From contig NC_035790.1 of NCBI RefSeq assembly GCF_001653235.2, positions 1-64,000 on the forward strand: a stretch of 64,000 nt of DNA. The letters are read 5' to 3'. Both the position numbers and the translations under genes were made by a program. This document shows, piece by piece, positions 1-64,000 of the stretch; the stretch's first letter is position 1; each line of letters opens with the position of its first letter. This stretch comes from Pochonia chlamydosporia 170 (taxonomy: Eukaryota > Ascomycota > Sordariomycetes > Hypocreales > Clavicipitaceae). The notes beneath the pieces were generated by a model. That model was not told the origin of the DNA. It searched no databases and saw only the letters and a program-made list of their open reading frames with translations.

Positions 1-96
1 TTGTGTTGATTCTGTAACCTAGAGATGCCGCCAACGTAGGCTATTTATGGAAGGCGCAGGCTGGACGTTGCACGTGATGTTGTATCATGTTCAACA
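1..96 (-). repeat. Copia 3' LTR, partial
   Basis: Read on the minus strand, a purine-rich tract (polypurine-tract-like, about 97-109) follows the RNase H stop codon. The LTR then starts at about 96 with TGTTGAACATG and contains a TATA-like CCATAAATAG. The far end runs to or beyond the window edge. A second copy of part of it lies at 35214-35288. Confidence 0.6.
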
Positions 97-180
97 CCGC
101 CCCTCAGCCAAGCCTGACAATACACCTAACTAACTGAAGCTATCTATGATATTTCCTAGCAACTAATACAAAGGAGAAAC

Positions 181-516
181 TCAGCGAGTGACTTGGGCTT
201 TGCCCAGGTTGAGTTGCCTGATAAATTGGGCATGTTTAACTGGCGTAAGTGCCTTTGTCAATCCATCGGCTGTCATCTCGTCTGTACCGACTTGATGAAG
301 TTGAAAGAACCCATCATTGGTACGATTGATGATCCACTTGTACCGGATATCAATATGACGCGTACGAGCCGTGTTGTTCTTATTTAATACTGCCAACCTG
401 GCGTTCTGACTGTCTGTAAATAGGACTAATGGCTTCGGTTGCGGCATTTTCAGGTCCTCTTTCCATCTGTGTTCCGCTGTGACGTTCAACAGATCAGACT
501 GAGCACGACTGAGCAA
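181..516 (-). pseudogene. Ty1/Copia polyprotein, C-terminal RNase H fragment
   Basis: This is the C-terminal end of a Copia pol polyprotein. The RNase H region is recognisable from LFTDSQNARLAVLNKN, the RHIDIRYKWI segment and the terminal TADGLTKAL motif, all typical of Ty1/Copia. Integrase, reverse transcriptase and the start of RNase H are absent, so it is a 5'-truncated remnant that ends naturally at its stop next to the polypurine tract and LTR. The part from 181 to 342 is repeated almost exactly at 35374-35535. Confidence 0.75.
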
Positions 517-1119
517 GGAAAGCAGAACTGATCAATGAAGAGACGGAAACAATATATATAGGACAGTCATTATCGAGATATCTAGTTAGTCCAGATCTTC
601 AGTGATCAATCTAAGCATTCAATTCACAATTGATTGGGATAAACTCCTGACGATCCAAGCTTGCTGTTCAATAGCCTGTGAAGGTCTTATTCACTTACAA
701 CCTAAGTTACCTACCCTAAGCAACAGAACAACTGTTGATTGCCTTACTTGACCTTGTCAATAAGCCGATCGTTACAGTTGTCAACGTTGAAGCCATCGAG
801 GTGGAATTGAGTCCATCAACTGGAAGGCTATGTTGGGTTGATTGAATTGATGCACGTGACTTCAATCTCAATAATATTGAAGGGGTTGAGGTTGAGGTGG
901 AATTGATGACCACCCTGTATGCATCGCAACCTGAAGCCAGTGATACTATGATCAGCTGTCATAGGTCGCCTGTACCTTCATTGGTTCAGCGGCTAGATGT
1001 AGCGATCGGAAATGGGGATGTTTCTTCTGGAGCTTGCGGGAAACGCAGTAGGCGAAGTGGCGCCGAAAATGTTGAGTAAGTTGGATAGAGTACGTTGAGT
1101 CAAAGGGGGGGCCGTTCCA
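517..1119. other. Intergenic, no gene recognised
   Basis: No convincing coding sequence. A short direct repeat (CGAGGTGGAATTGA and GAGGTGGAATTGATG) occurs near 797 and 893. The short ORFs here lack any family signature. Confidence 0.5.
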
Positions 1120-1266
1120 GTGGGAGCCCGGCCGGGCCGCGGCGCCCATCATGTTGGCCGCCGGCACGCGATAGCCCAAAACCATACTCCCACTATACTC
1201 TCACCACCAACGACTCTATTTCCACCGAGTACTTTTGACGTCCTATTCTGTGTGCTATTAGCCAAA
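1120..1266 (+). promoter_or_regulatory. Upstream region of the microexon peptide gene
   Basis: A C/T-rich stretch (about 1185-1230, with CACCACCAACGACTC) precedes the ATG, as is common upstream of fungal start codons. The start context is GCCAAAATGA. No TATA box is obvious. Promoter function is inferred from position only. Confidence 0.4.
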
Positions 1267-2101
1267 ATGAAGGTTGTATATATTGTTTCGACTGCCCTTA
1301 CCGGACTGGCGGCGGCGATTCCACTCGTAGACAGCACGCCAAGCAAAACCCTAGAAAAGCGAGTAAGTATTTACCTGTGGTTGACGACGAATCTGATTGC
1401 TGGCGGTATGCTGATATGACTGGCAAATTCTAGCAAGTAAGTATCTGCCCGTGGTTAACGAGCAATCTGATTGCTGGCGGAATGCTGATATGACTGGCAA
1501 ATTCTAGCAAGTAAGTATCTGCCCGTGGTTGACGAGGAATCTGATTGCTGGCGGTATGCTGATATGACTGGCAAATTCTAGTGTGTAAGTATCTGCCTGT
1601 GGTTGACGAGCAATCTGATTGCTGGCGGTATGCTGATATGACTGGCAAATTCTAGGATGTAAGTATCTGCCCGCGGTTGACGAGGAATCTGATTGCTGGC
1701 GGTATGCTGATATGACTGGCAAATTCTAGCAAGTAAGTATCTGCCCGTGGTTGACGAGGAATCTGATTGCTGGCGGTATGCTAATATGACTGGCAAATTC
1801 TAGTGTGTAAGTATCTGCCCGTGATTGACGAGGAATCCGAATGCTGGCGGTATGCTGATATGACTGGCAACTTCTAGCCTGTAAGTATCTGCCTGTGGTT
1901 GATGAGGAATCTAATTGCTGGCGGTATGCTGATATGGCTCGCAAATTCTAGCTTGTAAGTATCTGCCCGTGGTTGACGAGGAATCTAATTGCTGGCGGTA
2001 TGCTGATATGACTGGCAAATTCTAGTGTGTAAGTATCTGCCTGTGGTTGACGAGGAATCCGAATGCTGGCGGTATGCTGATATAAGTGATAATTGTAGTG
2101 A
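1267..2101 (+). CDS. Secreted peptide precursor built from nine single-codon exons
   Basis: Exon 1 (1267-1362) encodes 32 residues: a signal peptide (MKVVYIVSTALTGLAAA), a short propeptide (IPLVDSTPSKT) and LEKR, a Kex2-type site. GTAAGT follows directly. Ten introns follow (1363-1433, 1437-1507, 1511-1581, 1585-1655, 1659-1729, 1733-1803, 1807-1877, 1881-1951, 1955-2025, 2029-2098). Nine 3-nt exons separate them: CAA, CAA, TGT, GAT, CAA, TGT, CCT, CTT, TGT; the stop TGA is at 2099-2101. All introns are phase 0. The spliced product would be 41 residues ending QQCDQCPLC, released after KR. Each intron has a GTAAGT donor, a CTGAT or CTAAT branch site about 17 nt before the acceptor, and TAG. 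I recognise no homologue and assign no function. The alternative is a non-coding satellite, or one long intron skipping all units; transcript data would decide. Confidence 0.7.
1363..2098 (+). repeat. Ten tandem intron units, 74-bp period
   Basis: Ten copies of a 74-bp unit (71-bp intron plus a 3-nt slot; the last intron is 70 bp). Intron bodies are nearly identical, while the 3-nt slot between TAG and GTAAGT takes five different values. Units 7 and 10 share the derived variant AATCCGAATGC, and each follows a TGT slot. This suggests that a three-unit block (222 bp) was duplicated. The last unit has a divergent 3' end (AAGTGATAATTGTAG). Confidence 0.9.
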
Positions 2102-2540
2102 TGCGGCGCGCGCTACGATAGGCGTATAGTTAGGGTAGCTTTCGGTCGTTGTATGGAGTTCTCCGCTGGAGTTTAAGCTCGGCCGACCGTTAGCGGGTTC
2201 CTGTCTTTATCGAGCTTTTGCCTTTACGTTAATTCAGTTGATTGGATAATAATGCCTCTATCGTGCGTACGACCATGTGAAGAAATTTCCACTGTACGTC
2301 TGCACAACAGACTCAGTATATAACAGGCTGAATCTTTTGACAGCACGAGCCAAAGTATGTTGTCGCGTTTTCTTCCTTGCGCACTTGAGCCATCGAGTGG
2401 GTGCCTGGGATCCGCGGAACGCGCGATTAGGCACTCCAGAATGGTTGTATATTGGGGTGGATGCAGAGGTTCGAGCTAGCGTTAACGAAAAGCGGCTGGG
2501 GAGGCGAGCCGCTAGACTGCGGAATAGTGGTGGTTTCAAA
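2102..2540. other. 3' flank of the peptide gene, no gene recognised
   Basis: Presumably 3' UTR followed by intergenic sequence. Overlapping ORFs on both strands at 2258-2549 show no family features. Confidence 0.4.
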
Positions 2541-2544
2541 CACG

Positions 2545-2630
2545 TTTAGTCCGTATAAACAAACGTTTGTTTGATCAGGTTCAAACAGGCTGTTTGTTTA
2601 CGTTTGTTTGACTCCCAAAACGGAAATAGG
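2545..2630. repeat. Inverted-repeat cluster, probable hAT subterminal region
   Basis: Contains the perfect 16-bp palindrome AAACAAACGTTTGTTT, then further GTTTGTTT motifs in both orientations. It lies about 130 bp upstream of a hAT transposase N-terminal fragment, so it may be that element's subterminal repeat region. No target duplication was identified. Confidence 0.35.
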
Positions 2631-2763
2631 TGGGTCTCACCCGCAGTTTCGCGTAGCGTGCCCAGCATTCAAAGTCTTCGAATGAGATAAGTATCTCGTG
2701 CCTTTCTCTAGTACCTAGGTCCTACTGGCTAATCTATTCGATAACTCTATCGCAATCGCTAAT

Positions 2764-3321
2764 ATGGCGTTTGGACGGCCAACAGATCACGCTACAAAGC
2801 GGCATTTCATCAGCCTCGGTCGGCCTCCTCCTCTCCCTGGCACAAACAAGAAGCGCTGCGAGCGATACAGATGCAGACACTGCAGCAAAGAGCAGGCCGC
2901 AGCCTCACCGCAGAGACTTAGGGATCATCTCGCAGGTTGGTCTGTATTGAAGGCTACGCAAGAGCAGCAAAGCTCTTCTGTGACTATTCCCATCCAGGAA
3001 CAACCACAGAAGAAGCTTATATCCTCTGGAATCCAGCGTATTTCGAAGGACGAAAACGATACCCTCGTCTACGATGCCGCCGCTGCCGTGATCTCTGACG
3101 GGCGGCCATTTAACCTCTTCGAGTCTCAGCGCTGGCACCGCTTCTTCGCTCGCATTAAGCCAGGCTGGATGCCTCCTTCTCGCAAGACAATTACCAGTCT
3201 CCTTCCTTCCGTTGATCAGGAGGTTAGAAATGAGGTTCTCCGGCAGATCCGAGCAGGCATGGACATCTTACGAATCTATCGAATCGAACGCCAAGCCTTG
3301 GCGTTGATCGATCATAGCTGA
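2764..3321 (+). pseudogene. hAT transposase, N-terminal fragment
   Basis: The 185-residue frame resembles the N-terminus of fungal hAT transposases. It has a BED-like zinc finger (CRHC, then RLRDHL; the final Cys expected after HLAG is Trp). This is followed by the FNLFESQRWHRFFARIKP and PPSRKTIT segment that precedes the catalytic core in the family. The DDE core and hATC dimerisation domain are missing. The fragment stops about 140 bp before the LINE, whose arrival may have removed the rest. Confidence 0.6.
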
Positions 3322-3461
3322 AAACACCACCACCATCTCAGAACGAATTTTTGAAACGCGTAAAATTTTGTGATTTTAATAGTAAACCTGTGACCTATTA
3401 GGCAATTACTACGGAAAACGCGTCGAAAACGCGTCTATTTGCGGTAATGGCGCCTAGATGA

Positions 3462-5603
3462 CCGCAGGTAGACATTGGCCCTGAACACATCAACGAGCAC
3501 GCTACATACCTTAAAGAAGCATGCAACCAACTGCAGGCGGTGGACAGAGGAAGACAGAATCAAGTACCATGGAACACAGTACAGCAATACCTGGCATCGA
3601 CCATCGCGCTCATTGGCAAGGTCCTTCGTCAACCGGCGATGGGAGACATCCTCCAGCAGGTCCAGGACGCAGCCAAGTGCACACAGAACATGCAGAAGGA
3701 CATTACAATCATCAAGAACTCCGTAGGGCTAAGCACGACTCCGCTAAACACAGCTAACTTTACGGGAGGACGAAACGCAAATGCTTCCTGGGCACAGGTA
3801 GCGGCGCAAGCCAAGGGCTCTGCTCCTCCTCCACCGATGCCGCAAGGCATGACTACGACTAAGACACAATCCACGGTTACGGCATATAAAGACCGAGTAG
3901 TCACAGTAAAGCTCAAGGACCACGGCATCTCTCAACGGTACCGAATGCACCCGGCCGCCTGGATCAGACAACAAGTAGAGGCTGCTATTCACGGCAACTC
4001 AACAACTAAAGCAATCAAAGTGGTAGCCGCACACCAACTCAAAAGTGGCGACATTCAGATATTTACAAGCACAACGGCCGAAGCTACACAGTTGAAAGAG
4101 AGCAAGGGGTGGATCAGTGGCCTCGGAGAACATGCAGAACTTATCGTGCCAACCTTCGGAGTTATTGCTCATGGCATCCCTACCAACTCAATCAACATCA
4201 AAGACCAGAAAGCGACTATTCAACAAATGCTCGCAGACAACTACACAGTGATCCCCAACGCAAAGATATCCTACACAGGATGGATGACCAAGGAAGCCAC
4301 TCTCAAACGAGCATCCTCGATCGTCGTTGAATTTACAGAACCCGAAATGGCCAACGCTGTCATTTATGCTGGAATGGCATGGGATGGCCAGATACACCAA
4401 TGCCAACTCTACGACCGCGCCTGCAGGATAAAACAATGCTTCCGCTGCTACAATTACGGCCACATCGGCACTCAATGTAACGCATCCCAAGTTTGTGGCT
4501 ATTGTACAGGGCAACATGAGACTAAACACTGCCAGAGGAAGGGCGTGGAGGGATTCGCCCCTCGATGCGCAGTGTGCAAAGATGCTCACACGGCATGGAC
4601 CAACGCCTGCCCAGCAAGGAGGAAGGAAATGCAGCGAGTCGAACAAGCCAAACAGAGCCGGAGTACCTATTGGCATGTCCCTTTGAAAGAAACCAGCGCC
4701 AAACCAGGACCTCAACAGCCCCGTACCACCAATTCTACCAGGAAGGACCAAACTGAACCGACGTCTATTCCTGCTCGAATTGCCACCCAAAGGTCCGAGG
4801 ACACTACTAACCACAGGGTACCAGCGAACAACACTCCTTCAAACATACGAGCAACACAGCAAATAGAATCGACCACGGAGGTCCGCACGGCCGCGGAAAC
4901 TTTTGCAACACAAACACCAGTCGCGCCGTCGATCGAGGAAGATTGGGAAACACCCGTGACGCAACAAGAGCCTGAACTACGGCCCAGCCCGCAATCAGTT
5001 TCAACCAATGAACTAATTGACCCTCAGCTTATGCCAGCACAAGGACCCATCTCTCCACAGGAACCGGGAGACAGCGAGCCTCAATCAACGGCCTATCCAC
5101 TGGATGGTATATCTGGCCTCGATGAAGCGGCTATGCAAGATGCAGACGCATGGCTACAAAGCATGGCTACTCACAACTGCAACGAATGGCCTTTCGGCCC
5201 AACAGAAACGGAACCATCGCCGATCACGTCCCTTGCAACTGACACCCGCACAGCTCAAGGACAGATCTACAAAGGATGTAAATCTCCTGAGCACCAGGAG
5301 ATATACAATGACTGGCCGGTCCAGGCCGCCGAGCTAACAATTGCAAAATGTATGAGGACTTGCACGTACTGCGGCAAGTACTTCTCGTTAGCAACGGCAC
5401 TGCGTCAACACATAAGGAAGAGACCTGAATATACTCAAAAACAAATAACTGTACGCACGGAGACCGCGGGAAATGGTACCTCTTTCACTCCAGCCTGGAC
5501 CCGTACGAAGCCTGCGGAGGATGATATCCGCCAACCGGAAGCCCGAATGACTCGGAGCCAGCCCCTCACAAACAGTGCTCCTGTAGTACCACATGCATGG
5601 TAG
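3462..5603 (+). CDS. LINE ORF1, gag-like nucleic-acid-binding protein
   Basis: The frame is open from 3462 to TAG at 5601-5603, over 700 codons. It begins mid-protein, so the native start is probably lost. The N-terminal half is helical (KEACNQLQAVDRG, ILQQVQDAAKCTQNMQKD). A CCHC knuckle array follows: CFRCYNYGHIGTQC, then CGYCTGQHETKHC and CAVCKDAHTAWTNAC, the arrangement of Tad/I-type LINE ORF1 proteins that coat element RNA. A Ser/Pro/Thr/Gln-rich linker follows, and a further C2H2-like motif (CTYCGKYFSLATALRQHIRK) lies near the C-terminus. ORF2 starts within its last codons, suggesting coupled translation. Confidence 0.8.
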   Translation, partial: PQVDIGPEHINEHATYLKEACNQLQAVDRGRQNQVPWNTVQQYLASTIALIGKVLRQPAMGDILQQVQDAAKCTQNMQKDITIIKNSVGLSTTPLNTANFTGGRNANASWAQVAAQAKGSAPPPPMPQGMTTTKTQSTVTAYKDRVVTVKLKDHGISQRYRMHPAAWIRQQVEAAIHGNSTTKAIKVVAAHQLKSGDIQIFTSTTAEATQLKESKGWISGLGEHAELIVPTFGVIAHGIPTNSINIKDQKATIQQMLADNYTVIPNAKISYTGWMTKEATLKRASSIVVEFTEPEMANAVIYAGMAWDGQIHQCQLYDRACRIKQCFRCYNYGHIGTQCNASQVCGYCTGQHETKHCQRKGVEGFAPRCAVCKDAHTAWTNACPARRKEMQRVEQAKQSRSTYWHVPLKETSAKPGPQQPRTTNSTRKDQTEPTSIPARIATQRSEDTTNHRVPANNTPSNIRATQQIESTTEVRTAAETFATQTPVAPSIEEDWETPVTQQEPELRPSPQSVSTNELIDPQLMPAQGPISPQEPGDSEPQSTAYPLDGISGLDEAAMQDADAWLQSMATHNCNEWPFGPTETEPSPITSLATDTRTAQGQIYKGCKSPEHQEIYNDWPVQAAELTIAKCMRTCTYCGKYFSLATALRQHIRKRPEYTQKQITVRTETAGNGTSFTPAWTRTKPAEDDIRQPEARMTRSQPLTNSAPVVPHAW

Positions 5604-5716
5604 GACACCAGGAACTGCGCATCTTACAGTACAATGTTCGAAAGTCAAGGGAAGTCGTGCTCGACAGCTTGTTCCGACAACACGGAGTCCTTGAATACGA
5701 CATACTTGCAATCCAG

Positions 5717-5889
5717 AGTTGAAACTCTGAACTAAGCATACATGAGTGATACCCCTTGTGCTATCTACGTGTATGAACACCGCTACTTATAGTTGTGATA
5801 GTTACCATTATAGAGCCTGAGGCCACCTGCTGCCTACTAGGCAGCAGAAGCAACAGGCACCTCAGCTATAGGAGATCTGGGATTCAACT
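5717..5889. mobile_element. Small insertion with AGTTG termini inside LINE ORF2
   Basis: A 173-bp insertion begins AGTTGAAACTCTGAAC and ends GATTCAACT, giving short inverted termini (AGTTGAA/TTCAACT). It is flanked by the 5-bp direct repeat TCCAG (5712-5716 and 5890-5894). It contains a perfect hairpin, CTGCTGCCTA-C-TAGGCAGCAG. Its removal with one TCCAG copy restores the endonuclease frame (AIQ-EPW). The ends lack GT-AG, so it is not a spliceosomal intron. The superfamily is unknown. Confidence 0.7.
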
Positions 5890-8800
5890 TCCAGGAACCC
5901 TGGCGCAATCCATTCAAAGCTACAAGCTACCATCCCCTCAAAACACACTTTCATCTAACCTACCTCGAAGATGCGGCTACGAGGGTATGCTTTTACATAA
6001 ACAAACGAATCGACCCTGGTACATGGAGCGTCTCGTGTATTCTCAAGGACATCATCTATCTGTCAATCTGCAATCCGCACTCTGGCAGGAACATCAATAT
6101 TTTCAACGTCTACAATGAAGTGACAGCCACTACGCTGACCACACTTGCGGAAGCCCTCGCCAAACTGGAGCCCTTGACAAATACCGTGGTACTTGGCGAC
6201 TTCAACCTACACCACCCTCTATGGTCAACGACACACCGACGTCCTGGTCACGGACCAAGTTCCCAGCAACTGATAACAATCATTGAGGATTTCCAGCTAG
6301 AACTACTCACTGAGCCTGGGACTCCCACCCATAGGTGGAAAGACGGAGAATCGACAATCGACCTCACGTTCGCCTCTGAGGACCTTACGTCCCACGTCAC
6401 TCACTGCAAGATCGACAGAAGCCTAGATTGTGACTCTGATCACCTCCCGATATCTGTGGCCATCGAGTGGGAATGGAAAGTGGCCACCCCGATAAGGAAG
6501 CGTTTGTGGTCGAAGACGAACATACCGATACTCCGACAAATAGTTAAGGACTCTCTACCTCAGGATTGCAACAATATCGCGCTTAGGAATGAGGACAACA
6601 TCGATACACTCGTATGCTCCATCGTCGGGGCTCTCAATGCGGGCATCGAGGCATCAACTCCGTTGTCTAACCCAAGTCCCCGCTCAATTCCAGGGTTTGA
6701 TCAAGAATGCAAAGATATCTGTACTGAAGTTCAGCGGTTACGCCGAAGGTGGCAACGAACAAGACAAGATGACGAATACGAAGCATACCGACAGGCACGC
6801 AATAGGAAGGGTCGACACATTCAGAAACTGCTTCGCAACACCCGCCGCCAGAGAGTAGAACAGGCATCTTCGTCGGAAAACGGACTATGGAAACTAGTCA
6901 AGTGGGCCAAGAACAGGCACGAGACTTCGGCCGCCTGTACACCAGCACTTGCTAAACCAGACGGAAAACTTGTTCACCGGCCCGAAGAGAAAGCTGAGTT
7001 GTTGCGCCAATCCTTCTTCCCACCTCCGTGTCAAGCTGATCTCTCAGACATCAATGGATACCAGTATCCTCCGCCAATTGAATGCCCAGATATCACACTG
7101 CCGGAGATTGAAAAGGCAGTGCGAAGGGCGGCACCGAACAAAGCCCCCGGCGCTGACGGCATCACCAATGGCATCCTGCACCAGACCCTTGATATCCTTC
7201 TCCCCAGCCTCCATAAGCTTTTCAACGCATGCCTTCAACTGGGGTATTGTCCTCAACACTTCAAGGAGGCAATCACTGTAGTCCTTCGCAAGCAAGGAAA
7301 AGACGACACACAACCCAAGTCGTACAGACCGATTGCTCTGCTCAATACACTGGGCAAAGTGATGGAAGCCATCATGGCCAACCGTCTTGCCTACCTTGCC
7401 GATGTCTACCAATTATTACCCAGCAGACATACTGGAGGCCGGAAACTCGCATCGACAGAGCACGCCATACACTTCCTCCTCCAACGGATATATCAGGCGT
7501 GGTCCGAGAACAAAGTGGCCTCCCTACTGCTACTTGACGTTTCGGCAGCATACGATAACGTGTCCCATGAACGACTAATACACAACCTCCGTAAGCGTCG
7601 GGTGAGCGAGAAGATTGTACGATGGACGGCATCTTTCCTTAGCGGCCGATCCACCACTCTAAAGCTGCAGGAATATACTGCACCATCGACGCCTATCGAA
7701 ACGGGAACCGCGCAAGGATCACCCTTCTCGCCGATCCTCTACCTGTTCTTTAACGCGGACCTTATCGAGGCTTGCATGACGCCTGAAACAGAAGCAGTGG
7801 GTTATATTGACGATGTGTCTATCCTAACCGTCAGCCCATCAGCACTGCATAACTGTAAAACCCTCAAGTCCATCCACCGTAAAGCCCAGGACTGGGCAAG
7901 GAAACACGGTTCCCAGTTCGCGCCGGCAAAGTATGAACTCGTACATTTCACCAGAGACCCCAAGGCGAACAACACACATGCTCTGCGCCTACCCCATGCC
8001 ACCATTAAGGCCTCGCCATCATGCAAATATTTAGGTATTCATATGGACACGAGACTCCGCTGGGATTACCACCGCGAGAAGATGGAAGCCAAAGCCACGA
8101 AGCGACTCTCGGCTTTGTCAGCCCTGGCATCGTCAACATGGGGCGCGGGCCTGGTCAATCTCCAACAAGTGTACAGGGCGATGATCATACCTCAGATGTT
8201 ATATGGGTGCTCAGCATGGCACGTTCCCGGAAGAGGCCGCATAAACAGGGGAGCCAATATGATAGCTGCCATTAGAAAAATACAACGACGAGCAGCTCAA
8301 GTGATCACTGGAGCTTTCCGCACTACCGCTGGCGCGGCGGTTGACGTCGAAGCCCACCTACTCCCAGTGGAACAGCAACTCGAACAAACAGTTCTGGAGA
8401 CAACCATGCGTATCTGGACCAGTCCGCTATACGACGACATGGCCAAGTGCCCGGGAAATATTAACTCGGCACGATGGACACGTCAAGAACGCGATGAGCA
8501 GAGCCCTCTAGATCAACTCTCGAGTATCCTGGAGCACAAGTACGACGTGCAACTGGACAAATTCGGGAAACACCAGCCACATATCGCCCCTCCTTGGTGG
8601 ATCCCTCCATTAACGTGTATAAATGAATCCGCCGAAGAGGCAATCAAGGAACACGACGCCATGGAAACAGGGACAATATGTGTATATACCGACGGAAGCG
8701 GCATCAACGGTCATGTTGGCGCTGCGGCGATAGCACTAGAATCTCAAAACCATGGCGTTCCAACCAAGCGAACAGAATACATGGGACTATCTACCACGTC

Positions 8801-9059
8801 CACAGTATACGCGGCAGAACTCAGAGGGTTGGTACTCGCACTACAGATGGTACTCGACATCAATACAGCGACAAATATACCCGGAAAATGCGTCGTATTC
8901 ACCGACAACCAGGCCGCCATCCAGGCAATGCGGAACCCAAAGAACCCTTCCGGGCAATACATCCTCGTTGAAGCCGTACTGGCGCTTGACGAACTCAGAA
9001 GCCGGGGCTGGGAAGTGAAATTCCGCTGGATTCCAGCACATGTCGGAGAGCCTGGCAAT

Positions 9060-9408
9060 AGTTGTTTCTGAACGGCAGGTGACGAGATGGCGCATATGCC
9101 TATTAGGCATATGCGCCATGATAGACTATGTGACATGGCTGCCTACGCAGGCAGGGACAATCTACATGTATGTAAGTATCAACGGGGATAACGTCAGCAG
9201 CTCTGATACAGCACTTGCAGCTACCAGACAGAGGCTGAAGCTACCAAAAGCAATTATCAAGGGATCAAACATCACAATGTATCAGTAGTGTTATAACGCA
9301 ACAAAAGCAAGCTGCAGGCAGCTTGCTTTTGCCTATAAAGAGGTCTACCTGATCTCTCTAGATATCTTAATCAAGACTAAGTACACTTGAAGAATCACAT
9401 TTTCAACT
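9060..9408. mobile_element. Second AGTTG-terminated insertion inside LINE ORF2
   Basis: A 349-bp insertion begins AGTTGTTTCTGAAC and ends TTTTCAACT, flanked by the 5-bp direct repeat GCAAT (9055-9059 and 9409-9413). It interrupts RNase H between PGN and EAAD. It has strong hairpins: ATGGCGCATATGCCTA pairs with its inverse around one T, and AAAAGCAAGCTGC pairs with GCAGCTTGCTTTT. Termini and duplication length match the insertion at 5717, so the two are related non-autonomous elements. Confidence 0.7.
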
Positions 9409-9983
9409 GCAATGAGGCAGCAGACCGAGCGGCCAAGGAAGCTGCCGGCCACGATCCGAACACACGAATCGCCATAGAGCCCCCGCCAGAACCAGAATCG
9501 CTGCGAACTCTCATGGCAACGACAAAATCCATCATCCGCAAAACGATGAAGGAAGAATGGAAGCAATCCTGGGAGTCAGCCAAGCATGGAAGAGACCTCT
9601 TCCGACTCGGAGTCCGACCAGGCAAGGACATACTGAACACCCATACAGATAAACACAGAGCGATCAGCTCAGTGATCACACAGATGCGTACAGGCAACAT
9701 CGGCCTCCTGGCCTATCTCCACGGAATCAACAGAGCAGACACCGACAAATGCCCGTGCGGATATGGGATCCAAACGGTACGACACATTCTCCTGGAATGC
9801 CGCGACTGGACGGAGGAACGACACAAGATGTGGGCAGGCAAGCAACCATGCGTAGACATCAAGCGCATTCTCTGTAGCTCATCAATGGCAGTACAAGCAG
9901 CCAAGATGATCCTCAGGTCTGGACTGCTCGGTCAATTCCGGGCAGTTCCATCCACAGCACTTCAATATACGCAATCAGCGTAA

Positions 9984-10350
9984 CGTAGACGAGTGATTAT
10001 TGGTACACAGAAGTAGAGGAGGGCCGGGAAGGGCCTGACAAGTTCATGGATACAGTACAACCATTAGGATTATGAATAGAGGAGTGAACGTGCTAAGCAC
10101 AGGAGGAAGTAGTTCTGGACAGGAGCAGCTTGGATCTCGAAGCGAAGGGCGGGAACACCTTGTATTTATAGTCGTTCGCTGCATAGCCGCCTAAAAGGCG
10201 GCTGGGTCAGCCTATGAAGTAATCAAATCAAATCAAATATCGATCAAGTGACGATGCTGATCGATAGGATCGAAATCGAAATCGATTCGATTAATCGATT
10301 CGATCAAATCGATTCGATCAAATCGATTGATCGATCGATTTCGAAGCTTG
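9984..10350 (+). other. LINE 3' untranslated region and terminal simple repeats
   Basis: A G-rich segment (about 10015-10130) and a GCCGCCT-AAA-AGGCGGC hairpin near 10186 are followed by repeated ATCAAAT and TCGATTCGATCAAA units (10221-10345). These probably form the element's 3' end. The exact end and its target duplication were not resolved. Confidence 0.5.
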
Positions 10351-12224
10351 CTTAAGACCCTATGTCACTTCACGACTTGCTTGCATAACTGAGCAACGAT
10401 CGGGCAGAAGATCCCCTGTGAATCGGGCAACGAGAGACTCTTGATTTTCTATATAAAAGAGTGGAATTATACGAAATTATATACTTATTGGAATACTGCT
10501 GCTTACGCAGCAGTATTACGATTTCCTATTGCCACTTTGCCACACTCGCATGTTTTCTTGACTGAGGCAGCATTATCTGACAATAGCATATTGTGCTTGC
10601 TTTGAATGAGCGACCTGATCTTGCTACCCTAAGTCATAGTTGGATCTGCTGCTTCTGAGGAAGTAAGTCGGGTAAGGCTGTTGAGCAAATGTAACTCACA
10701 GCGTGTGTGTCGTTAGAGTATGTAGACCCCAGTAGTAAATCTATTTCTTAGATTGGCCACTAGATGTCTGGTATTATTATACTCTAGCTTGGTAATGACT
10801 GCTGTTTAAACATTGATCCATGCCTCCATTGATCTTCAAGTACCCAAGGATTCTTCTAACATTGCGATTCGTTTTACGCATAGCAAATTGCTATTTTGTT
10901 CAAAATTTTGTTCTCACTAGGTATTTATGATGTTTTCTTTACTGGGAAAGAGACCATCGAGACATTACTCAACGTAACCAAACTACATAACTAATCACAT
11001 TAAATAACGTATTTTAAGCCTTTCTACCTAATTTTATATTAAAGAGTTAGCAAATACTTGCCCGTTCTGAATGCTTGAACGAAGAGTCCAGAGGCTGCAT
11101 GCACTTAAATGCTGTGATAACGTCTCCTCGATTTCGAGTGCTATTCATCACGTATGCGGTGCACCTAGCAGAGGGACTCGCTGTGCCCGGCAACATTCCC
11201 CTAAATTTCTACACCTAAAACTCTTTGTATTTGCCTTGAAGCAAAGATACCGCGGTAAGTTTTCGCTACCCTCCGCAAGCTCCAAGAACATGCGTGCGTG
11301 CGATTTTGCTCCTGGCACACTACCTACAGGGCGACCCTCCGGTGTCCGTTCATCAGCAAGGTAAAATCTATTGTGAGTCGATCAAAACAGTCAGCCACGG
11401 TAGCCTTATCGGAAAGTTGCTATTGATTATAAACGTACCTCCAGCCCTTTGACTCGTAAGTTGCATCGGCCGCATCGACCCAGTATGCTGCGGTCCGCTT
11501 ACCTACCCCGAGGGTAGTATAGTCTGGGTGCGGAAAAACAACTTTCCCCATGATTTTTACGTTGTAAATAAAGACTCCTCAGACGTCGTCAGTTCAATGT
11601 TTGATAGCCTCGTTGGCAGCTGCCCAAGGTATCGCATTAGCAATGGCGAAGTCCCTTTCCAGGTCCTCAGTCGAGACGCTAAAGAGGTTGCTCTTGTCGG
11701 GAGTGGGTGTGCGACGACCAGCATTCCAGATGATTATTCTGGGAAAAGCATTGCTACCCCAGTGGCTTCTAATTGTCTGAAAGATAGGCGTTACCTCCGC
11801 AGGCTTGGTGAGGTTGCGTCGGGTGATTGAGGGGTTACTCCGTTTCTCTTTTTGCGCCCTCTTATGGAGAACCAACATGTATATCGTGGTCTACGAACAA
11901 TCTGTTAGTCACAGTGCTGTCACCAATTTGATGCCTGCGTTCCTGCAATGGCCAAATCCTCAGCCGGCTCCGCGCAAGCCGTGCTTGCATGTCTGCTTTA
12001 GGGTTCCCTCGAGGTAAATTACCCCGAGGTAAATTACCAAAACTTCAAGGTAAATGACGGTCATAAACCTCGAGTTTATGACCCGTCTTTTATCACGTGC
12101 TTCCAACCACTATTTAGTGATTTCGAAAAAGCGTGTTTAGAACGGCACTCTAGCGCCTATGCTATCAATGTACGTACATAATAATAATCGGATCGAAACT
12201 TACTGTGCGACCGTACAACCCGAC
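10351..12224. other. Gene-poor, mostly AT-rich intergenic sequence
   Basis: No recognisable gene. A hairpin TACTGCTGC-TTAC-GCAGCAGTA lies near 10494. Near 12017-12090 there are two GAGGTAAATTACC direct repeats and an inverted pair GTCATAAAC/GTTTATGAC. Small overlapping ORFs at 11071-11364 and 11528-11878 match no family I know. Confidence 0.5.
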
Positions 12225-12370
12225 TTGATCTCTTCTTTGCCAAAACCGCCAGGTATTCCGCAATAACTGCCCAGTCTTCACTGGTCATCTTATCGTCAAC
12301 AATTGCGGGCTTCTTCCGACTCCTCTTCGGCAGCGGCCTACGAGCGCAGACAAAGGATTCTGTATAAATA
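12225..12370 (-). pseudogene. Possible hAT transposase remnant
   Basis: On the minus strand a short open stretch reads KKPAIVDDKMTSEDWAVI and continues EYLAVLAKKR. It resembles the (L/M)(T/S)xxDWxVL segment of hAT transposases, such as LTANDWSVLQHF in the element at 15581-19366. It is very short and the call is weak. Confidence 0.3.
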
Positions 12371-12653
12371 CCCTCGTATTTGTGTGGGGGTGGGGTAGAC
12401 AGGGGTAGGATTTTTCAGACTAAATTCTTCAGACTCATTTCCGGGGCAGAGTCAGGATCAGAGTTAGAGTATGGGTCAGCGTACACGCTAATTATGTATA
12501 GAAAAGGAGGTTGGCAAGAAAAAATCTGTGCATGAACTGGCGGGGACGCAATGCTCTAAAGTTTTTTTTTTTTTCGTAGTCGAATTTGAACCTCGACTCA
12601 TTTTGGCTTTCTGTTGACTTGATGTGAGTTCGGGGACAAAGACATGGCGAGAC

Positions 12654-12735
12654 ACTTCCAAGTGGCACGGATGTGCCACTTTGAATATATGTATGAGAGC
12701 TGTCAGCCAGAATTGAATAGAAGTAAGTTCAACCG
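12654..12735 (+). repeat. Dispersed repeat with GTGGCAC palindrome, copy 1
   Basis: About 80 bp starting near the imperfect palindrome AGTGGCACGGATGTGCCACT and running through GAGAGCTGTCAGCCAGAATT into AAGTAAGTTCAA. It recurs in reverse orientation at 45494-45575, just upstream of a pogo-like transposase remnant. It is probably an end of that element family. Confidence 0.6.
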
Positions 12736-12835
12736 CATCATTGTCGACACCCACTACCTTCGACGCCCACCACGTACTTATCACCAACCAACCATCAACC
12801 CACCACCAACTATCGCCAACTACAATATACACTAA

Positions 12836-14661
12836 AAGATAGCCAACTTATTAGGGTAGAACATTAATGGATCTTAGGGTTTTACTTCCAACTAGCTATG
12901 CAACCGTTCTACTCTGAATTTAAGGCTGGATTGGACATTCAAATTATTACCCTTGTATAGTCTCATGTCAACGGATATAAGAGGTACTAAATTGCTCAGC
13001 ATTAGAGCGCGTTCTCTTGGTTGACATCTCACATCTAGGCTGCGCTGCGACCCATAAATGAGTCCATCGTGTGCCAAAGGCTTTCTCAATATATTATTCC
13101 CCTTTTTTTTTTTTTTTTTTGCATTTCGACCTTCGAGTACTGCATTGCCACTGTTCTACACCGCCTCCACGAACTACCTTGTAGTGTTTCTTGTCCTAAC
13201 GTTCTGATACCCGACTCTGTTCAACACCCTCTTCTGGAGCCCCAGTGTGCATGCCAAGATATGAGGATGTGAAGGCGTGGATTCTCACCAGAGTTTGGAC
13301 TCCCCTTTCGGGGCTCCAGAAACGAAAGAAATCAAGCTATTAGCACGATTACTCCGTCAGCTTTGACAATCCGTTCGGGATTGTCCAACATCAAAGGGAG
13401 CAGACAAACTCATTAGATACAGCTCAAAAAGGAGCATCTAGATGGTGCCCTTTCTTGATGTGTTGACGGTCCCAGTTTGATTCCCTGGATCCTGGTGTCA
13501 AGCAAAGAGGTCACGACGAGGCTCAGGGAGGGAGCTGAGTGGGCACCGGGGGGTAACTGCAGCGCCCTGGACGAACGGCTTCATCTGGCGACGAATAGTA
13601 GAGAACAGCTGACAGCATGACCTCGCATCTGCATAGCGAGCACCTTTGGCTGCCCGTATTTCGCTTTTGAGAAATCTCAGCACTGGCCATAATGCATGGT
13701 TTGTCCACTCGAACTAAGGTGCCCATGTCTCTCAACTCCTACCACAAAATGCTTCCACAGCCGCCAATCGTGCGAAAAGGGAGTGCAGATGCAACGATGG
13801 CGTCTACGACCTCATCTTGGTATAATACGGCGCTTTGGCGGTCAATCTAATTATGCAGTGCGAGCTGCTGAATCGCCAGTCCGCGATTCCATGTTGCCGA
13901 TGAGGGTGGTGCTGGGCAAGTTGGGCTAAAAGCTATGAAACTTCTCGATGAACTAGTCAGCCACACCATCCAGCAAGGAATGGACTAACGCGGTTTCCTC
14001 TTTGCTCTGTTTGGTATGACCGGCAGTTCCCAGAGGGGCATCCGCCATACTGCACCAAAGACCTCCGTGCTATGAGCAACTTGGCGTTGCTTGTTTTTGA
14101 GTGTGGCTAGAGTGCCGTAGACCGGCCCGCGCAGGGCCATCTCAGTTCCAGCGTGCCCATTGGCTTTGCAGGCGTCACTTTGCTGTCGTTTCAATAAGTT
14201 GAATGGCTCTCACAGGCTTATAGCCAGAATTGATGGATGAAGCGAGAGGCGGGAGGAGTACTGGCAAGCTTGATGCCTGCCAGAGGGCGACCACACTGCT
14301 GTACCATTTTCATGCAGACCGTCCACTCGCTGTTAAACGATTGAAGAGTCCCTTGGTTTCTCGGAAGCCCCTATATTGAAGTGAATATGAACCCGGCTGT
14401 GGCTATGGCGGCGGGCTCTGGCGCCACGGTCTGGTGGTTTCGCAAGATGGGAGTTTATCAGGATCATGTCTCTGCAAATCGATGCTTAAAAATAAAAGTT
14501 GGTCATGGCCACCATCGGGCTCAACCCGTTACACAAAATTCCCTTGCACATAACCCGCCTGGCCCCAACCCGCCGTTCTAGCTCGCGCCCGACGATAAGC
14601 CCCGTGGCACCAGGCTTATGTCACTGTCTTGGTCCGAAGGTTGCGTCCGCCTAGAGTTTTA
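12836..14661. other. Intergenic, no gene recognised
   Basis: No coding sequence with family features. A homopolymer T tract sits at about 13101-13121. Short ORFs at 13498-13735, 13696-13929 and 13985-14194 look random. Confidence 0.45.
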
Positions 14662-16108
14662 CTAGCTATTTCTCATGTCTAGATACCCTGCATCTAACCC
14701 CCCGTCTCCGGCCACACTAGTTCCGTGCTTTTCTAGCACATCCAGAAGTTGGGTCTGTTGAGAATGGTAAGTACATCTGGCAATCTCGCCAAGTCTGTTC
14801 AATGTATCCCTATCCCCTAGTAATTTGCAGGATGACATCTTCCAATCCAGGGATGCATAAAGTTCGAAGTACGCATAGAACAGGACGAGGTAAAGGCTTG
14901 GCCTTAGTGTCGCTGGCGCCCCATCCCTTCCACGGAAGAATACCTCGGTTCGGGACGCGCAACGTAGTGTGAGTCCTTTCAGAATGCGACGTTCGCCCTT
15001 CTCATCCAACTTCATGCTTCTCAATTGATCCTCAAGAGCTTGCCCAATGCAGAGTCGCTCGTTCCTTTCCACAATTTGCGATACGCGGACGAAATTGTCT
15101 TCAAAAATTCGTTGTTCCCAACAATCATCTGAGCCAAAAACATGTAAAAGGCTAAGGAGATACTGGAGTATCAGAAAGTCTCCAGAATGTTGTCTCTCAT
15201 TTGGAGCCCAGGATCTGATAATTTCAAGCCCTCCGGATGACTGCATGAATTCCTTGGCCGTCTGGTGGATAAATTGAGCCGTGGTGCCATGTTTGGACTG
15301 AGCTGTTTCGAGAAGCCCCATTGATCTGCTGTACATGCGACGTATCATCTGGTTCGTTGAAATTTCAGCTGTAGAATTAGACGGCAACATGGCCCCTGAA
15401 AGATGCATACCTGCGGCAATCAGGTCTCTCAAAGGCCAGGGCTCGCGCCACGCTGCCACGATGCAAAACAGTATATACGCTTCATATCGCATCTGCTGTA
15501 AAATATGCACCGAGGAACGTCGGCTCCTAAGAAGCGCGCATGTGTAAAGCTCGCTCAGCTCGGTCGGGAGAGAGTAGAGGCAGAGACCCAATCAACTAAA
15601 TCAACTACACGGCATCTGTCAATTTAGAGTAAGTGTAGATTAGTAATGAAACTTTGAATGTAGTGTATCAACGGACACCTCAAATGTAGTTGATTTAAGT
15701 GTAGTTGACTTCAGTGGATGGAGGTTTGTGGCGGCATCATCCAGAGTCGCGGCGTAGTGGGGCAGCGCATGATGGCACTAAGTTAACGCGTCTACACGTC
15801 CACGCGCTTGCTCATACCTCTTTCCTCTTCATCTTGGTTTTCGTGCAATATAGTGGCATTATCTCTTGAGTTGATCTCATCGCGCCCGTGTCAGGGTTGG
15901 CCACAGTGACGCTAACCATCCCCTCGCATTAAAAAGTGTCAGAGACGACATATTCTAACAAATACCTCCCTCTTAGAAGGAGGTGATGTCCACTTTTGCT
16001 GGCTGGTACAACAAGTAGGGCTTCCCGAGGCTCCTCTGGTGCGAATCTACCTTCGGCTGCTCCCGTCCCCTTCCCTTCATTCACTCTTGTAGCACTCGAA
16101 TCGCCTCT

Positions 16109-18642
16109 TCAATGGCCAGCTGTTTTCGCCGCGGCAGCGAGCCACGATAGCTCCCGTCTTCTGAACTCATCATCATTAAGATGGATGCCCTCGAGCTCTT
16201 TCTTCTCCTCTATGATCGAGAGAAATAACGGATCTAGGTCGTTGATAATGCCTGCCCGAAACCACGACCTCAATACCTGACACATCCCAACTGTTTGCGC
16301 CTGAAGATTGCACCGTTGGGGAACAACCATCTGCCCTGCTGCCGAGAACATCCTCTCACATTCTGCAGACATTGATTGTATTGTGACAAAGTCGAGGGCC
16401 ATTCGGGAGAGACGAGGGTATTGCAGGCGCTTCTCATGCCAATACGCTATCGGATCTCGCACAGTCTTGTCAGTGCTCTCATGGCTCGATTGCCATCGTT
16501 CGTATTCGTCGCCAACCGTGTCGTCGTCCAGTAGAGGCTCTGTCTGTATGGAGTCGATACGGGACTGTTCGCAATGCTCTTCGAAGGCATTGTAGTATTG
16601 CTTCTGTCGTTTTGCAACAGGCTCGTCATTTGAGGCCACCACAATATGGAAATCTCGATAGGACTCGTCCCACACTTCTTGAACTATCCTTTTTGCAGAT
16701 CTGATCCAGTCGGGCTTATGTACCCAGGCCTGCTCGAACCATCCCCATCTGTATGCCGGGTGGAGTGCGAGGGCGGTATAATATATCGGTGTTGTGTCGA
16801 GAATAGTGTAATACTTGTCTAATTTCTCCCAGGCCATATTTATGCCGATCCTGAACTGTTCGGGGTCAGGAAAATCTTTTGCCATCGCCTTATATTTTTC
16901 GAGCTTGCCAAGCAGGAATTCAAACCCATTGATCACATCCCAAACGTTCCCATATGAACCAGTATAACCCCTCTTGCGTTTCCTGATTAAACCGTCGCCT
17001 TCTAGAGTCTTGACTGCATCTTCATAGTATCCAAGGATCGTCGCGAAGTGTTGAAGTACAGACCAATCGTTGGCCGTAAGTTGGTTCTCGTCTCTAAGGA
17101 TTCGAGGCCGGACAGCCGACTTTTTCAACTGGCCAGTTCTTTTTGATGTATTCTCCTCCTCCCATTGGATTCGGAACTTCGCGACTAGCAGTTCGAAGTA
17201 CCTTCGAAGTCTCAAGGCGCGGCGGATCATATAGAGCTGGGAAAGCCAGCGCGTATCGTTATCTAGCACTACCGAGACGGGGCTTTTTGACCGTATTTTC
17301 GGATCGTCCGACATGGATATGTCGTACTCTTGAAGTTCTTTCAACAGGTATGTCAGTCTGTCCGATCGATCAACATCCACGACGAAATTATGGAGCTTCC
17401 CAACCGGCCCTTTCTGTCGCCAAAGTTCGTATTCGGCTTCAGACAGCGCTTCTGCACCAGAAAGTTGTTCTTCGAACGCGTCTGTATCCTTCCCGAACAG
17501 TAGTGCCTTCGCAGACAGATTGACTATATGGCCGAAGCAGCGGCCTCGCCTTCGAGCGCCATTGAAGCCGAGCTTTTTGCCAATAGCCTCAAGTGCTGTG
17601 TCGTTGTTCTCGGCATTGTCAAGGGTAAAATACCCAATATTCTCCTCGATGCCAAAAGCCTCGATGGTATAAAGGACTTCTGTTGCAATGTTGTTCCCCG
17701 AATGTCTGCGGACTTCGGGGACCCCCAGAGCGACCTTGTGGGGCTTGCTATTCTCGTCCCTGAAGAAGCACACGATACCGTATAACGAGTGTCGATTCCG
17801 CGCCCTCCATCCGTCAAAGCTGACGTGTATTAAGCCGGGGCTCTTTCGCAGGGCTTCAATGACGCGCGCCTTGTGCTTTTTAAATTCGGAGTTGATGAGC
17901 GCGCGAACTGTGGTATCAGAGATGTTGGCGTTCGTGATCTTGACTGCAGGGTTAAGGTATTCGAAGATATCCCGGAGTCTCTCATGTTCAACAACACTAA
18001 AGGGCTGATTCGTGTCGACTGATTCGTGTCGACTATCCACTCGATCAGGAGACGTTGAAAGTGATTTCGATTAAATCCGCGTATCATAGAGTTGGCAATC
18101 GCCTGTTCTCGAGGTCTTAAAGGGTCGAGCTTCCATATATCCACAATCGATCTTGGCCTCTTGCTCCCTGGCTTCTCCTCGGCTTTCTTTTGCAAGCCGG
18201 ACTTTGTCTTGTTATCTGGTGCAGATATTCCGTGATCCTTGTATAAGTGATTCAGCGCATTCTGAAGGCCAATAGCAACGAAATTCTTAGGTCTGGGGTC
18301 GTTCTTCTGAATACACGGCTTGCAGACCCATCTGCGCTCGTCGTCATGTTGTATGTCGTATCCATATTCCCAAGCCCATGAGTAGTTGTCTTTGCTTCTT
18401 TCTGACCATACCCAACCCGGAAAATGTCCCCAAAGACGCGTATCGTACTTATCAGGAGTGGGCAATGTCGTCGGCGGCGGGGAGAACGGCGTCAATGAGC
18501 TCTCGGCAGAAGAAGCAGGCGTGGAAGGCACTGGGAGTTCGAAGTCAATTGGGACATCATCGATAGAAATTGGGGACGATTCTAGGAATTCCGAAGCGCT
18601 CATGGTCATAGTAAACATAAAGACATAATGTGAAAGTGTCAC
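16109..18642 (-). pseudogene. hAT transposase with a 14-bp duplication frameshift
   Basis: The start is at or slightly inside 18642 (MSASEFLESS is a good candidate). Domains in order: Ser/Pro-rich N-terminus; BED-like zinc finger (WVCKPC, then HLYKDHG); the RRNHFQRLLIEWIV-type segment; catalytic core with FDGWRARNRHSLYGI, YFTLDNAENNDTAL and CFGHIVNLSAKALLF; hATC dimerisation region (LSRMALDFVTIQSMSAECER, MFSAAGQ). The first ORF (to 17830) and second ORF (18040-16109) are in different frames. The shift is explained by a perfect 14-bp tandem duplication at 18005-18032; counting one copy joins WIVDTNQ to PFSVVEHERL in frame. The rest of the protein is open to the stop at 16109. Confidence 0.85.
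18005..18032. repeat. 14-bp perfect tandem duplication inside the transposase
   Basis: CTGATTCGTGTCGA occurs twice in direct succession (18005-18018 and 18019-18032). Fourteen is not a multiple of three, and the frame arithmetic shows that this one duplication fully accounts for the frameshift. Confidence 0.95.
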
Positions 18643-20170
18643 GGACTAACTCGTTGCCGTGCACCTGGGTTGATGGCAATGCTGATAACGCCACCAAATG
18701 AGGGTCTCACAACCAGCCCCTGAGCATTGACTGCCCAGTTAACCACCATAGTAGAGAGTCCACCCCTCGAGAACGTCTGCTCTCTCTTTTTTGTTAGCTG
18801 AATGAGCCGCGTGTCCCCTTACGGAACTTACTGGGGCCGACCGGCGACCCCTTACAGAAAAGAAGCGATGATACTTGTTGTAGATGGCCAGAAATAGGTG
18901 TTATGTGATGATCAAGCAGGTGCTAGCTAGCAGGAAGATATTTCAATAAACTAGGCATCAGCCATCGTTCCGCTACACGTCATTCAAAACATGGCAATAC
19001 GGTTCCAAGATGGGTAAAAAGATGCCGAAGTCAATCAACCAAGGATCAACAGACGCACGACGCAGTAGCGGAGGCTCTACCTTAAGGCACTTTGGTTAGA
19101 ATACAAATTACGGATGTAGAATAGGGGGAGGAAGCTGACTTGTCGTCTCGCCCGCAGCCGAACCTACCCTGAAGCTAAGTTCGAGATCAAATGTGCAGCC
19201 CTTTAACCATCAACAGTTACACTGAAATCAACTAAATCCACGTACACGAGAGGCCCAAATTTAGTTTAATTGATTAGTCAGGATTGTCCTGATTTAGTTG
19301 ATTTAGTTGAGTGTAATACACTAAGTTGATCAACCAGTGTAAGTCGTGTAGTTGATTGGGTCTCTGAGTAGAGGAGGACCTCAAGCTCTTGAAAACTGTC
19401 TCCCTCTTGAAGACCCTCTACAAGTTCATCAACCACCAGCCTAACCCAGAGAAACACACCCTCAGCTCTTTTGATTACCTCCTTGCAGAGTTCCTGGAGT
19501 TGTCCTTCTTCTTCGGAAGTGAGCTCCGAAAACGATTTCGCTAATCGGACCTTGTTTTGAGTATACTCCAGAATATCTTCCCGTGTCTTATCGTGAATAG
19601 CGAAACCTGGCCAATCCCGAAATTTATCCTTGAAAATATTTTCCGGCCTCGAAGCAACACATAACCGGATTCGAAGCATGGGGTTGTTTGCTGCGTCGAC
19701 AAGTAGACCTATAAACTCGAGCAAATGATGATGAATGCCCGAATGTTCGTCTAAGGCATCGATGAAGAGACAAATGTTCAGCCCTGACTTCGCTGAATCT
19801 TTCACAGGGTATAGGGCTTGCTGCATAACCTGAAATGACCAATTGAAGTTGGAAATTTCCGTTGACCCATCTTTCATTGTCTGATAGTTAATCACCGGTT
19901 TTTCAACTAGAAGATCATAAATTGACGCAAAGAGGACCTTGTCCTGAAGTAGGAGTTGGTACAAAATTTCTTGTACAAGACCTTCAAGTGACTTCTGTAT
20001 CATGGATCCTCGATCGTGGAAAAAGTACCCAGCGACCTTCCAGTGTCCCTGGTCGTACTGTCTCAGGAGATCCCTAGTCTTGGGATGATTCATAGCGTAT
20101 TTCATGAGGGTAGACTTACCCGATCCGGGTTTTCCCTGGATCCAAAATATTGGTCTAGGGTCTGTCCCTG

Positions 20171-20880
20171 CTCCACCTTAGGGGCCAAGAAATGCGTTGC
20201 TTTTTTGGAAATCGAACGCGCCCCACATTTTTGATCTTGGATGTGCCACACGCAATTTCTATGCAGCATCTTACCTTGTGTGAGTAGTCTAGGAAATTAC
20301 ACGCTCCTACCTGTAAATAGCCCAGCCTGCTACTGAAAGGTTCTCAGACTGAACAGCTTTCAGCTTTGTAAGATATCGGATGACCGTTAAGGGTGCGGGT
20401 AAGAGCAACAACTCAGCGAAAACCAGCGATTATTGTGTGACTGGCTGTGCCTGTAACGGTCCAAGCGAGTATATTGACAACTAGCCAGGTGACTATAAAC
20501 AAGTATCCAAAGCTAAGGAGAGAAGGAAAGGAGAACAAGAAAGAAAGAGCTCGCAGAGCTCTTGTAGGCTTGTGAGCTTGCTTCTGCTAATCTCGCTTGT
20601 TGCTGGGAGTTACCAGCGCCAAGGCTGGGGACGAAGGCGAGAGTGCAGGCCGAGCCACCATCGGGCTCAGCCCTTTACATTAAGCATCCTTCGTCAGGCA
20701 AATTCATTGACCAAGAAAATCTGTTGTTCCATTGGCTTCTGTGGTTCAATACATGAATAGATAGCCAATACCCAACTTGAGCAGATGAAGTATTATTCTC
20801 ATTTGTTTCTTTCGATGCAACATTTTTATTCTTGATTAAAGACGAACTTCGATGTCGAATTCTGGCCGCCGTGGCTCGTG
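20171..20880. other. Intergenic, no gene recognised
   Basis: Upstream of the NACHT fragment. Short ORFs only; nothing recognised. Confidence 0.4.
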
Positions 20881-20882
20881 CA

Positions 20883-20926
20883 CCAGCGGCCCCTACAGAG
20901 GCGCCCCCTTTCTCTAATTGCGCGCC
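20883..20926 (+). repeat. MULE terminal-repeat fragment
   Basis: GCGGCCCCTACAGAGGCGCC, then AATTGCGCGCC, closely matches the terminal inverted repeat of the MULE at 57833-60704. The middle differs (CCCTTTCTCT), so this is a diverged or truncated terminus of the same family. No transposase accompanies it. Confidence 0.6.
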
Positions 20927-21044
20927 ATGTAGTAGCTCAGCTATTTCGTCCAAAACTCAGAGAGAAGTACAAATATCTGTCAATACAAACAATAAAGAGC
21001 ATCAAACTAAAACTAAATTATTTTTTCAAAGTCTAAATAACGTA

Positions 21045-22896
21045 CTCCACCAGCGAGCTGGACACACCAGTGAGCTGGACACTCCACGGCTTAAACAAAC
21101 TGTCTCTGTTCAATCGCTAGTAACTCCACGAAAAACAATGGACTCGTCTAGTAAAGAGAGTCGAACGATTTTAGCTGCTAAGGCTATACAAAATAATCCA
21201 CAGCTAAGCATTTGAGCAGCCGCAAAGATCTATATATTCAGTCATAGTACACTCAGCACTCGCATCAAGGGAATCACAGCACGATGCGACACCATGCCTA
21301 GTTCCAGGAAACTTACGGATTTAGAGGAAGATACGATTGTCCAATATGTCATTGACCTAGATGCGCGATCTTTTCCTCCCCGGCTTTGTGGTGTGCAAGA
21401 TATGGCTAATCGACTGCTTGCCGATCACGACGTGCCTCCTGTTCGACTCAACTGGGCTTCAAGGTGTGTTAAGCGGCACAAAGAGCTATCCACGCGTTTT
21501 ACGCGTAGATATAACTACCAGAGGGCTCTATGTGAAGATCCAGCAGTGATTTGTGCCTATTTTTTGCTCGTACGCAATACAGTCGCGAAATATGATATAT
21601 CTAGGACGAAGACATATACAACTTTAATGAGACTGGCTTTATGATGGGAATAATCTCAACCACCATGGTCGTTATAAGCTCAGAAAGACGGGGGAGATCA
21701 AGATTAGCCCAGCCAGGAAATAGAGAATGTGTTTCTATAGTCCAGGGCATTAATTCTCAAGGGCGGACTATCCCGCCGTTCATCATTGTTGCGGGAGAGC
21801 ATCATCTCACCAGCTGGTATAAGGATAGCACTCTACCTCCCGATTGGGTTATCGCGATAACTCATAACGGCTGGACGGCAAATGAGAAAGGCGTAGAATA
21901 GATCCAGCACTTTCAAAAACATACTAAAGCACGAATATGTGGTACTTATCGTCTTCTAATCATGGATGGGCATAAAAGCCACCACTCGACGGAATTTGAG
22001 CATTTTTGCAAGGACCATAATATTATCACTCTCTGTATGCCATCACATTCATCTTATATTCTTTAGCCACTGGATTTCAGTTGTTTTGGGCCGCTGAAGA
22101 AGGCATATAGTCAGGAAATTGAATGGTTGATAAAAGCCCACATCACGCATATTACGAAGACGGACTTCCTACCCGCATTTTCTGCTGCATTTTGAGCTGC
22201 AGTGACAGAACAGAATATAAAGGGAGGATTCCGAGGCGCAGGGCTTATACCAGTTAATCCGGAAAGTGTTCTGTCACGGCTAGATTTAAAATTACGCACG
22301 CCATCACCCATCCAGGGCATCGCAGAGCTGCCTAGCCTCTGGGTCCCGAAGGCGCCAAACAATCCAACAGAAGCAACTTCACAGACCAATTATATCAAAA
22401 GAAGAATAAATCTTCATCAGGGAAGCTCACCAACATCAATTTTAGCAGCTATAGATCAGGTTGCAAAGCGAGCATGCGGAATAATGCACAAGATAGCTCT
22501 GTTAAAGGCAGAGAATGAACAACTACAAGAGGCCAATGCGACAATAAGCAAAAGGCGCAGGGCCAAAAAAACACGGTTGCGTCAAGGCGGCAGCATGACT
22601 ATTGCCGAGGGACAGGCTCGTCAGGATCAAAAGGATGTTGAGCAGCAGATACAGCAAGACATTCGCAGAACTAGAGGTCGGAAGCCGAGGAATGAGACAA
22701 AGGGTCAGCGATGTGGCACATGCGGCAAGCCTGGCCATAATACACGCACCTGTCAGATCACTTAGAAACATCTAATGAGGAGGATAGCGATAATAATTAA
22801 TTGAATTCTTTGCGCTGCGGTTGGTTTTTTCATGATCTTTGCGATGAAGCTGTTTTGGGTGTCCAGCTCACTGGTGTGTCCAGCTCGCTGGTGGAG
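21045..22896 (+). mobile_element. pogo-family element, RIP-degraded
   Basis: A 1,852-bp element with perfect 38-bp inverted repeats (21045-21082 and 22859-22896; each begins CTCCACCAGCGAGCTGGACA read inward), flanked by TA at 21043-21044 and 22897-22898. TA duplication and the pogo transposase define the family. The ends are intact while the coding region is full of stops. Confidence 0.9.
21138..22765 (+). pseudogene. pogo transposase, inactivated by transitions
   Basis: A close paralogue of the intact transposase at 35637-37298. It starts MDSSSKESRTILAAKAIQN and contains the helix-turn-helix region, the DDE core (LLIMDGHKSHHSTEF, MPSHSSYIL) and the C-terminal zinc knuckle CGTCGKPGHNTRTC. 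Stops occur at 21213-21215 (Arg in the paralogue), 21899-21901 (Trp), near 22063 (Gln) and near 22193. The first three are explained by C-to-T or G-to-A transitions, the signature of repeat-induced point mutation. A frame change near 21620 separates the NFDE-type region from MMGIISTTMV. Confidence 0.88.
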
Positions 22897-23009
22897 TACG
22901 GTACCATTGGGGGTACACCAGACACGAGGGCTTCTGGCCGTCGAAGCGGCCTCGACTTCCTGGAACTCACGAGTCGCGCTGGGCTTTCACAAACCTACTG
23001 ACTTTCAAC

Positions 23010-23542
23010 ATGGACTCATCCGTGCCAGAAGAGCCGTTAAGAGACAGTTACAACCACAGTGGCTCTGGCGACATGTTCAGCGCTCCTGGCGGTAAGGCGA
23101 CCAAGAATGTGTACAATGGTCCCACGAATGTGTATCATGGTAAGAACGGCCGCTTCGTCGACATTTTGTTCTCAGCTCATGATATTTTGCAGGCACAGAA
23201 GATCGTTTATTTCTGCCACAAGATTGCTGGAAATGGTTAGCTTTTTCAGAGATGGACAGTCGGGCCCCACGATATCGAGGACGCCGCGACAGGAACCTGC
23301 AAATGGCTATCTCGGCACCCAGCACACCTGAGCTGGGCTTCTTGTAATCGCGGCCTCCTCTGGATCAAAGGGAAGCCTGGTTCTGGGAAATCGACTTTGC
23401 TACGATACGTCTGAACCATGCCGGGGCAACAGGCGCCGACGCCGAGTCGAAAGATAGTTACGGTCAGACGCCGCTACGGCGGGCCGCCGCGAAAGGGCAC
23501 GAGGCTATCATCAAGCTGCTGCAACCTAGCCTACCATCGTAA
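23010..23542 (+). pseudogene. NLR relic: sigma-like N-terminus, NACHT P-loop, one ankyrin repeat
   Basis: Exon 1 from 23010 reads MDSSVPEEPLRDSYNHSGSG then DMFSAPGGKATKNVYNGPTN, a Gly/Asn-rich segment. It resembles the sigma amyloid-signalling motif at the N-terminus of some fungal NLRs. A likely intron (23140-23192, GTAAGA to TTGCAG) follows. Then come CWKWLAFSEMDSRA and, after a frameshift, DIEDAATGTCKWLSRHP and the P-loop WIKGKPGSGKSTLLRYV, which ends in a stop. The sequence jumps straight to a single ankyrin repeat (DSYGQTPLRRAAAKGHEAII) and a stop at 23540-23542. The rest of NACHT has been deleted. The motif assignment is by resemblance only. Confidence 0.65.
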
Positions 23543-25364
23543 TTCCACTTCGTTATTCTTATCATGGCATGCTACTTCGGGTCTAAGAGGAACCTTTCTT
23601 TTTCATCTCTTTGCCCTACGGCGGGTCCTAAGGCCCAGTGTAAATTATACTACTTGTTCGGCCCGGTGTTGTTGGTGTCAACTTTTGAGAATGTTTGAGC
23701 ACCCTGTGTTTGTCATCATGTGATGAGATGCGCATCATATGGCGCTGGTTTCTTATCTATAAGCAAAGCATGACGAATACAAGTGGATGGTCCATTGGAC
23801 ACTCGGGCGGCGGCACCGAGGATAACGTCCATGCCACCGGATTCGCACAGACACGGGGCTCCCGCTCCACCGCTGATCGTTGAGATACTTTGAACAGTCG
23901 GGAAGCTGGCATCATTCTGCAATAGAGCAACAGCAATGGCTATAAGAAGATTATTTTAATCCCTAGAAGTAATGCCTGGACCTGCTGCGCATCTACGTTT
24001 TGTTCAACTTCCTCTTAGAGTTACTCTAACATCTAAATATTACCACAAGACCACTAAGACTAAGTTGCATCTTGCTGGATAATCTCGAAGCTAAAGCTCC
24101 ATAAACATCGAATGAACGCCCCCGAAGGAATCGTCTAATTATTGGGTCAAAAAAACGATCTGTCCGGGTTGATAATTTACCAACATGAGAGTGTACTTGT
24201 CACGATAAATAGAATTCAACAGTGTCTGCAGGTGCAAAATCTTGAACAGAGCTAGCCCAACCACCTGATGGCCGGCCAGCCACCTGAAACACAAGGACGA
24301 TGGCTGGGGAAGCTATTTAGATTACTATAAGAAGTTGTAGATAACCCTCACTAGATAGAAGAAATCAAGGATCATAATCCACGTCTATGTCGTCCGTAGC
24401 TACACTTTCGTGATAGTACTCATCGTTAAAGCCATCAACGAGGTCCCCTTGCTGCAGATCCTTTGGCCTTTGAAGAAGTTTATTCTGTTAGCCCAATTGG
24501 AGGAAGGTATCAAAACTCATCTGCTGGTCCTCTGTTAATGTAAAGTCTACGGTCCAAAGCCGCAATGTCTCCATTATATAGTGCCAGTGGCCCAGGAGCG
24601 AAGTGAGTGACGAGAAATGCTTACTGGCACAAACCGACAACCAGATATACTGTACACCTGCACTAACTCTTTCTTTATTAGGAGTGGCTATGCTCGGCTG
24701 GCCCGTGGATATCCTTGCATCCCTGTCGTTGTGATTGCCCCTCCTGGGTCCCACCTTTCCTCTGCCGACCGCTAGCCATATTTTCACATCCGCCAGGAAG
24801 TGGCCTTGTCCCGCTCCCTCCCATCCCATGTGCTGTCTGTCTTACCCTTTGCCTGAAACAAAGAGTAACACATGGCCACATCGAGGCACAACTCCTCCTA
24901 CACTGGTTTTTCTTGTAATACACGTCAAATGTGTCAGGCTCTTCACGCTTGATCGACAAGAAGTGAATTGGCTAACTACTCTAGTTGGCCAGGGATATCC
25001 TGTCTATGTGGCTGTCATCGTCCGAACATGCATTCTCGTCACATTACATATCTGGGAGCTGCACGACGACCCCGCACAGTGGCGTCGCACAATGAATGAT
25101 AGCACCATCCGCTCCATGATTGGTTTACAAGATAGTTTTGCCTACAGGCATCTGCAAACCTCAAGAATTTAGCTGTAAGCTTTGTTCAGCTGGCCGTTTA
25201 GCCCGAGAGAATGGGTTCCCATCCCAAGGGACGAGACAACGGACCTTAAATTTCAGTTCACCCAGCGGCCCGATGGCAACAGGAAAGTTTCACCGGATGA
25301 GTTCGTCTATATTTGTGTTCGCAAATGCGTTCGTTTTTTTTATACGGCTAGAGTATACCGCACC
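23543..25364. other. Intergenic, no gene recognised
   Basis: No family features in either strand. The longest ORFs (24488-24829 minus, 24735-25172 plus) look like chance frames. Confidence 0.4.
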
Positions 25365-27063
25365 TCATGTTTCCAGCTCATCATCTTCTTTATACCGCCA
25401 CTGCTTGGACTCTCGGTTCTGGATATACACTGGCCATGAATGCGGCATGATCGTGACTCGCGCCTTCCATTTCCACTGCTGGCTCGGGTCCACCTGACGA
25501 ATATCGTAGTCACGAAAAAGTGTCGCGCATAGTTTGGTCAACTCGATCCTAGCCAAGTTCTGACCCGGGCATGCCGCGTAGCCGGCGCCAAACTGCAGGA
25601 TGAGTACGCCTGTTAAGTGATTGCACCGGAATTAATATGCCGGGAGGGAGCTACTCACTGCTACCAAATACTGTTCTCTTGTCGCAGCACTTTCTGCTAA
25701 CCACCTCTCAGGACGGAACTCGTGTGCATCATGGCCCCAGATTTCCTTTGAAAAGTGTATGGCCCATGGGTTCACTGAGAGGATTGTACCTTCCGGGAAT
25801 GTGCGCCCACTAATAGTGACGGCGTCCTTTCCGACAACTCGAGGAAAATTGAAGCCAGATGGCCCAAATATGCGAAGAGACTCGTTGATGCACGCCCGCA
25901 AATATGGCAACCTCCTCGCATCATCAAATAAAATTATCGCTGTCTGGCATAGGCCTTTCGAAGAAGCAGCATCTATCTCCTCGCGCAAACGTTGGCAAGC
26001 AGCTGGATTTCGAATCAGATGGTAAATGAAGGATTGAATTGCTATTGATACAGTGTCGGAGGCTGCCCCAACGTTGACTGCTGTATTGGCGCGGATATCA
26101 TGCACAGTCAACTTTTCTGGCTGATCTTGGTGTGTTTTGAACCAGTGCGCTAAAATGTCAAACCGCGCATCTAAGTTATGTTGTCTTTGATCCAGTGCGT
26201 TCATTGCCGTGTTATAGAGGTGGCCCATTGGCAAAACTCTTGCTGTTGTTATAATGGGGTTTCCAACCAGTATGATGTGAAGCCAATTAACGAAGCCAGC
26301 AATTACGACGTACAGATTCAAGTTAGCGGTGTTGGCTATTGTGTTGTTGATATCGTAGCCAGCCTTTAAGAAGCCAAATGGTTTAGAAAATAACATCTCG
26401 CCAGCAACATCATAAGTCGTGTAGGTGATAAACTTGTCCAAATGCACTGGCCGTTGCTCCTTTGCAAACTTGTTCATCCATCGCTTTAAACTTTGAAAGT
26501 GAGCATCAATATCTTTTTCAGCTTGAAGTAAATTGGTCATGGTATAACCAGATGCGAAAAGTTTGGACCTTTCTTTCTTATGGCCAGAAACCAAAGTTGA
26601 GAAAGGATTCTGGAATCGATAGTCCGGCACAGCCGCTATGTTATACCATGGGCCCTACATAGTTCAGTTAACGAAGAGTTTGGTGAATGTGCATCTGGCT
26701 ATTTTGAATACCTTATTCAAGGAACTATGGAGGATCTTGCGAATGCCTTCAGGGTGGCTGATGCTAACCTCGTTGTGAGATATACGGACAAAGTGACCTA
26801 TGACTACTGTTAATATATAGGAGTTCGGGTTTCAGCTACCCCGTACCATGATTCTCATGCAACCTGACAACTTGAAGGTGGTGGTCACCACTTATCAAGT
26901 GTTTAATATGCCACAGACGTGTAAAGGATGCTAAGAATGGTCCGGGGATGTCACTGATTGCCGTACTATAGCGACGATGGGTGAGAATGAGGAGGATAAT
27001 TGCGCCGATCAGGATAGAAACCGCAGGCCAAGCCGAGAACGAAACAAAGAATTGTAATGCCAT
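25365..27063 (-). CDS. Cytochrome P450 monooxygenase, four exons
   Basis: Exons on the minus strand: 27063-26847, 26797-26712, 26654-25659 and 25592-25365, giving 508 residues. Introns are 49, 57 and 66 bp with GT-AG ends, and the reading phase fits at each junction. The N-terminus has a membrane anchor (VSILIGAIILLILTH) and a proline hinge (DIPGPFLASFTRLW). Internal landmarks: HGHFVRISHNEVSI, YRFQNPFST, I-helix AASDTVS, K-helix ESLR, FRPERW and heme loop FGAGYAACPGQNLA with the Cys ligand. These are the features of an ER-bound fungal class II P450; PGPFLASFTRLW and YRFQNPFS suggest the pisatin-demethylase-like group. No biosynthetic genes lie next to it, so the substrate is unknown. Confidence 0.93.
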
Positions 27064-29780
27064 TGCTGTGGACTGCTTGGCTCTGGTAATGGTGCGGGCG
27101 AGTTTGTCGCAAGGAGTGAAGTGGAAAGAACTACCAACGGGCTAGATTCTTTATTTTGGAAGGCATAGCACGGTTGAAGAGAGTAGCTCTGGCCAGCCAT
27201 TTCCAACTTTCACCCTATGCAGGTAACCTAGATAACTATGGCTCGGACAAGTGCATAGATGGGCGTGGCCGAGAAGCATGGTGTCAGGAATGAAGACCCT
27301 CGATGTTTCATGCTGGTACATTCATAATTCCTAATTCCTGCATAGCAACAAGACCAACTTTGGCAGTCTCCCTGCGATTAATATGCCGACCCAACCGTTA
27401 CCGCTCAACATTGTGTAATTTCAGGTAATTCTATCGCTGTCGTTCCCAATTTTCCAGACAGACCAAAATGAATAATGGGACTGATGCAAGCACCAAAGCT
27501 GCAGCCTCTTTCCTCTCTTGGCTTCCCCTCAGTAAGAATCCAGGGCAGCTACTGGTGCATCATTCTCGCAGCTTTCTTTCTCTGATCGGCCATACGGCAT
27601 ACCAACATGGGACACCGAACTGCCGTGGCGTCTTTTGCCAAGTAATCATTGGAGCATGGAGAGCTGGTCGACGCCATGTCCGTGCTGCGTCTTGAGCGAA
27701 AGCGTAAACCGCCAGTTCAGCTGGACTCTCTCATGTCTGACTTCGCGATTCAACTGTATGCCACAACCGTGGTCACGCGCCTCTTAGTAATTCACATTAT
27801 CCGCACTCGGACACGACGACTGCATGTAGAAAAGGAGCCCGATCCTTCCCCGGACAAATAGGCCCCTAGGAGGTTTGAGATGAGATAAAGCTCTCTGGAT
27901 GCAACGTACACAGTCTACCTCGAACGGTGTACGCAGTTATGAGGAGGGATTCATCAATCGCACGGTAGAGTCCCACATCCAGAACGCGTCAGTTGTAATC
28001 TGAATCTGGTCAAAAGTATTGCATCACAGAGTCTTTGCAGACAACTAGAAATCAGCTTCCTACCCAGGATAGTTTCTTCACATCAATGTTTCTTTTGGCC
28101 TCCCTTACTTGACCTATTTTGTTAGGTATGCCTGACCTCATCGAGACAACAGCACTAAAAGACATTTCCAATTCAAGTATGACACCATCCATTTAATCTG
28201 CTGAAATTCTCACCAGCAGGTTTGAGGTAAGAAGCGCCTCGGCTATCCACGTATCTCTTTAGATGGGCGGCGGCCTTGCCAATGTAAAAGATGTTGGCGC
28301 TTCAATTGTTTGTGCAGGATATATTTGATGCTATACTAGCCCCCGTTATCGTTTTGCCGTAAATCAGCACTTCCCCGATTATGCAGCTGACAAATAGACA
28401 CAACACACGCTTTCAGTCGAAGTCATAGGAGAATAGTGCAAGGCAGATTTTGAGAAGGGCCATTGCGAATCACGGCGTGGCGGAGATGCAATTTCCATGC
28501 TGCAGGTAGAGTCACAACGGGGCGCTGCAAGGCGGTCCCATTTGTCTGTGGGTTGCATGGGTGGAGATGGGACGAACGGCTCAGTGCTTTGGGGAAGGGG
28601 GAGGAGGGTGGTGGCACAGATGATCCTACCATTAGCTCCTTGTTTCGGAAGGCCGATTGCGGCAGTTTGAACGGCCCGATCCTAGTGTCTTCTCTTCCTG
28701 CTCTCTTAGGAGCAAATAATTGCGTGTGGCAAATCTAGCTAACCGATACCGTGGGACTTCTAGCAACCCCACGGATTAACGCACTGCTGGTTGCTTAATT
28801 TAGCGGGGCAACATCTACCGACTGCAGATTTCGTACCGGCACTCCGTCAATCATCACTCGATTGGTCGGGAAAAGCAGAAATGAGAGCCGTAAAATCGCT
28901 TGTGTAGCCCTGTTACTGGCTAAACAAAGAAACTATGCATGCACAGTATGAGACAATGTCTTTCAGTTTATTGGCTATGTACTCATATGCACCGCCGTTA
29001 CGCAAATCGCCTAGTCTTTGCGACCGAACCATAACTTAGCCCATAGCAGTATTAAAGGCCTCTCTCCAAGCAAGGCTATTTGTTGAACTCATTTGAGTAC
29101 CCACAGGGACAAAGACAAAAGGCCCATTTCCGCCTTCTTCCAAGCCTCGATTTTGGAACACGGAAAGCCACGTCGCGCCGTTAGTCTGGCCTGTAAGCCT
29201 CTCAACAGCACAAAAGGCATCACCTCTTTCAATTCGCTTGCGGGTGCTCTGTAACACCAATTGACTTGAGAATCATATATATTACATGTCAAATCTCACT
29301 TGCACAGCTGGTCATGTACATCTTCTGCCGTGTCACACGACATGTCACTTTGAATGACAATTCGTAACGCTATGAAAATGCAGATACTGGGCTGATCAGT
29401 ACGGATATCAATTGATGCCAGGAAGACGACATGGGATCCTGTGTTTCAAACTGTCAGTTCCAATTCGATAGCATTCCTTGTTTTTTCAGTGGGTCTAATG
29501 TGGGTTCAATGTGATGCTGTCATGCTTTCACCTTTATTCTCAACCACCCATCGCTGGGTTATATAGAATTTGTCAATCTAATGGGTAGAGTCCTGGGTAG
29601 AGTCCTACGGCTTTTGATAGCACATGGGGGCCAATACAATCCACTCCAAACATATCTTCCTGTCCAGCACCTGTCCAGCACATGTATGCTACCCCGGTAG
29701 CAGGGAAATCCTTGCGGAGGCCGCTCCGCATCCGCTTCCCAACCCACTTTGCCAAGCGTCAGACAGTGTAGTTTAAAGGG
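27064..29780. other. Intergenic, no gene recognised
   Basis: The P450 promoter side plus about 2.5 kb without convincing genes. A minus-strand frame at 29036-29260 and an overlapping one at 29089-29292 could be parts of a small gene, but I recognise neither. Confidence 0.4.
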
Positions 29781-29791
29781 GAGAGCTACAA

Positions 29792-29940
29792 AATGGAGAC
29801 GAAGGACAACCACGGTCAGACGCGGTTGCCCGTCGAGAATGCACACGAGGCTATTGCCAAGTTGCAACACGCGGATGGGAGGAATGAGTACATACGGACC
29901 TATTTCTTGACTCCCCTCGCTGCCGCCCATTAGGAAAAAG
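29792..29940 (+). pseudogene. Ankyrin-repeat relic
   Basis: Reads METKDNHGQTRLPVENAHEA and then IAKLQH, a degenerate ankyrin repeat (DxxGxTxLxxAxxxxHEAI) similar to those at 31396-33701. About one repeat remains; no start or upstream domain. Confidence 0.5.
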
Positions 29941-29989
29941 CCACCGCAATCCCTCATGTCGGGCCGTGTTCTCTTCCAGCAGCATTGCC

Positions 29990-30290
29990 TTTCTCACTTG
30001 CCACGTCCTTAAGCTTCGCTATTGCGCCGTCTTTCCGCCATCATCCTGAGGTATCACATGCGCTTTACTACCCAGCAATATTTGCACTACTTCTTAGTGC
30101 CCATGCCCAGCTGCATAGTGAAGTGCAGTCTGTCCGCCGACATCCTGTATTTCGGCGTGTGCTGCTTGCCACCAGTGGCAGGCATTGTTCATAAGATACT
30201 TTGTCACGCCAGCTGTAGCGTAGCAGGTGGCCTGCAGCCTGCTGAATCCTCCAGGCTGATACTCCGCCTAACGGCAACTAATACTAACTT
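29990..30290 (-). pseudogene. Ankyrin-repeat relic, opposite strand
   Basis: On the minus strand DVGGQTALHYAAGHGH is followed by a stop, then EVVQILLGSKAH and DDGGKTAQ. These are two ankyrin repeats carrying stops, one of which could come from a CAA-to-TAA transition. Degraded host or NLR gene fragment. Confidence 0.5.
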
Positions 30291-30299
30291 GCAATAGCC

Positions 30300-31395
30300 A
30301 TGCAACCTGGTTCCACGGCTCGCTCAGAATGATTAAGAAATGCACTGAGCCGTGGCACCGTAATATTCTGCCGCAATTATAGTTTATACCATATTATCGT
30401 GCGGCATGTACGCTAGGATCTGGAACACCTGGCCGCCTTTAAAATTTAAGTCTCTGTCACGAGGTGTTATGAGATACGTGCTGCACTGGATCAAGTCGCA
30501 GCACTCTAGCTGGCTGCTACTCAACTATCCGTGGAAGCCGACGTGTGGTGCCGTGGTTCGGAAACCGCCATTTGCAAGCTCAAGACGCGTCACTGGAACC
30601 CAGACTGAGGATCAGTCAGTCTCCCAGGCTCGTGGGGTGGCGGTTCTACTGGAGCGGTAGTTGTGCATGGGGTGAACTTACTTTGAACGCACATCTGTCC
30701 ACGCAACTGGGCCAACTTTGCGTAGGAATCTTCTCACATCCTGACAGCTGACTCAACTCCGTCCTCTGCTCTACGGCAGAAATACAATTGATACGAGTGA
30801 AATTAATTGTCGAGGAACAATTGTCTCTCCCACTCATCTGCTTGGGGGAAGGGGGTACACATGCAGGCGTAGCGGCACATCAGGTAACAGGCACAGCAAA
30901 GCCCATGGCGCAGCTTCGTCAAAGCTCGTTGTACCATGGAAGGGGATGGCGACCAGCTTTATAGCTGGATCAACACCAGCGGAAACCGCAGCCTTCGCTG
31001 AACTTGACCTCCCAGTTGCCCACCTACCCCAGCCACGGTGTCCAACAGGCACAACCATAACTTTGGGTTTCGACCCTCCTCCTCACTTGCGGCCACTTTC
31101 CTACTTGCAATCCACGTCGTTTGCCCATATGGCCATCGGACGCCATACATACTCCTCAAATCCACTAGCTAGCCTGTCCATAAGCAGAGGCTCGCCGAGG
31201 ATCATCCCAGAGAAACCTGATCGGATGGAGCGACCCAGTCGGTGCTCCTGAGTCCGAGTATTGTCTCGACGATCCCGTCATTGCGCCTGCCTCTGCACGA
31301 CTGGGCTGCCGAGTCACAAAGGCCCCCTTTCATTTTCCTTTCAGTGTCCCACGCTCAGCCTGCAATCGATGCGTTAACCTGTGTCAGCATACAAT
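30300..31395. other. Intergenic; upstream of the HET-ankyrin gene
   Basis: No gene recognised. It should hold the promoter of the HET gene; no specific element is evident. Confidence 0.4.
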
Positions 31396-31570
31396 ATGCG
31401 TCTGTTGCAGACTACCGAGGCCGACTCAACTGGCGGATTTGAGGTCAAGGAATTCCCGTACAATCAAATTCCAAAATATGCTATCCTGTCACATAGGTGG
31501 GACAACGATGAACCTACTTTGCAGGATGTCAGAGGAAACAACTTGAGTACAAAGGAGGGCTTCAATAAGG

Positions 31571-31604
31571 TGCGACAATGCTGCTGCTGCGACAATGCTG
31601 CTGC
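31571..31604. repeat. 17-bp perfect tandem duplication in the HET domain
   Basis: TGCGACAATGCTGCTGC at 31571-31587 is repeated exactly at 31588-31604. It shifts the frame by two and alone explains the split of the HET domain. Confidence 0.95.
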
Positions 31605-32679
31605 AAAGCCAAAGCTGACGGGTTCGAGTACGTTTGGATTGACACCTGCTGCATTGACAAGACAAGCAGCGCGGAGCTTTCGGAGGCAATCAACTCAATG
31701 TACCTATGGTACTTCAAAGCTGAGAGATGCTACGCCTATCTTGCAGACGTGATGTCGAAAGACGCCATCGGGAAAAGCGAGTGGTTCACAAGAGGGTGGA
31801 CCCTTCAAGAGCTGCTGGCGCCATCAGAGGTTTACTTCGTTGATAAGCATTGGAACTACCTAGGGACCAAGAAAAGTCTGCAACAAGTCATATCCGACTG
31901 CACTGGTATCCCCCTCGCTATTCTCTCTGGCGATGAGGACCTCGAAGCGGCTAGCGTCGCACAAAGAATGTCATGGGCTGCGAAGAGAAAGACAACGAGA
32001 CCAGAAGATATGGCCTATTGCTTAATGGGCATATTTGGCATCAACATGCCAATGCTTTATGGAGAAGGTGAACGAGCCTTCATCAGACTTCAGGAGGAAA
32101 TCATGAGGATCTCGGATGACCACAGCCTCTTCGCATGGAAGTCACCAGGTATACGTGGGCTTCTGGCCACCTCTCCAGTTGCGTTCGAGGCCTCCAGGAA
32201 CATCATCCAATTCAATCCGCTCGATACACCCAACGGTCCCTTAACGGTCAGCAGTAGGGGGGTCCATTTAGACCTTCGTTTTGTCGGTAAAGGGCCTCAA
32301 GGACTTGGCCTCGCGGTCCTTCATTGCAAAGAAGGACAGGGCGATAGCCCGATAGCCATCTATTTGAGAGACTTGTCTTGGACAATGGAAAGATTTGAAA
32401 GAGTTCGAAGCGAAAAATTCGAACGGCTTGATCTAAAACAATTCAGACCATCGCAATATCCAATGAGACGGGTGTGCATCCAAACTGAGCGGACGACACC
32501 TAGGCGGAGATCTGAAGATCCTGGGAAATATGATAGCATTGCGCAATACAAGGTCTATAATGACAGCACTCTAGCGAAATTCACGAAATTCACGAATCTG
32601 ACAGAACTAATGAGCGAAGCAGCAACAGCACTTCAGGATAAGATATGGCTGCTACTAACACGGAGCGATGTCGAAGTTG

Positions 32680-33700
32680 ATTCGAAGGACGAGAACGACC
32701 GGACGCTGTTGTCGTGGCTTGCCGGGAATGGGCACAAGGCCATCGTCCTGCAATTGCTCGGGAGAGGCGCCGCAATTGAGGCGAAGGACAAGGATGGCGG
32801 GACGGCGCTCTGGTGGGCCGCCAGGAACGGGCACGAGGCCATCGTCAAGCTGCTGCTCGAGAAGGGTGCCGACGTCGAGGCGAAGGATAAGTACGGTCGG
32901 ACGGCGCTCGTGGTGGCCGCCGGGAACGGGCATGAGACCATCGTCAAGCTGCTGCTCGAAAAGGGGGCCGAGGCGAAGGACAAGTACGGTCGGACGGCGC
33001 TCGTGCGGGCCGCCGGGAACGGGCATGAGACCATAGTCAAGCTGCTGCTCGAAGAGGGCGCTGACGTGGAGGCGAAGGACCAGTACGGTTGGACGCTGGA
33101 CGTCGAGAGTGGGACGGCGCTCGTGCGGGCCGCCGGGAACGGGCACGAGGTCATCGTCAAGCTGCTGCTAGAGAAGGGTGCCGATGTGGAGGCGAAGGAC
33201 GATGGCGGTAGGACGGCACTCGTGCACGCCGCCGGAAACGGGCATGAGACCATCGTCAAGCTGCTGCTCGAGGAGGGCGCTGACGTGGAGGCGAAGGACC
33301 AGTACGGTTGGACGCTGGACGCCGGGAGTGGGACGGCGCTCGTGCGGGCCGCCAGGAACGGACACGAGGCCAGCGTCAAGCTGCTGCTCGAAAAGGGCGC
33401 CTACGTCGAGGCGAAGGACCAGTACGGTCGGACGGCGCTCGTGCTGGCTGCCAGGAACGGGCACGAGGCCATCGTCAAGCTGCTGCTCGAGAAGGGCGCC
33501 GATGCAGAGGCGATGGATGACGGCGGTGGGACGGCGCTCGTGCGGGCCGCCAGGAACGGGCACGAGGCCGTCGTCAAGCTGCTGCTCGAGAAGGGTGCCG
33601 ACGTCGAGGCGAAGGATGACGGCGGTAGGACGGCGCTCGTGCAGGCCGGCAGGAACGGGCACAAGGCCATCGTCAAATTGCTCCAAGGGAAACGTCCATG
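32680..33700 (+). repeat. Near-identical ankyrin repeat array
   Basis: Ten units of about 99 bp with high nucleotide identity. Units 4 and 6 both carry the same extension (DQYGWTLD followed by VES or AGS), which indicates block duplication. Homogenised repeats like these are typical of fungal recognition domains. Confidence 0.85.
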
Positions 33701-33989
33701 ATCCCTTGCGAGACGCACTTGCTCCCCGTAGTTTGGCCATGCCGTTGACCACATGGAATGCAACGGGGCGAGACTCTGGTCCTTGGATACAGAAGCATGC
33801 AGGGCGATGATTGGGCTGTCAGGCAGTCAGTTAAGTCAGAAATCCAGCAAGTGGCGATATCGCCAACGTGTCATTTCACCAGCACGACTCACCATCTATG
33901 GAGCATTCCAACATAGTTCAACAAAGCGGAATACATGGGTTCGGGACAAGGGGGACTCCCGGTCGCACATGATGACATGAACAGCCCGT

Positions 33990-34600
33990 GAGATTTTCAA
34001 CGACAGACTCAGCCGGAAGATTGTTGTGTATCTAAAAGACCACAGCGACATTTTGGAGGATTCCGGCGGCTACGTTGATCTTTCTCTCTTTATGGTTGGA
34101 ATATCCGCCGAACAATCAAAGCCGATCGTGAAGTCATCAAGATGACCCGATTTAGAACCAAGAGGTTCCCGAACGACGCTTCTAATAGCAGATCTCCACT
34201 GATAGACGTCGAACTTTCAGGGCCTTTCAGATTGTTTAGACGAACAACAGCACAGGTCGACGAACCCAAAAAAGAGGTTGACCTTTCCTCAGCGCTGCCT
34301 TCAAGTGACGACTTCCGCACTAGTCTTCTTATGACAAGTCTATCAGCCCGCTTTTCACTACTCCGTGAAAATGACGACCAGAATAGCAACCTCGGTGAAG
34401 CCAATGACAACACTGCCGTCTATCCGAATCTACAGTCCAGGCCGGCAGACTTTGATGGCCTTCGAGATTATCAGCATGATATCGCAGATATTGAATGGCT
34501 CAGGGCCTTACTGTTGGGTCAATGGGACGCTTATCAACCTGATGATGCTGCTTCAATTGCAAGCAGCACTATATGTTGTCCCAATCCGACTGGGGGATAA
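33990..34600 (+). pseudogene. Two juxtaposed fragments of conserved fungal proteins
   Basis: Positions about 33993-34143 read EIFNDRLSRKIVVYLKDHSD and then LSLFMVGISAEQSKPIVKSS, ending in a stop. They resemble a segment found in large fungal hypothetical proteins (FMVGxSxxxAxPxIV). A second frame at 34142-34600 contains SARFSLLRENDDQNSNLGEA, which I associate with a conserved ascomycete protein of unknown function (SARFSMLREQDDP type). They are in different frames and probably come from unrelated genes. Both assignments are from memory of sequence patterns only. Confidence 0.35.
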
Positions 34601-34819
34601 TACGGCAAAGCGCTGATAAGGAAACAATGGAGAATTACCTGGAGGAGGGGATCACACTGACAAGATCAGGTCGCGAACGGATAGGAGATGGGGACTTAAA
34701 AGAATGCTGACTCTAATTTTACTACTCTCAAATTGACAAATGTTTCCTCAATGCGACTGGTTGTTGATTTTTGAACGTGAAAGCGCAGTTCGGAAGACAG
34801 TCCTCTGTTCCTCGCCACC

Positions 34820-35095
34820 ATTTCTGTTTTTATTGACAATCCCAAACAGAGGCCTAGGAGGTGTTTCCCCTGCATTGGCACTGCACTATCATTTGAACCA
34901 GACGACCCGCGTGTAGAAGACAAGACCACCGAATTCTACTCGCCAGGGGATTTGAGTAAGCATTTCCGTCGGAGACACCTATCGAGGTTGCGGGACAACG
35001 ATCGGCCAGTATGTCAAGTCTGCGATATGACTCTCTCACAATAAGATGCATATCTGCAAAAACATGCTATTTCGGTTCATGGGACAGTCTCCTGA
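34820..35095 (+). pseudogene. Zinc-finger C-terminus resembling FluG/DUF3435-type proteins
   Basis: The stretch from about 34820 reads VFIDNPKQRPRRCFPCIG, then GDLSKHFRRRHLSRLRDNDR, CQVCDMTLSQ, a stop, and DAYLQKHAISVHGTVS. The CFxCxG, HFRRxHL and HAxxxHGTVS pattern is what I recall from the C-termini of fungal FluG-domain/DUF3435 proteins. The DUF3435 core includes tyrosine recombinases of Starship elements. Only the C-terminal fingers remain, with one internal stop. Confidence 0.4.
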
Positions 35096-35213
35096 AGACT
35101 CCACCGCCAACTAGTTAATGCTTTCTCTTAAGTTCTGTCTCTGTCATCCAGCCAAGGTTATCATGATAATAGATTAGATATGTTAGATCAATTTTGTTGA
35201 ACGTCACAGCGGA

Positions 35214-35535
35214 AGAGATGCCGCCAACGTAGGCTATTTATGGAAGGCGCAGGCTGGACGTTGCACGTGATGTTGTATCATGTTCAACACCGCCCCTCAG
35301 CCAAGCCTGACAATACACCTAACTAACTGAAGCTATCTATGATATTTCCTAGCAACTAATACAAAGGAGAAACTCAGCGAGTGACTTGGGCTTTGCCCAG
35401 GTTGAGTTGCCTGATAAATTGGGCATGTTTAACTGGCGTAAGTGCCTTTGTCAATCCATCGGCTGTCATCTCGTCTGTACCGACTTGATGAAGTTGAAAG
35501 AACCCATCATTCGTACGATTGATGATCCACTTGTA
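35214..35535 (-). repeat. Copia fragment, copy 2
   Basis: Nearly identical to 21-342 (offset 35193). It covers part of the LTR, the polypurine tract and the end of RNase H. It stops exactly at the TA where the pogo element begins. On its left it is joined to TTGAACGTCACAGCGGAA, an internal Copia segment in inverted orientation (compare plus strand 472-489). Confidence 0.9.
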
Positions 35536-37397
35536 ACGTATGTGCATAGCGGGTCGCTCAACATAGCGAACCGCTCACCCAACACTACCTTTTCGTAAAG
35601 ATTCCACCAAAAAACAACCACAACATAGGAAATCAACTAATCTTCGCTGGTATCCTCTTCATTAGATGTTTCCACATCAATCCGACATGTTCGTGCATTA
35701 TGGCCGGGCTTGCCGCACACACCACATCGCCGACCCTTCCTCTCATCCCTCGGTTTGCGACCTCTCGTCCAGCGATCTTCTTGCTTTATCTGCTCATCCA
35801 CGTCATTCTGGTCCTGAAGAGCTTGTCCCTCGGCAATAGTCATGCTACCACCTTGACGTAAACGCGTTTTTCGAGCTCTACGCCGCTTGCTTAGTATTGC
35901 ATTTGCCTCTCGAAGTAGCTGGTTCTCCGCTTTCAAGAGGGCCATCTTATGCATAGTTCCGCATGTACCCTTCGAAAATTGATCCATAGCAGCCAAAATT
36001 GACGTTGGAGAGCTTCCTTGGTGGCGGCTTATTCGCCTTTTGATATAATCAGTCTGCGAAGTAGCCTCAGTTGGGTTATTTGGGGTCTTTGGAACCCACA
36101 GTTGCGGTAGCTCAGTAGCTTCTTCAACAGGAGGTGGCGTCCGTGGCCTTATATCTAGCCGTGACAAGACACTTTTTGGGTCAAATGGGATAAGGCCTGC
36201 ACCCCTAAAAGCCCCCTGGATATTTTTTTCCGTCATTGCAGCTTTAAATGCGGTGAAAAATGCGGGTAGGAAGTCCGCCTTTGTAATGTGTGTAATCCCC
36301 GCTCTCATTAGCCCTTCAATTTCTTTACCATAAGCCTTCTTCAGTGGCCCAAAACAGCCAACATCTAGTGGCTGAAGAATATGGGATGAATGAGAAGGCA
36401 TGCAAAGCGTGATTATCTGATGGTCCTTGCAAAACAGCTCAAATTCCGTGGAGTGGTGGCTTTCATGCCCATCCATGATCAGAAGACGATATGCGCCTTG
36501 AGTTCGCGGCTTAGTATGCTTTTCGAAGTGCTGAATCCATTCAACACCTTTCTCATTTGTAGTCCAGCCGTTGTGAGTTGTAGAAATAACCCAATCCTTC
36601 GGCAGCACGCTGTCTTCATACCAGTTCGCGAGGTGATATTGCCCCGCAACGATGATAAATGGCGGGATAGCCTCACCTCGAGAATTAATAGATTGGATCA
36701 CCGAAACCCATTCTCTATCACCTGGCTGAGCCAATGTTGGTTTGGCATGTCTATCTGAGCTTGTAACAACCATGGTGGTTGAGATTATGCCCATCATAAA
36801 GCCAGTCTCGTCAAAGTTGTGGAAATCCTCCTCTAGGATGCCGTATTTCGCGACTATGTCGCGCACAAGCTCAAACCAGGGCCGAATTATCTTTGGATCT
36901 TCGCACAAGGCTCTCTTATAGTCATATCTACGCGTAAAACGCGTGGTTAGCTCTTTTTGGCGTTTGACAAAGTTTGAAGCCCATCGTGGTCCCACGGGAA
37001 GCGCGTCGCGATCGGCGAGCAGTCGATTCGCCATATCTTCCACACCACTAAGCCGGGGAGGAAATGATCGCGAATCTAGGTCAAGAATATATTCAACAAT
37101 TGTTGATTCCTCTAGATTTGTAAGCTTTCGACAATTGGGCATAGTATCGCGTCTCGCAGTAACACCGTTGATCCGATCCTTGAGCGTGCTAAATGGAACT
37201 TTGTAGATCGCTGCGGCTGCTCGAATGCTTAGCTTAGAGTTATGTTGTATAGCTTGGTAGGCTAAGATTAAGTTTTTCTCTTTTTTTACAGAGTCCATGA
37301 TTTTTCGTTGAGAAGTAAGTAAATAAAGAATGATGGTTCCATTTGCCCTGTGGAGTGAGCGGTTCGCTATGTTGAGCGACCCGCTATGCACATACGT
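35536..37397 (-). mobile_element. Intact pogo-family transposon
   Basis: A 1,862-bp element with perfect 42-bp inverted repeats (35536-35577 and 37356-37397; each begins ACGTATGTGCATAGCGGGTC read inward). TA flanks both sides (35534-35535 and 37398-37399). It carries one uninterrupted transposase gene on the minus strand. Its left flank is Copia but its right flank is an OrsD/recombinase gene rather than the Copia continuation. Confidence 0.95.
35637..37298 (-). CDS. pogo-family transposase
   Basis: 553 residues from ATG at 37298 (MDSVKKEKNLILAYQAIQHN); the frame is also open further upstream. N-terminal Psq/CENP-B-like helix-turn-helix (LSIRAAAAIYKVPFSTLKDR and the FPPRLSGVEDMANRLL region). 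DDE core: NFDETGFMMG, LLIMDGHESHHS, and HILQPLDVGCFGPLKKAY. A coiled-coil-like segment (MALLKAENQLLREANAI) follows, then a C-terminal CCHC knuckle, CGVCGKPGHNARTC. All three acidic residues are present with no stops, so it could be active. It is the unmutated counterpart of the RIP-degraded copy at 21138-22765, although the two have different terminal repeats. Confidence 0.92.
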   Translation of the reverse strand: MDSVKKEKNLILAYQAIQHNSKLSIRAAAAIYKVPFSTLKDRINGVTARRDTMPNCRKLTNLEESTIVEYILDLDSRSFPPRLSGVEDMANRLLADRDALPVGPRWASNFVKRQKELTTRFTRRYDYKRALCEDPKIIRPWFELVRDIVAKYGILEEDFHNFDETGFMMGIISTTMVVTSSDRHAKPTLAQPGDREWVSVIQSINSRGEAIPPFIIVAGQYHLANWYEDSVLPKDWVISTTHNGWTTNEKGVEWIQHFEKHTKPRTQGAYRLLIMDGHESHHSTEFELFCKDHQIITLCMPSHSSHILQPLDVGCFGPLKKAYGKEIEGLMRAGITHITKADFLPAFFTAFKAAMTEKNIQGAFRGAGLIPFDPKSVLSRLDIRPRTPPPVEEATELPQLWVPKTPNNPTEATSQTDYIKRRISRHQGSSPTSILAAMDQFSKGTCGTMHKMALLKAENQLLREANAILSKRRRARKTRLRQGGSMTIAEGQALQDQNDVDEQIKQEDRWTRGRKPRDERKGRRCGVCGKPGHNARTCRIDVETSNEEDTSED

Positions 37398-37399
37398 TA

Positions 37400-39745
37400 T
37401 TGGATCTTGCATCAACAATTTTGGAAAGTGAAGGCGCCGATGATGATGACGACGACGACAATGACGACGACGATAATAAAGACGATAATAAAGACGATGA
37501 TCACGACGATGATCACGACCGTGAGAACAATAGCGATAATGGCAGCGACACTAACAATTATAAAGGTTACTGCGAGAACGGCAGCGACACTGAGGACGGC
37601 AAGGAAGATGGCTATACGCTAGATTCTAGTATAGAGCATCTCAAATTCTGTCTCCCTCAGGGTGTCCGCCTCGAACTATCAGAGGCACTCTTCCAGCTCT
37701 CGATGATGTTTTGGACATACCAAAACCGCGATGGAGTAATGGATTCTTCGACAATAGTACATTTCACAGCGGTGCTGGGAATTCACCGTTCCTCATTGGC
37801 GTACCGCGATGCATACAACTTCACCCCAGACCTAGCAGCCCTTATATGGATAGGACGGTTGTTGTTTCTCGAGTACAGTTTACCTCAATACAGTTATGAC
37901 ACGCTAGTATATCCCTGGCCAGAGCGTCACACATACCCGTCTCAACCGGAGCGTCTGGAAGCAATCCGAAAGAAGTATATGCTTAGGGGCTGCTATTCAC
38001 CGCTTAGCGAGCTTATTGAGCTAAAGGCCTTTGGAAAGAGTATTGTGAGACGGGAAGGACCTCGTGGGATGTTGACCTGGGCCCCAGATGGCCACTCTTT
38101 CACCTTTCATAACGACAAGGTAGTACGTCTCTCGGAGTTCTGTACAACCTATCAGGCTTCGATTAAAAGCGTACAAAAGCTCGTTACTGAGATGATGCTT
38201 GGTTGGGAACCTACAGTCAATCTCTCCGTAATACAAGATGACCTAACCTGTCAGTTACCAGGCTGGTGTTTCCTCGACAAACCGGAGAACCAGCTATTGG
38301 GCACATATAAAGCGATGTCACGCCGTGCGTGGTCGTCCTCGTTCCGCGGCAAAGCACTTGCCAAGGCAGGACATTGGCTACCTGGTTCATGCCTGGCGTA
38401 TCTACAGGCTGGTGCTGAACTGTCAATAAAGGGCTTTGCTGCAGCTCATATCACCGCCGGTTTACCGGGTCGAGGCACGGAGATAACAACCGTTCGCTTT
38501 CGAAACACAAAACTTGGCATTAGGAATCTGTTTGTTCGCGGGGGAAAGGTTGTTATTGTCATTGGCTATACCAAAGCTCGTGCCTCAAACAACCACTCTT
38601 TCTACGTTGTTCGCTATCTTCCAGATAGTTTGGGCCAGTCTATTATACTCTATCTTGCGTATATCCGACCGTTTCTCGATTTCTTGGCGAACCAGCTTAA
38701 ATTATCGCATCATCACGGCAATGAGTTTCTCTTTTTAGACCCAAAGCGCAAGAATAGGCACATGTCCTCGACGCAGGCAACACAAGCTCTTCGGGATTTA
38801 ACGCGGAATCTTCAGACGCCGTGGTCAATATCTCTATATCGTCAGGCATCGATTGCCATTGCTAAGCGTCACATAAGCGAGTTAATAAAACGGAGGAACT
38901 TCTATTACCCAAATGATGCCAGCGACCCGATTCGAATGATCGCCGCCGGAGTGGGACATCGCCCGAGGATGCTTCTTACTGCCTACGCAATCGACGCGGC
39001 CCTACCGACCCGACTCCAGCCCGAACTTCTTGAAATGTATCGCCAACTATCAACACTATGGCAAAACTGGAATGTGGAGTACTACAACCAGCATTGTGTC
39101 GCGGACTGTAGCATATCAAAGGAAAACGCAGCACAGAAGCTGGCTGGCGAAATACAATATTCGGTAACTCCTCTCGCGTCTAATGCTACGGGCACCCAAA
39201 AACGGAGACAGTCCAGGAACTTAAGTAGCACGGGGCGTTGCAAAAGAAAAAAAGGGGTTGGCACGACGGACACCAGCGATGATAATGATGTAGCCCTAGA
39301 AGCCAGCATGGAAGGGTTTCCAGAAGGGTTTATTCATAATGCGGAATACCAGATCCTCATATGTGTGGCGTGCGAGTCTATTATTAGTCCAGGAAGACGG
39401 TCGTTCTACGATCATTTAAACCGCCACCGTATCTTGGGTCCTGTTTGTAAAGCTTATATTGAGCGATTCAGCACCCTTCAGCTCACGCCAATAAAGGAGC
39501 TTTTAAGGCCGCACCAAATAATCCCGGCTATCCCTTACCTTCGAGTCTACAGAGCATTTCGATGTAATATTTGCCAGTACCGTACAACTCGATGGGACAC
39601 AATCCTTGACCACATGGTAGTACACAAGCTTGGTGTGTCTCCAGTGCGAGCCTGGGAGACGGGAAAGATAGCCAAATGCTACGTACAAACATTCTCGTCA
39701 GCAAAAGGTCGAATAGCATACTTCGAGATAACGCCGCCGAATTAG
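37400..39745 (+). pseudogene. OrsD/tyrosine-recombinase-like protein, copy A, 5'-truncated
   Basis: The open frame enters directly from the pogo end with no native start. It begins with an acidic Asp/Asn-rich tract, followed by the conserved block shared with copy B (FQLSMMFWTYQ, MLRGCYSPLSELIELKAFGK, LPGWCFLDKPENQ). A tyrosine-recombinase-like region follows: R-x-x-E in GRGTEITTVRFRN, Lys in GYTKARASNN, Arg in LYRQASIAIAKRH, and GHRPRMLLTAY, with the His-Tyr spacing of the family. The C-terminus is an OrsD/DUF3505-like zinc-finger pair (ILICVACES to HLNRH, then FRCNICQY to HMVVHK, ending CYVQTFSSAKGRIAYFEI). The recombinase reading is my inference. Confidence 0.65.
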
Positions 39746-39855
39746 GTTAAACGAAAAGCTAATAATAGAAGCCGCGTCGCGCTCCTAAGTTAAGAGATCT
39801 TTCGTATGCTCTGATTATACTGTAGAGTGTATATAGTATTATACTTAATTATTTA

Positions 39856-40467
39856 ATGCCAATATTTAACGTCGACGACTTCGTGTACAACGCAGAGCAT
39901 CGCGTGGTGTGTCGGGAATGCAGGACGTGCCTCGCTCCTGGGGGGAGGGAGAAGTGGGAAAGTCACCTACGCAAGAAACCACACCACATAAGAGGCGAGC
40001 AGCTGAGCAGAACGATTGAACTGCTATCGACGTACGACTTGCGGGGAACGACAAAGGAATTGCGACAGTGGCGGCCCCGGAGGAGGACGCCATGCGAAAG
40101 GATCGCTGGGGCTAGAAGTCTACGATGGCTACATATGCAACTGTGACGTCAAGAGGTGCGACTTCGCAACGACACGGCTGGAATTAATGCACGATCATAT
40201 GCCCAAGCACGGGAGAACAGCATCACAGAACAGAGAAGGCAGCCCCTTGTGGGAGGCGTGCCGCCTGCAGACGTATCTCACGGCAAAGGTCGGATCGACT
40301 ACTTCACCGTTAAAGGCTCATCAGACAGCGGACGAGACAATAATAATGATAACACTCCGCCATTAGGAAGGGGTATAGCGCAACCACTCCTGTACACGGG
40401 GCCGCCACCGTCAGCTGCGGAGGAAACCCTCTTCGACAGACTAAAGAACGACGTAATTACGCGATGA
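39856..40467 (+). pseudogene. N-terminal OrsD domain of copy B, frame-broken
   Basis: From ATG 39856 the protein reads DDFVYNAEHRVVCRECRTCL with HLRKKPHH, the first OrsD finger. After a frame change near 40080 it continues LEVYDGYICNCDVKRCDFAT with HDHMPKHG, then changes frame again near 40280 into GRIDYFTVKG and the linker QPLLYTGPPPSAAEETLFDR. Two frame changes, or unrecognised introns, separate it from the main ORF, which starts at 40464 and overlaps its stop. Confidence 0.55.
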
Positions 40468-43400
40468 CTTTGCCTTCACTTCGGCCCGATAAAGTGCAGT
40501 CAACATCAACACATCTCTTCACTCCGCCACCGACAAGCCCTTACTGCTTCTCATTTCACAACGACACTACGCCTTCGATTCTACAAAGATATGAGAACTT
40601 TGCAGATAATGCAGATGTTCTTCTTGCGCAAGAGGCAGCTGAAGACCGCCGCCGCCAAGCCAGAACGGAACAGGCCTGGCGGGAAAGCCAGCAGCACTCG
40701 TGTGAAGAAGACAACGAGACAACCCCATGGCTTAAGCATACGAGGTGGCCAGAGACATTCAGGAATCGACCCCTTGACATCATCACCGCCTCCGCGAGGC
40801 AGCCTGCTCGAGGCCCCTATCAGGGCAGCGAAGATTACTTGCTTGGGTATTGGCGGGGACTGCCACTTTATAGTCCGGCGGCAGCAGAGGCACAACTACG
40901 GCTACTAATGCGCGCCGTCGACGACGTATTCGACCGTGCAAAGGCAACACTAGCATCCACATCCTATCGGTCGAGGTGCTGGCTCTCGAGTCATTGGAAA
41001 GACGAGTTTTGGCACCGTCCGCTCCGTATACTGCCGCCTTCGACCGAACAGAAATACAAATCGTACTGGAAGCACTTCATCTGCTATGTCTTTCGAGCCC
41101 TCGCTCACAAGCCAGTCCTGCGTCGGGAGATCTATAATGTGCCATTAGGTACAGATGATGTGATAATGATGCGGCACATCTTGGAACTGGTGTCGCAGCT
41201 ACAAAAGGAGGAGGAAGAGGGAGAGGAACTGGCTGAAACCATTACGGAGTCCTCAAGCGATGAACAAGATGAGGACGATCAGGAGATGAGTGAAGATGGT
41301 AGCGAGAGCTTTCACGAGGCACATAGTGATAGTGAAGGTGAAAGTGAAGAAGATGCCGAAGAACAAGAAGACGAAGACGACGAAGACGACGACATACAGG
41401 ATGAGAATGGCGTATTAGATCATGTCTTTCATCTCCCTACTGGTACTCGCCTCAAACTTTGTGAGGCTCTCTTTCAGCTGTCCATGATGTTCTGGATTTA
41501 CCAATGCCCAGCCGGAACCATGTCATCATCAACACTGATACATTTCACCGCAGTTATGGGAGTACACCGTTCTTCTCTTGCGTTTCGCGATGCATACAAC
41601 TCAACACCAATGCTTGCGGCTGTGATATGGATAGGCCGGCTGATGTTCCTCGAATATAGCCTGCCGTTGTACAACTATAACACTCTCGTGTGTACCTGGC
41701 CCTCTCGTGATGCCTATCCGTCCCAGCCAGCGCGCCTGGAGACAATCAGAGCCAAGTACATGCTACGAGGTTGTTATTCACCGCTTAGCGAACTTATCGA
41801 GCTCAAGGCAATGGGAAGGAGTATTGTCAAGCGCGAAGGAGTACCAGGTAATCTTACATGGGCTCCAGATGGTCACTCTTTCACGATCGGCAACGCCAAG
41901 GTGGTGCGGTTATCTGAATTCTGCACCACCTATCAAGCTGCTATCAGTAATGTACAAGAGCGAGTAGCGGAGATGATGCTAGGGTGGCAACCAGAAGTGG
42001 ACCTGTCCCAGGTTCGGGATGATTTAACGTGTCGTTTACCAGGGTGGTGCTTCCTCGACAAGCCCGAGAATAACCTCGGGAATATATACAAAGCAATGGC
42101 ACGCCGTGCATGGTCATCAACCTTTCGTGGCCAGGCGCTTGCCAAAGCCGGCCACTGGCTGCCAGGACCGTGTTTAGCATACCTAGAAGCTGGTACAAAA
42201 CTAGGCACTATGGCATTTACAAGCATCCATATCACACCAACACTGCCCAACCGCGGTACAGAGGCAACGAGTATTCGGTTACGAAACACAAAGCTAACAA
42301 TAAGAAACATATTTATCCGCGAGGGACAACTTCTCATAATTGTCAGCTATAATAAGTCCCGTGCGTCAAATAATCACGCCTTTTATGTTGTACGCTACCT
42401 GCGGGACGACCTTGCCTCTGCCCTATTTCTCTACATTGCCTATATACAGCCATTTCTTGACTTTTTGGCAAATCAGCTACAGCTACCACAATATCACAGC
42501 AATGAGTACTTCTTCCCGGATCCAAAGCACAAGAAGAAACATCTAAGTTCAATGCAGGCGACAGAAGCCCTTAGGTCGCTAACCCGACACCTACAGACGC
42601 CATGGACATTATCGTTATATCGACAAGCAGCGATCGCTATTGCTAAGAGGTACATAAGTGAGCTTATTAGAGAAAAAAACTTCTATTATCCATCCGAAGC
42701 GAGCACACCAATCCGTATGATTGCTGCTGGTGTCGGACACCGGCCTCAAATGCTTCTTACAGCTTATGCAATCGATTCTGCACTGCCTACCCGACTACAG
42801 CCCGAGCTTCTTGAGATGTACCGGCAATTATCGGCGCTTTGGCAAGCTTGGAATCGAGAGTATTATATGCAACACTGCGTCGGGGGATCTAGTGGCTCAA
42901 GGAATGCAAGCGCGAAGCTAGCCATGGAAGATCTAGGGCTTACAATAACATCTACAACTCAGCGTACAAGCGCTCAAAAAAGGCGTCAGTCCGAAGACCC
43001 CAGCACCGACCATGCTCAGAGACGGAAAAAAATCCTTTCAAATGGGGGGACCAAGGGTGATGTTACGGCGGCAGGAGCTATTAAAGAGGGGTTCCCTAAT
43101 GGATTTATATACAATGCGGAGTATCGAATTCTTATCTGCGTTGCCTGCGAGTCCATGGTGTTTCCTGGCAAGCCATCTTTTTATACACATCTAAATCGCC
43201 ATCGAATATTAGGCTCTCTGTGCAAGGCTTATATAGAGTGGTTTGGCCGCCTTCAGCTTGCGCCTCCGAAAGAGCTTTCTACGCCAAAGAAGACAATCCC
43301 TGCCATCCCGCACCTAAAGATATACAGATCATTCCGGTGCAACATCTGTCGCCACTACACAACCCGATGGGAGCTAAGCCGTGACCACATAGTTCAGCAC

Positions 43401-43556
43401 AAACTTGGTATCTCTCCAAGGCAAGCGTGGGAAGACGGGAAAATAAGCGCTTGCTATGTACAAACATTCTCATCTGCAAAAGCGCGAATAAGATACTTTG
43501 AAGTGGAACTGCCACCACATCTTAGGAAGGAAGGCCTAAGGCAAAGAGGCATATAG
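40464..43556 (+). CDS. OrsD/tyrosine-recombinase-like protein, copy B
   Basis: A 1,030-residue open frame. Order: TTPWLKHTRW motif typical of fungal proteins that follow an OrsD domain; helical region (KSYWKHFICYVFRAL); a long Glu/Asp-rich tract (about residues 245-315); the conserved block (FQLSMMFWIYQ, PLSELIELKAMGRS, LPGWCFLDKPEN). Next come recombinase-like motifs: NRGTEATSIRLRN, SYNKSRASNN, LYRQAAIAIAKRY and GHRPQMLLTAY. A C-terminal OrsD-like finger pair (ILICVACES, FRCNICRH, CYVQTFSSAKARIRYFEV) closes the protein. The true start may lie upstream at 39856. OrsD (DUF3505) has no established function; the catalytic role is inference from motif order and spacing. By eye it shares most of its sequence with copy A. 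Confidence 0.7.
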   Translation: MTLPSLRPDKVQSTSTHLFTPPPTSPYCFSFHNDTTPSILQRYENFADNADVLLAQEAAEDRRRQARTEQAWRESQQHSCEEDNETTPWLKHTRWPETFRNRPLDIITASARQPARGPYQGSEDYLLGYWRGLPLYSPAAAEAQLRLLMRAVDDVFDRAKATLASTSYRSRCWLSSHWKDEFWHRPLRILPPSTEQKYKSYWKHFICYVFRALAHKPVLRREIYNVPLGTDDVIMMRHILELVSQLQKEEEEGEELAETITESSSDEQDEDDQEMSEDGSESFHEAHSDSEGESEEDAEEQEDEDDEDDDIQDENGVLDHVFHLPTGTRLKLCEALFQLSMMFWIYQCPAGTMSSSTLIHFTAVMGVHRSSLAFRDAYNSTPMLAAVIWIGRLMFLEYSLPLYNYNTLVCTWPSRDAYPSQPARLETIRAKYMLRGCYSPLSELIELKAMGRSIVKREGVPGNLTWAPDGHSFTIGNAKVVRLSEFCTTYQAAISNVQERVAEMMLGWQPEVDLSQVRDDLTCRLPGWCFLDKPENNLGNIYKAMARRAWSSTFRGQALAKAGHWLPGPCLAYLEAGTKLGTMAFTSIHITPTLPNRGTEATSIRLRNTKLTIRNIFIREGQLLIIVSYNKSRASNNHAFYVVRYLRDDLASALFLYIAYIQPFLDFLANQLQLPQYHSNEYFFPDPKHKKKHLSSMQATEALRSLTRHLQTPWTLSLYRQAAIAIAKRYISELIREKNFYYPSEASTPIRMIAAGVGHRPQMLLTAYAIDSALPTRLQPELLEMYRQLSALWQAWNREYYMQHCVGGSSGSRNASAKLAMEDLGLTITSTTQRTSAQKRRQSEDPSTDHAQRRKKILSNGGTKGDVTAAGAIKEGFPNGFIYNAEYRILICVACESMVFPGKPSFYTHLNRHRILGSLCKAYIEWFGRLQLAPPKELSTPKKTIPAIPHLKIYRSFRCNICRHYTTRWELSRDHIVQHKLGISPRQAWEDGKISACYVQTFSSAKARIRYFEVELPPHLRKEGLRQRGI

Positions 43557-44217
43557 TACTGGTGATGATCCGGATCGCAGTACCGGGCCGTCACAGCCGG
43601 TTCTATATACGGGAGCCCCGCCCTCAGCAGCGGAGGAAACACTCTTCGATAGACTAAAGAACGACGTACAGGAAGCGGCGCGCGATGTGGAGGACAATGG
43701 GGCGGTTGTTGAAGATTGCGGCCGCGGCCGAGCGGACCGGGAGCCGTGGCTACTCCACACGGGTTTCCCTACCCACCTTCGGGGGGTCACGAACACGGAG
43801 ATCTGGTCGTCATTTAAGTTGCCGAAACATAGAGATACTCTGTTCCAGAGCAAGCAAGACAAAGACAATGTCAACCGTCGCGAGAATAGCAATAACAATA
43901 ACAACAATGAGGCAGGAGAGGAGGACGAGGAGGATGATGATGATCTTAGACGCATACTGGCCGCAGCCGACGCCCTTTTTAGAAGTGCCTATGCCCTAGT
44001 GTCGGATCGGTCACCAAATCGCAAAGTAACGCAGCAGCGTGCACAAACACTCAGCGACTTCGCATGGGGCGCGGGTAAAAAGGGCAGGGATACGGCATTT
44101 CGAAGGTTCAAGAACCCTTCTTCCCTGGCAGAGTACTTCAGGACGATGAAGCAGCTCCTCTGCCCAAGCCTTGTGTCCTCATGGCTTGCAAATACAAAGG
44201 CTCAAGAATATCCTTAA
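43557..44217 (+). pseudogene. OrsD/recombinase-like protein, copy C, N-terminal part only
   Basis: Directly after the stop of copy B the linker recurs as PVLYTGAPPSAAEETLFDRL (compare 40380-40450). EPWLLHTGFPTHL, an acidic tract and RILAAADALFRSAYALVSDR follow, matching the region after the PWL motif in copy B. It ends at TAA 44215-44217 before the recombinase-like core. The juxtaposition means that the C-terminal OrsD of B sits where the N-terminal OrsD of C would be. Confidence 0.6.
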
Positions 44218-44429
44218 CCTCGCCAAGAAATCGCCAGTCATCATCATTTAACACGTCTTCCTGTAAATTCCCTTCTGCGTCGGGATGTACTATAAACGCC
44301 TTAAGATCGCCTGCTTAACCAGTACCTAGGAAATCATAAGGTATGTGGAATTCCACCTTGTGTTATTGTCCACCATAAGCTTAAGCTCTGCAGTTGACTC
44401 AAAAGCCAGCTAAAAGCCCTGCATTTTAT

Positions 44430-45030
44430 CATTTTCATGCGCAAGCCGCTTAAGTATTTCGCTTCGCTGTTAGGGTGATCTAATAAATTTCACGACATTT
44501 ATGAAGTTCTGCCCACCAGGCCTTTCTTTCTCCAATGCTGTAAGTCTTTTTTTTGGCGACTGAGAAGGTCAAAAACCTGCGATTCAGCTTTAAAGGCCTT
44601 AAAGACCTCACCGTATAAAAATGCTCGCGCAACTAAGCTCAAAATATAACCATAGCAGCTCATGCGCCTGGCACGTACGTCTGTCGACTTCAAGTCCGGG
44701 TCGAGTCTTTGGTAAAGGTTTAAAAGACATGCATCATAGGTCGTAGCGTTATCAGACACAACTCCAACACGGTCTTCTATTTGCCACTCCCTGATAACTT
44801 CAAAAAGAGTTACAGCTAAGTTACCGCCACTATGACATCCCAACTGACGGCGCGCAGGGCAAGCAATCGCGTCTGATAGCAGCCCTGATGGTCGAGAAAG
44901 TGGCCTGTGACAGCCACAATAGCATAACGATTAGGCGATGTCTAAAGATGAAACCCTAAGTGAATCTTCGTGAGTGCATCACAAAGGTCTTGTTTAATCA
45001 CGCCTTCTTGGAATGGTAAACATCATTAAG
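44430..45030 (-). pseudogene. hAT transposase core remnant
   Basis: On the minus strand, IKQDLCDALTKIHLGFHL, a stop, TSPNRYAIVAVTGHFLDHQG, then VGVVSDNATTYDACLLNLYQ and MSCYGYILSLVARAFLYGEV, to DLQHWRKKGLVG. This is the hAT catalytic core (FDLWTSPNR, SDNATND, CxGHILNL) with stops. N-terminal and hATC parts are missing. It abuts the pogo-like remnant upstream. Confidence 0.7.
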
Positions 45031-45059
45031 TTGATGGCTCCTCGAATGTCAGGCTGAAC

Positions 45060-45480
45060 CCGGCGTTTCCTTCTGAACAGGCGTCTTTCCGAACTTCAAA
45101 AAACCAGGCCATTGTTCCCTAAACCTTCCATGATACCTGCTTCATCCATGTTGTACCTGTTCTCCGGCTTAATAGCCTGGATCTCGGGAATGTAGAAATT
45201 TCTAAACCAAGGTCGAATTACCTGAGTGGAAGCACCGTTAACACGTGCAGAGTCTCTGTGATAGCACCTCCGTGTCCGAAAAACAGGGTTTCTTCTCAAA
45301 AAAGTTTGCATCCAGTGTTTTCCAAGTGGCTCGTGGTCCCCTTTAACGGCAAGCATGCGCTGCGCGAACTGTCTGATCTGCGAGTGTGTGGGAGGGAGGC
45401 CTAGAACATCCTGGATTAGAATCCATTCCGTAATTTTATTTTCTTGCGTCTGGGAAAGCTTCTGGAGGGAAGAAAATGCA
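45060..45480 (-). pseudogene. pogo-like transposase N-terminal remnant
   Basis: From the minus strand, LQKLSQTQENKITEWILIQD, PPTHSQIRQFAQRMLAV, GKHWMQTFLRRNP, then ENRYNMDEAGIMEGLGNNGL. This matches the CENP-B-type helix-turn-helix and first catalytic Asp region of pogo/Fot-type transposases. It is different from the family at 35637-37298. The frame ends at 45096, and downstream sequence changes to hAT. Confidence 0.7.
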
Positions 45481-45493
45481 TCCTTTTGTTGCG

Positions 45494-45575
45494 ATTGAAC
45501 TTACTTCTATTCAATTCTGGCTGACAGCTCTCATACCTATATATACCTGGTGGCACGGGCCCGTGCCACTTGGCA
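45494..45575 (-). repeat. Dispersed repeat with GTGGCAC palindrome, copy 2
   Basis: Reverse-oriented copy of 12654-12735. It contains the perfect 20-bp palindrome GTGGCACGGGCCCGTGCCAC at 45550-45569. Its position just upstream of a pogo-like remnant suggests it is a terminal region of that element. Confidence 0.65.
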
Positions 45576-46165
45576 GCGACTCATCTGCCTAAAAATGTCT
45601 TCGTACATGATTCACACTAAGTCAACACCTTTGTGCATTCCCGACCGTGCAGGCGGCGGTTGAAGAGAGTGGCCCTTGGAACACTCCACTCCGTCGAGGT
45701 CTTTCTGATAGACTTCCCATTAGCGACCGCCTCAAGCGAATGGCTGATGTCATGCTCAGTGTATCACACTTTCATTAAATCAGAAAGGCACATGCAAAAT
45801 ATAACGAATGGGAGCCATAATTCATGGAGTCATCAAGCGTCGAAATAGATGATGTGGTTGGTGATGCGGGTTTTGCGGGTGGCCCATATGAGGGGTGGCC
45901 TACATCTATGTGCAGGGACTTAAATCTAGACTAATACATAACTGGTCTGATGCAATCGGGAACAATCTCCTTGTTGGCCGGTCATGGCTCGGCGAAGTTC
46001 GCGGAGACTTGTCCCGGAGACTTTCTGACGTGGCTACTTTAGCCCGGATGCCGTCCGTTCATTCTGACAAGTATATAAACTCTCTTTATGCAGTATGTAT
46101 TTTCTCCAAGAAAATAATTCCAACCAATGCCTACACAAATTAACAATAATACATTATCCTACAAA
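45576..46165 (+). promoter_or_regulatory. Upstream region of the GliT-like gene
   Basis: No gene recognised. The start context is CTACAAAATGA. A TATA-like TATATAAAC lies about 95 bp upstream of the chosen ATG (about 46071). An in-frame ATG at 46127 would add 13 residues. Confidence 0.4.
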
Positions 46166-47178
46166 ATGACAGCCAAATTGTACGACGTGCTCGTTATCGG
46201 CGGCGGCCCCGCAGGCTTGTCCATGGCAACAGCATTAGCTCGACAGGTCTATTCAGCTTTAGTTTTGGACTCTGGCGAGTATCGTAACGCGAGAGCAACT
46301 CATATGCACACTGTTCCTGGCTTTGACCACGTAGATCCAGCAGATTTCCGAGCCAAGGTTCGTGATGATTTGCGACGGAGATACGAGCATATTTGGTTCA
46401 AGACGGCCAAGATCAAGGAGGTGCGCAAACTGGACAGCGGCATCTTTGAAGCCACTGATGAGAATGGAGATAAATATACTGGCAAGAAGCTAGGTCTAGG
46501 GACTGGTGTGCAAGATATTTCACCAGTAGATATTGAAGGGTATGAGGAGTGCTGGGGTTATGGCGTGTAAGTTGTTTTCAGTGGCCCAAACAGGCTTCAT
46601 ACATCCCATACTAACTTGTTAGATTTCACTGCTTATTCTGTCACGGCTTTGAAGAACGTGGAGCTGAATCGGTTGGCGTTCTTGCCGGTGGCATGCTGAC
46701 TGCCCCCGAGATGATATCTCACATAGCCCTCATGGCGAAGCGCCTGGCCAAGAGCACTACTGTTTACACAAACGGGAACACAACCCTCCTGAATCAAGTT
46801 AAACCAATGCTACACAGTAGTAAAATCTCATATGAAGACAGAAAGAATACGAAGCTAGAATTGGAGAATAGAACCGGGCCGGGCGTAATTGTACACCTTG
46901 CAGATGGGACCACCAAGAGAGAAGGCTTCGTGGCAAATCATCCGCAGGTCGAACAACGGGCGCCATTTGCAACACAGTTGGGATTAGAGCTCTCGCCTGC
47001 AGGAGATATTGTGATCACGCCTCCATTTAATGAGACGAGTGTGAAGGGATGCTTTGCTGCCGGTGACGCGGCTACTATGATGAAGAGTGCGGTGCAGGCT
47101 ATTCAGCTGGGTGTTACTGCTGGAGCTGGGTTGGTGTTTCAGCTGCAACTTGAGTTGGATGAGAAGGATGAATTGTAG
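46166..47178 (+). CDS. GliT-like FAD-dependent dithiol oxidoreductase
   Basis: Two exons, 46166-46566 and 46623-47178, giving 318 residues. The 56-bp intron has GTAAGT, branch CTAAC and TTAG, and the phase fits (codon GT|A). N-terminal FAD-binding motif VIGGGPAGLSMATALA; redox-active CLFCHG (C-x2-C) straight after the intron; a degenerate NADPH-binding loop (GVLAGGMLTAPEMISH); C-terminal second FAD motif GCFAAGDAATMMKSAVQAIQ. Size and motif order match the thioredoxin-reductase-like family that includes GliT, which oxidises dithiols to disulfides in fungal metabolite pathways. No gliotoxin-type biosynthetic genes are adjacent, so the substrate is unknown. Confidence 0.9.
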
Positions 47179-47735
47179 GTTCTAGTTGTTATTTAGAGCT
47201 TTGATATTGGTAGTGGAGCCAGCTTCGGGTGTCTTAATATAATGTTTCTGGCCTCAAAACATTTCTCCCTCTTTGAATGACAGATTTGCCGTGTTTAGTT
47301 CGCCATTCGGCCCGAGCAAGTCGTCCGGCACACATAACCCTAAGGCCCACCTGCGAGAAGGCGGTTAGTGCAACAGCTACCAACCAGAACAGAGGACGTA
47401 CCTTACGCGAAACTCTGCAATCGACCAGATTCTATCGTGGCCAATATCCCTTTTGCACGCCGACCCAGAAATTCGAAACGCCAATCAGGAATAAGGTCCG
47501 TCATCACCTCGCGACACAGTTCGTCCTCGGTGGTGTAGCCATACACTGAAGAGTCTGGAGACTCAAAACCGTCACTTTCGGACCCCGTCATGATATTACG
47601 TCGCCTCTGCTTGTGTATGCATCGGTTCCTATTAATGTCGTTCTTGAGGAAGTGTTCCAGATCGGATCGAGTGGAGATGTACTACGTGTTCCAGAACCCA
47701 TGACGGGTATGCTGTAACGGGTATGTAGTACTTCA
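47179..47735. other. Intergenic, no gene recognised
   Basis: A 62-residue minus-strand frame (47403-47591) begins MTGSESDGFESPDSSVYGYT; it may be a gene fragment but I recognise no family. Confidence 0.35.
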
Positions 47736-47739
47736 ATCA

Positions 47740-48777
47740 TGTTCCATTTGTCTGGACTATTTCCTGCCAAGCATCGTTTGACGAGCTTAAGACCTTGCTG
47801 ATTGGCGCCCCCCTTCTGGCTCAATGGGATCCAGACCGAGAGACGATACTAGAGACAGACTCATCGGGTTATGTTGTTGGAGGATCGCTATCGCAGAGAG
47901 ACAACGAAGGACTCCTGCACCCAGTTGCCTTCTTTTCCAAGAAGAACGCCCCTGCTGAGTGTAACTACTCAATCCATGATAAGGAGTTGCTTGCTATCAT
48001 CCGCTGCCTAGAGCATTGGGACCCAGAGCTGCGCAGTGTAGCCTCCTTCGAAATCCTTACTGACCACCTTAACCTCCAGTATTTCACGAAGAAGCAGCAG
48101 CTTAGCGAAAGACAAGCTAAATGGGCTGAGATTCTTTCCCGATATAACTTCGTTATCCGGTATCGCCCTCGCCGGCAGGCTATAGTGCCCGATGCCCTCT
48201 CTCGACGAGAACAAGATATGCCAGTAGGGCTAGACGACGAAATGTTACAAGGACGCAGGATGCAGTTACTTCAACCTGTAAAAGGAATGAAGGGAGTCTT
48301 TATAGTACACGCTGAAGCTCCTGTAGTAGTGAAAGCTGGTTATATAAGGAAAGGCGACTCTGACCAACCGGATGACCCCACAGCCAGCCGTGACCCCTCG
48401 GTTGGGAACCCCTTTACTGAAGATAAACTACAAGAACTCTGGAACGAAGGTCTACAGAAGCACAACCGGTATTGGCTAATAAGAGAAGCGGTGCAGAGAG
48501 GCGATAGGCGCCTCCCGTCACAATGGCTACTAACCTCTCTATCGGAATGCTCTATAGATGCAGGACAACGACTCTGCTGGAGAGAGAGAATTTGGATCCC
48601 TCAATAAGAGCCTCTCCGCACGAAGATCATCCAGGAGACTCACGACTCAATGCTAACTGGTCACCCGGGAAGAGATATGCTTAAGTCTTTAATTAGCAAG
48701 AGATTCTACTGGCCAGGTCTAGACGATGATGTTAGACGATTTATGCGGAACTGCGATATCTGCGGCCGAAGCACCGT
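47740..48777 (+). pseudogene. Ty3/Gypsy pol fragment: RNase H to integrase zinc finger
   Basis: In frame from about 47740 (SFDELKTLLIGAPLLAQWDP). Gypsy RNase H follows: LETDSSGYVVGGSLSQ, HPVAFFSKKNAPAECNYSIH, DKELLAIIRCLEHW, then LSRYNFVIRYRPRRQAIVPD. After a stop at 48605-48607, the integrase HHCC finger appears (THDSMLTGHPGRDM, then FMRNCDICGRS). It is cut off at 48777 by the hAT terminus. Reverse transcriptase and the integrase core are missing. Confidence 0.85.
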
Positions 48778-48980
48778 CAGTGTAGTAAATAATATAAACA
48801 ATACGTATATTGGCAATATGGACCCCCTCACAATATTATTGTATTGTCAAGTGATGCGTATTGTATTACGCAATACGGCGTTGGTCCATATTGTATTGTA
48901 TTGCCAAGAACCCAATATATTGGCAATACGACAATATATCCCCTATATTGCACGTGACGGTTTTTATTCGGCTGCCGCAA

Positions 48981-51141
48981 CTATATTATGGTGCTTGGAA
49001 TATCTGGTATCCCAAACCATGACTTCAAACACTCTAACGCTTCAATTACATCACTCCCCATCCGATTTCGCCGATCCGTGATGGTTATCTTTGCCCCAGA
49101 GAAGAGCCTTTCAGGTTCCGCAGACATTGCGGGAATTGACAGTATATCCACGGCCATTTTGCTTAAGTTAGGATAGGTCTTTTGCTGGGTCTCCTCTAGC
49201 CACCATGTAAGGGCGCTTGTAAACCCATACACCCGTTCGGTCCTACAATAATGCTCATACTCGTCTGTGATAGGTGCCGGTTGTAGATGCTTATTCCTCC
49301 ATTTTAAGAACTCGTTCGTAGTTGTCGATGGTGCCTTAGAGAGGGGAAGTGATTCCACGGGTTTATATTCACCCCACAGAGTCTTAATCAACTTCTTTGA
49401 CGACTCAACCCACTCTTTCTTCCAGTTCTCATGTATGTAGTGCCATTTATGCGAGGGGTGGAGCACGATAGCTGCAACGTAGGCTGGCGATTCGTCAGTG
49501 AGGCGATAATACTTATCCAATTTCGCCCAGCCCGAATTATACATTGGTGCCATAATCGGATCATCAGTATATGCCTCTTTTCCTGCTTCGAACTGTGCCA
49601 ACACGAAGTCCATAGCCAAGAGGACATTATCGAGAGTTGCAAATGATGATTCCAGAGCCTTAGTTGTCATTTTGAGCTTCTCTAAAAATGATTTGATCTT
49701 CTCGAGGATGGCCCAGTCCTCTGCAGAGAGCTCGTCTCCAGCACACTCTGCTTCTACCCATTTGTTGAAATAGCCATTAATTGCGTCTCTAAGATTCAAG
49801 GCCGCTTGCAGCATGGTATACCACGAATTCCACCTTGTGTCGTTGTCTCGCGCAAGCTTGCGGTTATGGCTAATAGCCATAAACTTTTGGCTGCGTTGAA
49901 CACTTCTTTGAATATAAACGACAAAATTATGAAGCTTGCCAAGAGGACCTTTTTGCCGCCACGCTTCAATCTGCTTTAGTGTCACATTATGCAGACCCAA
50001 ATCTTCCTGTTCGAGCTTCTCGTTATCGGTAACGAAGAGGAAGGCTTTTGCGGCTAGGTTGATAATATGACCTTGGCAGCGGAGTCGGTGAGATTTGGGA
50101 TCATATTGAATGTCAAATTGGCGTAGAAGGGCTATAAATGTTAGCAGCGCTCTAAAGAAATAGTGAGTTATACCGACCAAGAGAAAGGGACTTCATCATT
50201 GTGTCGTTGTTGCTTGCATTGTCCATCACGAAATATCCAAGTTTGGAAGCAAAACCCCAGTCTTCAACCACTTCCATGATTGCCGCAGCAAGGTGAGAAC
50301 CATCATGCTCACTGTCGATGTCTTTTAAGGCCAAAGTGTGGTGTTCTAGCTTGCAGTCTTCCGTGACATAGTGAGCAACTATACCTAAGATTGCTAAAGA
50401 GTTGGGAGAAGTCCAAAGGTCGCAGCTGATGTGAATCCTTGACTTTGCGGACTGTATGCGCTGCTTGACCTTCTCCTTCTGATCTTCATACTGCCGCATA
50501 ATCCATTTCTTGACAGTTTGGTGCGTGTCTGGAAGCCAAGTATCGACGTCGGCATTAATGTAGGCCAATAGGGCTCGGAATTCTGGGCATTCCACCAGCC
50601 GAAATGGAAGAGAACAGGCGGTAATAAACCTTACGTACAACACTTCGAGCTGGTCCGGGTCGATCGAGTCTCCGTATTGATCGTTAAACCGGCGGCGTTT
50701 TCGGACATTTTCTTCAGCCGTAAGACGAGCTTGTTCAAGAATAGTTCTTATAGTTCTTACTTTAGCGGATCGTGGAGCGCCTTTTGGGAGACCATGACCG
50801 TCAGGGGGAGGGTCCGTGAGGTGCTTGGCTGGAGCCGCAGTTCCACCAGAACAAGAATATGTTTTCTCGCAGTGTTTGCAGCGCCATTCCTCTTTTCCAG
50901 TTCGTTGATTGTAATATCTGGTTTCAATCTCCTCGTCTGGCATATGACAGAAGACCCATGACGTTCTTGGCTTCGCGCAAGAGGCTATAGAGGCTGTGTG
51001 AGGTCGCGACGATTGGTATTGAGAGGTTCGGCTCTCGTCTGTGTCATGTAGCTGCTGACCGGAACTCTCCGAAAGGTTGTCGGATGTTATTGAACCTTTT
51101 CGTTGCGACGGTTGAACAAACTGCAAGCGTTGTTGAGGCAT
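48981..51141 (-). CDS. hAT transposase, two exons
   Basis: Exons 51141-50178 and 50131-48981 (minus), separated by a 46-bp intron (GTCGGT to TATAG, branch CTAAC), give 704 residues. The frame is also open upstream of the chosen start (MPQQRLQFVQPSQRK). N-terminal BED-like finger: WRCKHCEKTYSCSGGTAAPA then KHL. Core: HISCDLWTSPNSLAILGIVA, FVMDNASNNDTMM, then GHIINLAAKAFLF after the intron and GPLGKLHNFVVY. C-terminal hATC: LSKMAVDILSIPAMSAEPER, LFSGAKITITDRRN. No stops, so the protein could be functional. Confidence 0.9.
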
Positions 51142-51159
51142 TATCGTAAGGGGCACCAG

Positions 51160-51320
51160 GCTTATTTTCGCCAAAAAGGCTCTTGGAAACAACAGTTTGA
51201 TCGCATTAAAGAAAAAAGTAGAGCTGAAAGTTTTCAGAGAGCTGGCTAGCTAGGCACATGCTTAACACTTGGGGTTTTCTGGCGCCGCCTCCATTTAGTG
51301 GCGTTATTCGCGTCGCGTCA
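51160..51320 (-). repeat. LTR-like remnant inside the hAT element
   Basis: GGAGAGCTGGCTAGCTAG-type sequence plus TTTAGTGGCGTTATT is shared, with substitutions, between about 51230-51310 and 53753-53842. On the minus strand the second copy sits in an LTR-like context, so this is likely a fragment of the same LTR. Confidence 0.4.
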
Positions 51321-51586
51321 AGCGAGTGCAGACCAACAGTCCTACCCGGTACAATTGTTTATTGTACGTCTATTACGTGTTTTCGTCGATGTAAATGTCA
51401 GCGGAAGTGAATTTATTCTATGTTTCACCAATCAATATAAACAATATATTGCCAATATGAATCGCCTTGTATTGTATTGTCACAATATCGCAAACTCCGT
51501 ATGGTATTGTCACAATATCAGAAAATGCATATCATATGGTATGTATTGCGGTATATTGTTTTATTGTCATATTATTTACCACACTG

Positions 51587-52421
51587 GTTGCAGTCCAGAT
51601 CTGGTTGAAGGAAAAGGCTACGGTTCCCCCTCGCGTGTTCTTGAACCGAACGGTTTGGTCTTGTGCTTTCTTCGGCACTTGCTTGGGTGCCTCTTTTTTC
51701 GTCGTCCTCTACTACGTATGTGCCTTTTATACATTGTCTACGAACTCACCCACACTAACGCTTTTTGCAGCTCCCCATCTGGTTCCAAGCCGTGAAAGGC
51801 ACATCCGCCATCCAATCCGGTATCAAAAACATACCCATGATTCTCTCCGTCGTCATCTTCTCCATCATCTCCGGCGGTCTCGTCACCACCCTTGGATACT
51901 ACACCCCCTTCATGATTGCCTCCGCCATCCTCATGTCCGTCGGTGCCGGTATGCTTTCCACCTTTGACGTCGACACCGGCGTGGCCCACTGGATCGGCTA
52001 TCAAATTATCTTCGGTATCGGTGTTGGTCTGGGCATGCAGCAGGCCATGGTTGCTATTCAGGCTTCTGTCGCCGGCGCCGATGTTGCCATTGGCACTGCA
52101 ATCATCATCTTCTCTCAGACCCTCGGCGGTGCCCTCTTCATCTGCGTCGCGCAAAACGTCTTTCAGAACAAGCTTGTTTCCAACATTGCTGATGCGCATA
52201 TTACCGGTCTTAACCCGGCAAGCGTGGTGTCCGTTGGTGCTACCCAGGTCCAGACTTTGATTCCTACAAAGTTTCTGCCCGCAGTTCTTCACGCCTACAA
52301 TGGTGCTGTCACCAACACCTTTTATGTGTCGGCTGCAATGGCAGCCTTGTCCCTCGTTGGCGCTGTTGCTGCGCCGTGGAACTCTGTTAAAGACAAGAAG
52401 ATTGAAATAGCTGCAGCTTAA
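51587..52421 (+). pseudogene. MFS drug-efflux transporter, 3' half only
   Basis: Coding sequence begins right at the hAT end (LVAVQIWLKEKATVPPRVFL, overlapping the last bases of the terminus). It continues through TVWSCAFFGTCLGASFFVVL, a 55-bp intron (51716-51770, branch ACTAAC) and LPIWFQAVKGTSAIQSGIKN to the stop at 52421. QxWxxxxATVPPR and LPIWFQAVKGxSAxxSG are hallmarks of fungal 14-helix DHA2 MFS pumps for toxins and drugs. The N-terminal helices, roughly half the protein, are absent. The remaining exons show no stops, so the truncation looks fairly recent. Confidence 0.85.
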
Positions 52422-53150
52422 AAGGCAATCATGCTTCTGTATATTAAAAAAGTTAAGACATGAGCCGACGTCTCGGTTTTCTTTTTACTTAGCATCAGTC
52501 TTTCCACTCTGATGGCCAAAAATATGGGTTAGCGGAATATGATTTGAGTATCTCTACTAGACGACTGCTCTCTTATAACGGACTGAGTCCTTGACGTGTA
52601 TATGTCGGATAAGGCTGCCTCTGTTGATTGAACAAGCAGACTTGGAATAATTGCTGGATGTCATAAAATCATAGATATCAGATGTTAAGAGGCTGGCTAG
52701 CCACCTGGAAATATCAGAAGGCTGGTATTAGTGCTTCTTTGCTGGAGATAAATGACATGAATCCCTCTGGCCAGGAAAAAAGGAAAGAAAAAAGGACAAG
52801 GGAATCCAGAATACAATTCAGACTGTTAAGTACTGTATCTTTTGTGTAGCAATTCAGAAATTGGAACAGCGTAACGCGACTGTATAACGGCCGCGGCGAT
52901 GACCCTGTGGCGGTAATAAGGAAGTGGTAGGAAGCGATTCTTGTGGTATAGTCGTGCATAGCACAACCGGAGCGGTAGAAACATTGCTTTGAGGAATCGT
53001 AACGCTGAGAACTACTGTTAGCATACTAAGCGTAGGAGTAAAAGAGGAAGGGTTATCGACAACGTCTGGTGTAAACGACCCCAGTGGGGAGGTATAGGGG
53101 GTGCCGACATTACGGACGCCAGGCTACGGAATAAATCAGGCATGGCAGGA
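52422..53150. other. Downstream of the MFS fragment, no gene recognised
   Basis: MFS 3' region then sequence without recognisable genes. Confidence 0.4.
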
Positions 53151-53159
53151 GGCTGTATG

Positions 53160-53870
53160 TCATTTACAGACGAAGGCGTTGATATAGTCCGCCTTGGAAG
53201 CGTCAGGTTAGCTAGCGAATCGGTCCTCTTCGTGGCTCTGCGTGGCAGTAGACTTGTTGTGATATTCCGTATGGCGGCAATGGTGGTTCGGAATTCGGTT
53301 ACCTGTTCATTATGGCATGCCCTACATTTAGTACACTACCCTGTAACCTTCGCATGGTCGTTCACGCTTGGAAGTTCGACTTCAGGCAGGTCTTGCTTGC
53401 AGTTACGGCGGTTGCGGACAGCCTGGAGTATATTATCCTCCATCTGACCGTATATATATTCACGTGTTACTAGGTTGTCTGTGAGGTAGGTATCCTAGGT
53501 CTGAAATAACCAGGGAGGGAGGAAACCGTACCTGCTTACCCAGAGGCAGAGTAACCGGGGAATCTAGGGAGGTAAGTCGACTGCGAGGTGATATGTGAAC
53601 CTATTTATCGTTGGCAGCCTAATAGGTTTGATAGAGTCGACAGAAATGGATGCCGCCGCCACTTAGGTGGTGTACGGAGCACGGGGCTTGTTCGGTCAGA
53701 AGCATGCCCAGAAACCAACAAATCCATTGTATTACTGTGAAGAACAGAGGAACTGAAAGCTCTCGGAGAGCTGGCTAGCTAGTTACATACTCAACGTTCA
53801 GCGGTTTGTGATGCCGCCTTCGTTTAGTGGCGTTATTAAGAGACATCAGCCGTCCGATTCAATTCCGACA
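53160..53870 (-). mobile_element. Possible LTR-retrotransposon 5' end: LTR plus degraded gag
   Basis: On the minus strand, a segment starting TGTCGGAATTGAATCGG (about 53868) runs to TTCTGACCGAACA (about 53692) and looks like an LTR. About 240 bp later an open stretch begins MEDNILQAVRNRRNCKQDLP, with CTKCRACHNEQ after one stop. A gag-like identity is suggested by position and the Cys-rich motif but is not proven. Confidence 0.35.
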
Positions 53871-54082
53871 CGAGTTGAGTACAGGCCAGGCCAATTGACG
53901 AATCAGAAGAGCTTTTATGCTCATTTTTTCTGACCGAATAGGACGCCCTTAGGACGCCCTTCGGGCTGAATACGTAGAGGACATTACGCAAACGGAGTAT
54001 TCTGTTTCCACCACTCGAGCTACTATATAAATTAGTAATACGAGTAGGCGACCTGGCTGTTGGAAAGATTTTAGAAATAGCC

Positions 54083-54345
54083 CTAAGTTTGGAACGGGTG
54101 TCCTTCTTCGCCTAATTTGGCAGTAACCCATTGCATCTTCAACAGCTTCTTCTCTACAATCTCCTCCTTATTTGCCTCCATCTCCTTTACATCCCAATTA
54201 ATCCCCACGCAGCATCCCTTCAGATAGTCAGCTCTTTCCTGCGACAAATACAAAGCCATTATTCCCGGCAACTCAACATGATCCTTCGCAAACGGCTTGA
54301 AGGCCTCCCCCGTCACTGCTGGATAGGCATGGTCAATTTTGTAAG
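54083..54345 (-). pseudogene. Short-chain dehydrogenase C-terminal fragment
   Basis: The minus-strand frame reads AVTGEAFKPFAKDHVELPGI, MALYLSQERADYLKGCCVGI, NWDVKEMEANKEEIVEKKLL, then KLGEEGHPFQT and a stop. The LYLSxxRADYLxGxxxxxNWDVxEM pattern is the C-terminus of fungal NAD(P)-dependent short-chain oxidoreductases. The nucleotide-binding and catalytic parts are missing. Confidence 0.6.
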
Positions 54346-54372
54346 ACGAAGTGTAGGAATGAGTGAATGGAC

Positions 54373-54744
54373 TCACGGTGCGACACCCGTGCGGTGAGAA
54401 AGAACATCTTCGATAGTGACTTGCTCAGTGTAGCTCGCCTCAGACATGACAAAGTCATCCGGTAAGAGGCTGGACATTGTCGTCTCATACGTGACATTAA
54501 GGTATTTCTGGTCATCTCCGACAAGAAGAGCAACCGACGCCGCCGTGAGGGACTTGGAGGCCGACGCAACATCAAAAAGAGTATCGGGCGTCATGAGCTC
54601 CGGGGGATGGAGGTGAACGAGGCCATAGCCAGCAGAGGCAATGGTATGATTTTGCACAATGGCAATGGAAGCACCGGGACAATGGAACTTGTCCAGGAGG
54701 CTTTCGACGTGAGAGACAAATTTTGGAGAGTGAAACAAATCCAT
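54373..54744 (-). pseudogene. Class C beta-lactamase-like serine hydrolase, N-terminal exon
   Basis: From ATG 54744: SLLDKFHCPGASIAIVQNHT, TPDTLFDVASASKSLTAASV (active-site S-x-x-K within SASK), and IEDVLSHRTGVAP. It ends at a donor-like GTGAGT. This is the start of a fungal beta-lactamase/transpeptidase-like hydrolase (PF00144 type). The rest of the enzyme (Tyr and C-terminal motifs) is absent, and a dehydrogenase tail follows instead. No in-frame splice to that tail was found. Confidence 0.65.
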
Positions 54745-55515
54745 GGTGCTTTTGGTTCATGCGTGTATGTGTGATTCTTGTTCTCCCGCCGATATCTTTT
54801 GCAAAACTTGTCATTTTATATTGCTTGTTTGTTATTGAGAATGAGCTGAACTGACACCTCGGAGTCAGTCCAGGCTTCACCGCATGATTGCGGATACAGG
54901 GATACAGTGATGAAAGTGTTGGTTCACCCTGCCTGGATGCACACCTCGGGAACTTGGATGTGACGGAAGTCGTTCCGTATTCGAAGAAGGTGTTTATGGC
55001 ATGTGTTTTGCCGGCAGTATCCGTGAAGTGGTATTAAGGATGCGTCGCTGCTGGATGTTGATTGGACATCTAGGGAAAAGATGGAACCGACTGTGCGAGC
55101 CATGTACCCCGGATTCCCCACATGCCCCGGATTCCCCACATGGACTGTTGTCCACGCTTGCCTGGTTTCAGCGACACGCGCCTTGCCTGCGCACAATTGG
55201 ATTCACTTTATATCAACATGGCCAGCGGTCTAATAATACGGTATAATAAGTGCCACAGTCAATGACAATGGTCCCCACTTGAGCCGGAAGAACTCGGCAT
55301 TGGCTTAACCCCCTCATCCGCTCTGTCAGGGGACATTGCGGCGGCAGTGAAAAGTGGCGCAGCGCGCAGCGATAGAGGGCCCGGGCAGGCTGATGCTCAG
55401 GGCGACATTGTATATATACTTGCGTGTGTGCTACTTCACACCTCTCCATGATTACAGCCTGAAGATTGAGATAATTCACATCATCTGTTAAATAGCTAAT
55501 TAACGAAAAGCAAAG
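54745..55515. other. Intergenic between divergent genes
   Basis: No gene recognised. A short tandem repeat (CCCCGGATTCCCCACATG, two imperfect copies) lies near 55108-55141. It should include the promoter of the transporter at 55516. Confidence 0.4.
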
Positions 55516-57542
55516 ATGGACGTTTCTGAGAAGACTCTCACCAAAACGGTGTCCAACAAGGACAACCAAGTCTCGGACTCGCTGCCTTCAAACCTTGCCG
55601 TCCCGCCACGTCTTCGGCGTCTTCATGACTCTTCAGTTTCTTTTCAGGAGTATCAGTACTATGCTGCCACCACGCGCGCCGAACAGGACCAGATTGAACT
55701 CACCAAGAGGGGCAACGGCATCACTCGATTGTTGTTGCCAAACTTGGAGATGTCCAAGATGAGGGAAGGGTCTGAAAAGGTCAGCGTCAATTACGCGAGT
55801 CTGGAGACGCGCATGACCATCACCGATGAGGAGTGGCTTAATGCGTCGAGGGCCATGAGGACCGCCACTGCCTCCGCTGTATTCTACCTCATCACCACGG
55901 ACATCTTTGGGCCGTTTGGTTTGGGGTACGCGTTTGCTACCACGGGCTGGGCGTATGTACAAGCTTCCTATTTCCACTTTCCAGCCGATAATTCTTGCTA
56001 TGATGCTCCCACCAGCTCCTCACTCGCCCGCCTTCAAAAGAGAATAATCACGCTGACTGACCCTGCTGGATGGTATTTAAAGCCCTGGTACTGTACTTTA
56101 CACTGCCTTCGGGGCCTTCGCCGGATTCTCAGGCTACTTATTGTGGGATTGCTTCATGGGCAAGTACAATCCCCGCCATATTGACGCGAAAATCCAATAG
56201 CACAATGTGACAGTTGAATCTAACATATGCCCAGGCCTCGATTCATACCAATTCCCCATCAAGAATTTCGCAGACATTGGCTTCCGCGTGTACGGCCCCT
56301 GGTGCCGCACTCTATTCAATGTTTTGCAGTCCGTCCAGCTTGTCTGTAATGTGGGTGCCCTCGTCATTTCGAATGGTCAAGCCCTTTCCGAGGCGGTAAA
56401 ATTCAAGCTATGCTACGCCGTGTGTTGCCTTGTCCTGGCTGTCGCGGGCTTTGTTCTTGGTCAAGTTCGCACCTTACAACGCTTTACTTGGCTGGCTAAT
56501 GCTGCCCTTTGGATAAACCTACTCATCATGTTCATTACCATGGGCGCCGCCGCTCACTCCCCCCCTCTTTATTCCGCGTCTGCACTGTCTGCAGGCTCAG
56601 CAGTTGACCCAAAACTTGTCGCCCCCGTCGATGGCACTTACCCACCAGTTCAGCATAGCGTTGGTCTTCCGAACACCAGCGACTTTGCGGGATCACTTAC
56701 CGGCGCAATGCAAGCTGTTTATTCATACGGCGGGTGCATGATTTTCCTAGAATTTATGGCTGAGTCTCGGCGGCCCCGTGACTTCTTAAAGGGAATGTGG
56801 AGTGCGCAGATTTTCATTTACGTCTGCTACATGCTCTATGGGCTTTTCATGTATGCCTATCAAGGGCAGTACGTGCAGACGCCATCATACCTCGGCATAT
56901 CTGGTTATGAACTGCAGACAACTGCGAATTCCCTGGCCATTATTACGGCTCTGATCTCTGCTGCATTGTACAGCAATATCGGGATTAAATGTCAGCAAGT
57001 GTGCAACAATCCCAGCGAGATACGTACCCGTGCTAACATTCTACTCTGCCTCAGTACTCTATAATAGCATCCTCGTTGAGATTTTTCGCGCTCCACCACT
57101 AGAGAAGAAAGGTTCTAACCTCATATGGATGAGTCTCGTTCCCATTTACTGGTCCATAGCGTATATCATTGCCGCGGCTATTCCAGCTTTTGCTGGCTTT
57201 ACTTCCATTGTCGCAGCGACTTGCATTCTCCAGTTCACGTATACTTTCCCGCCTTTGTTGCACCTTGGATATCAAATCCAACTGGCGGCTATGCAGGACG
57301 AGGACGGTTTTGATCCCGCCACGGGTGAGGTTAGGTCTCAAGATAAAGGGATCAAGCGCTGGATTAGGGGATTCTTCTCTAATCGCTGGCATATGAACGT
57401 GCTTAACCTGCTATACTTTCTTGGAGCCGTCACGCTTGGGGCGCTTGGCATTTATTCTTCGGTAAAGACGCTAATAGCTGCGTACGCAGTTCCTCAACTA
57501 AATGCATTCGGGTGCAAATCTCCGTTGGATCTCTCTGCTTGA
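55516..57542 (+). CDS. Amino-acid transporter, AAAP/Aa_trans family, four exons
   Basis: Exons 55516-55952, 56083-56159, 56235-56990 and 57055-57542, total 585 residues; phases fit. Introns 1 and 3 are GT-AG. Intron 2 (56160-56234) fits only as GC-AG: G|GCAAGT to CCAG, joining CFM to GLDSYQFPIKN. The N-terminal cytosolic region is about 120 residues. Membrane segments include FYLITTDIFGPFGLGYAFAT, TVLYTAFGAFAGFSGYLLW, LCYAVCCLVLAVAGFVLG, MIFLEFMAESRRP (half-helix typical of the family), SLAIITALISAALYSNIGIK, and C-terminal helices to FLGAVTLGALGIYSS. This matches fungal AVT-like transporters that move neutral amino acids across plasma or vacuolar membranes. Substrate not inferable. Intact. 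Confidence 0.9.
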
Positions 57543-57823
57543 GCTTTGGCTCTGACCGGGCGCTTCTGGCCTGGTTTGATTGTATAAGCTGGTGGTTGCT
57601 ATGGCAGAATATTTGACGCAGCCGCAAATTGCACGCAGCTGCCTTCTTGATTAGTTGGAGGCTCCTTTTCCACATTAAGGCTGGCTTGGGTCAGTGCTGC
57701 ATTCACGACTCAATACTCACTATGACCTCGTATTGAGAAGGATCAACATTGAGGAAGTGCATATTGAGTATTGGAGTATTGAATATTGAAGATATTGAGA
57801 AACCATGGATTACTAAGCCTCTC
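57543..57823. other. Intergenic, TATTGA-rich
   Basis: Transporter 3' flank then a stretch with many TATTGAG/TATTGAA motifs (57715-57800). No gene. Confidence 0.4.
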
Positions 57824-57832
57824 TCCTTACCT

Positions 57833-60704
57833 GGCGGCCCCTACAGAGGCGCCCGGGCGCGCATTTAGAATTGCGCGCCCTGCTGACTAACTATTTGCGC
57901 GCCCCCCCTTCCATACGCGCAACAAGGCATGTAGCTGCTGCCTGCACAGTTCCGTCATGGCCCAAGCAGTATTCCCTGATGACGTGCTCCCATCGGAGGG
58001 TGTATACGATTCACGCGCATCACTCCTTGCCGCTATAAATTCCTGGGCAAAGCCCAGAGGCTACGCCTTTACCACCGGAAAATCTTCCAAGACTCCAAAT
58101 GGCCGTGTTAAAGTTGTTTTTGCTTGTGATCGGAATAAGCCTCCACCAAGCACATTAATCGAACGAAAACGCCGGACATGTAGCCGCGGAACAGGGTGCG
58201 AGTTCTCAGTGCTCGCGAAAGAATCCCTAGACGGGGCCTCTTGGGTCCTGAGCCATCGACAAGGCCAACAATACGTGCTACACAACCACCCGCCAAGCGA
58301 AGACCCATCTGCACACCCATCACATCGCCAGCTTAGCGAGAAAGATATTCAAGATATCTCAAATCTTACTGCCTCTGGAGCTGCGCCTCGCGAAATCAGG
58401 ACCTATCTCCACAACAATTCCAATACTCTTGCAACTCAGAAAGATGTATACAATCAGATTGGAGCTGCAAGGAGGGATCTACGCGAGGGCCAGAGCAGCA
58501 TACAGGCACTAGTCAACCGATTGCATGAGGAGGGGTTCTGGTGCCAGATCCGGTTGGATTCAGATAATCGGGTTACGGCAATCTTTTTTGCCCATCCGGA
58601 CTCTATTGCATACCTCCAATGTAATCCCGATGTCCTGCTACTAGACTGTACCTACAAGACAAATAAGCACAGTATGCCACTTCTTGACATGGTTGGCGTT
58701 GATGCTTGCGAGCGATCTTTCTGTGTTGCTTTTGCCTTTCTCTCCGGAGAGACAGAAGACGACTACTTATGGGCATTGCAACATCTCAGATCGCTCTATC
58801 AGCGTGACCTTCCTTCCGTTGTTTTGACAGATCGATGCCAAGCCGCGATCAATGCTGCAGCAACCTCGTTCCCTTTGTCCAAGGGTCTGCTTTGCACTTG
58901 GCACGTCAATAAGGCGGTGTTACAGCATTGCCGGCCGGCTTTTCTGACTGACAAGAACCAGGGAGAGAAGAGGTGGGATGAGTTCTACGCATTCTGGCAT
59001 TCAATTGTAGCCTCACCGAATGAAACGATATTTCAAGAGCGTCTGACTTCATTTGAGCGTAAATATGCTAAGAATTATACAGAAGCAGTGGGATATATCA
59101 GGACAACCTGGCTTGACCCGTTTAAAGAGAGGATCGTCAGAGCATGGGTCGACAAACACTTACACTTTGGCAATGTGGCTACCTCAAGGCAGGTGGCTTA
59201 TGGAATGATAGAAGATGGAGTGACTAATTCATCTCCCAGGGCCGAAGGAATCCATTCATTGATCAAAGCACATATTAAGATATCCACCTTGGATCTCTTT
59301 GATGTTTGGCAAGCCATGAGACCTGCTGTAACAAATCAGCTGAAGGAGCTGAAGTATATGCGGGCTTCTCAGCAAGTATCAATGCCACTAGACGTCTCTG
59401 GAGTGTTGTTCGAGGCAGTAAGGGGCTGGGTGTCCCATAAGGCATTGCGTAAAGTACTAGAACAACGGCAATTGCTTTCAAAGCCACTCAAAGCTGCCTG
59501 TACTAAGACCTTCACATCTTCATTTGGACTGCCGTGTGTTCATACTCTGAAGAGGCTTGAGGAAGAAGGCCGAACCCTCTCGCTACAGCACTTTCATCCC
59601 CACTGGCACTTAAAGCGAGATGTATCTCAGCCACAGCCAATGCTAGAGCCTAGAGCAGTGTCAAGTCAGTTTAACCGGAGGCGCAATCGGTCAGTGACAA
59701 GTACAAGGCGAGAGCCTAGCGCATTCGAAGCGATTCAAGAAACAATGCGGCCAAAGGCGCAACCTACATGCAGCAGATGCCACGCATTGGGTCACATCAT
59801 GACTTCGAAGGCATGCCCTCTGCGATATGAAGAGCTCTTCCAGGTATCAGAACAAGCTACAGAAGTGGCGGCACAGATAACGCAGACGATATCAGCTGCA
59901 ACAGTGGCACCAGCAGCCACAGAGACAACTTCAGTTCAGGCCGCTGTAGGTCAGGTAGAGGCAGATCTGACGACAGCAGTTCAAGTACTGGCGGGCCACA
60001 CAGGAGAGGGCCAGATAGAGACAGTCCAGGAGTTGGACGGATTGGTAGATCATGCGGCGGCAAGCCAGACATCTACAATTGAGGAAGTTGCAGACTGCAT
60101 CGTGGTCGTCCAGACAGTGGCAGACCAGGTTGCAGCGGCAGAGACGATGGCAGCGCCAGAGCTGAGATACGACGACCCGCGAGCCATTCACCACAGATAT
60201 GTTGAAGCTAGACAAGCTTGGTACAATGCGCAGCCTCGGGGCAGTATTAAAACTAACCAGCAGTATCGGAAGGCAATGGGTCTGCCTCAACGGTACGATA
60301 AAGTAAGCTACAAGTGGTGTCTTGATTGGAAACAGATGGGCAAGCAACGTATGATGCAGAGAGGCCCCAGAGAGTGGACTAAGGAGGAGATGATGGCGTA
60401 TCTTGATTGGAGCAGGGCAGAGGAGGTTCGTGTTGAGGCACTGGTAGCGGCTGAGATGGAAGGCGAACCCTTCTCTAACAGAAGAGGTATGCGTGAGATC
60501 TGGGAGGCAGCGGCAGCGGATTGTGATGCACAACAGGCATTGTACTTAGGTCAGTAGGTAGGGTAACACGAAACCGATCACTAAAAAATCACTGGGCCGC
60601 AGCCTTACTTTGCTGCAGCTGTGCGTGAGGAGGGGCGCGCAAATAGTTAGTCAGCAGGGCGCGCAATTCTAAATGCGCGCCCGGGCGCCTCTGTAGGGGC
60701 CGCC
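57833..60704 (+). mobile_element. Hop-like MULE transposon, MULE-1
   Basis: A 2,872-bp element with 73-bp inverted repeats (57833-57905 and 60632-60704, begin GGCGGCCCCTACAGAGGCGC read inward) that match throughout by eye. It is flanked by TCCTTACCT at 57824-57832 and 60705-60713, a 9-bp target duplication as in Mutator-like elements. It carries one transposase and is immediately followed by a different MULE that uses the same 9-mer. Confidence 0.95.
57957..60557 (+). CDS. MULE transposase, MULE-1
   Basis: An 866-codon open frame. The N-terminal FAR1/WRKY-like zinc-binding region includes YDSRASLLAAINSWAKPRGY, FACDRN and a CxHNHPPS-type end (VLHNHPP). The MULE core has LLLDCTYKTNKHSMPLLDMV (first Asp), VVLTDRC (second Asp) and LCTWHVNKAVL. 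A CCHC-like knuckle, CSRCHALGHIMTSKACPLR, follows; the C-terminal block has TNQQYRKAMGLPQRYDKVSY and EWTKEEMMAYLDWS. A 51-bp stretch (59189-59239) with GC...AG ends matches the position of an obligatory intron in MULE-2. Splicing it gives TSR-AEG, the conserved third acidic motif, and an 849-residue protein; retention keeps the frame too. Confidence 0.92.
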   Translation: MAQAVFPDDVLPSEGVYDSRASLLAAINSWAKPRGYAFTTGKSSKTPNGRVKVVFACDRNKPPPSTLIERKRRTCSRGTGCEFSVLAKESLDGASWVLSHRQGQQYVLHNHPPSEDPSAHPSHRQLSEKDIQDISNLTASGAAPREIRTYLHNNSNTLATQKDVYNQIGAARRDLREGQSSIQALVNRLHEEGFWCQIRLDSDNRVTAIFFAHPDSIAYLQCNPDVLLLDCTYKTNKHSMPLLDMVGVDACERSFCVAFAFLSGETEDDYLWALQHLRSLYQRDLPSVVLTDRCQAAINAAATSFPLSKGLLCTWHVNKAVLQHCRPAFLTDKNQGEKRWDEFYAFWHSIVASPNETIFQERLTSFERKYAKNYTEAVGYIRTTWLDPFKERIVRAWVDKHLHFGNVATSRQVAYGMIEDGVTNSSPRAEGIHSLIKAHIKISTLDLFDVWQAMRPAVTNQLKELKYMRASQQVSMPLDVSGVLFEAVRGWVSHKALRKVLEQRQLLSKPLKAACTKTFTSSFGLPCVHTLKRLEEEGRTLSLQHFHPHWHLKRDVSQPQPMLEPRAVSSQFNRRRNRSVTSTRREPSAFEAIQETMRPKAQPTCSRCHALGHIMTSKACPLRYEELFQVSEQATEVAAQITQTISAATVAPAATETTSVQAAVGQVEADLTTAVQVLAGHTGEGQIETVQELDGLVDHAAASQTSTIEEVADCIVVVQTVADQVAAAETMAAPELRYDDPRAIHHRYVEARQAWYNAQPRGSIKTNQQYRKAMGLPQRYDKVSYKWCLDWKQMGKQRMMQRGPREWTKEEMMAYLDWSRAEEVRVEALVAAEMEGEPFSNRRGMREIWEAAAADCDAQQALYLGQ

Positions 60705-60713
60705 TCCTTACCT

Positions 60714-63700
60714 GGCGACTGATACATGGGCGCCCGGGCGCCCATTTATCCTTGGGCGCCTGGGCGCGCAACTGACTAATCACCGCTCAGGGTGCTTTCT
60801 TATTGGCGCATCTAACACGCGCCTTGCAGGCGCCATACAAGTAAACATCTCCAATTACGGATCAGAAATGGCCGAGGATACTTTCATGGAAGATGCCCTT
60901 CCGCGCGAAGGCATTTACGAATCACGCGAGGCTCTTCTCGAGGACATTAATTCCTGGGCGAAACCCCGTGGCTATGCATTTACAACTGGAAAGTCCACTA
61001 AGACTCCAAGTGGGCGAGTTAAAGTTGTCTACGCATGTGACAGAAACAAAAAACCACCTGGCTCATCTGAGGGACGAGTACGCCGTACTTCAAGTCGAAG
61101 AACGGGCTGTAAGTTCTCGGTTCTAGCTAAGCAATCGCTAGATGGAAGTACATGGGTTCTAACCCATCGACCAGATGCAGAATGCGCTAGGCACAACCAT
61201 CCACCAAGCGCGGACCCATCTGCCCACCCTGCACATCGAAGATTTGAAGAACAAGATGCTATGACTGTGTCGAAACTTGCGATATCAGGCACTGCTCCGC
61301 GAGAAATAGGAAGCTACCTTCACAAACATTCTGACACCCTCGCGACGCAGCGAGATATATACAATCGGATCGCGGCAACAAGGAGAAATCTGCGTGAAGG
61401 CCAGAGTAGCATCCAGGCATTAGTTGACCAATTACAAAGAGAAGGCTTCTCGTGCCGAGTTCGACTGGACCCAGACAATCGATTAACGGCTATCTTCTTT
61501 GCTCATCCCGATTCCATTGCATATCTTCAGTGCAATCCAGACGTGTTGCTTCTTGACTGCACTTATAAGACAAACAAACATCACATGCCACTACTTGACA
61601 TGGTTGGGGTTGACTCCTGTCAACGATCCTTCTGCATAGCATTTGCCTTTCTTTTGGGTGAAACTGAGGAGGACTATTCGTGGGCATTGGAAAACCTTAG
61701 GTCCCTCTATCAGCGCGATCTTCCCTCTGTTATATTGACAGACAGGTGCCTTGCGGCAATGAATGCTGCCGCAATTTGGTTTTCTGCGTCTAAACCCCTG
61801 CTTTGCTTATGGCATGTGAACAAGGCGGTACTTCAATACTGCCGGCCATTTTTTGTATCGAAGGGTGGTCAAGCAACAAACGAGGCAGAGGAAGAGGCAT
61901 GGAATGTATTCTACGCTTCTTGGCATTTAATTGTGGCTTCCCCAAACGAGAAAATATTTAAAGAGCGCTTGGCGAAGTTTGAGCAGCAGTATGGCGATAA
62001 GCATCCCGAGTCGGTGGGATATATCAGAATGTATTGGCTTGACCCGTACAAGGAGATGATTGTTAAAGCATGGGTGGATAAACACTTGCACTTTGGCAAC
62101 GTGGCCACCTCAAGGCAGGTGCAATGTGGAGTTTAGCGCTGGATAGAAACTAATGTGTATTCTTTAGGGCTGAAGGTATCCATTCATTGATTAAGTCGTA
62201 CATCAAGATGTCCACGTTTGACCTCTTTGACGTGTGGCAGGCGATAAAGCATGCTATTACAAACCAGCTGAAAGAACTAAAACACCTACAAGCATCTCAG
62301 CAGCTACGCATTCCTCTAGATGTCTCGGGAGTATTATTTGAGGCCGTTCGAGGTTGGGTTTCCTGGCAAGCTCTGCGCAAAGTGCAAGACCAGCGGCAAC
62401 TACTCCAAAAGCCACCTAGAGCTACTTGTAGCCAGACTTTTACGGCTTCGCAGGGTCTGCCATGTTCCCATACACTACAGCAGCTAGAAGAACAGAGTTG
62501 GAGTCTCTCTCTTGAGCATTTCCATCCACATTGGCATTTGAAACGTGATGTCGCTCAGCCGCGGCCGATTTTGGAACCAGAGCAACGGATAAACCAAGTA
62601 AAACCGAAACTCACTCAGCCAGTAACAAGCACACGCCGCGAGCCGTGTGGTTTCGAGCGAATTGAGGAAGGACAAAGAGCTCCTAGTAAATGTAGCAGAT
62701 GCCACACGCTTGGTCATATAATGACCTCAAGAGCGTGCCCCCTAAGGTTTAAAGGGTTAGCACCGCAAATCGCTCAGGCGCCGGAGCCTAAGGCAAAGCT
62801 TTCCACTGGCACAAATCCTACAGTGACTCCAAATGCTGTTTTAGTTGATCTTACTGCATGCGATTCGGCAGCAGGGCATGCGACTCCTTCAATTGCTAGG
62901 GATACATCGCCTTCTAAAACTCACCAGGGCTTGCTTTCAGTCGTACCGACGTTATTGGTATCTTCACCTCCCGTGCTGGATATGTCAACTGCTTCTGACT
63001 ATCCCATGATGGCTTCTAACCCGAAGCAGCCTTTACCAACGTCTACGGACAAGGAAGCGCTCCAGAAGGAGCCTTTAATTCGTCAAGCACCTGCGCAACC
63101 CCGGCAGCAATACGATTCTCCAGAGGCCATTTATGCGCGATATATCTCCGCAAGAAGTACATGGTATGAGGCGCAACCTGCTGGCAGCATCAGAACCAAT
63201 CAGCAATATCGGAAGGCCATGGGGCTTCCACAAAGATATAATAGGCAAAGTTATAACTGGTGCCTAGACTACAAACAAATGTCCAAGCGGTGCATCAATA
63301 CAGCGGGGTCTAGGGAATGGACGAGAGAGGAGATGATGGCGTATTTAGATTGGAGCAAGGCGGAAGACGAACGCATTGAGGCTGTAGTAACAAAAGAGCT
63401 GCATAATAGCCCCTTAGCGGGGAAGAGGAGAGGGATGAAAGACATATGGAGAAGCGTAGAAAGGGATAGTAAAGAGCAGCAGGAGTTACACTCAAGGGCG
63501 AGTGAGGTAGGCGAGTGTATAGTGGTAAAGCCATAAGTACATCAGCCAAAAAAAAAATTAATATTGTAGCGCAGTACTATACTAGCTAGGTTGTACAATT
63601 TGTGGTTAGTTGCTTTTGTCGTTAAAGTTAATTTAGGTATGTTATTCAACGACATCCAGTGCCATCTGCAAGGCGCGTGTTAGATGCGCCAATGAGAAAG

Positions 63701-63781
63701 CACCCTGAGCGGTGATTAGTCAGTTGCGCGCCCAGGCGCCCAAGGATAAATGGGCGCCCGGGCGCCCATGTATCAGTCGCC
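60714..63781 (+). mobile_element. Hop-like MULE transposon, MULE-2
   Basis: A 3,068-bp element with 116-bp inverted repeats (60714-60829 and 63666-63781) that differ at about one position. The repeats include the palindrome ATGGGCGCCCGGGCGCCCAT. It is flanked by TCCTTACCT at 60705-60713 and 63782-63790. The left duplication is shared with MULE-1. Its termini differ from MULE-1 beyond the first few bases, so the two are separate families. Confidence 0.95.
60868..63536 (+). CDS. MULE transposase, MULE-2, with a GC-AG intron
   Basis: Exons 60868-62114 and 62168-63536 give 871 residues. The 53-bp intron (62115-62167) starts GCAGGT and ends CTTTAG, with branch-like ACTAAT. It contains an in-frame stop, so it must be spliced. 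No GT donor gives the correct frame, while GC-AG joins NVATSR to AEGIHSLIK. Landmarks: SREALLEDINSWAKPRGYAF, LLLDCTYKTNKHHMPLLDMV, VILTDRC, LWHVNKAVLQYC, the knuckle CSRCHTLGHIMTSRACPLR, and TNQQYRKAMGLPQRYNRQSY with EWTREEMMAYLDWS. Clearly homologous to MULE-1 (roughly two-thirds identical by eye in the core), but the linker before the C-terminal block differs. Confidence 0.92.
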
Positions 63782-63790
63782 TCCTTACCT

Positions 63791-64000
63791 ACCTGGTGGT
63801 GAAAGCCCAAATTCCCGAGATGCGCCACTCGCCTTGTACTACCACATCTGGTCTCTAATTCGCCGCGAAATTTAGTTGTGTTCGAGTAAGCGAGACCCCT
63901 AGAAACTTCTGGCTGAGATAGCCAGCATCTTCTAGCATAAAAGTCTTACCAGCTGTCCGGCGGTCAGCCAAGGATTGTTGTTGCCTTACGCAGCTGCGCG
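63791..64000. other. Right-hand flank of the MULE pair, unrecognised
   Basis: A minus-strand frame open from the window edge reads QQSLADRRTAGKTFMLEDAG and then YLSQKFLGVSLTRTQLNFAA before a stop near 63860. It could be the end of a gene or transposon beyond the window; not identified. Confidence 0.3.

Follow-up and report, generated by a model that had tools for sequence, protein, structure and literature searches.

In the micro-exon genes of schistosomes and the bicycle genes of aphids, secreted proteins are put together from many short exons that preserve the frame. The exons in those genes are longer, whereas the genes described here would have up to 32 consecutive exons of one codon each. 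Most of their mature product would lie in short frame-preserving exons, which by definition marks a micro-exon gene of the schistosome type, and this likeness does not imply common descent. Ratchet points of recursive splicing leave no exon, whereas here one codon would remain after each step. Juxtaposed acceptor and donor sites and stepwise removal are otherwise features of recursive splicing as of the present model (PMC8605326). Ultra-short exons are likewise on record in ascomycete fungi, with two 3-nt exons in lipS of Dactylellina (PMC5639578) and a spliced 1-nt exon with read support in CYP621A of Fusarium (PMC12940212). In both cases one or two tiny exons stand in an otherwise normal gene, whereas here they would make up the whole mature product. 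Xlr2 of Trichoderma also has a functional microexon in a filamentous fungus, a single and regulated one in a transcription factor gene, unlike the arrays described here (PMC11121469). No gene with runs of single-codon exons was found among titles and the starts of abstracts in the literature searched, which lay mostly outside subscription journals and bioRxiv.

Here we describe positions 1267-2101 (forward strand) of the window, as we call the whole 64-kb stretch of Pochonia chlamydosporia 170 DNA that was analysed. This region very probably is a functional gene whose secreted peptide is freed by Kex2, belonging to a group of four in which single-codon exons encode nearly all of the mature product. 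The initial annotation had seen ten introns split by 3-nt exons here, and this layout was confirmed base for base, with all junctions in phase 0. Exon 1 (1267-1362; 96 nt, 32 codons, phase 0) encodes a signal peptide, as recognised by eye, a propeptide and LEKR. Intron 1 (1363-1433, GTAAGT...TAG with CTRAY) leads to micro-exon 1 (CAA for Q, 1434-1436). There follow intron 2 (1437-1507) with micro-exon 2 (CAA, Q, 1508-1510), intron 3 (1511-1581) with micro-exon 3 (TGT, C, 1582-1584), intron 4 (1585-1655) with micro-exon 4 (GAT, D, 1656-1658), intron 5 (1659-1729) with micro-exon 5 (CAA, Q, 1730-1732) and intron 6 (1733-1803) with micro-exon 6 (TGT, C, 1804-1806). The chain goes on with intron 7 (1807-1877) and micro-exon 7 (CCT, P, 1878-1880), intron 8 (1881-1951) and micro-exon 8 (CTT, L, 1952-1954), and intron 9 (1955-2025) and micro-exon 9 (TGT, C, 2026-2028). 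The nine slots, read in order, spell QQCDQCPLC. Introns 1-9 are 71 nt each and begin at intervals of 74 bp, the first at 1363; intron 10 (2029-2098) has 70 nt and a 3' end unlike that of the other units, and directly 3' of it the stop codon TGA (2099-2101) opens the last exon. GT, TAG and a CTRAY motif within the last 50 nt are present in all ten introns. Tandem Repeats Finder described the array as 9.7 copies of period 74 with 91% matches, and a DNA search, blind to relatives at about 70% identity, placed it only once in the 44.2-Mb genome.

Since a repeated array of DNA comes after a signal peptide and a KR site, the gene might also be read as coding for a Kex2-processed repeat precursor (KEP or RiPP), the introns then merely interrupting the repeats. 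It has only one Kex2-type site, however, no core peptide is repeated, and the repeat is intronic; we consider such a precursor scarcely credible. No UstYa domain was detected in the 20 that were scanned of the 29 window ORFs of at least 180 aa, the gene lying at a contig end.

Single-codon exons for a secreted peptide, the reading preferred here, appear to recur elsewhere in the genome. A search with the pattern of two successive 3-nt exons between introns returned 27 matches, 24 of which fell in the window gene (contig C1) and in three further loci, named here C2 (about 6.078 Mb), C5 (about 3.555 Mb) and C7 (about 2.613 Mb) after their contigs; the other three belonged to a GTAGGTT microsatellite on C8, and a control with the reversed pattern gave one match. 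In each of the four loci, exon 1 looks secretory and comprises 81-96 nt in whole codons, and an intron chain with 3-nt exons comes after it. The fitted product of C2 is MKFSVALPIIAAALAVANPVMDHSIEAR, then QRQPSCHFYCSHEGTFGNEPGFYDFCMAHICR-stop, with 33 introns and the stop codon directly after the last of them, as in the window gene. The product of C7 is MKVISIVLVALAGVAFANPINADEPQLEKRAK, then WCTGANGGGWCPDNYSCCQCAGNWGCRPKGGICACA-stop, with 32 introns, and that of C5 is MNTKITLLAMVTGVTAATQAVLAGTVD, then CIPEYQRCETLGQPCCHDHHCRIFQGYMNHGY, with 33 introns and a last exon that opens with Cys. C5 is uncertain in two places: a further exon, with a GC donor, may be concealed in a 131-nt intron (L012 4358-4488), and the final acceptor can be placed in more than one way.

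The four fitted genes have 108 introns in total, all in phase 0, their GT-AG ends being imposed by the chain parser. All but two of these introns are 48-75 nt long (median 62 nt), the two of double length being the 131-nt intron of C5 and a 116-nt intron of C2 (L039 3756-3871). Both resemble two units fused round a disused slot, which suggests that one residue was lost in each by splice-site decay. Internal exons are exactly 3 nt long in 102 of 104 cases (window 9/9, C5 32/32, C2 32/32, C7 29/31), the remaining two, of 6 and 12 nt, both being in C7. Consecutive internal 3-nt exons in phase 0 are the defining character of the gene class described here, and all four genes, as fitted, show it. 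The initial annotation had also made near-identical neighbouring introns a requirement of the design. This part of it has to be given up, as the introns of C2 and C7 are barely or not alike outside the branch and 3' region (z 0.8 and 3.0). Its central proposal, single-codon exons for a secreted peptide, remains the best reading of the sequence, and is strengthened by three genes that keep 3-nt slots despite strongly diverged introns.

The 3-nt spacing was examined by fixing the exon length k at values of 0-15 and scoring the chains at the four loci. With k=3 the scores were 59 for the window, 161 for C5, 144 for C2 and 146 for C7 (10, 34, 33 and 30 introns), against 29 (k=7), 13, 16 and 19, respectively, for the best other k. 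The window also gives ten introns at k=7 because its near-identical units permit an offset. No other chain of at least four introns with 3-nt exons was found by the chain parser on either strand of the 64-kb window and three 9.9-kb loci. Ten mononucleotide-shuffled windows reached a best score of 11.7, as compared to 64.2 for the real window, a value that includes one spurious upstream intron. Among 340 mononucleotide shuffles of the 17 loci that share the 3' element described below, a chain of at least four occurred in 11, with a top score of 13.1. A frame-aware model in which any exon length was allowed kept the 3-nt exons in 9/9 cases in the window, 30/32 in C5, 26/30 in C2 and 25/30 in C7. 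The remaining internal exons of C5, C2 and C7 became longer and partly intron-retaining in this model, which counts against the single-codon reading.

Confidence in the single-codon reading comes mainly from this spacing and from the Cys content of the slots. Cys takes up 20 of the 108 fitted codons, as compared to 3.9% Cys trinucleotides within introns (P=7e-9; P=2e-8 with a null without stops), the P values per gene being 0.004 for the window, 0.008 for C5, 0.035 for C2 and 5e-5 for C7. That no fitted slot is a stop is partly by construction, since the chain parser disallowed stop slots. A stop-blind refit gave 103 slots with 19 Cys (P=2e-8) and one stop (P=0.013), which lies in C5 and adjoins the 131-nt intron, a length that exceeded the intron limit of the refit. 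Slots of the window gene are off consensus in 12 of 27 letters and its introns in 21 of 558 (P=8e-11); in pairwise comparison the slots differ at 63% of sites and the introns at 6.2%. The slots of the four genes thus look coding.

These figures bear on a second account of the array, in which it is a non-coding minisatellite, 1363-2098 being removed as one long intron or the exons skipped, and the slots never read. The units are indeed near-identical and every skip would keep the frame. Block splicing would, on the other side, leave a precursor that ends at LEKR and lacks a mature part, three diverged arrays retain 3-nt slots between splice sites, and the slots are rich in Cys, the stop-blind refit having one stop among 103. 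Introns of 48-75 nt should moreover suit intron definition better than a block of more than 700 nt. We judge the minisatellite account very unlikely, and the peptide spelt by the C5 slots, described next, is a further point against it.

The C5 product has the Cys spacing C-x6-C-x6-CC-x4-C-x11-C, counting the slots and the Cys that opens the last exon. The consensus of the inhibitor cystine knot is C-x3-7-C-x4-6-CC-x1-4-C-x4-13-C. The C5 product falls within this spacing without reaching the Pfam cut-off: taken as the mature peptide (CIPEYQRCETLGQPCCHDHHCRIFQGYMNHGY plus C, the second of two C5 versions tried), it scored E=0.00097 and 19.8 bits with PF02819, whose curated cut-off is 21.3. The first version, which included the signal exon and one more, optional proline, gave E=0.04 with PF02819 and E=0.083 with UPF0506. 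We take PF02819 to be a toxin family of the cystine-knot kind. PF10530, also a toxin family of that kind, was matched by the C5 chain at E=0.0075 and 16.7 bits, below its cut-off of 26.8. Among 18 full permutations of C5, two matched any Pfam family at E<=5 (best 0.016) and none a knot family, while two of 10 permutations with Cys fixed matched a family (DUF5637, E=0.071; UPF0524, E=1.2). Comparison of C5 with PDB gave weak matches to agatoxin (0.18), hybrid atracotoxin (0.1) and the alpha-amylase inhibitor AAI (0.41), and the C7 product matched granulin A at E=0.034. No Pfam match was obtained for the C7, C2 and window products. A protein search, which was word-based and hence weak for short peptides, found no homologue of the spliced C7 and C2 products, leaving these chains without an intronless orthologue as a length standard. 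The scores are individually marginal; taken together, a residue order dispersed across more than 30 introns appears to make sense as a disulfide-rich peptide. Names such as toxin, granulin or knot would denote fold resemblances only and carry no claim of activity. C5 thus fits the Cys spacing of inhibitor cystine knot peptides and of the fungal PF11410 antifungal peptides, and differs from them in gene architecture.

Downstream of the window gene lies a structured 3' element (2143-2189, forward strand) that is common to 16 further loci of the genome. The 3' flank of the window gene gave 17 genome matches including itself, and two further queries (13 and 15 places) added no locus. All four single-codon loci carry the element, though they were first found by intron pattern alone. 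The element, of about 47 nt, forms a stem of 17 pairs in which 96.9% of cells pair and 11 cells are changed on both sides. The paired-cell share, the number of both-side-changed cells and the covariation score were each reached by 0 of 500 shuffles; the four pairs with changes on both sides were equalled in 79 of 500 shuffles, and hence are not exceptional. Rfam gave no match at E<=1 in the seven of 17 loci that were searched. The other 13 loci adjoin secretory-looking exons, as judged by eye, and nine of them parse as small secreted peptides under the frame-aware model, seven without introns (L043, L046, L047, L048, L052, L054 and L057) and two (L050 and L056) with one or two introns. The models of L044, L049, L051 and L055 were poor parses and were set aside. 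In L049 and L055, tandem peptide repeats were noticed by eye in open frames upstream of the element. Weak similarity (52%, E=0.04) was seen between the first exons of C2 and L052. L056 (1062-1414) is an ordinary three-exon gene with both introns in phase 0 and encodes a PF11410 antifungal peptide (E=1.9e-9), so that a PF11410 member with the same 3' element has ordinary exons, in contrast to the single-codon loci. The 17 loci (the window gene and L043-L058) may possibly form a post-transcriptional regulon.

The state of this element also enters into the question whether the family is real and the window copy itself young or dying, perhaps without a functional peptide. The window product has nine residues and an odd number of Cys (three), and the gene sits at a transposon-rich contig end, position 1 of the window being the first base of contig C1. 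Against such decay, GT, the CTRAY branch motif and TAG are kept in 10/10 introns, the slots are diversified rather than uniform, and the 3' element of the window copy is intact. A copy of this sort is improbable in our estimate, though less so than the minisatellite. In the neighbourhood, ORFs for a LINE-type reverse transcriptase and for hAT, DDE and MULE transposases were noted at window positions 6120-9071, 16109-18040, 35637-37418, 48981-50180 and 57957-62136.

If the window gene works as proposed, each intron, of a size usual for fungi, would be recognised by intron definition and then removed. Where fungal introns are short, pairing of splice sites across the intron is to be expected. 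With a median intron of 62 nt, pairing across a single unit should therefore win over a skip that spans about two. Two spliceosomes should find no room on a 3-nt exon, and the introns should hence be removed one after another; one codon would be added to the growing exon per step, with phase 0 kept, in whatever order the introns are taken. Any exon could be skipped in frame, and one pre-mRNA could thus give a combinatorial set of peptides. We tentatively propose, at somewhat less than even confidence, that the arrays serve as a peptide-writing mechanism. Each tandem copy of intron plus codon would add one freely evolvable residue without risk to the frame, and the family would be assembled and revised in steps of a single amino acid, residues being lost by fusion of neighbouring introns, ordinary genes arising through later intron loss and combinatorial peptides through in-frame skipping.

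As for origin, the most likely source of the arrays is tandem duplication of a unit of intron plus codon, which would keep frame and 3-nt spacing automatically; the codons would later have been diversified by selection, while the introns drifted or were homogenised. The spacing in whole codons and the conserved phase favour this origin. In the known case of intron gain by tandem duplication a single new intron was formed, whereas here units of intron and codon would have been repeated up to 30-odd times. Kinship between the window unit and the C5 introns is detectable, also when the 35 nt at the 3' end are left out (z=36.5), whereas kinship to the introns of C2 (z 2.9) and C7 (z -0.1) is not convincing. 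From the sequences we read the four arrays as a series that runs from a young or homogenised state (window) through an intermediate one (C5, with introns still akin to the window unit) to an old one (C2 and C7).

Introner-like elements offer another origin, in which an intronless gene already existed and copies entered it between codons, codon diversity then predating the introns. They resemble the window array in consisting of near-identical introns and differ in being dispersed among genes, whereas the units here stand head to tail in one gene, spaced by codons (PMC4457414). In Zymoseptoria tritici, introner-like elements dominate recent single intron gains, accounting for up to 90% of them, and other intron duplication, including within-gene tandem duplication, for <1% (PMC4457414). 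In the window, the roughly tenfold higher diversity of slots over introns given above is as insertion would predict and is unexplained by tandem duplication alone, which would need strong selection on the slots, or intron homogenisation with the slots protected. The C5 introns, furthermore, are star-like round the window unit, with mean scores of 6.97 against it and -0.40 against one another (identities of 0.65 and 0.61, respectively; shuffled 0.60), and 7 of the 13 relatives sharing the 3' element have intronless parses. All this has to be set against the phase 0 of every fitted intron and the distance of 3 nt between nearly all of them in four genes; we know of no insertion mechanism that is codon-aware. 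The near-identical unit was moreover seen only in its own array, with diverged kin only in C5, in a genome search that is insensitive at about 70% identity, as a query with the C5 array matched only itself and missed the window. Across the 16 other loci with the 3' element, only C5 rose above control (29.5 as compared to 17.5 for the best of 38 control pieces). We regard insertion as unlikely, though a more serious contender than the other alternatives, and retain tandem duplication. Periodicity of three units among the window introns was weak (permutation P=0.07).

If true, the single-codon reading would take genes in pieces to an extreme, entire mature peptides having about as many introns as amino acids, and a single gene of about 2 kb having more than 30 introns. 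It would challenge current ideas of minimal exon size and of splice-site pairing and let intron definition and the order of splicing be tested in a natural setting, and it suggests how new peptides could be lengthened or shortened by one residue with the frame intact. Genes of this kind should escape standard annotation and read aligners, and peptide families may therefore hide in fungal genomes already sequenced. P. chlamydosporia, a hypocrealean fungus, infects eggs and females of plant-parasitic nematodes, and a public RNA-seq set for strain 170 is GEO GSE97767 (PMC5773674). Elsewhere in the window, a cytochrome P450 was noted at 25632-26630, and an ORF with a HET domain and ankyrin repeats, the repeats being highly similar, at 31578-33701.
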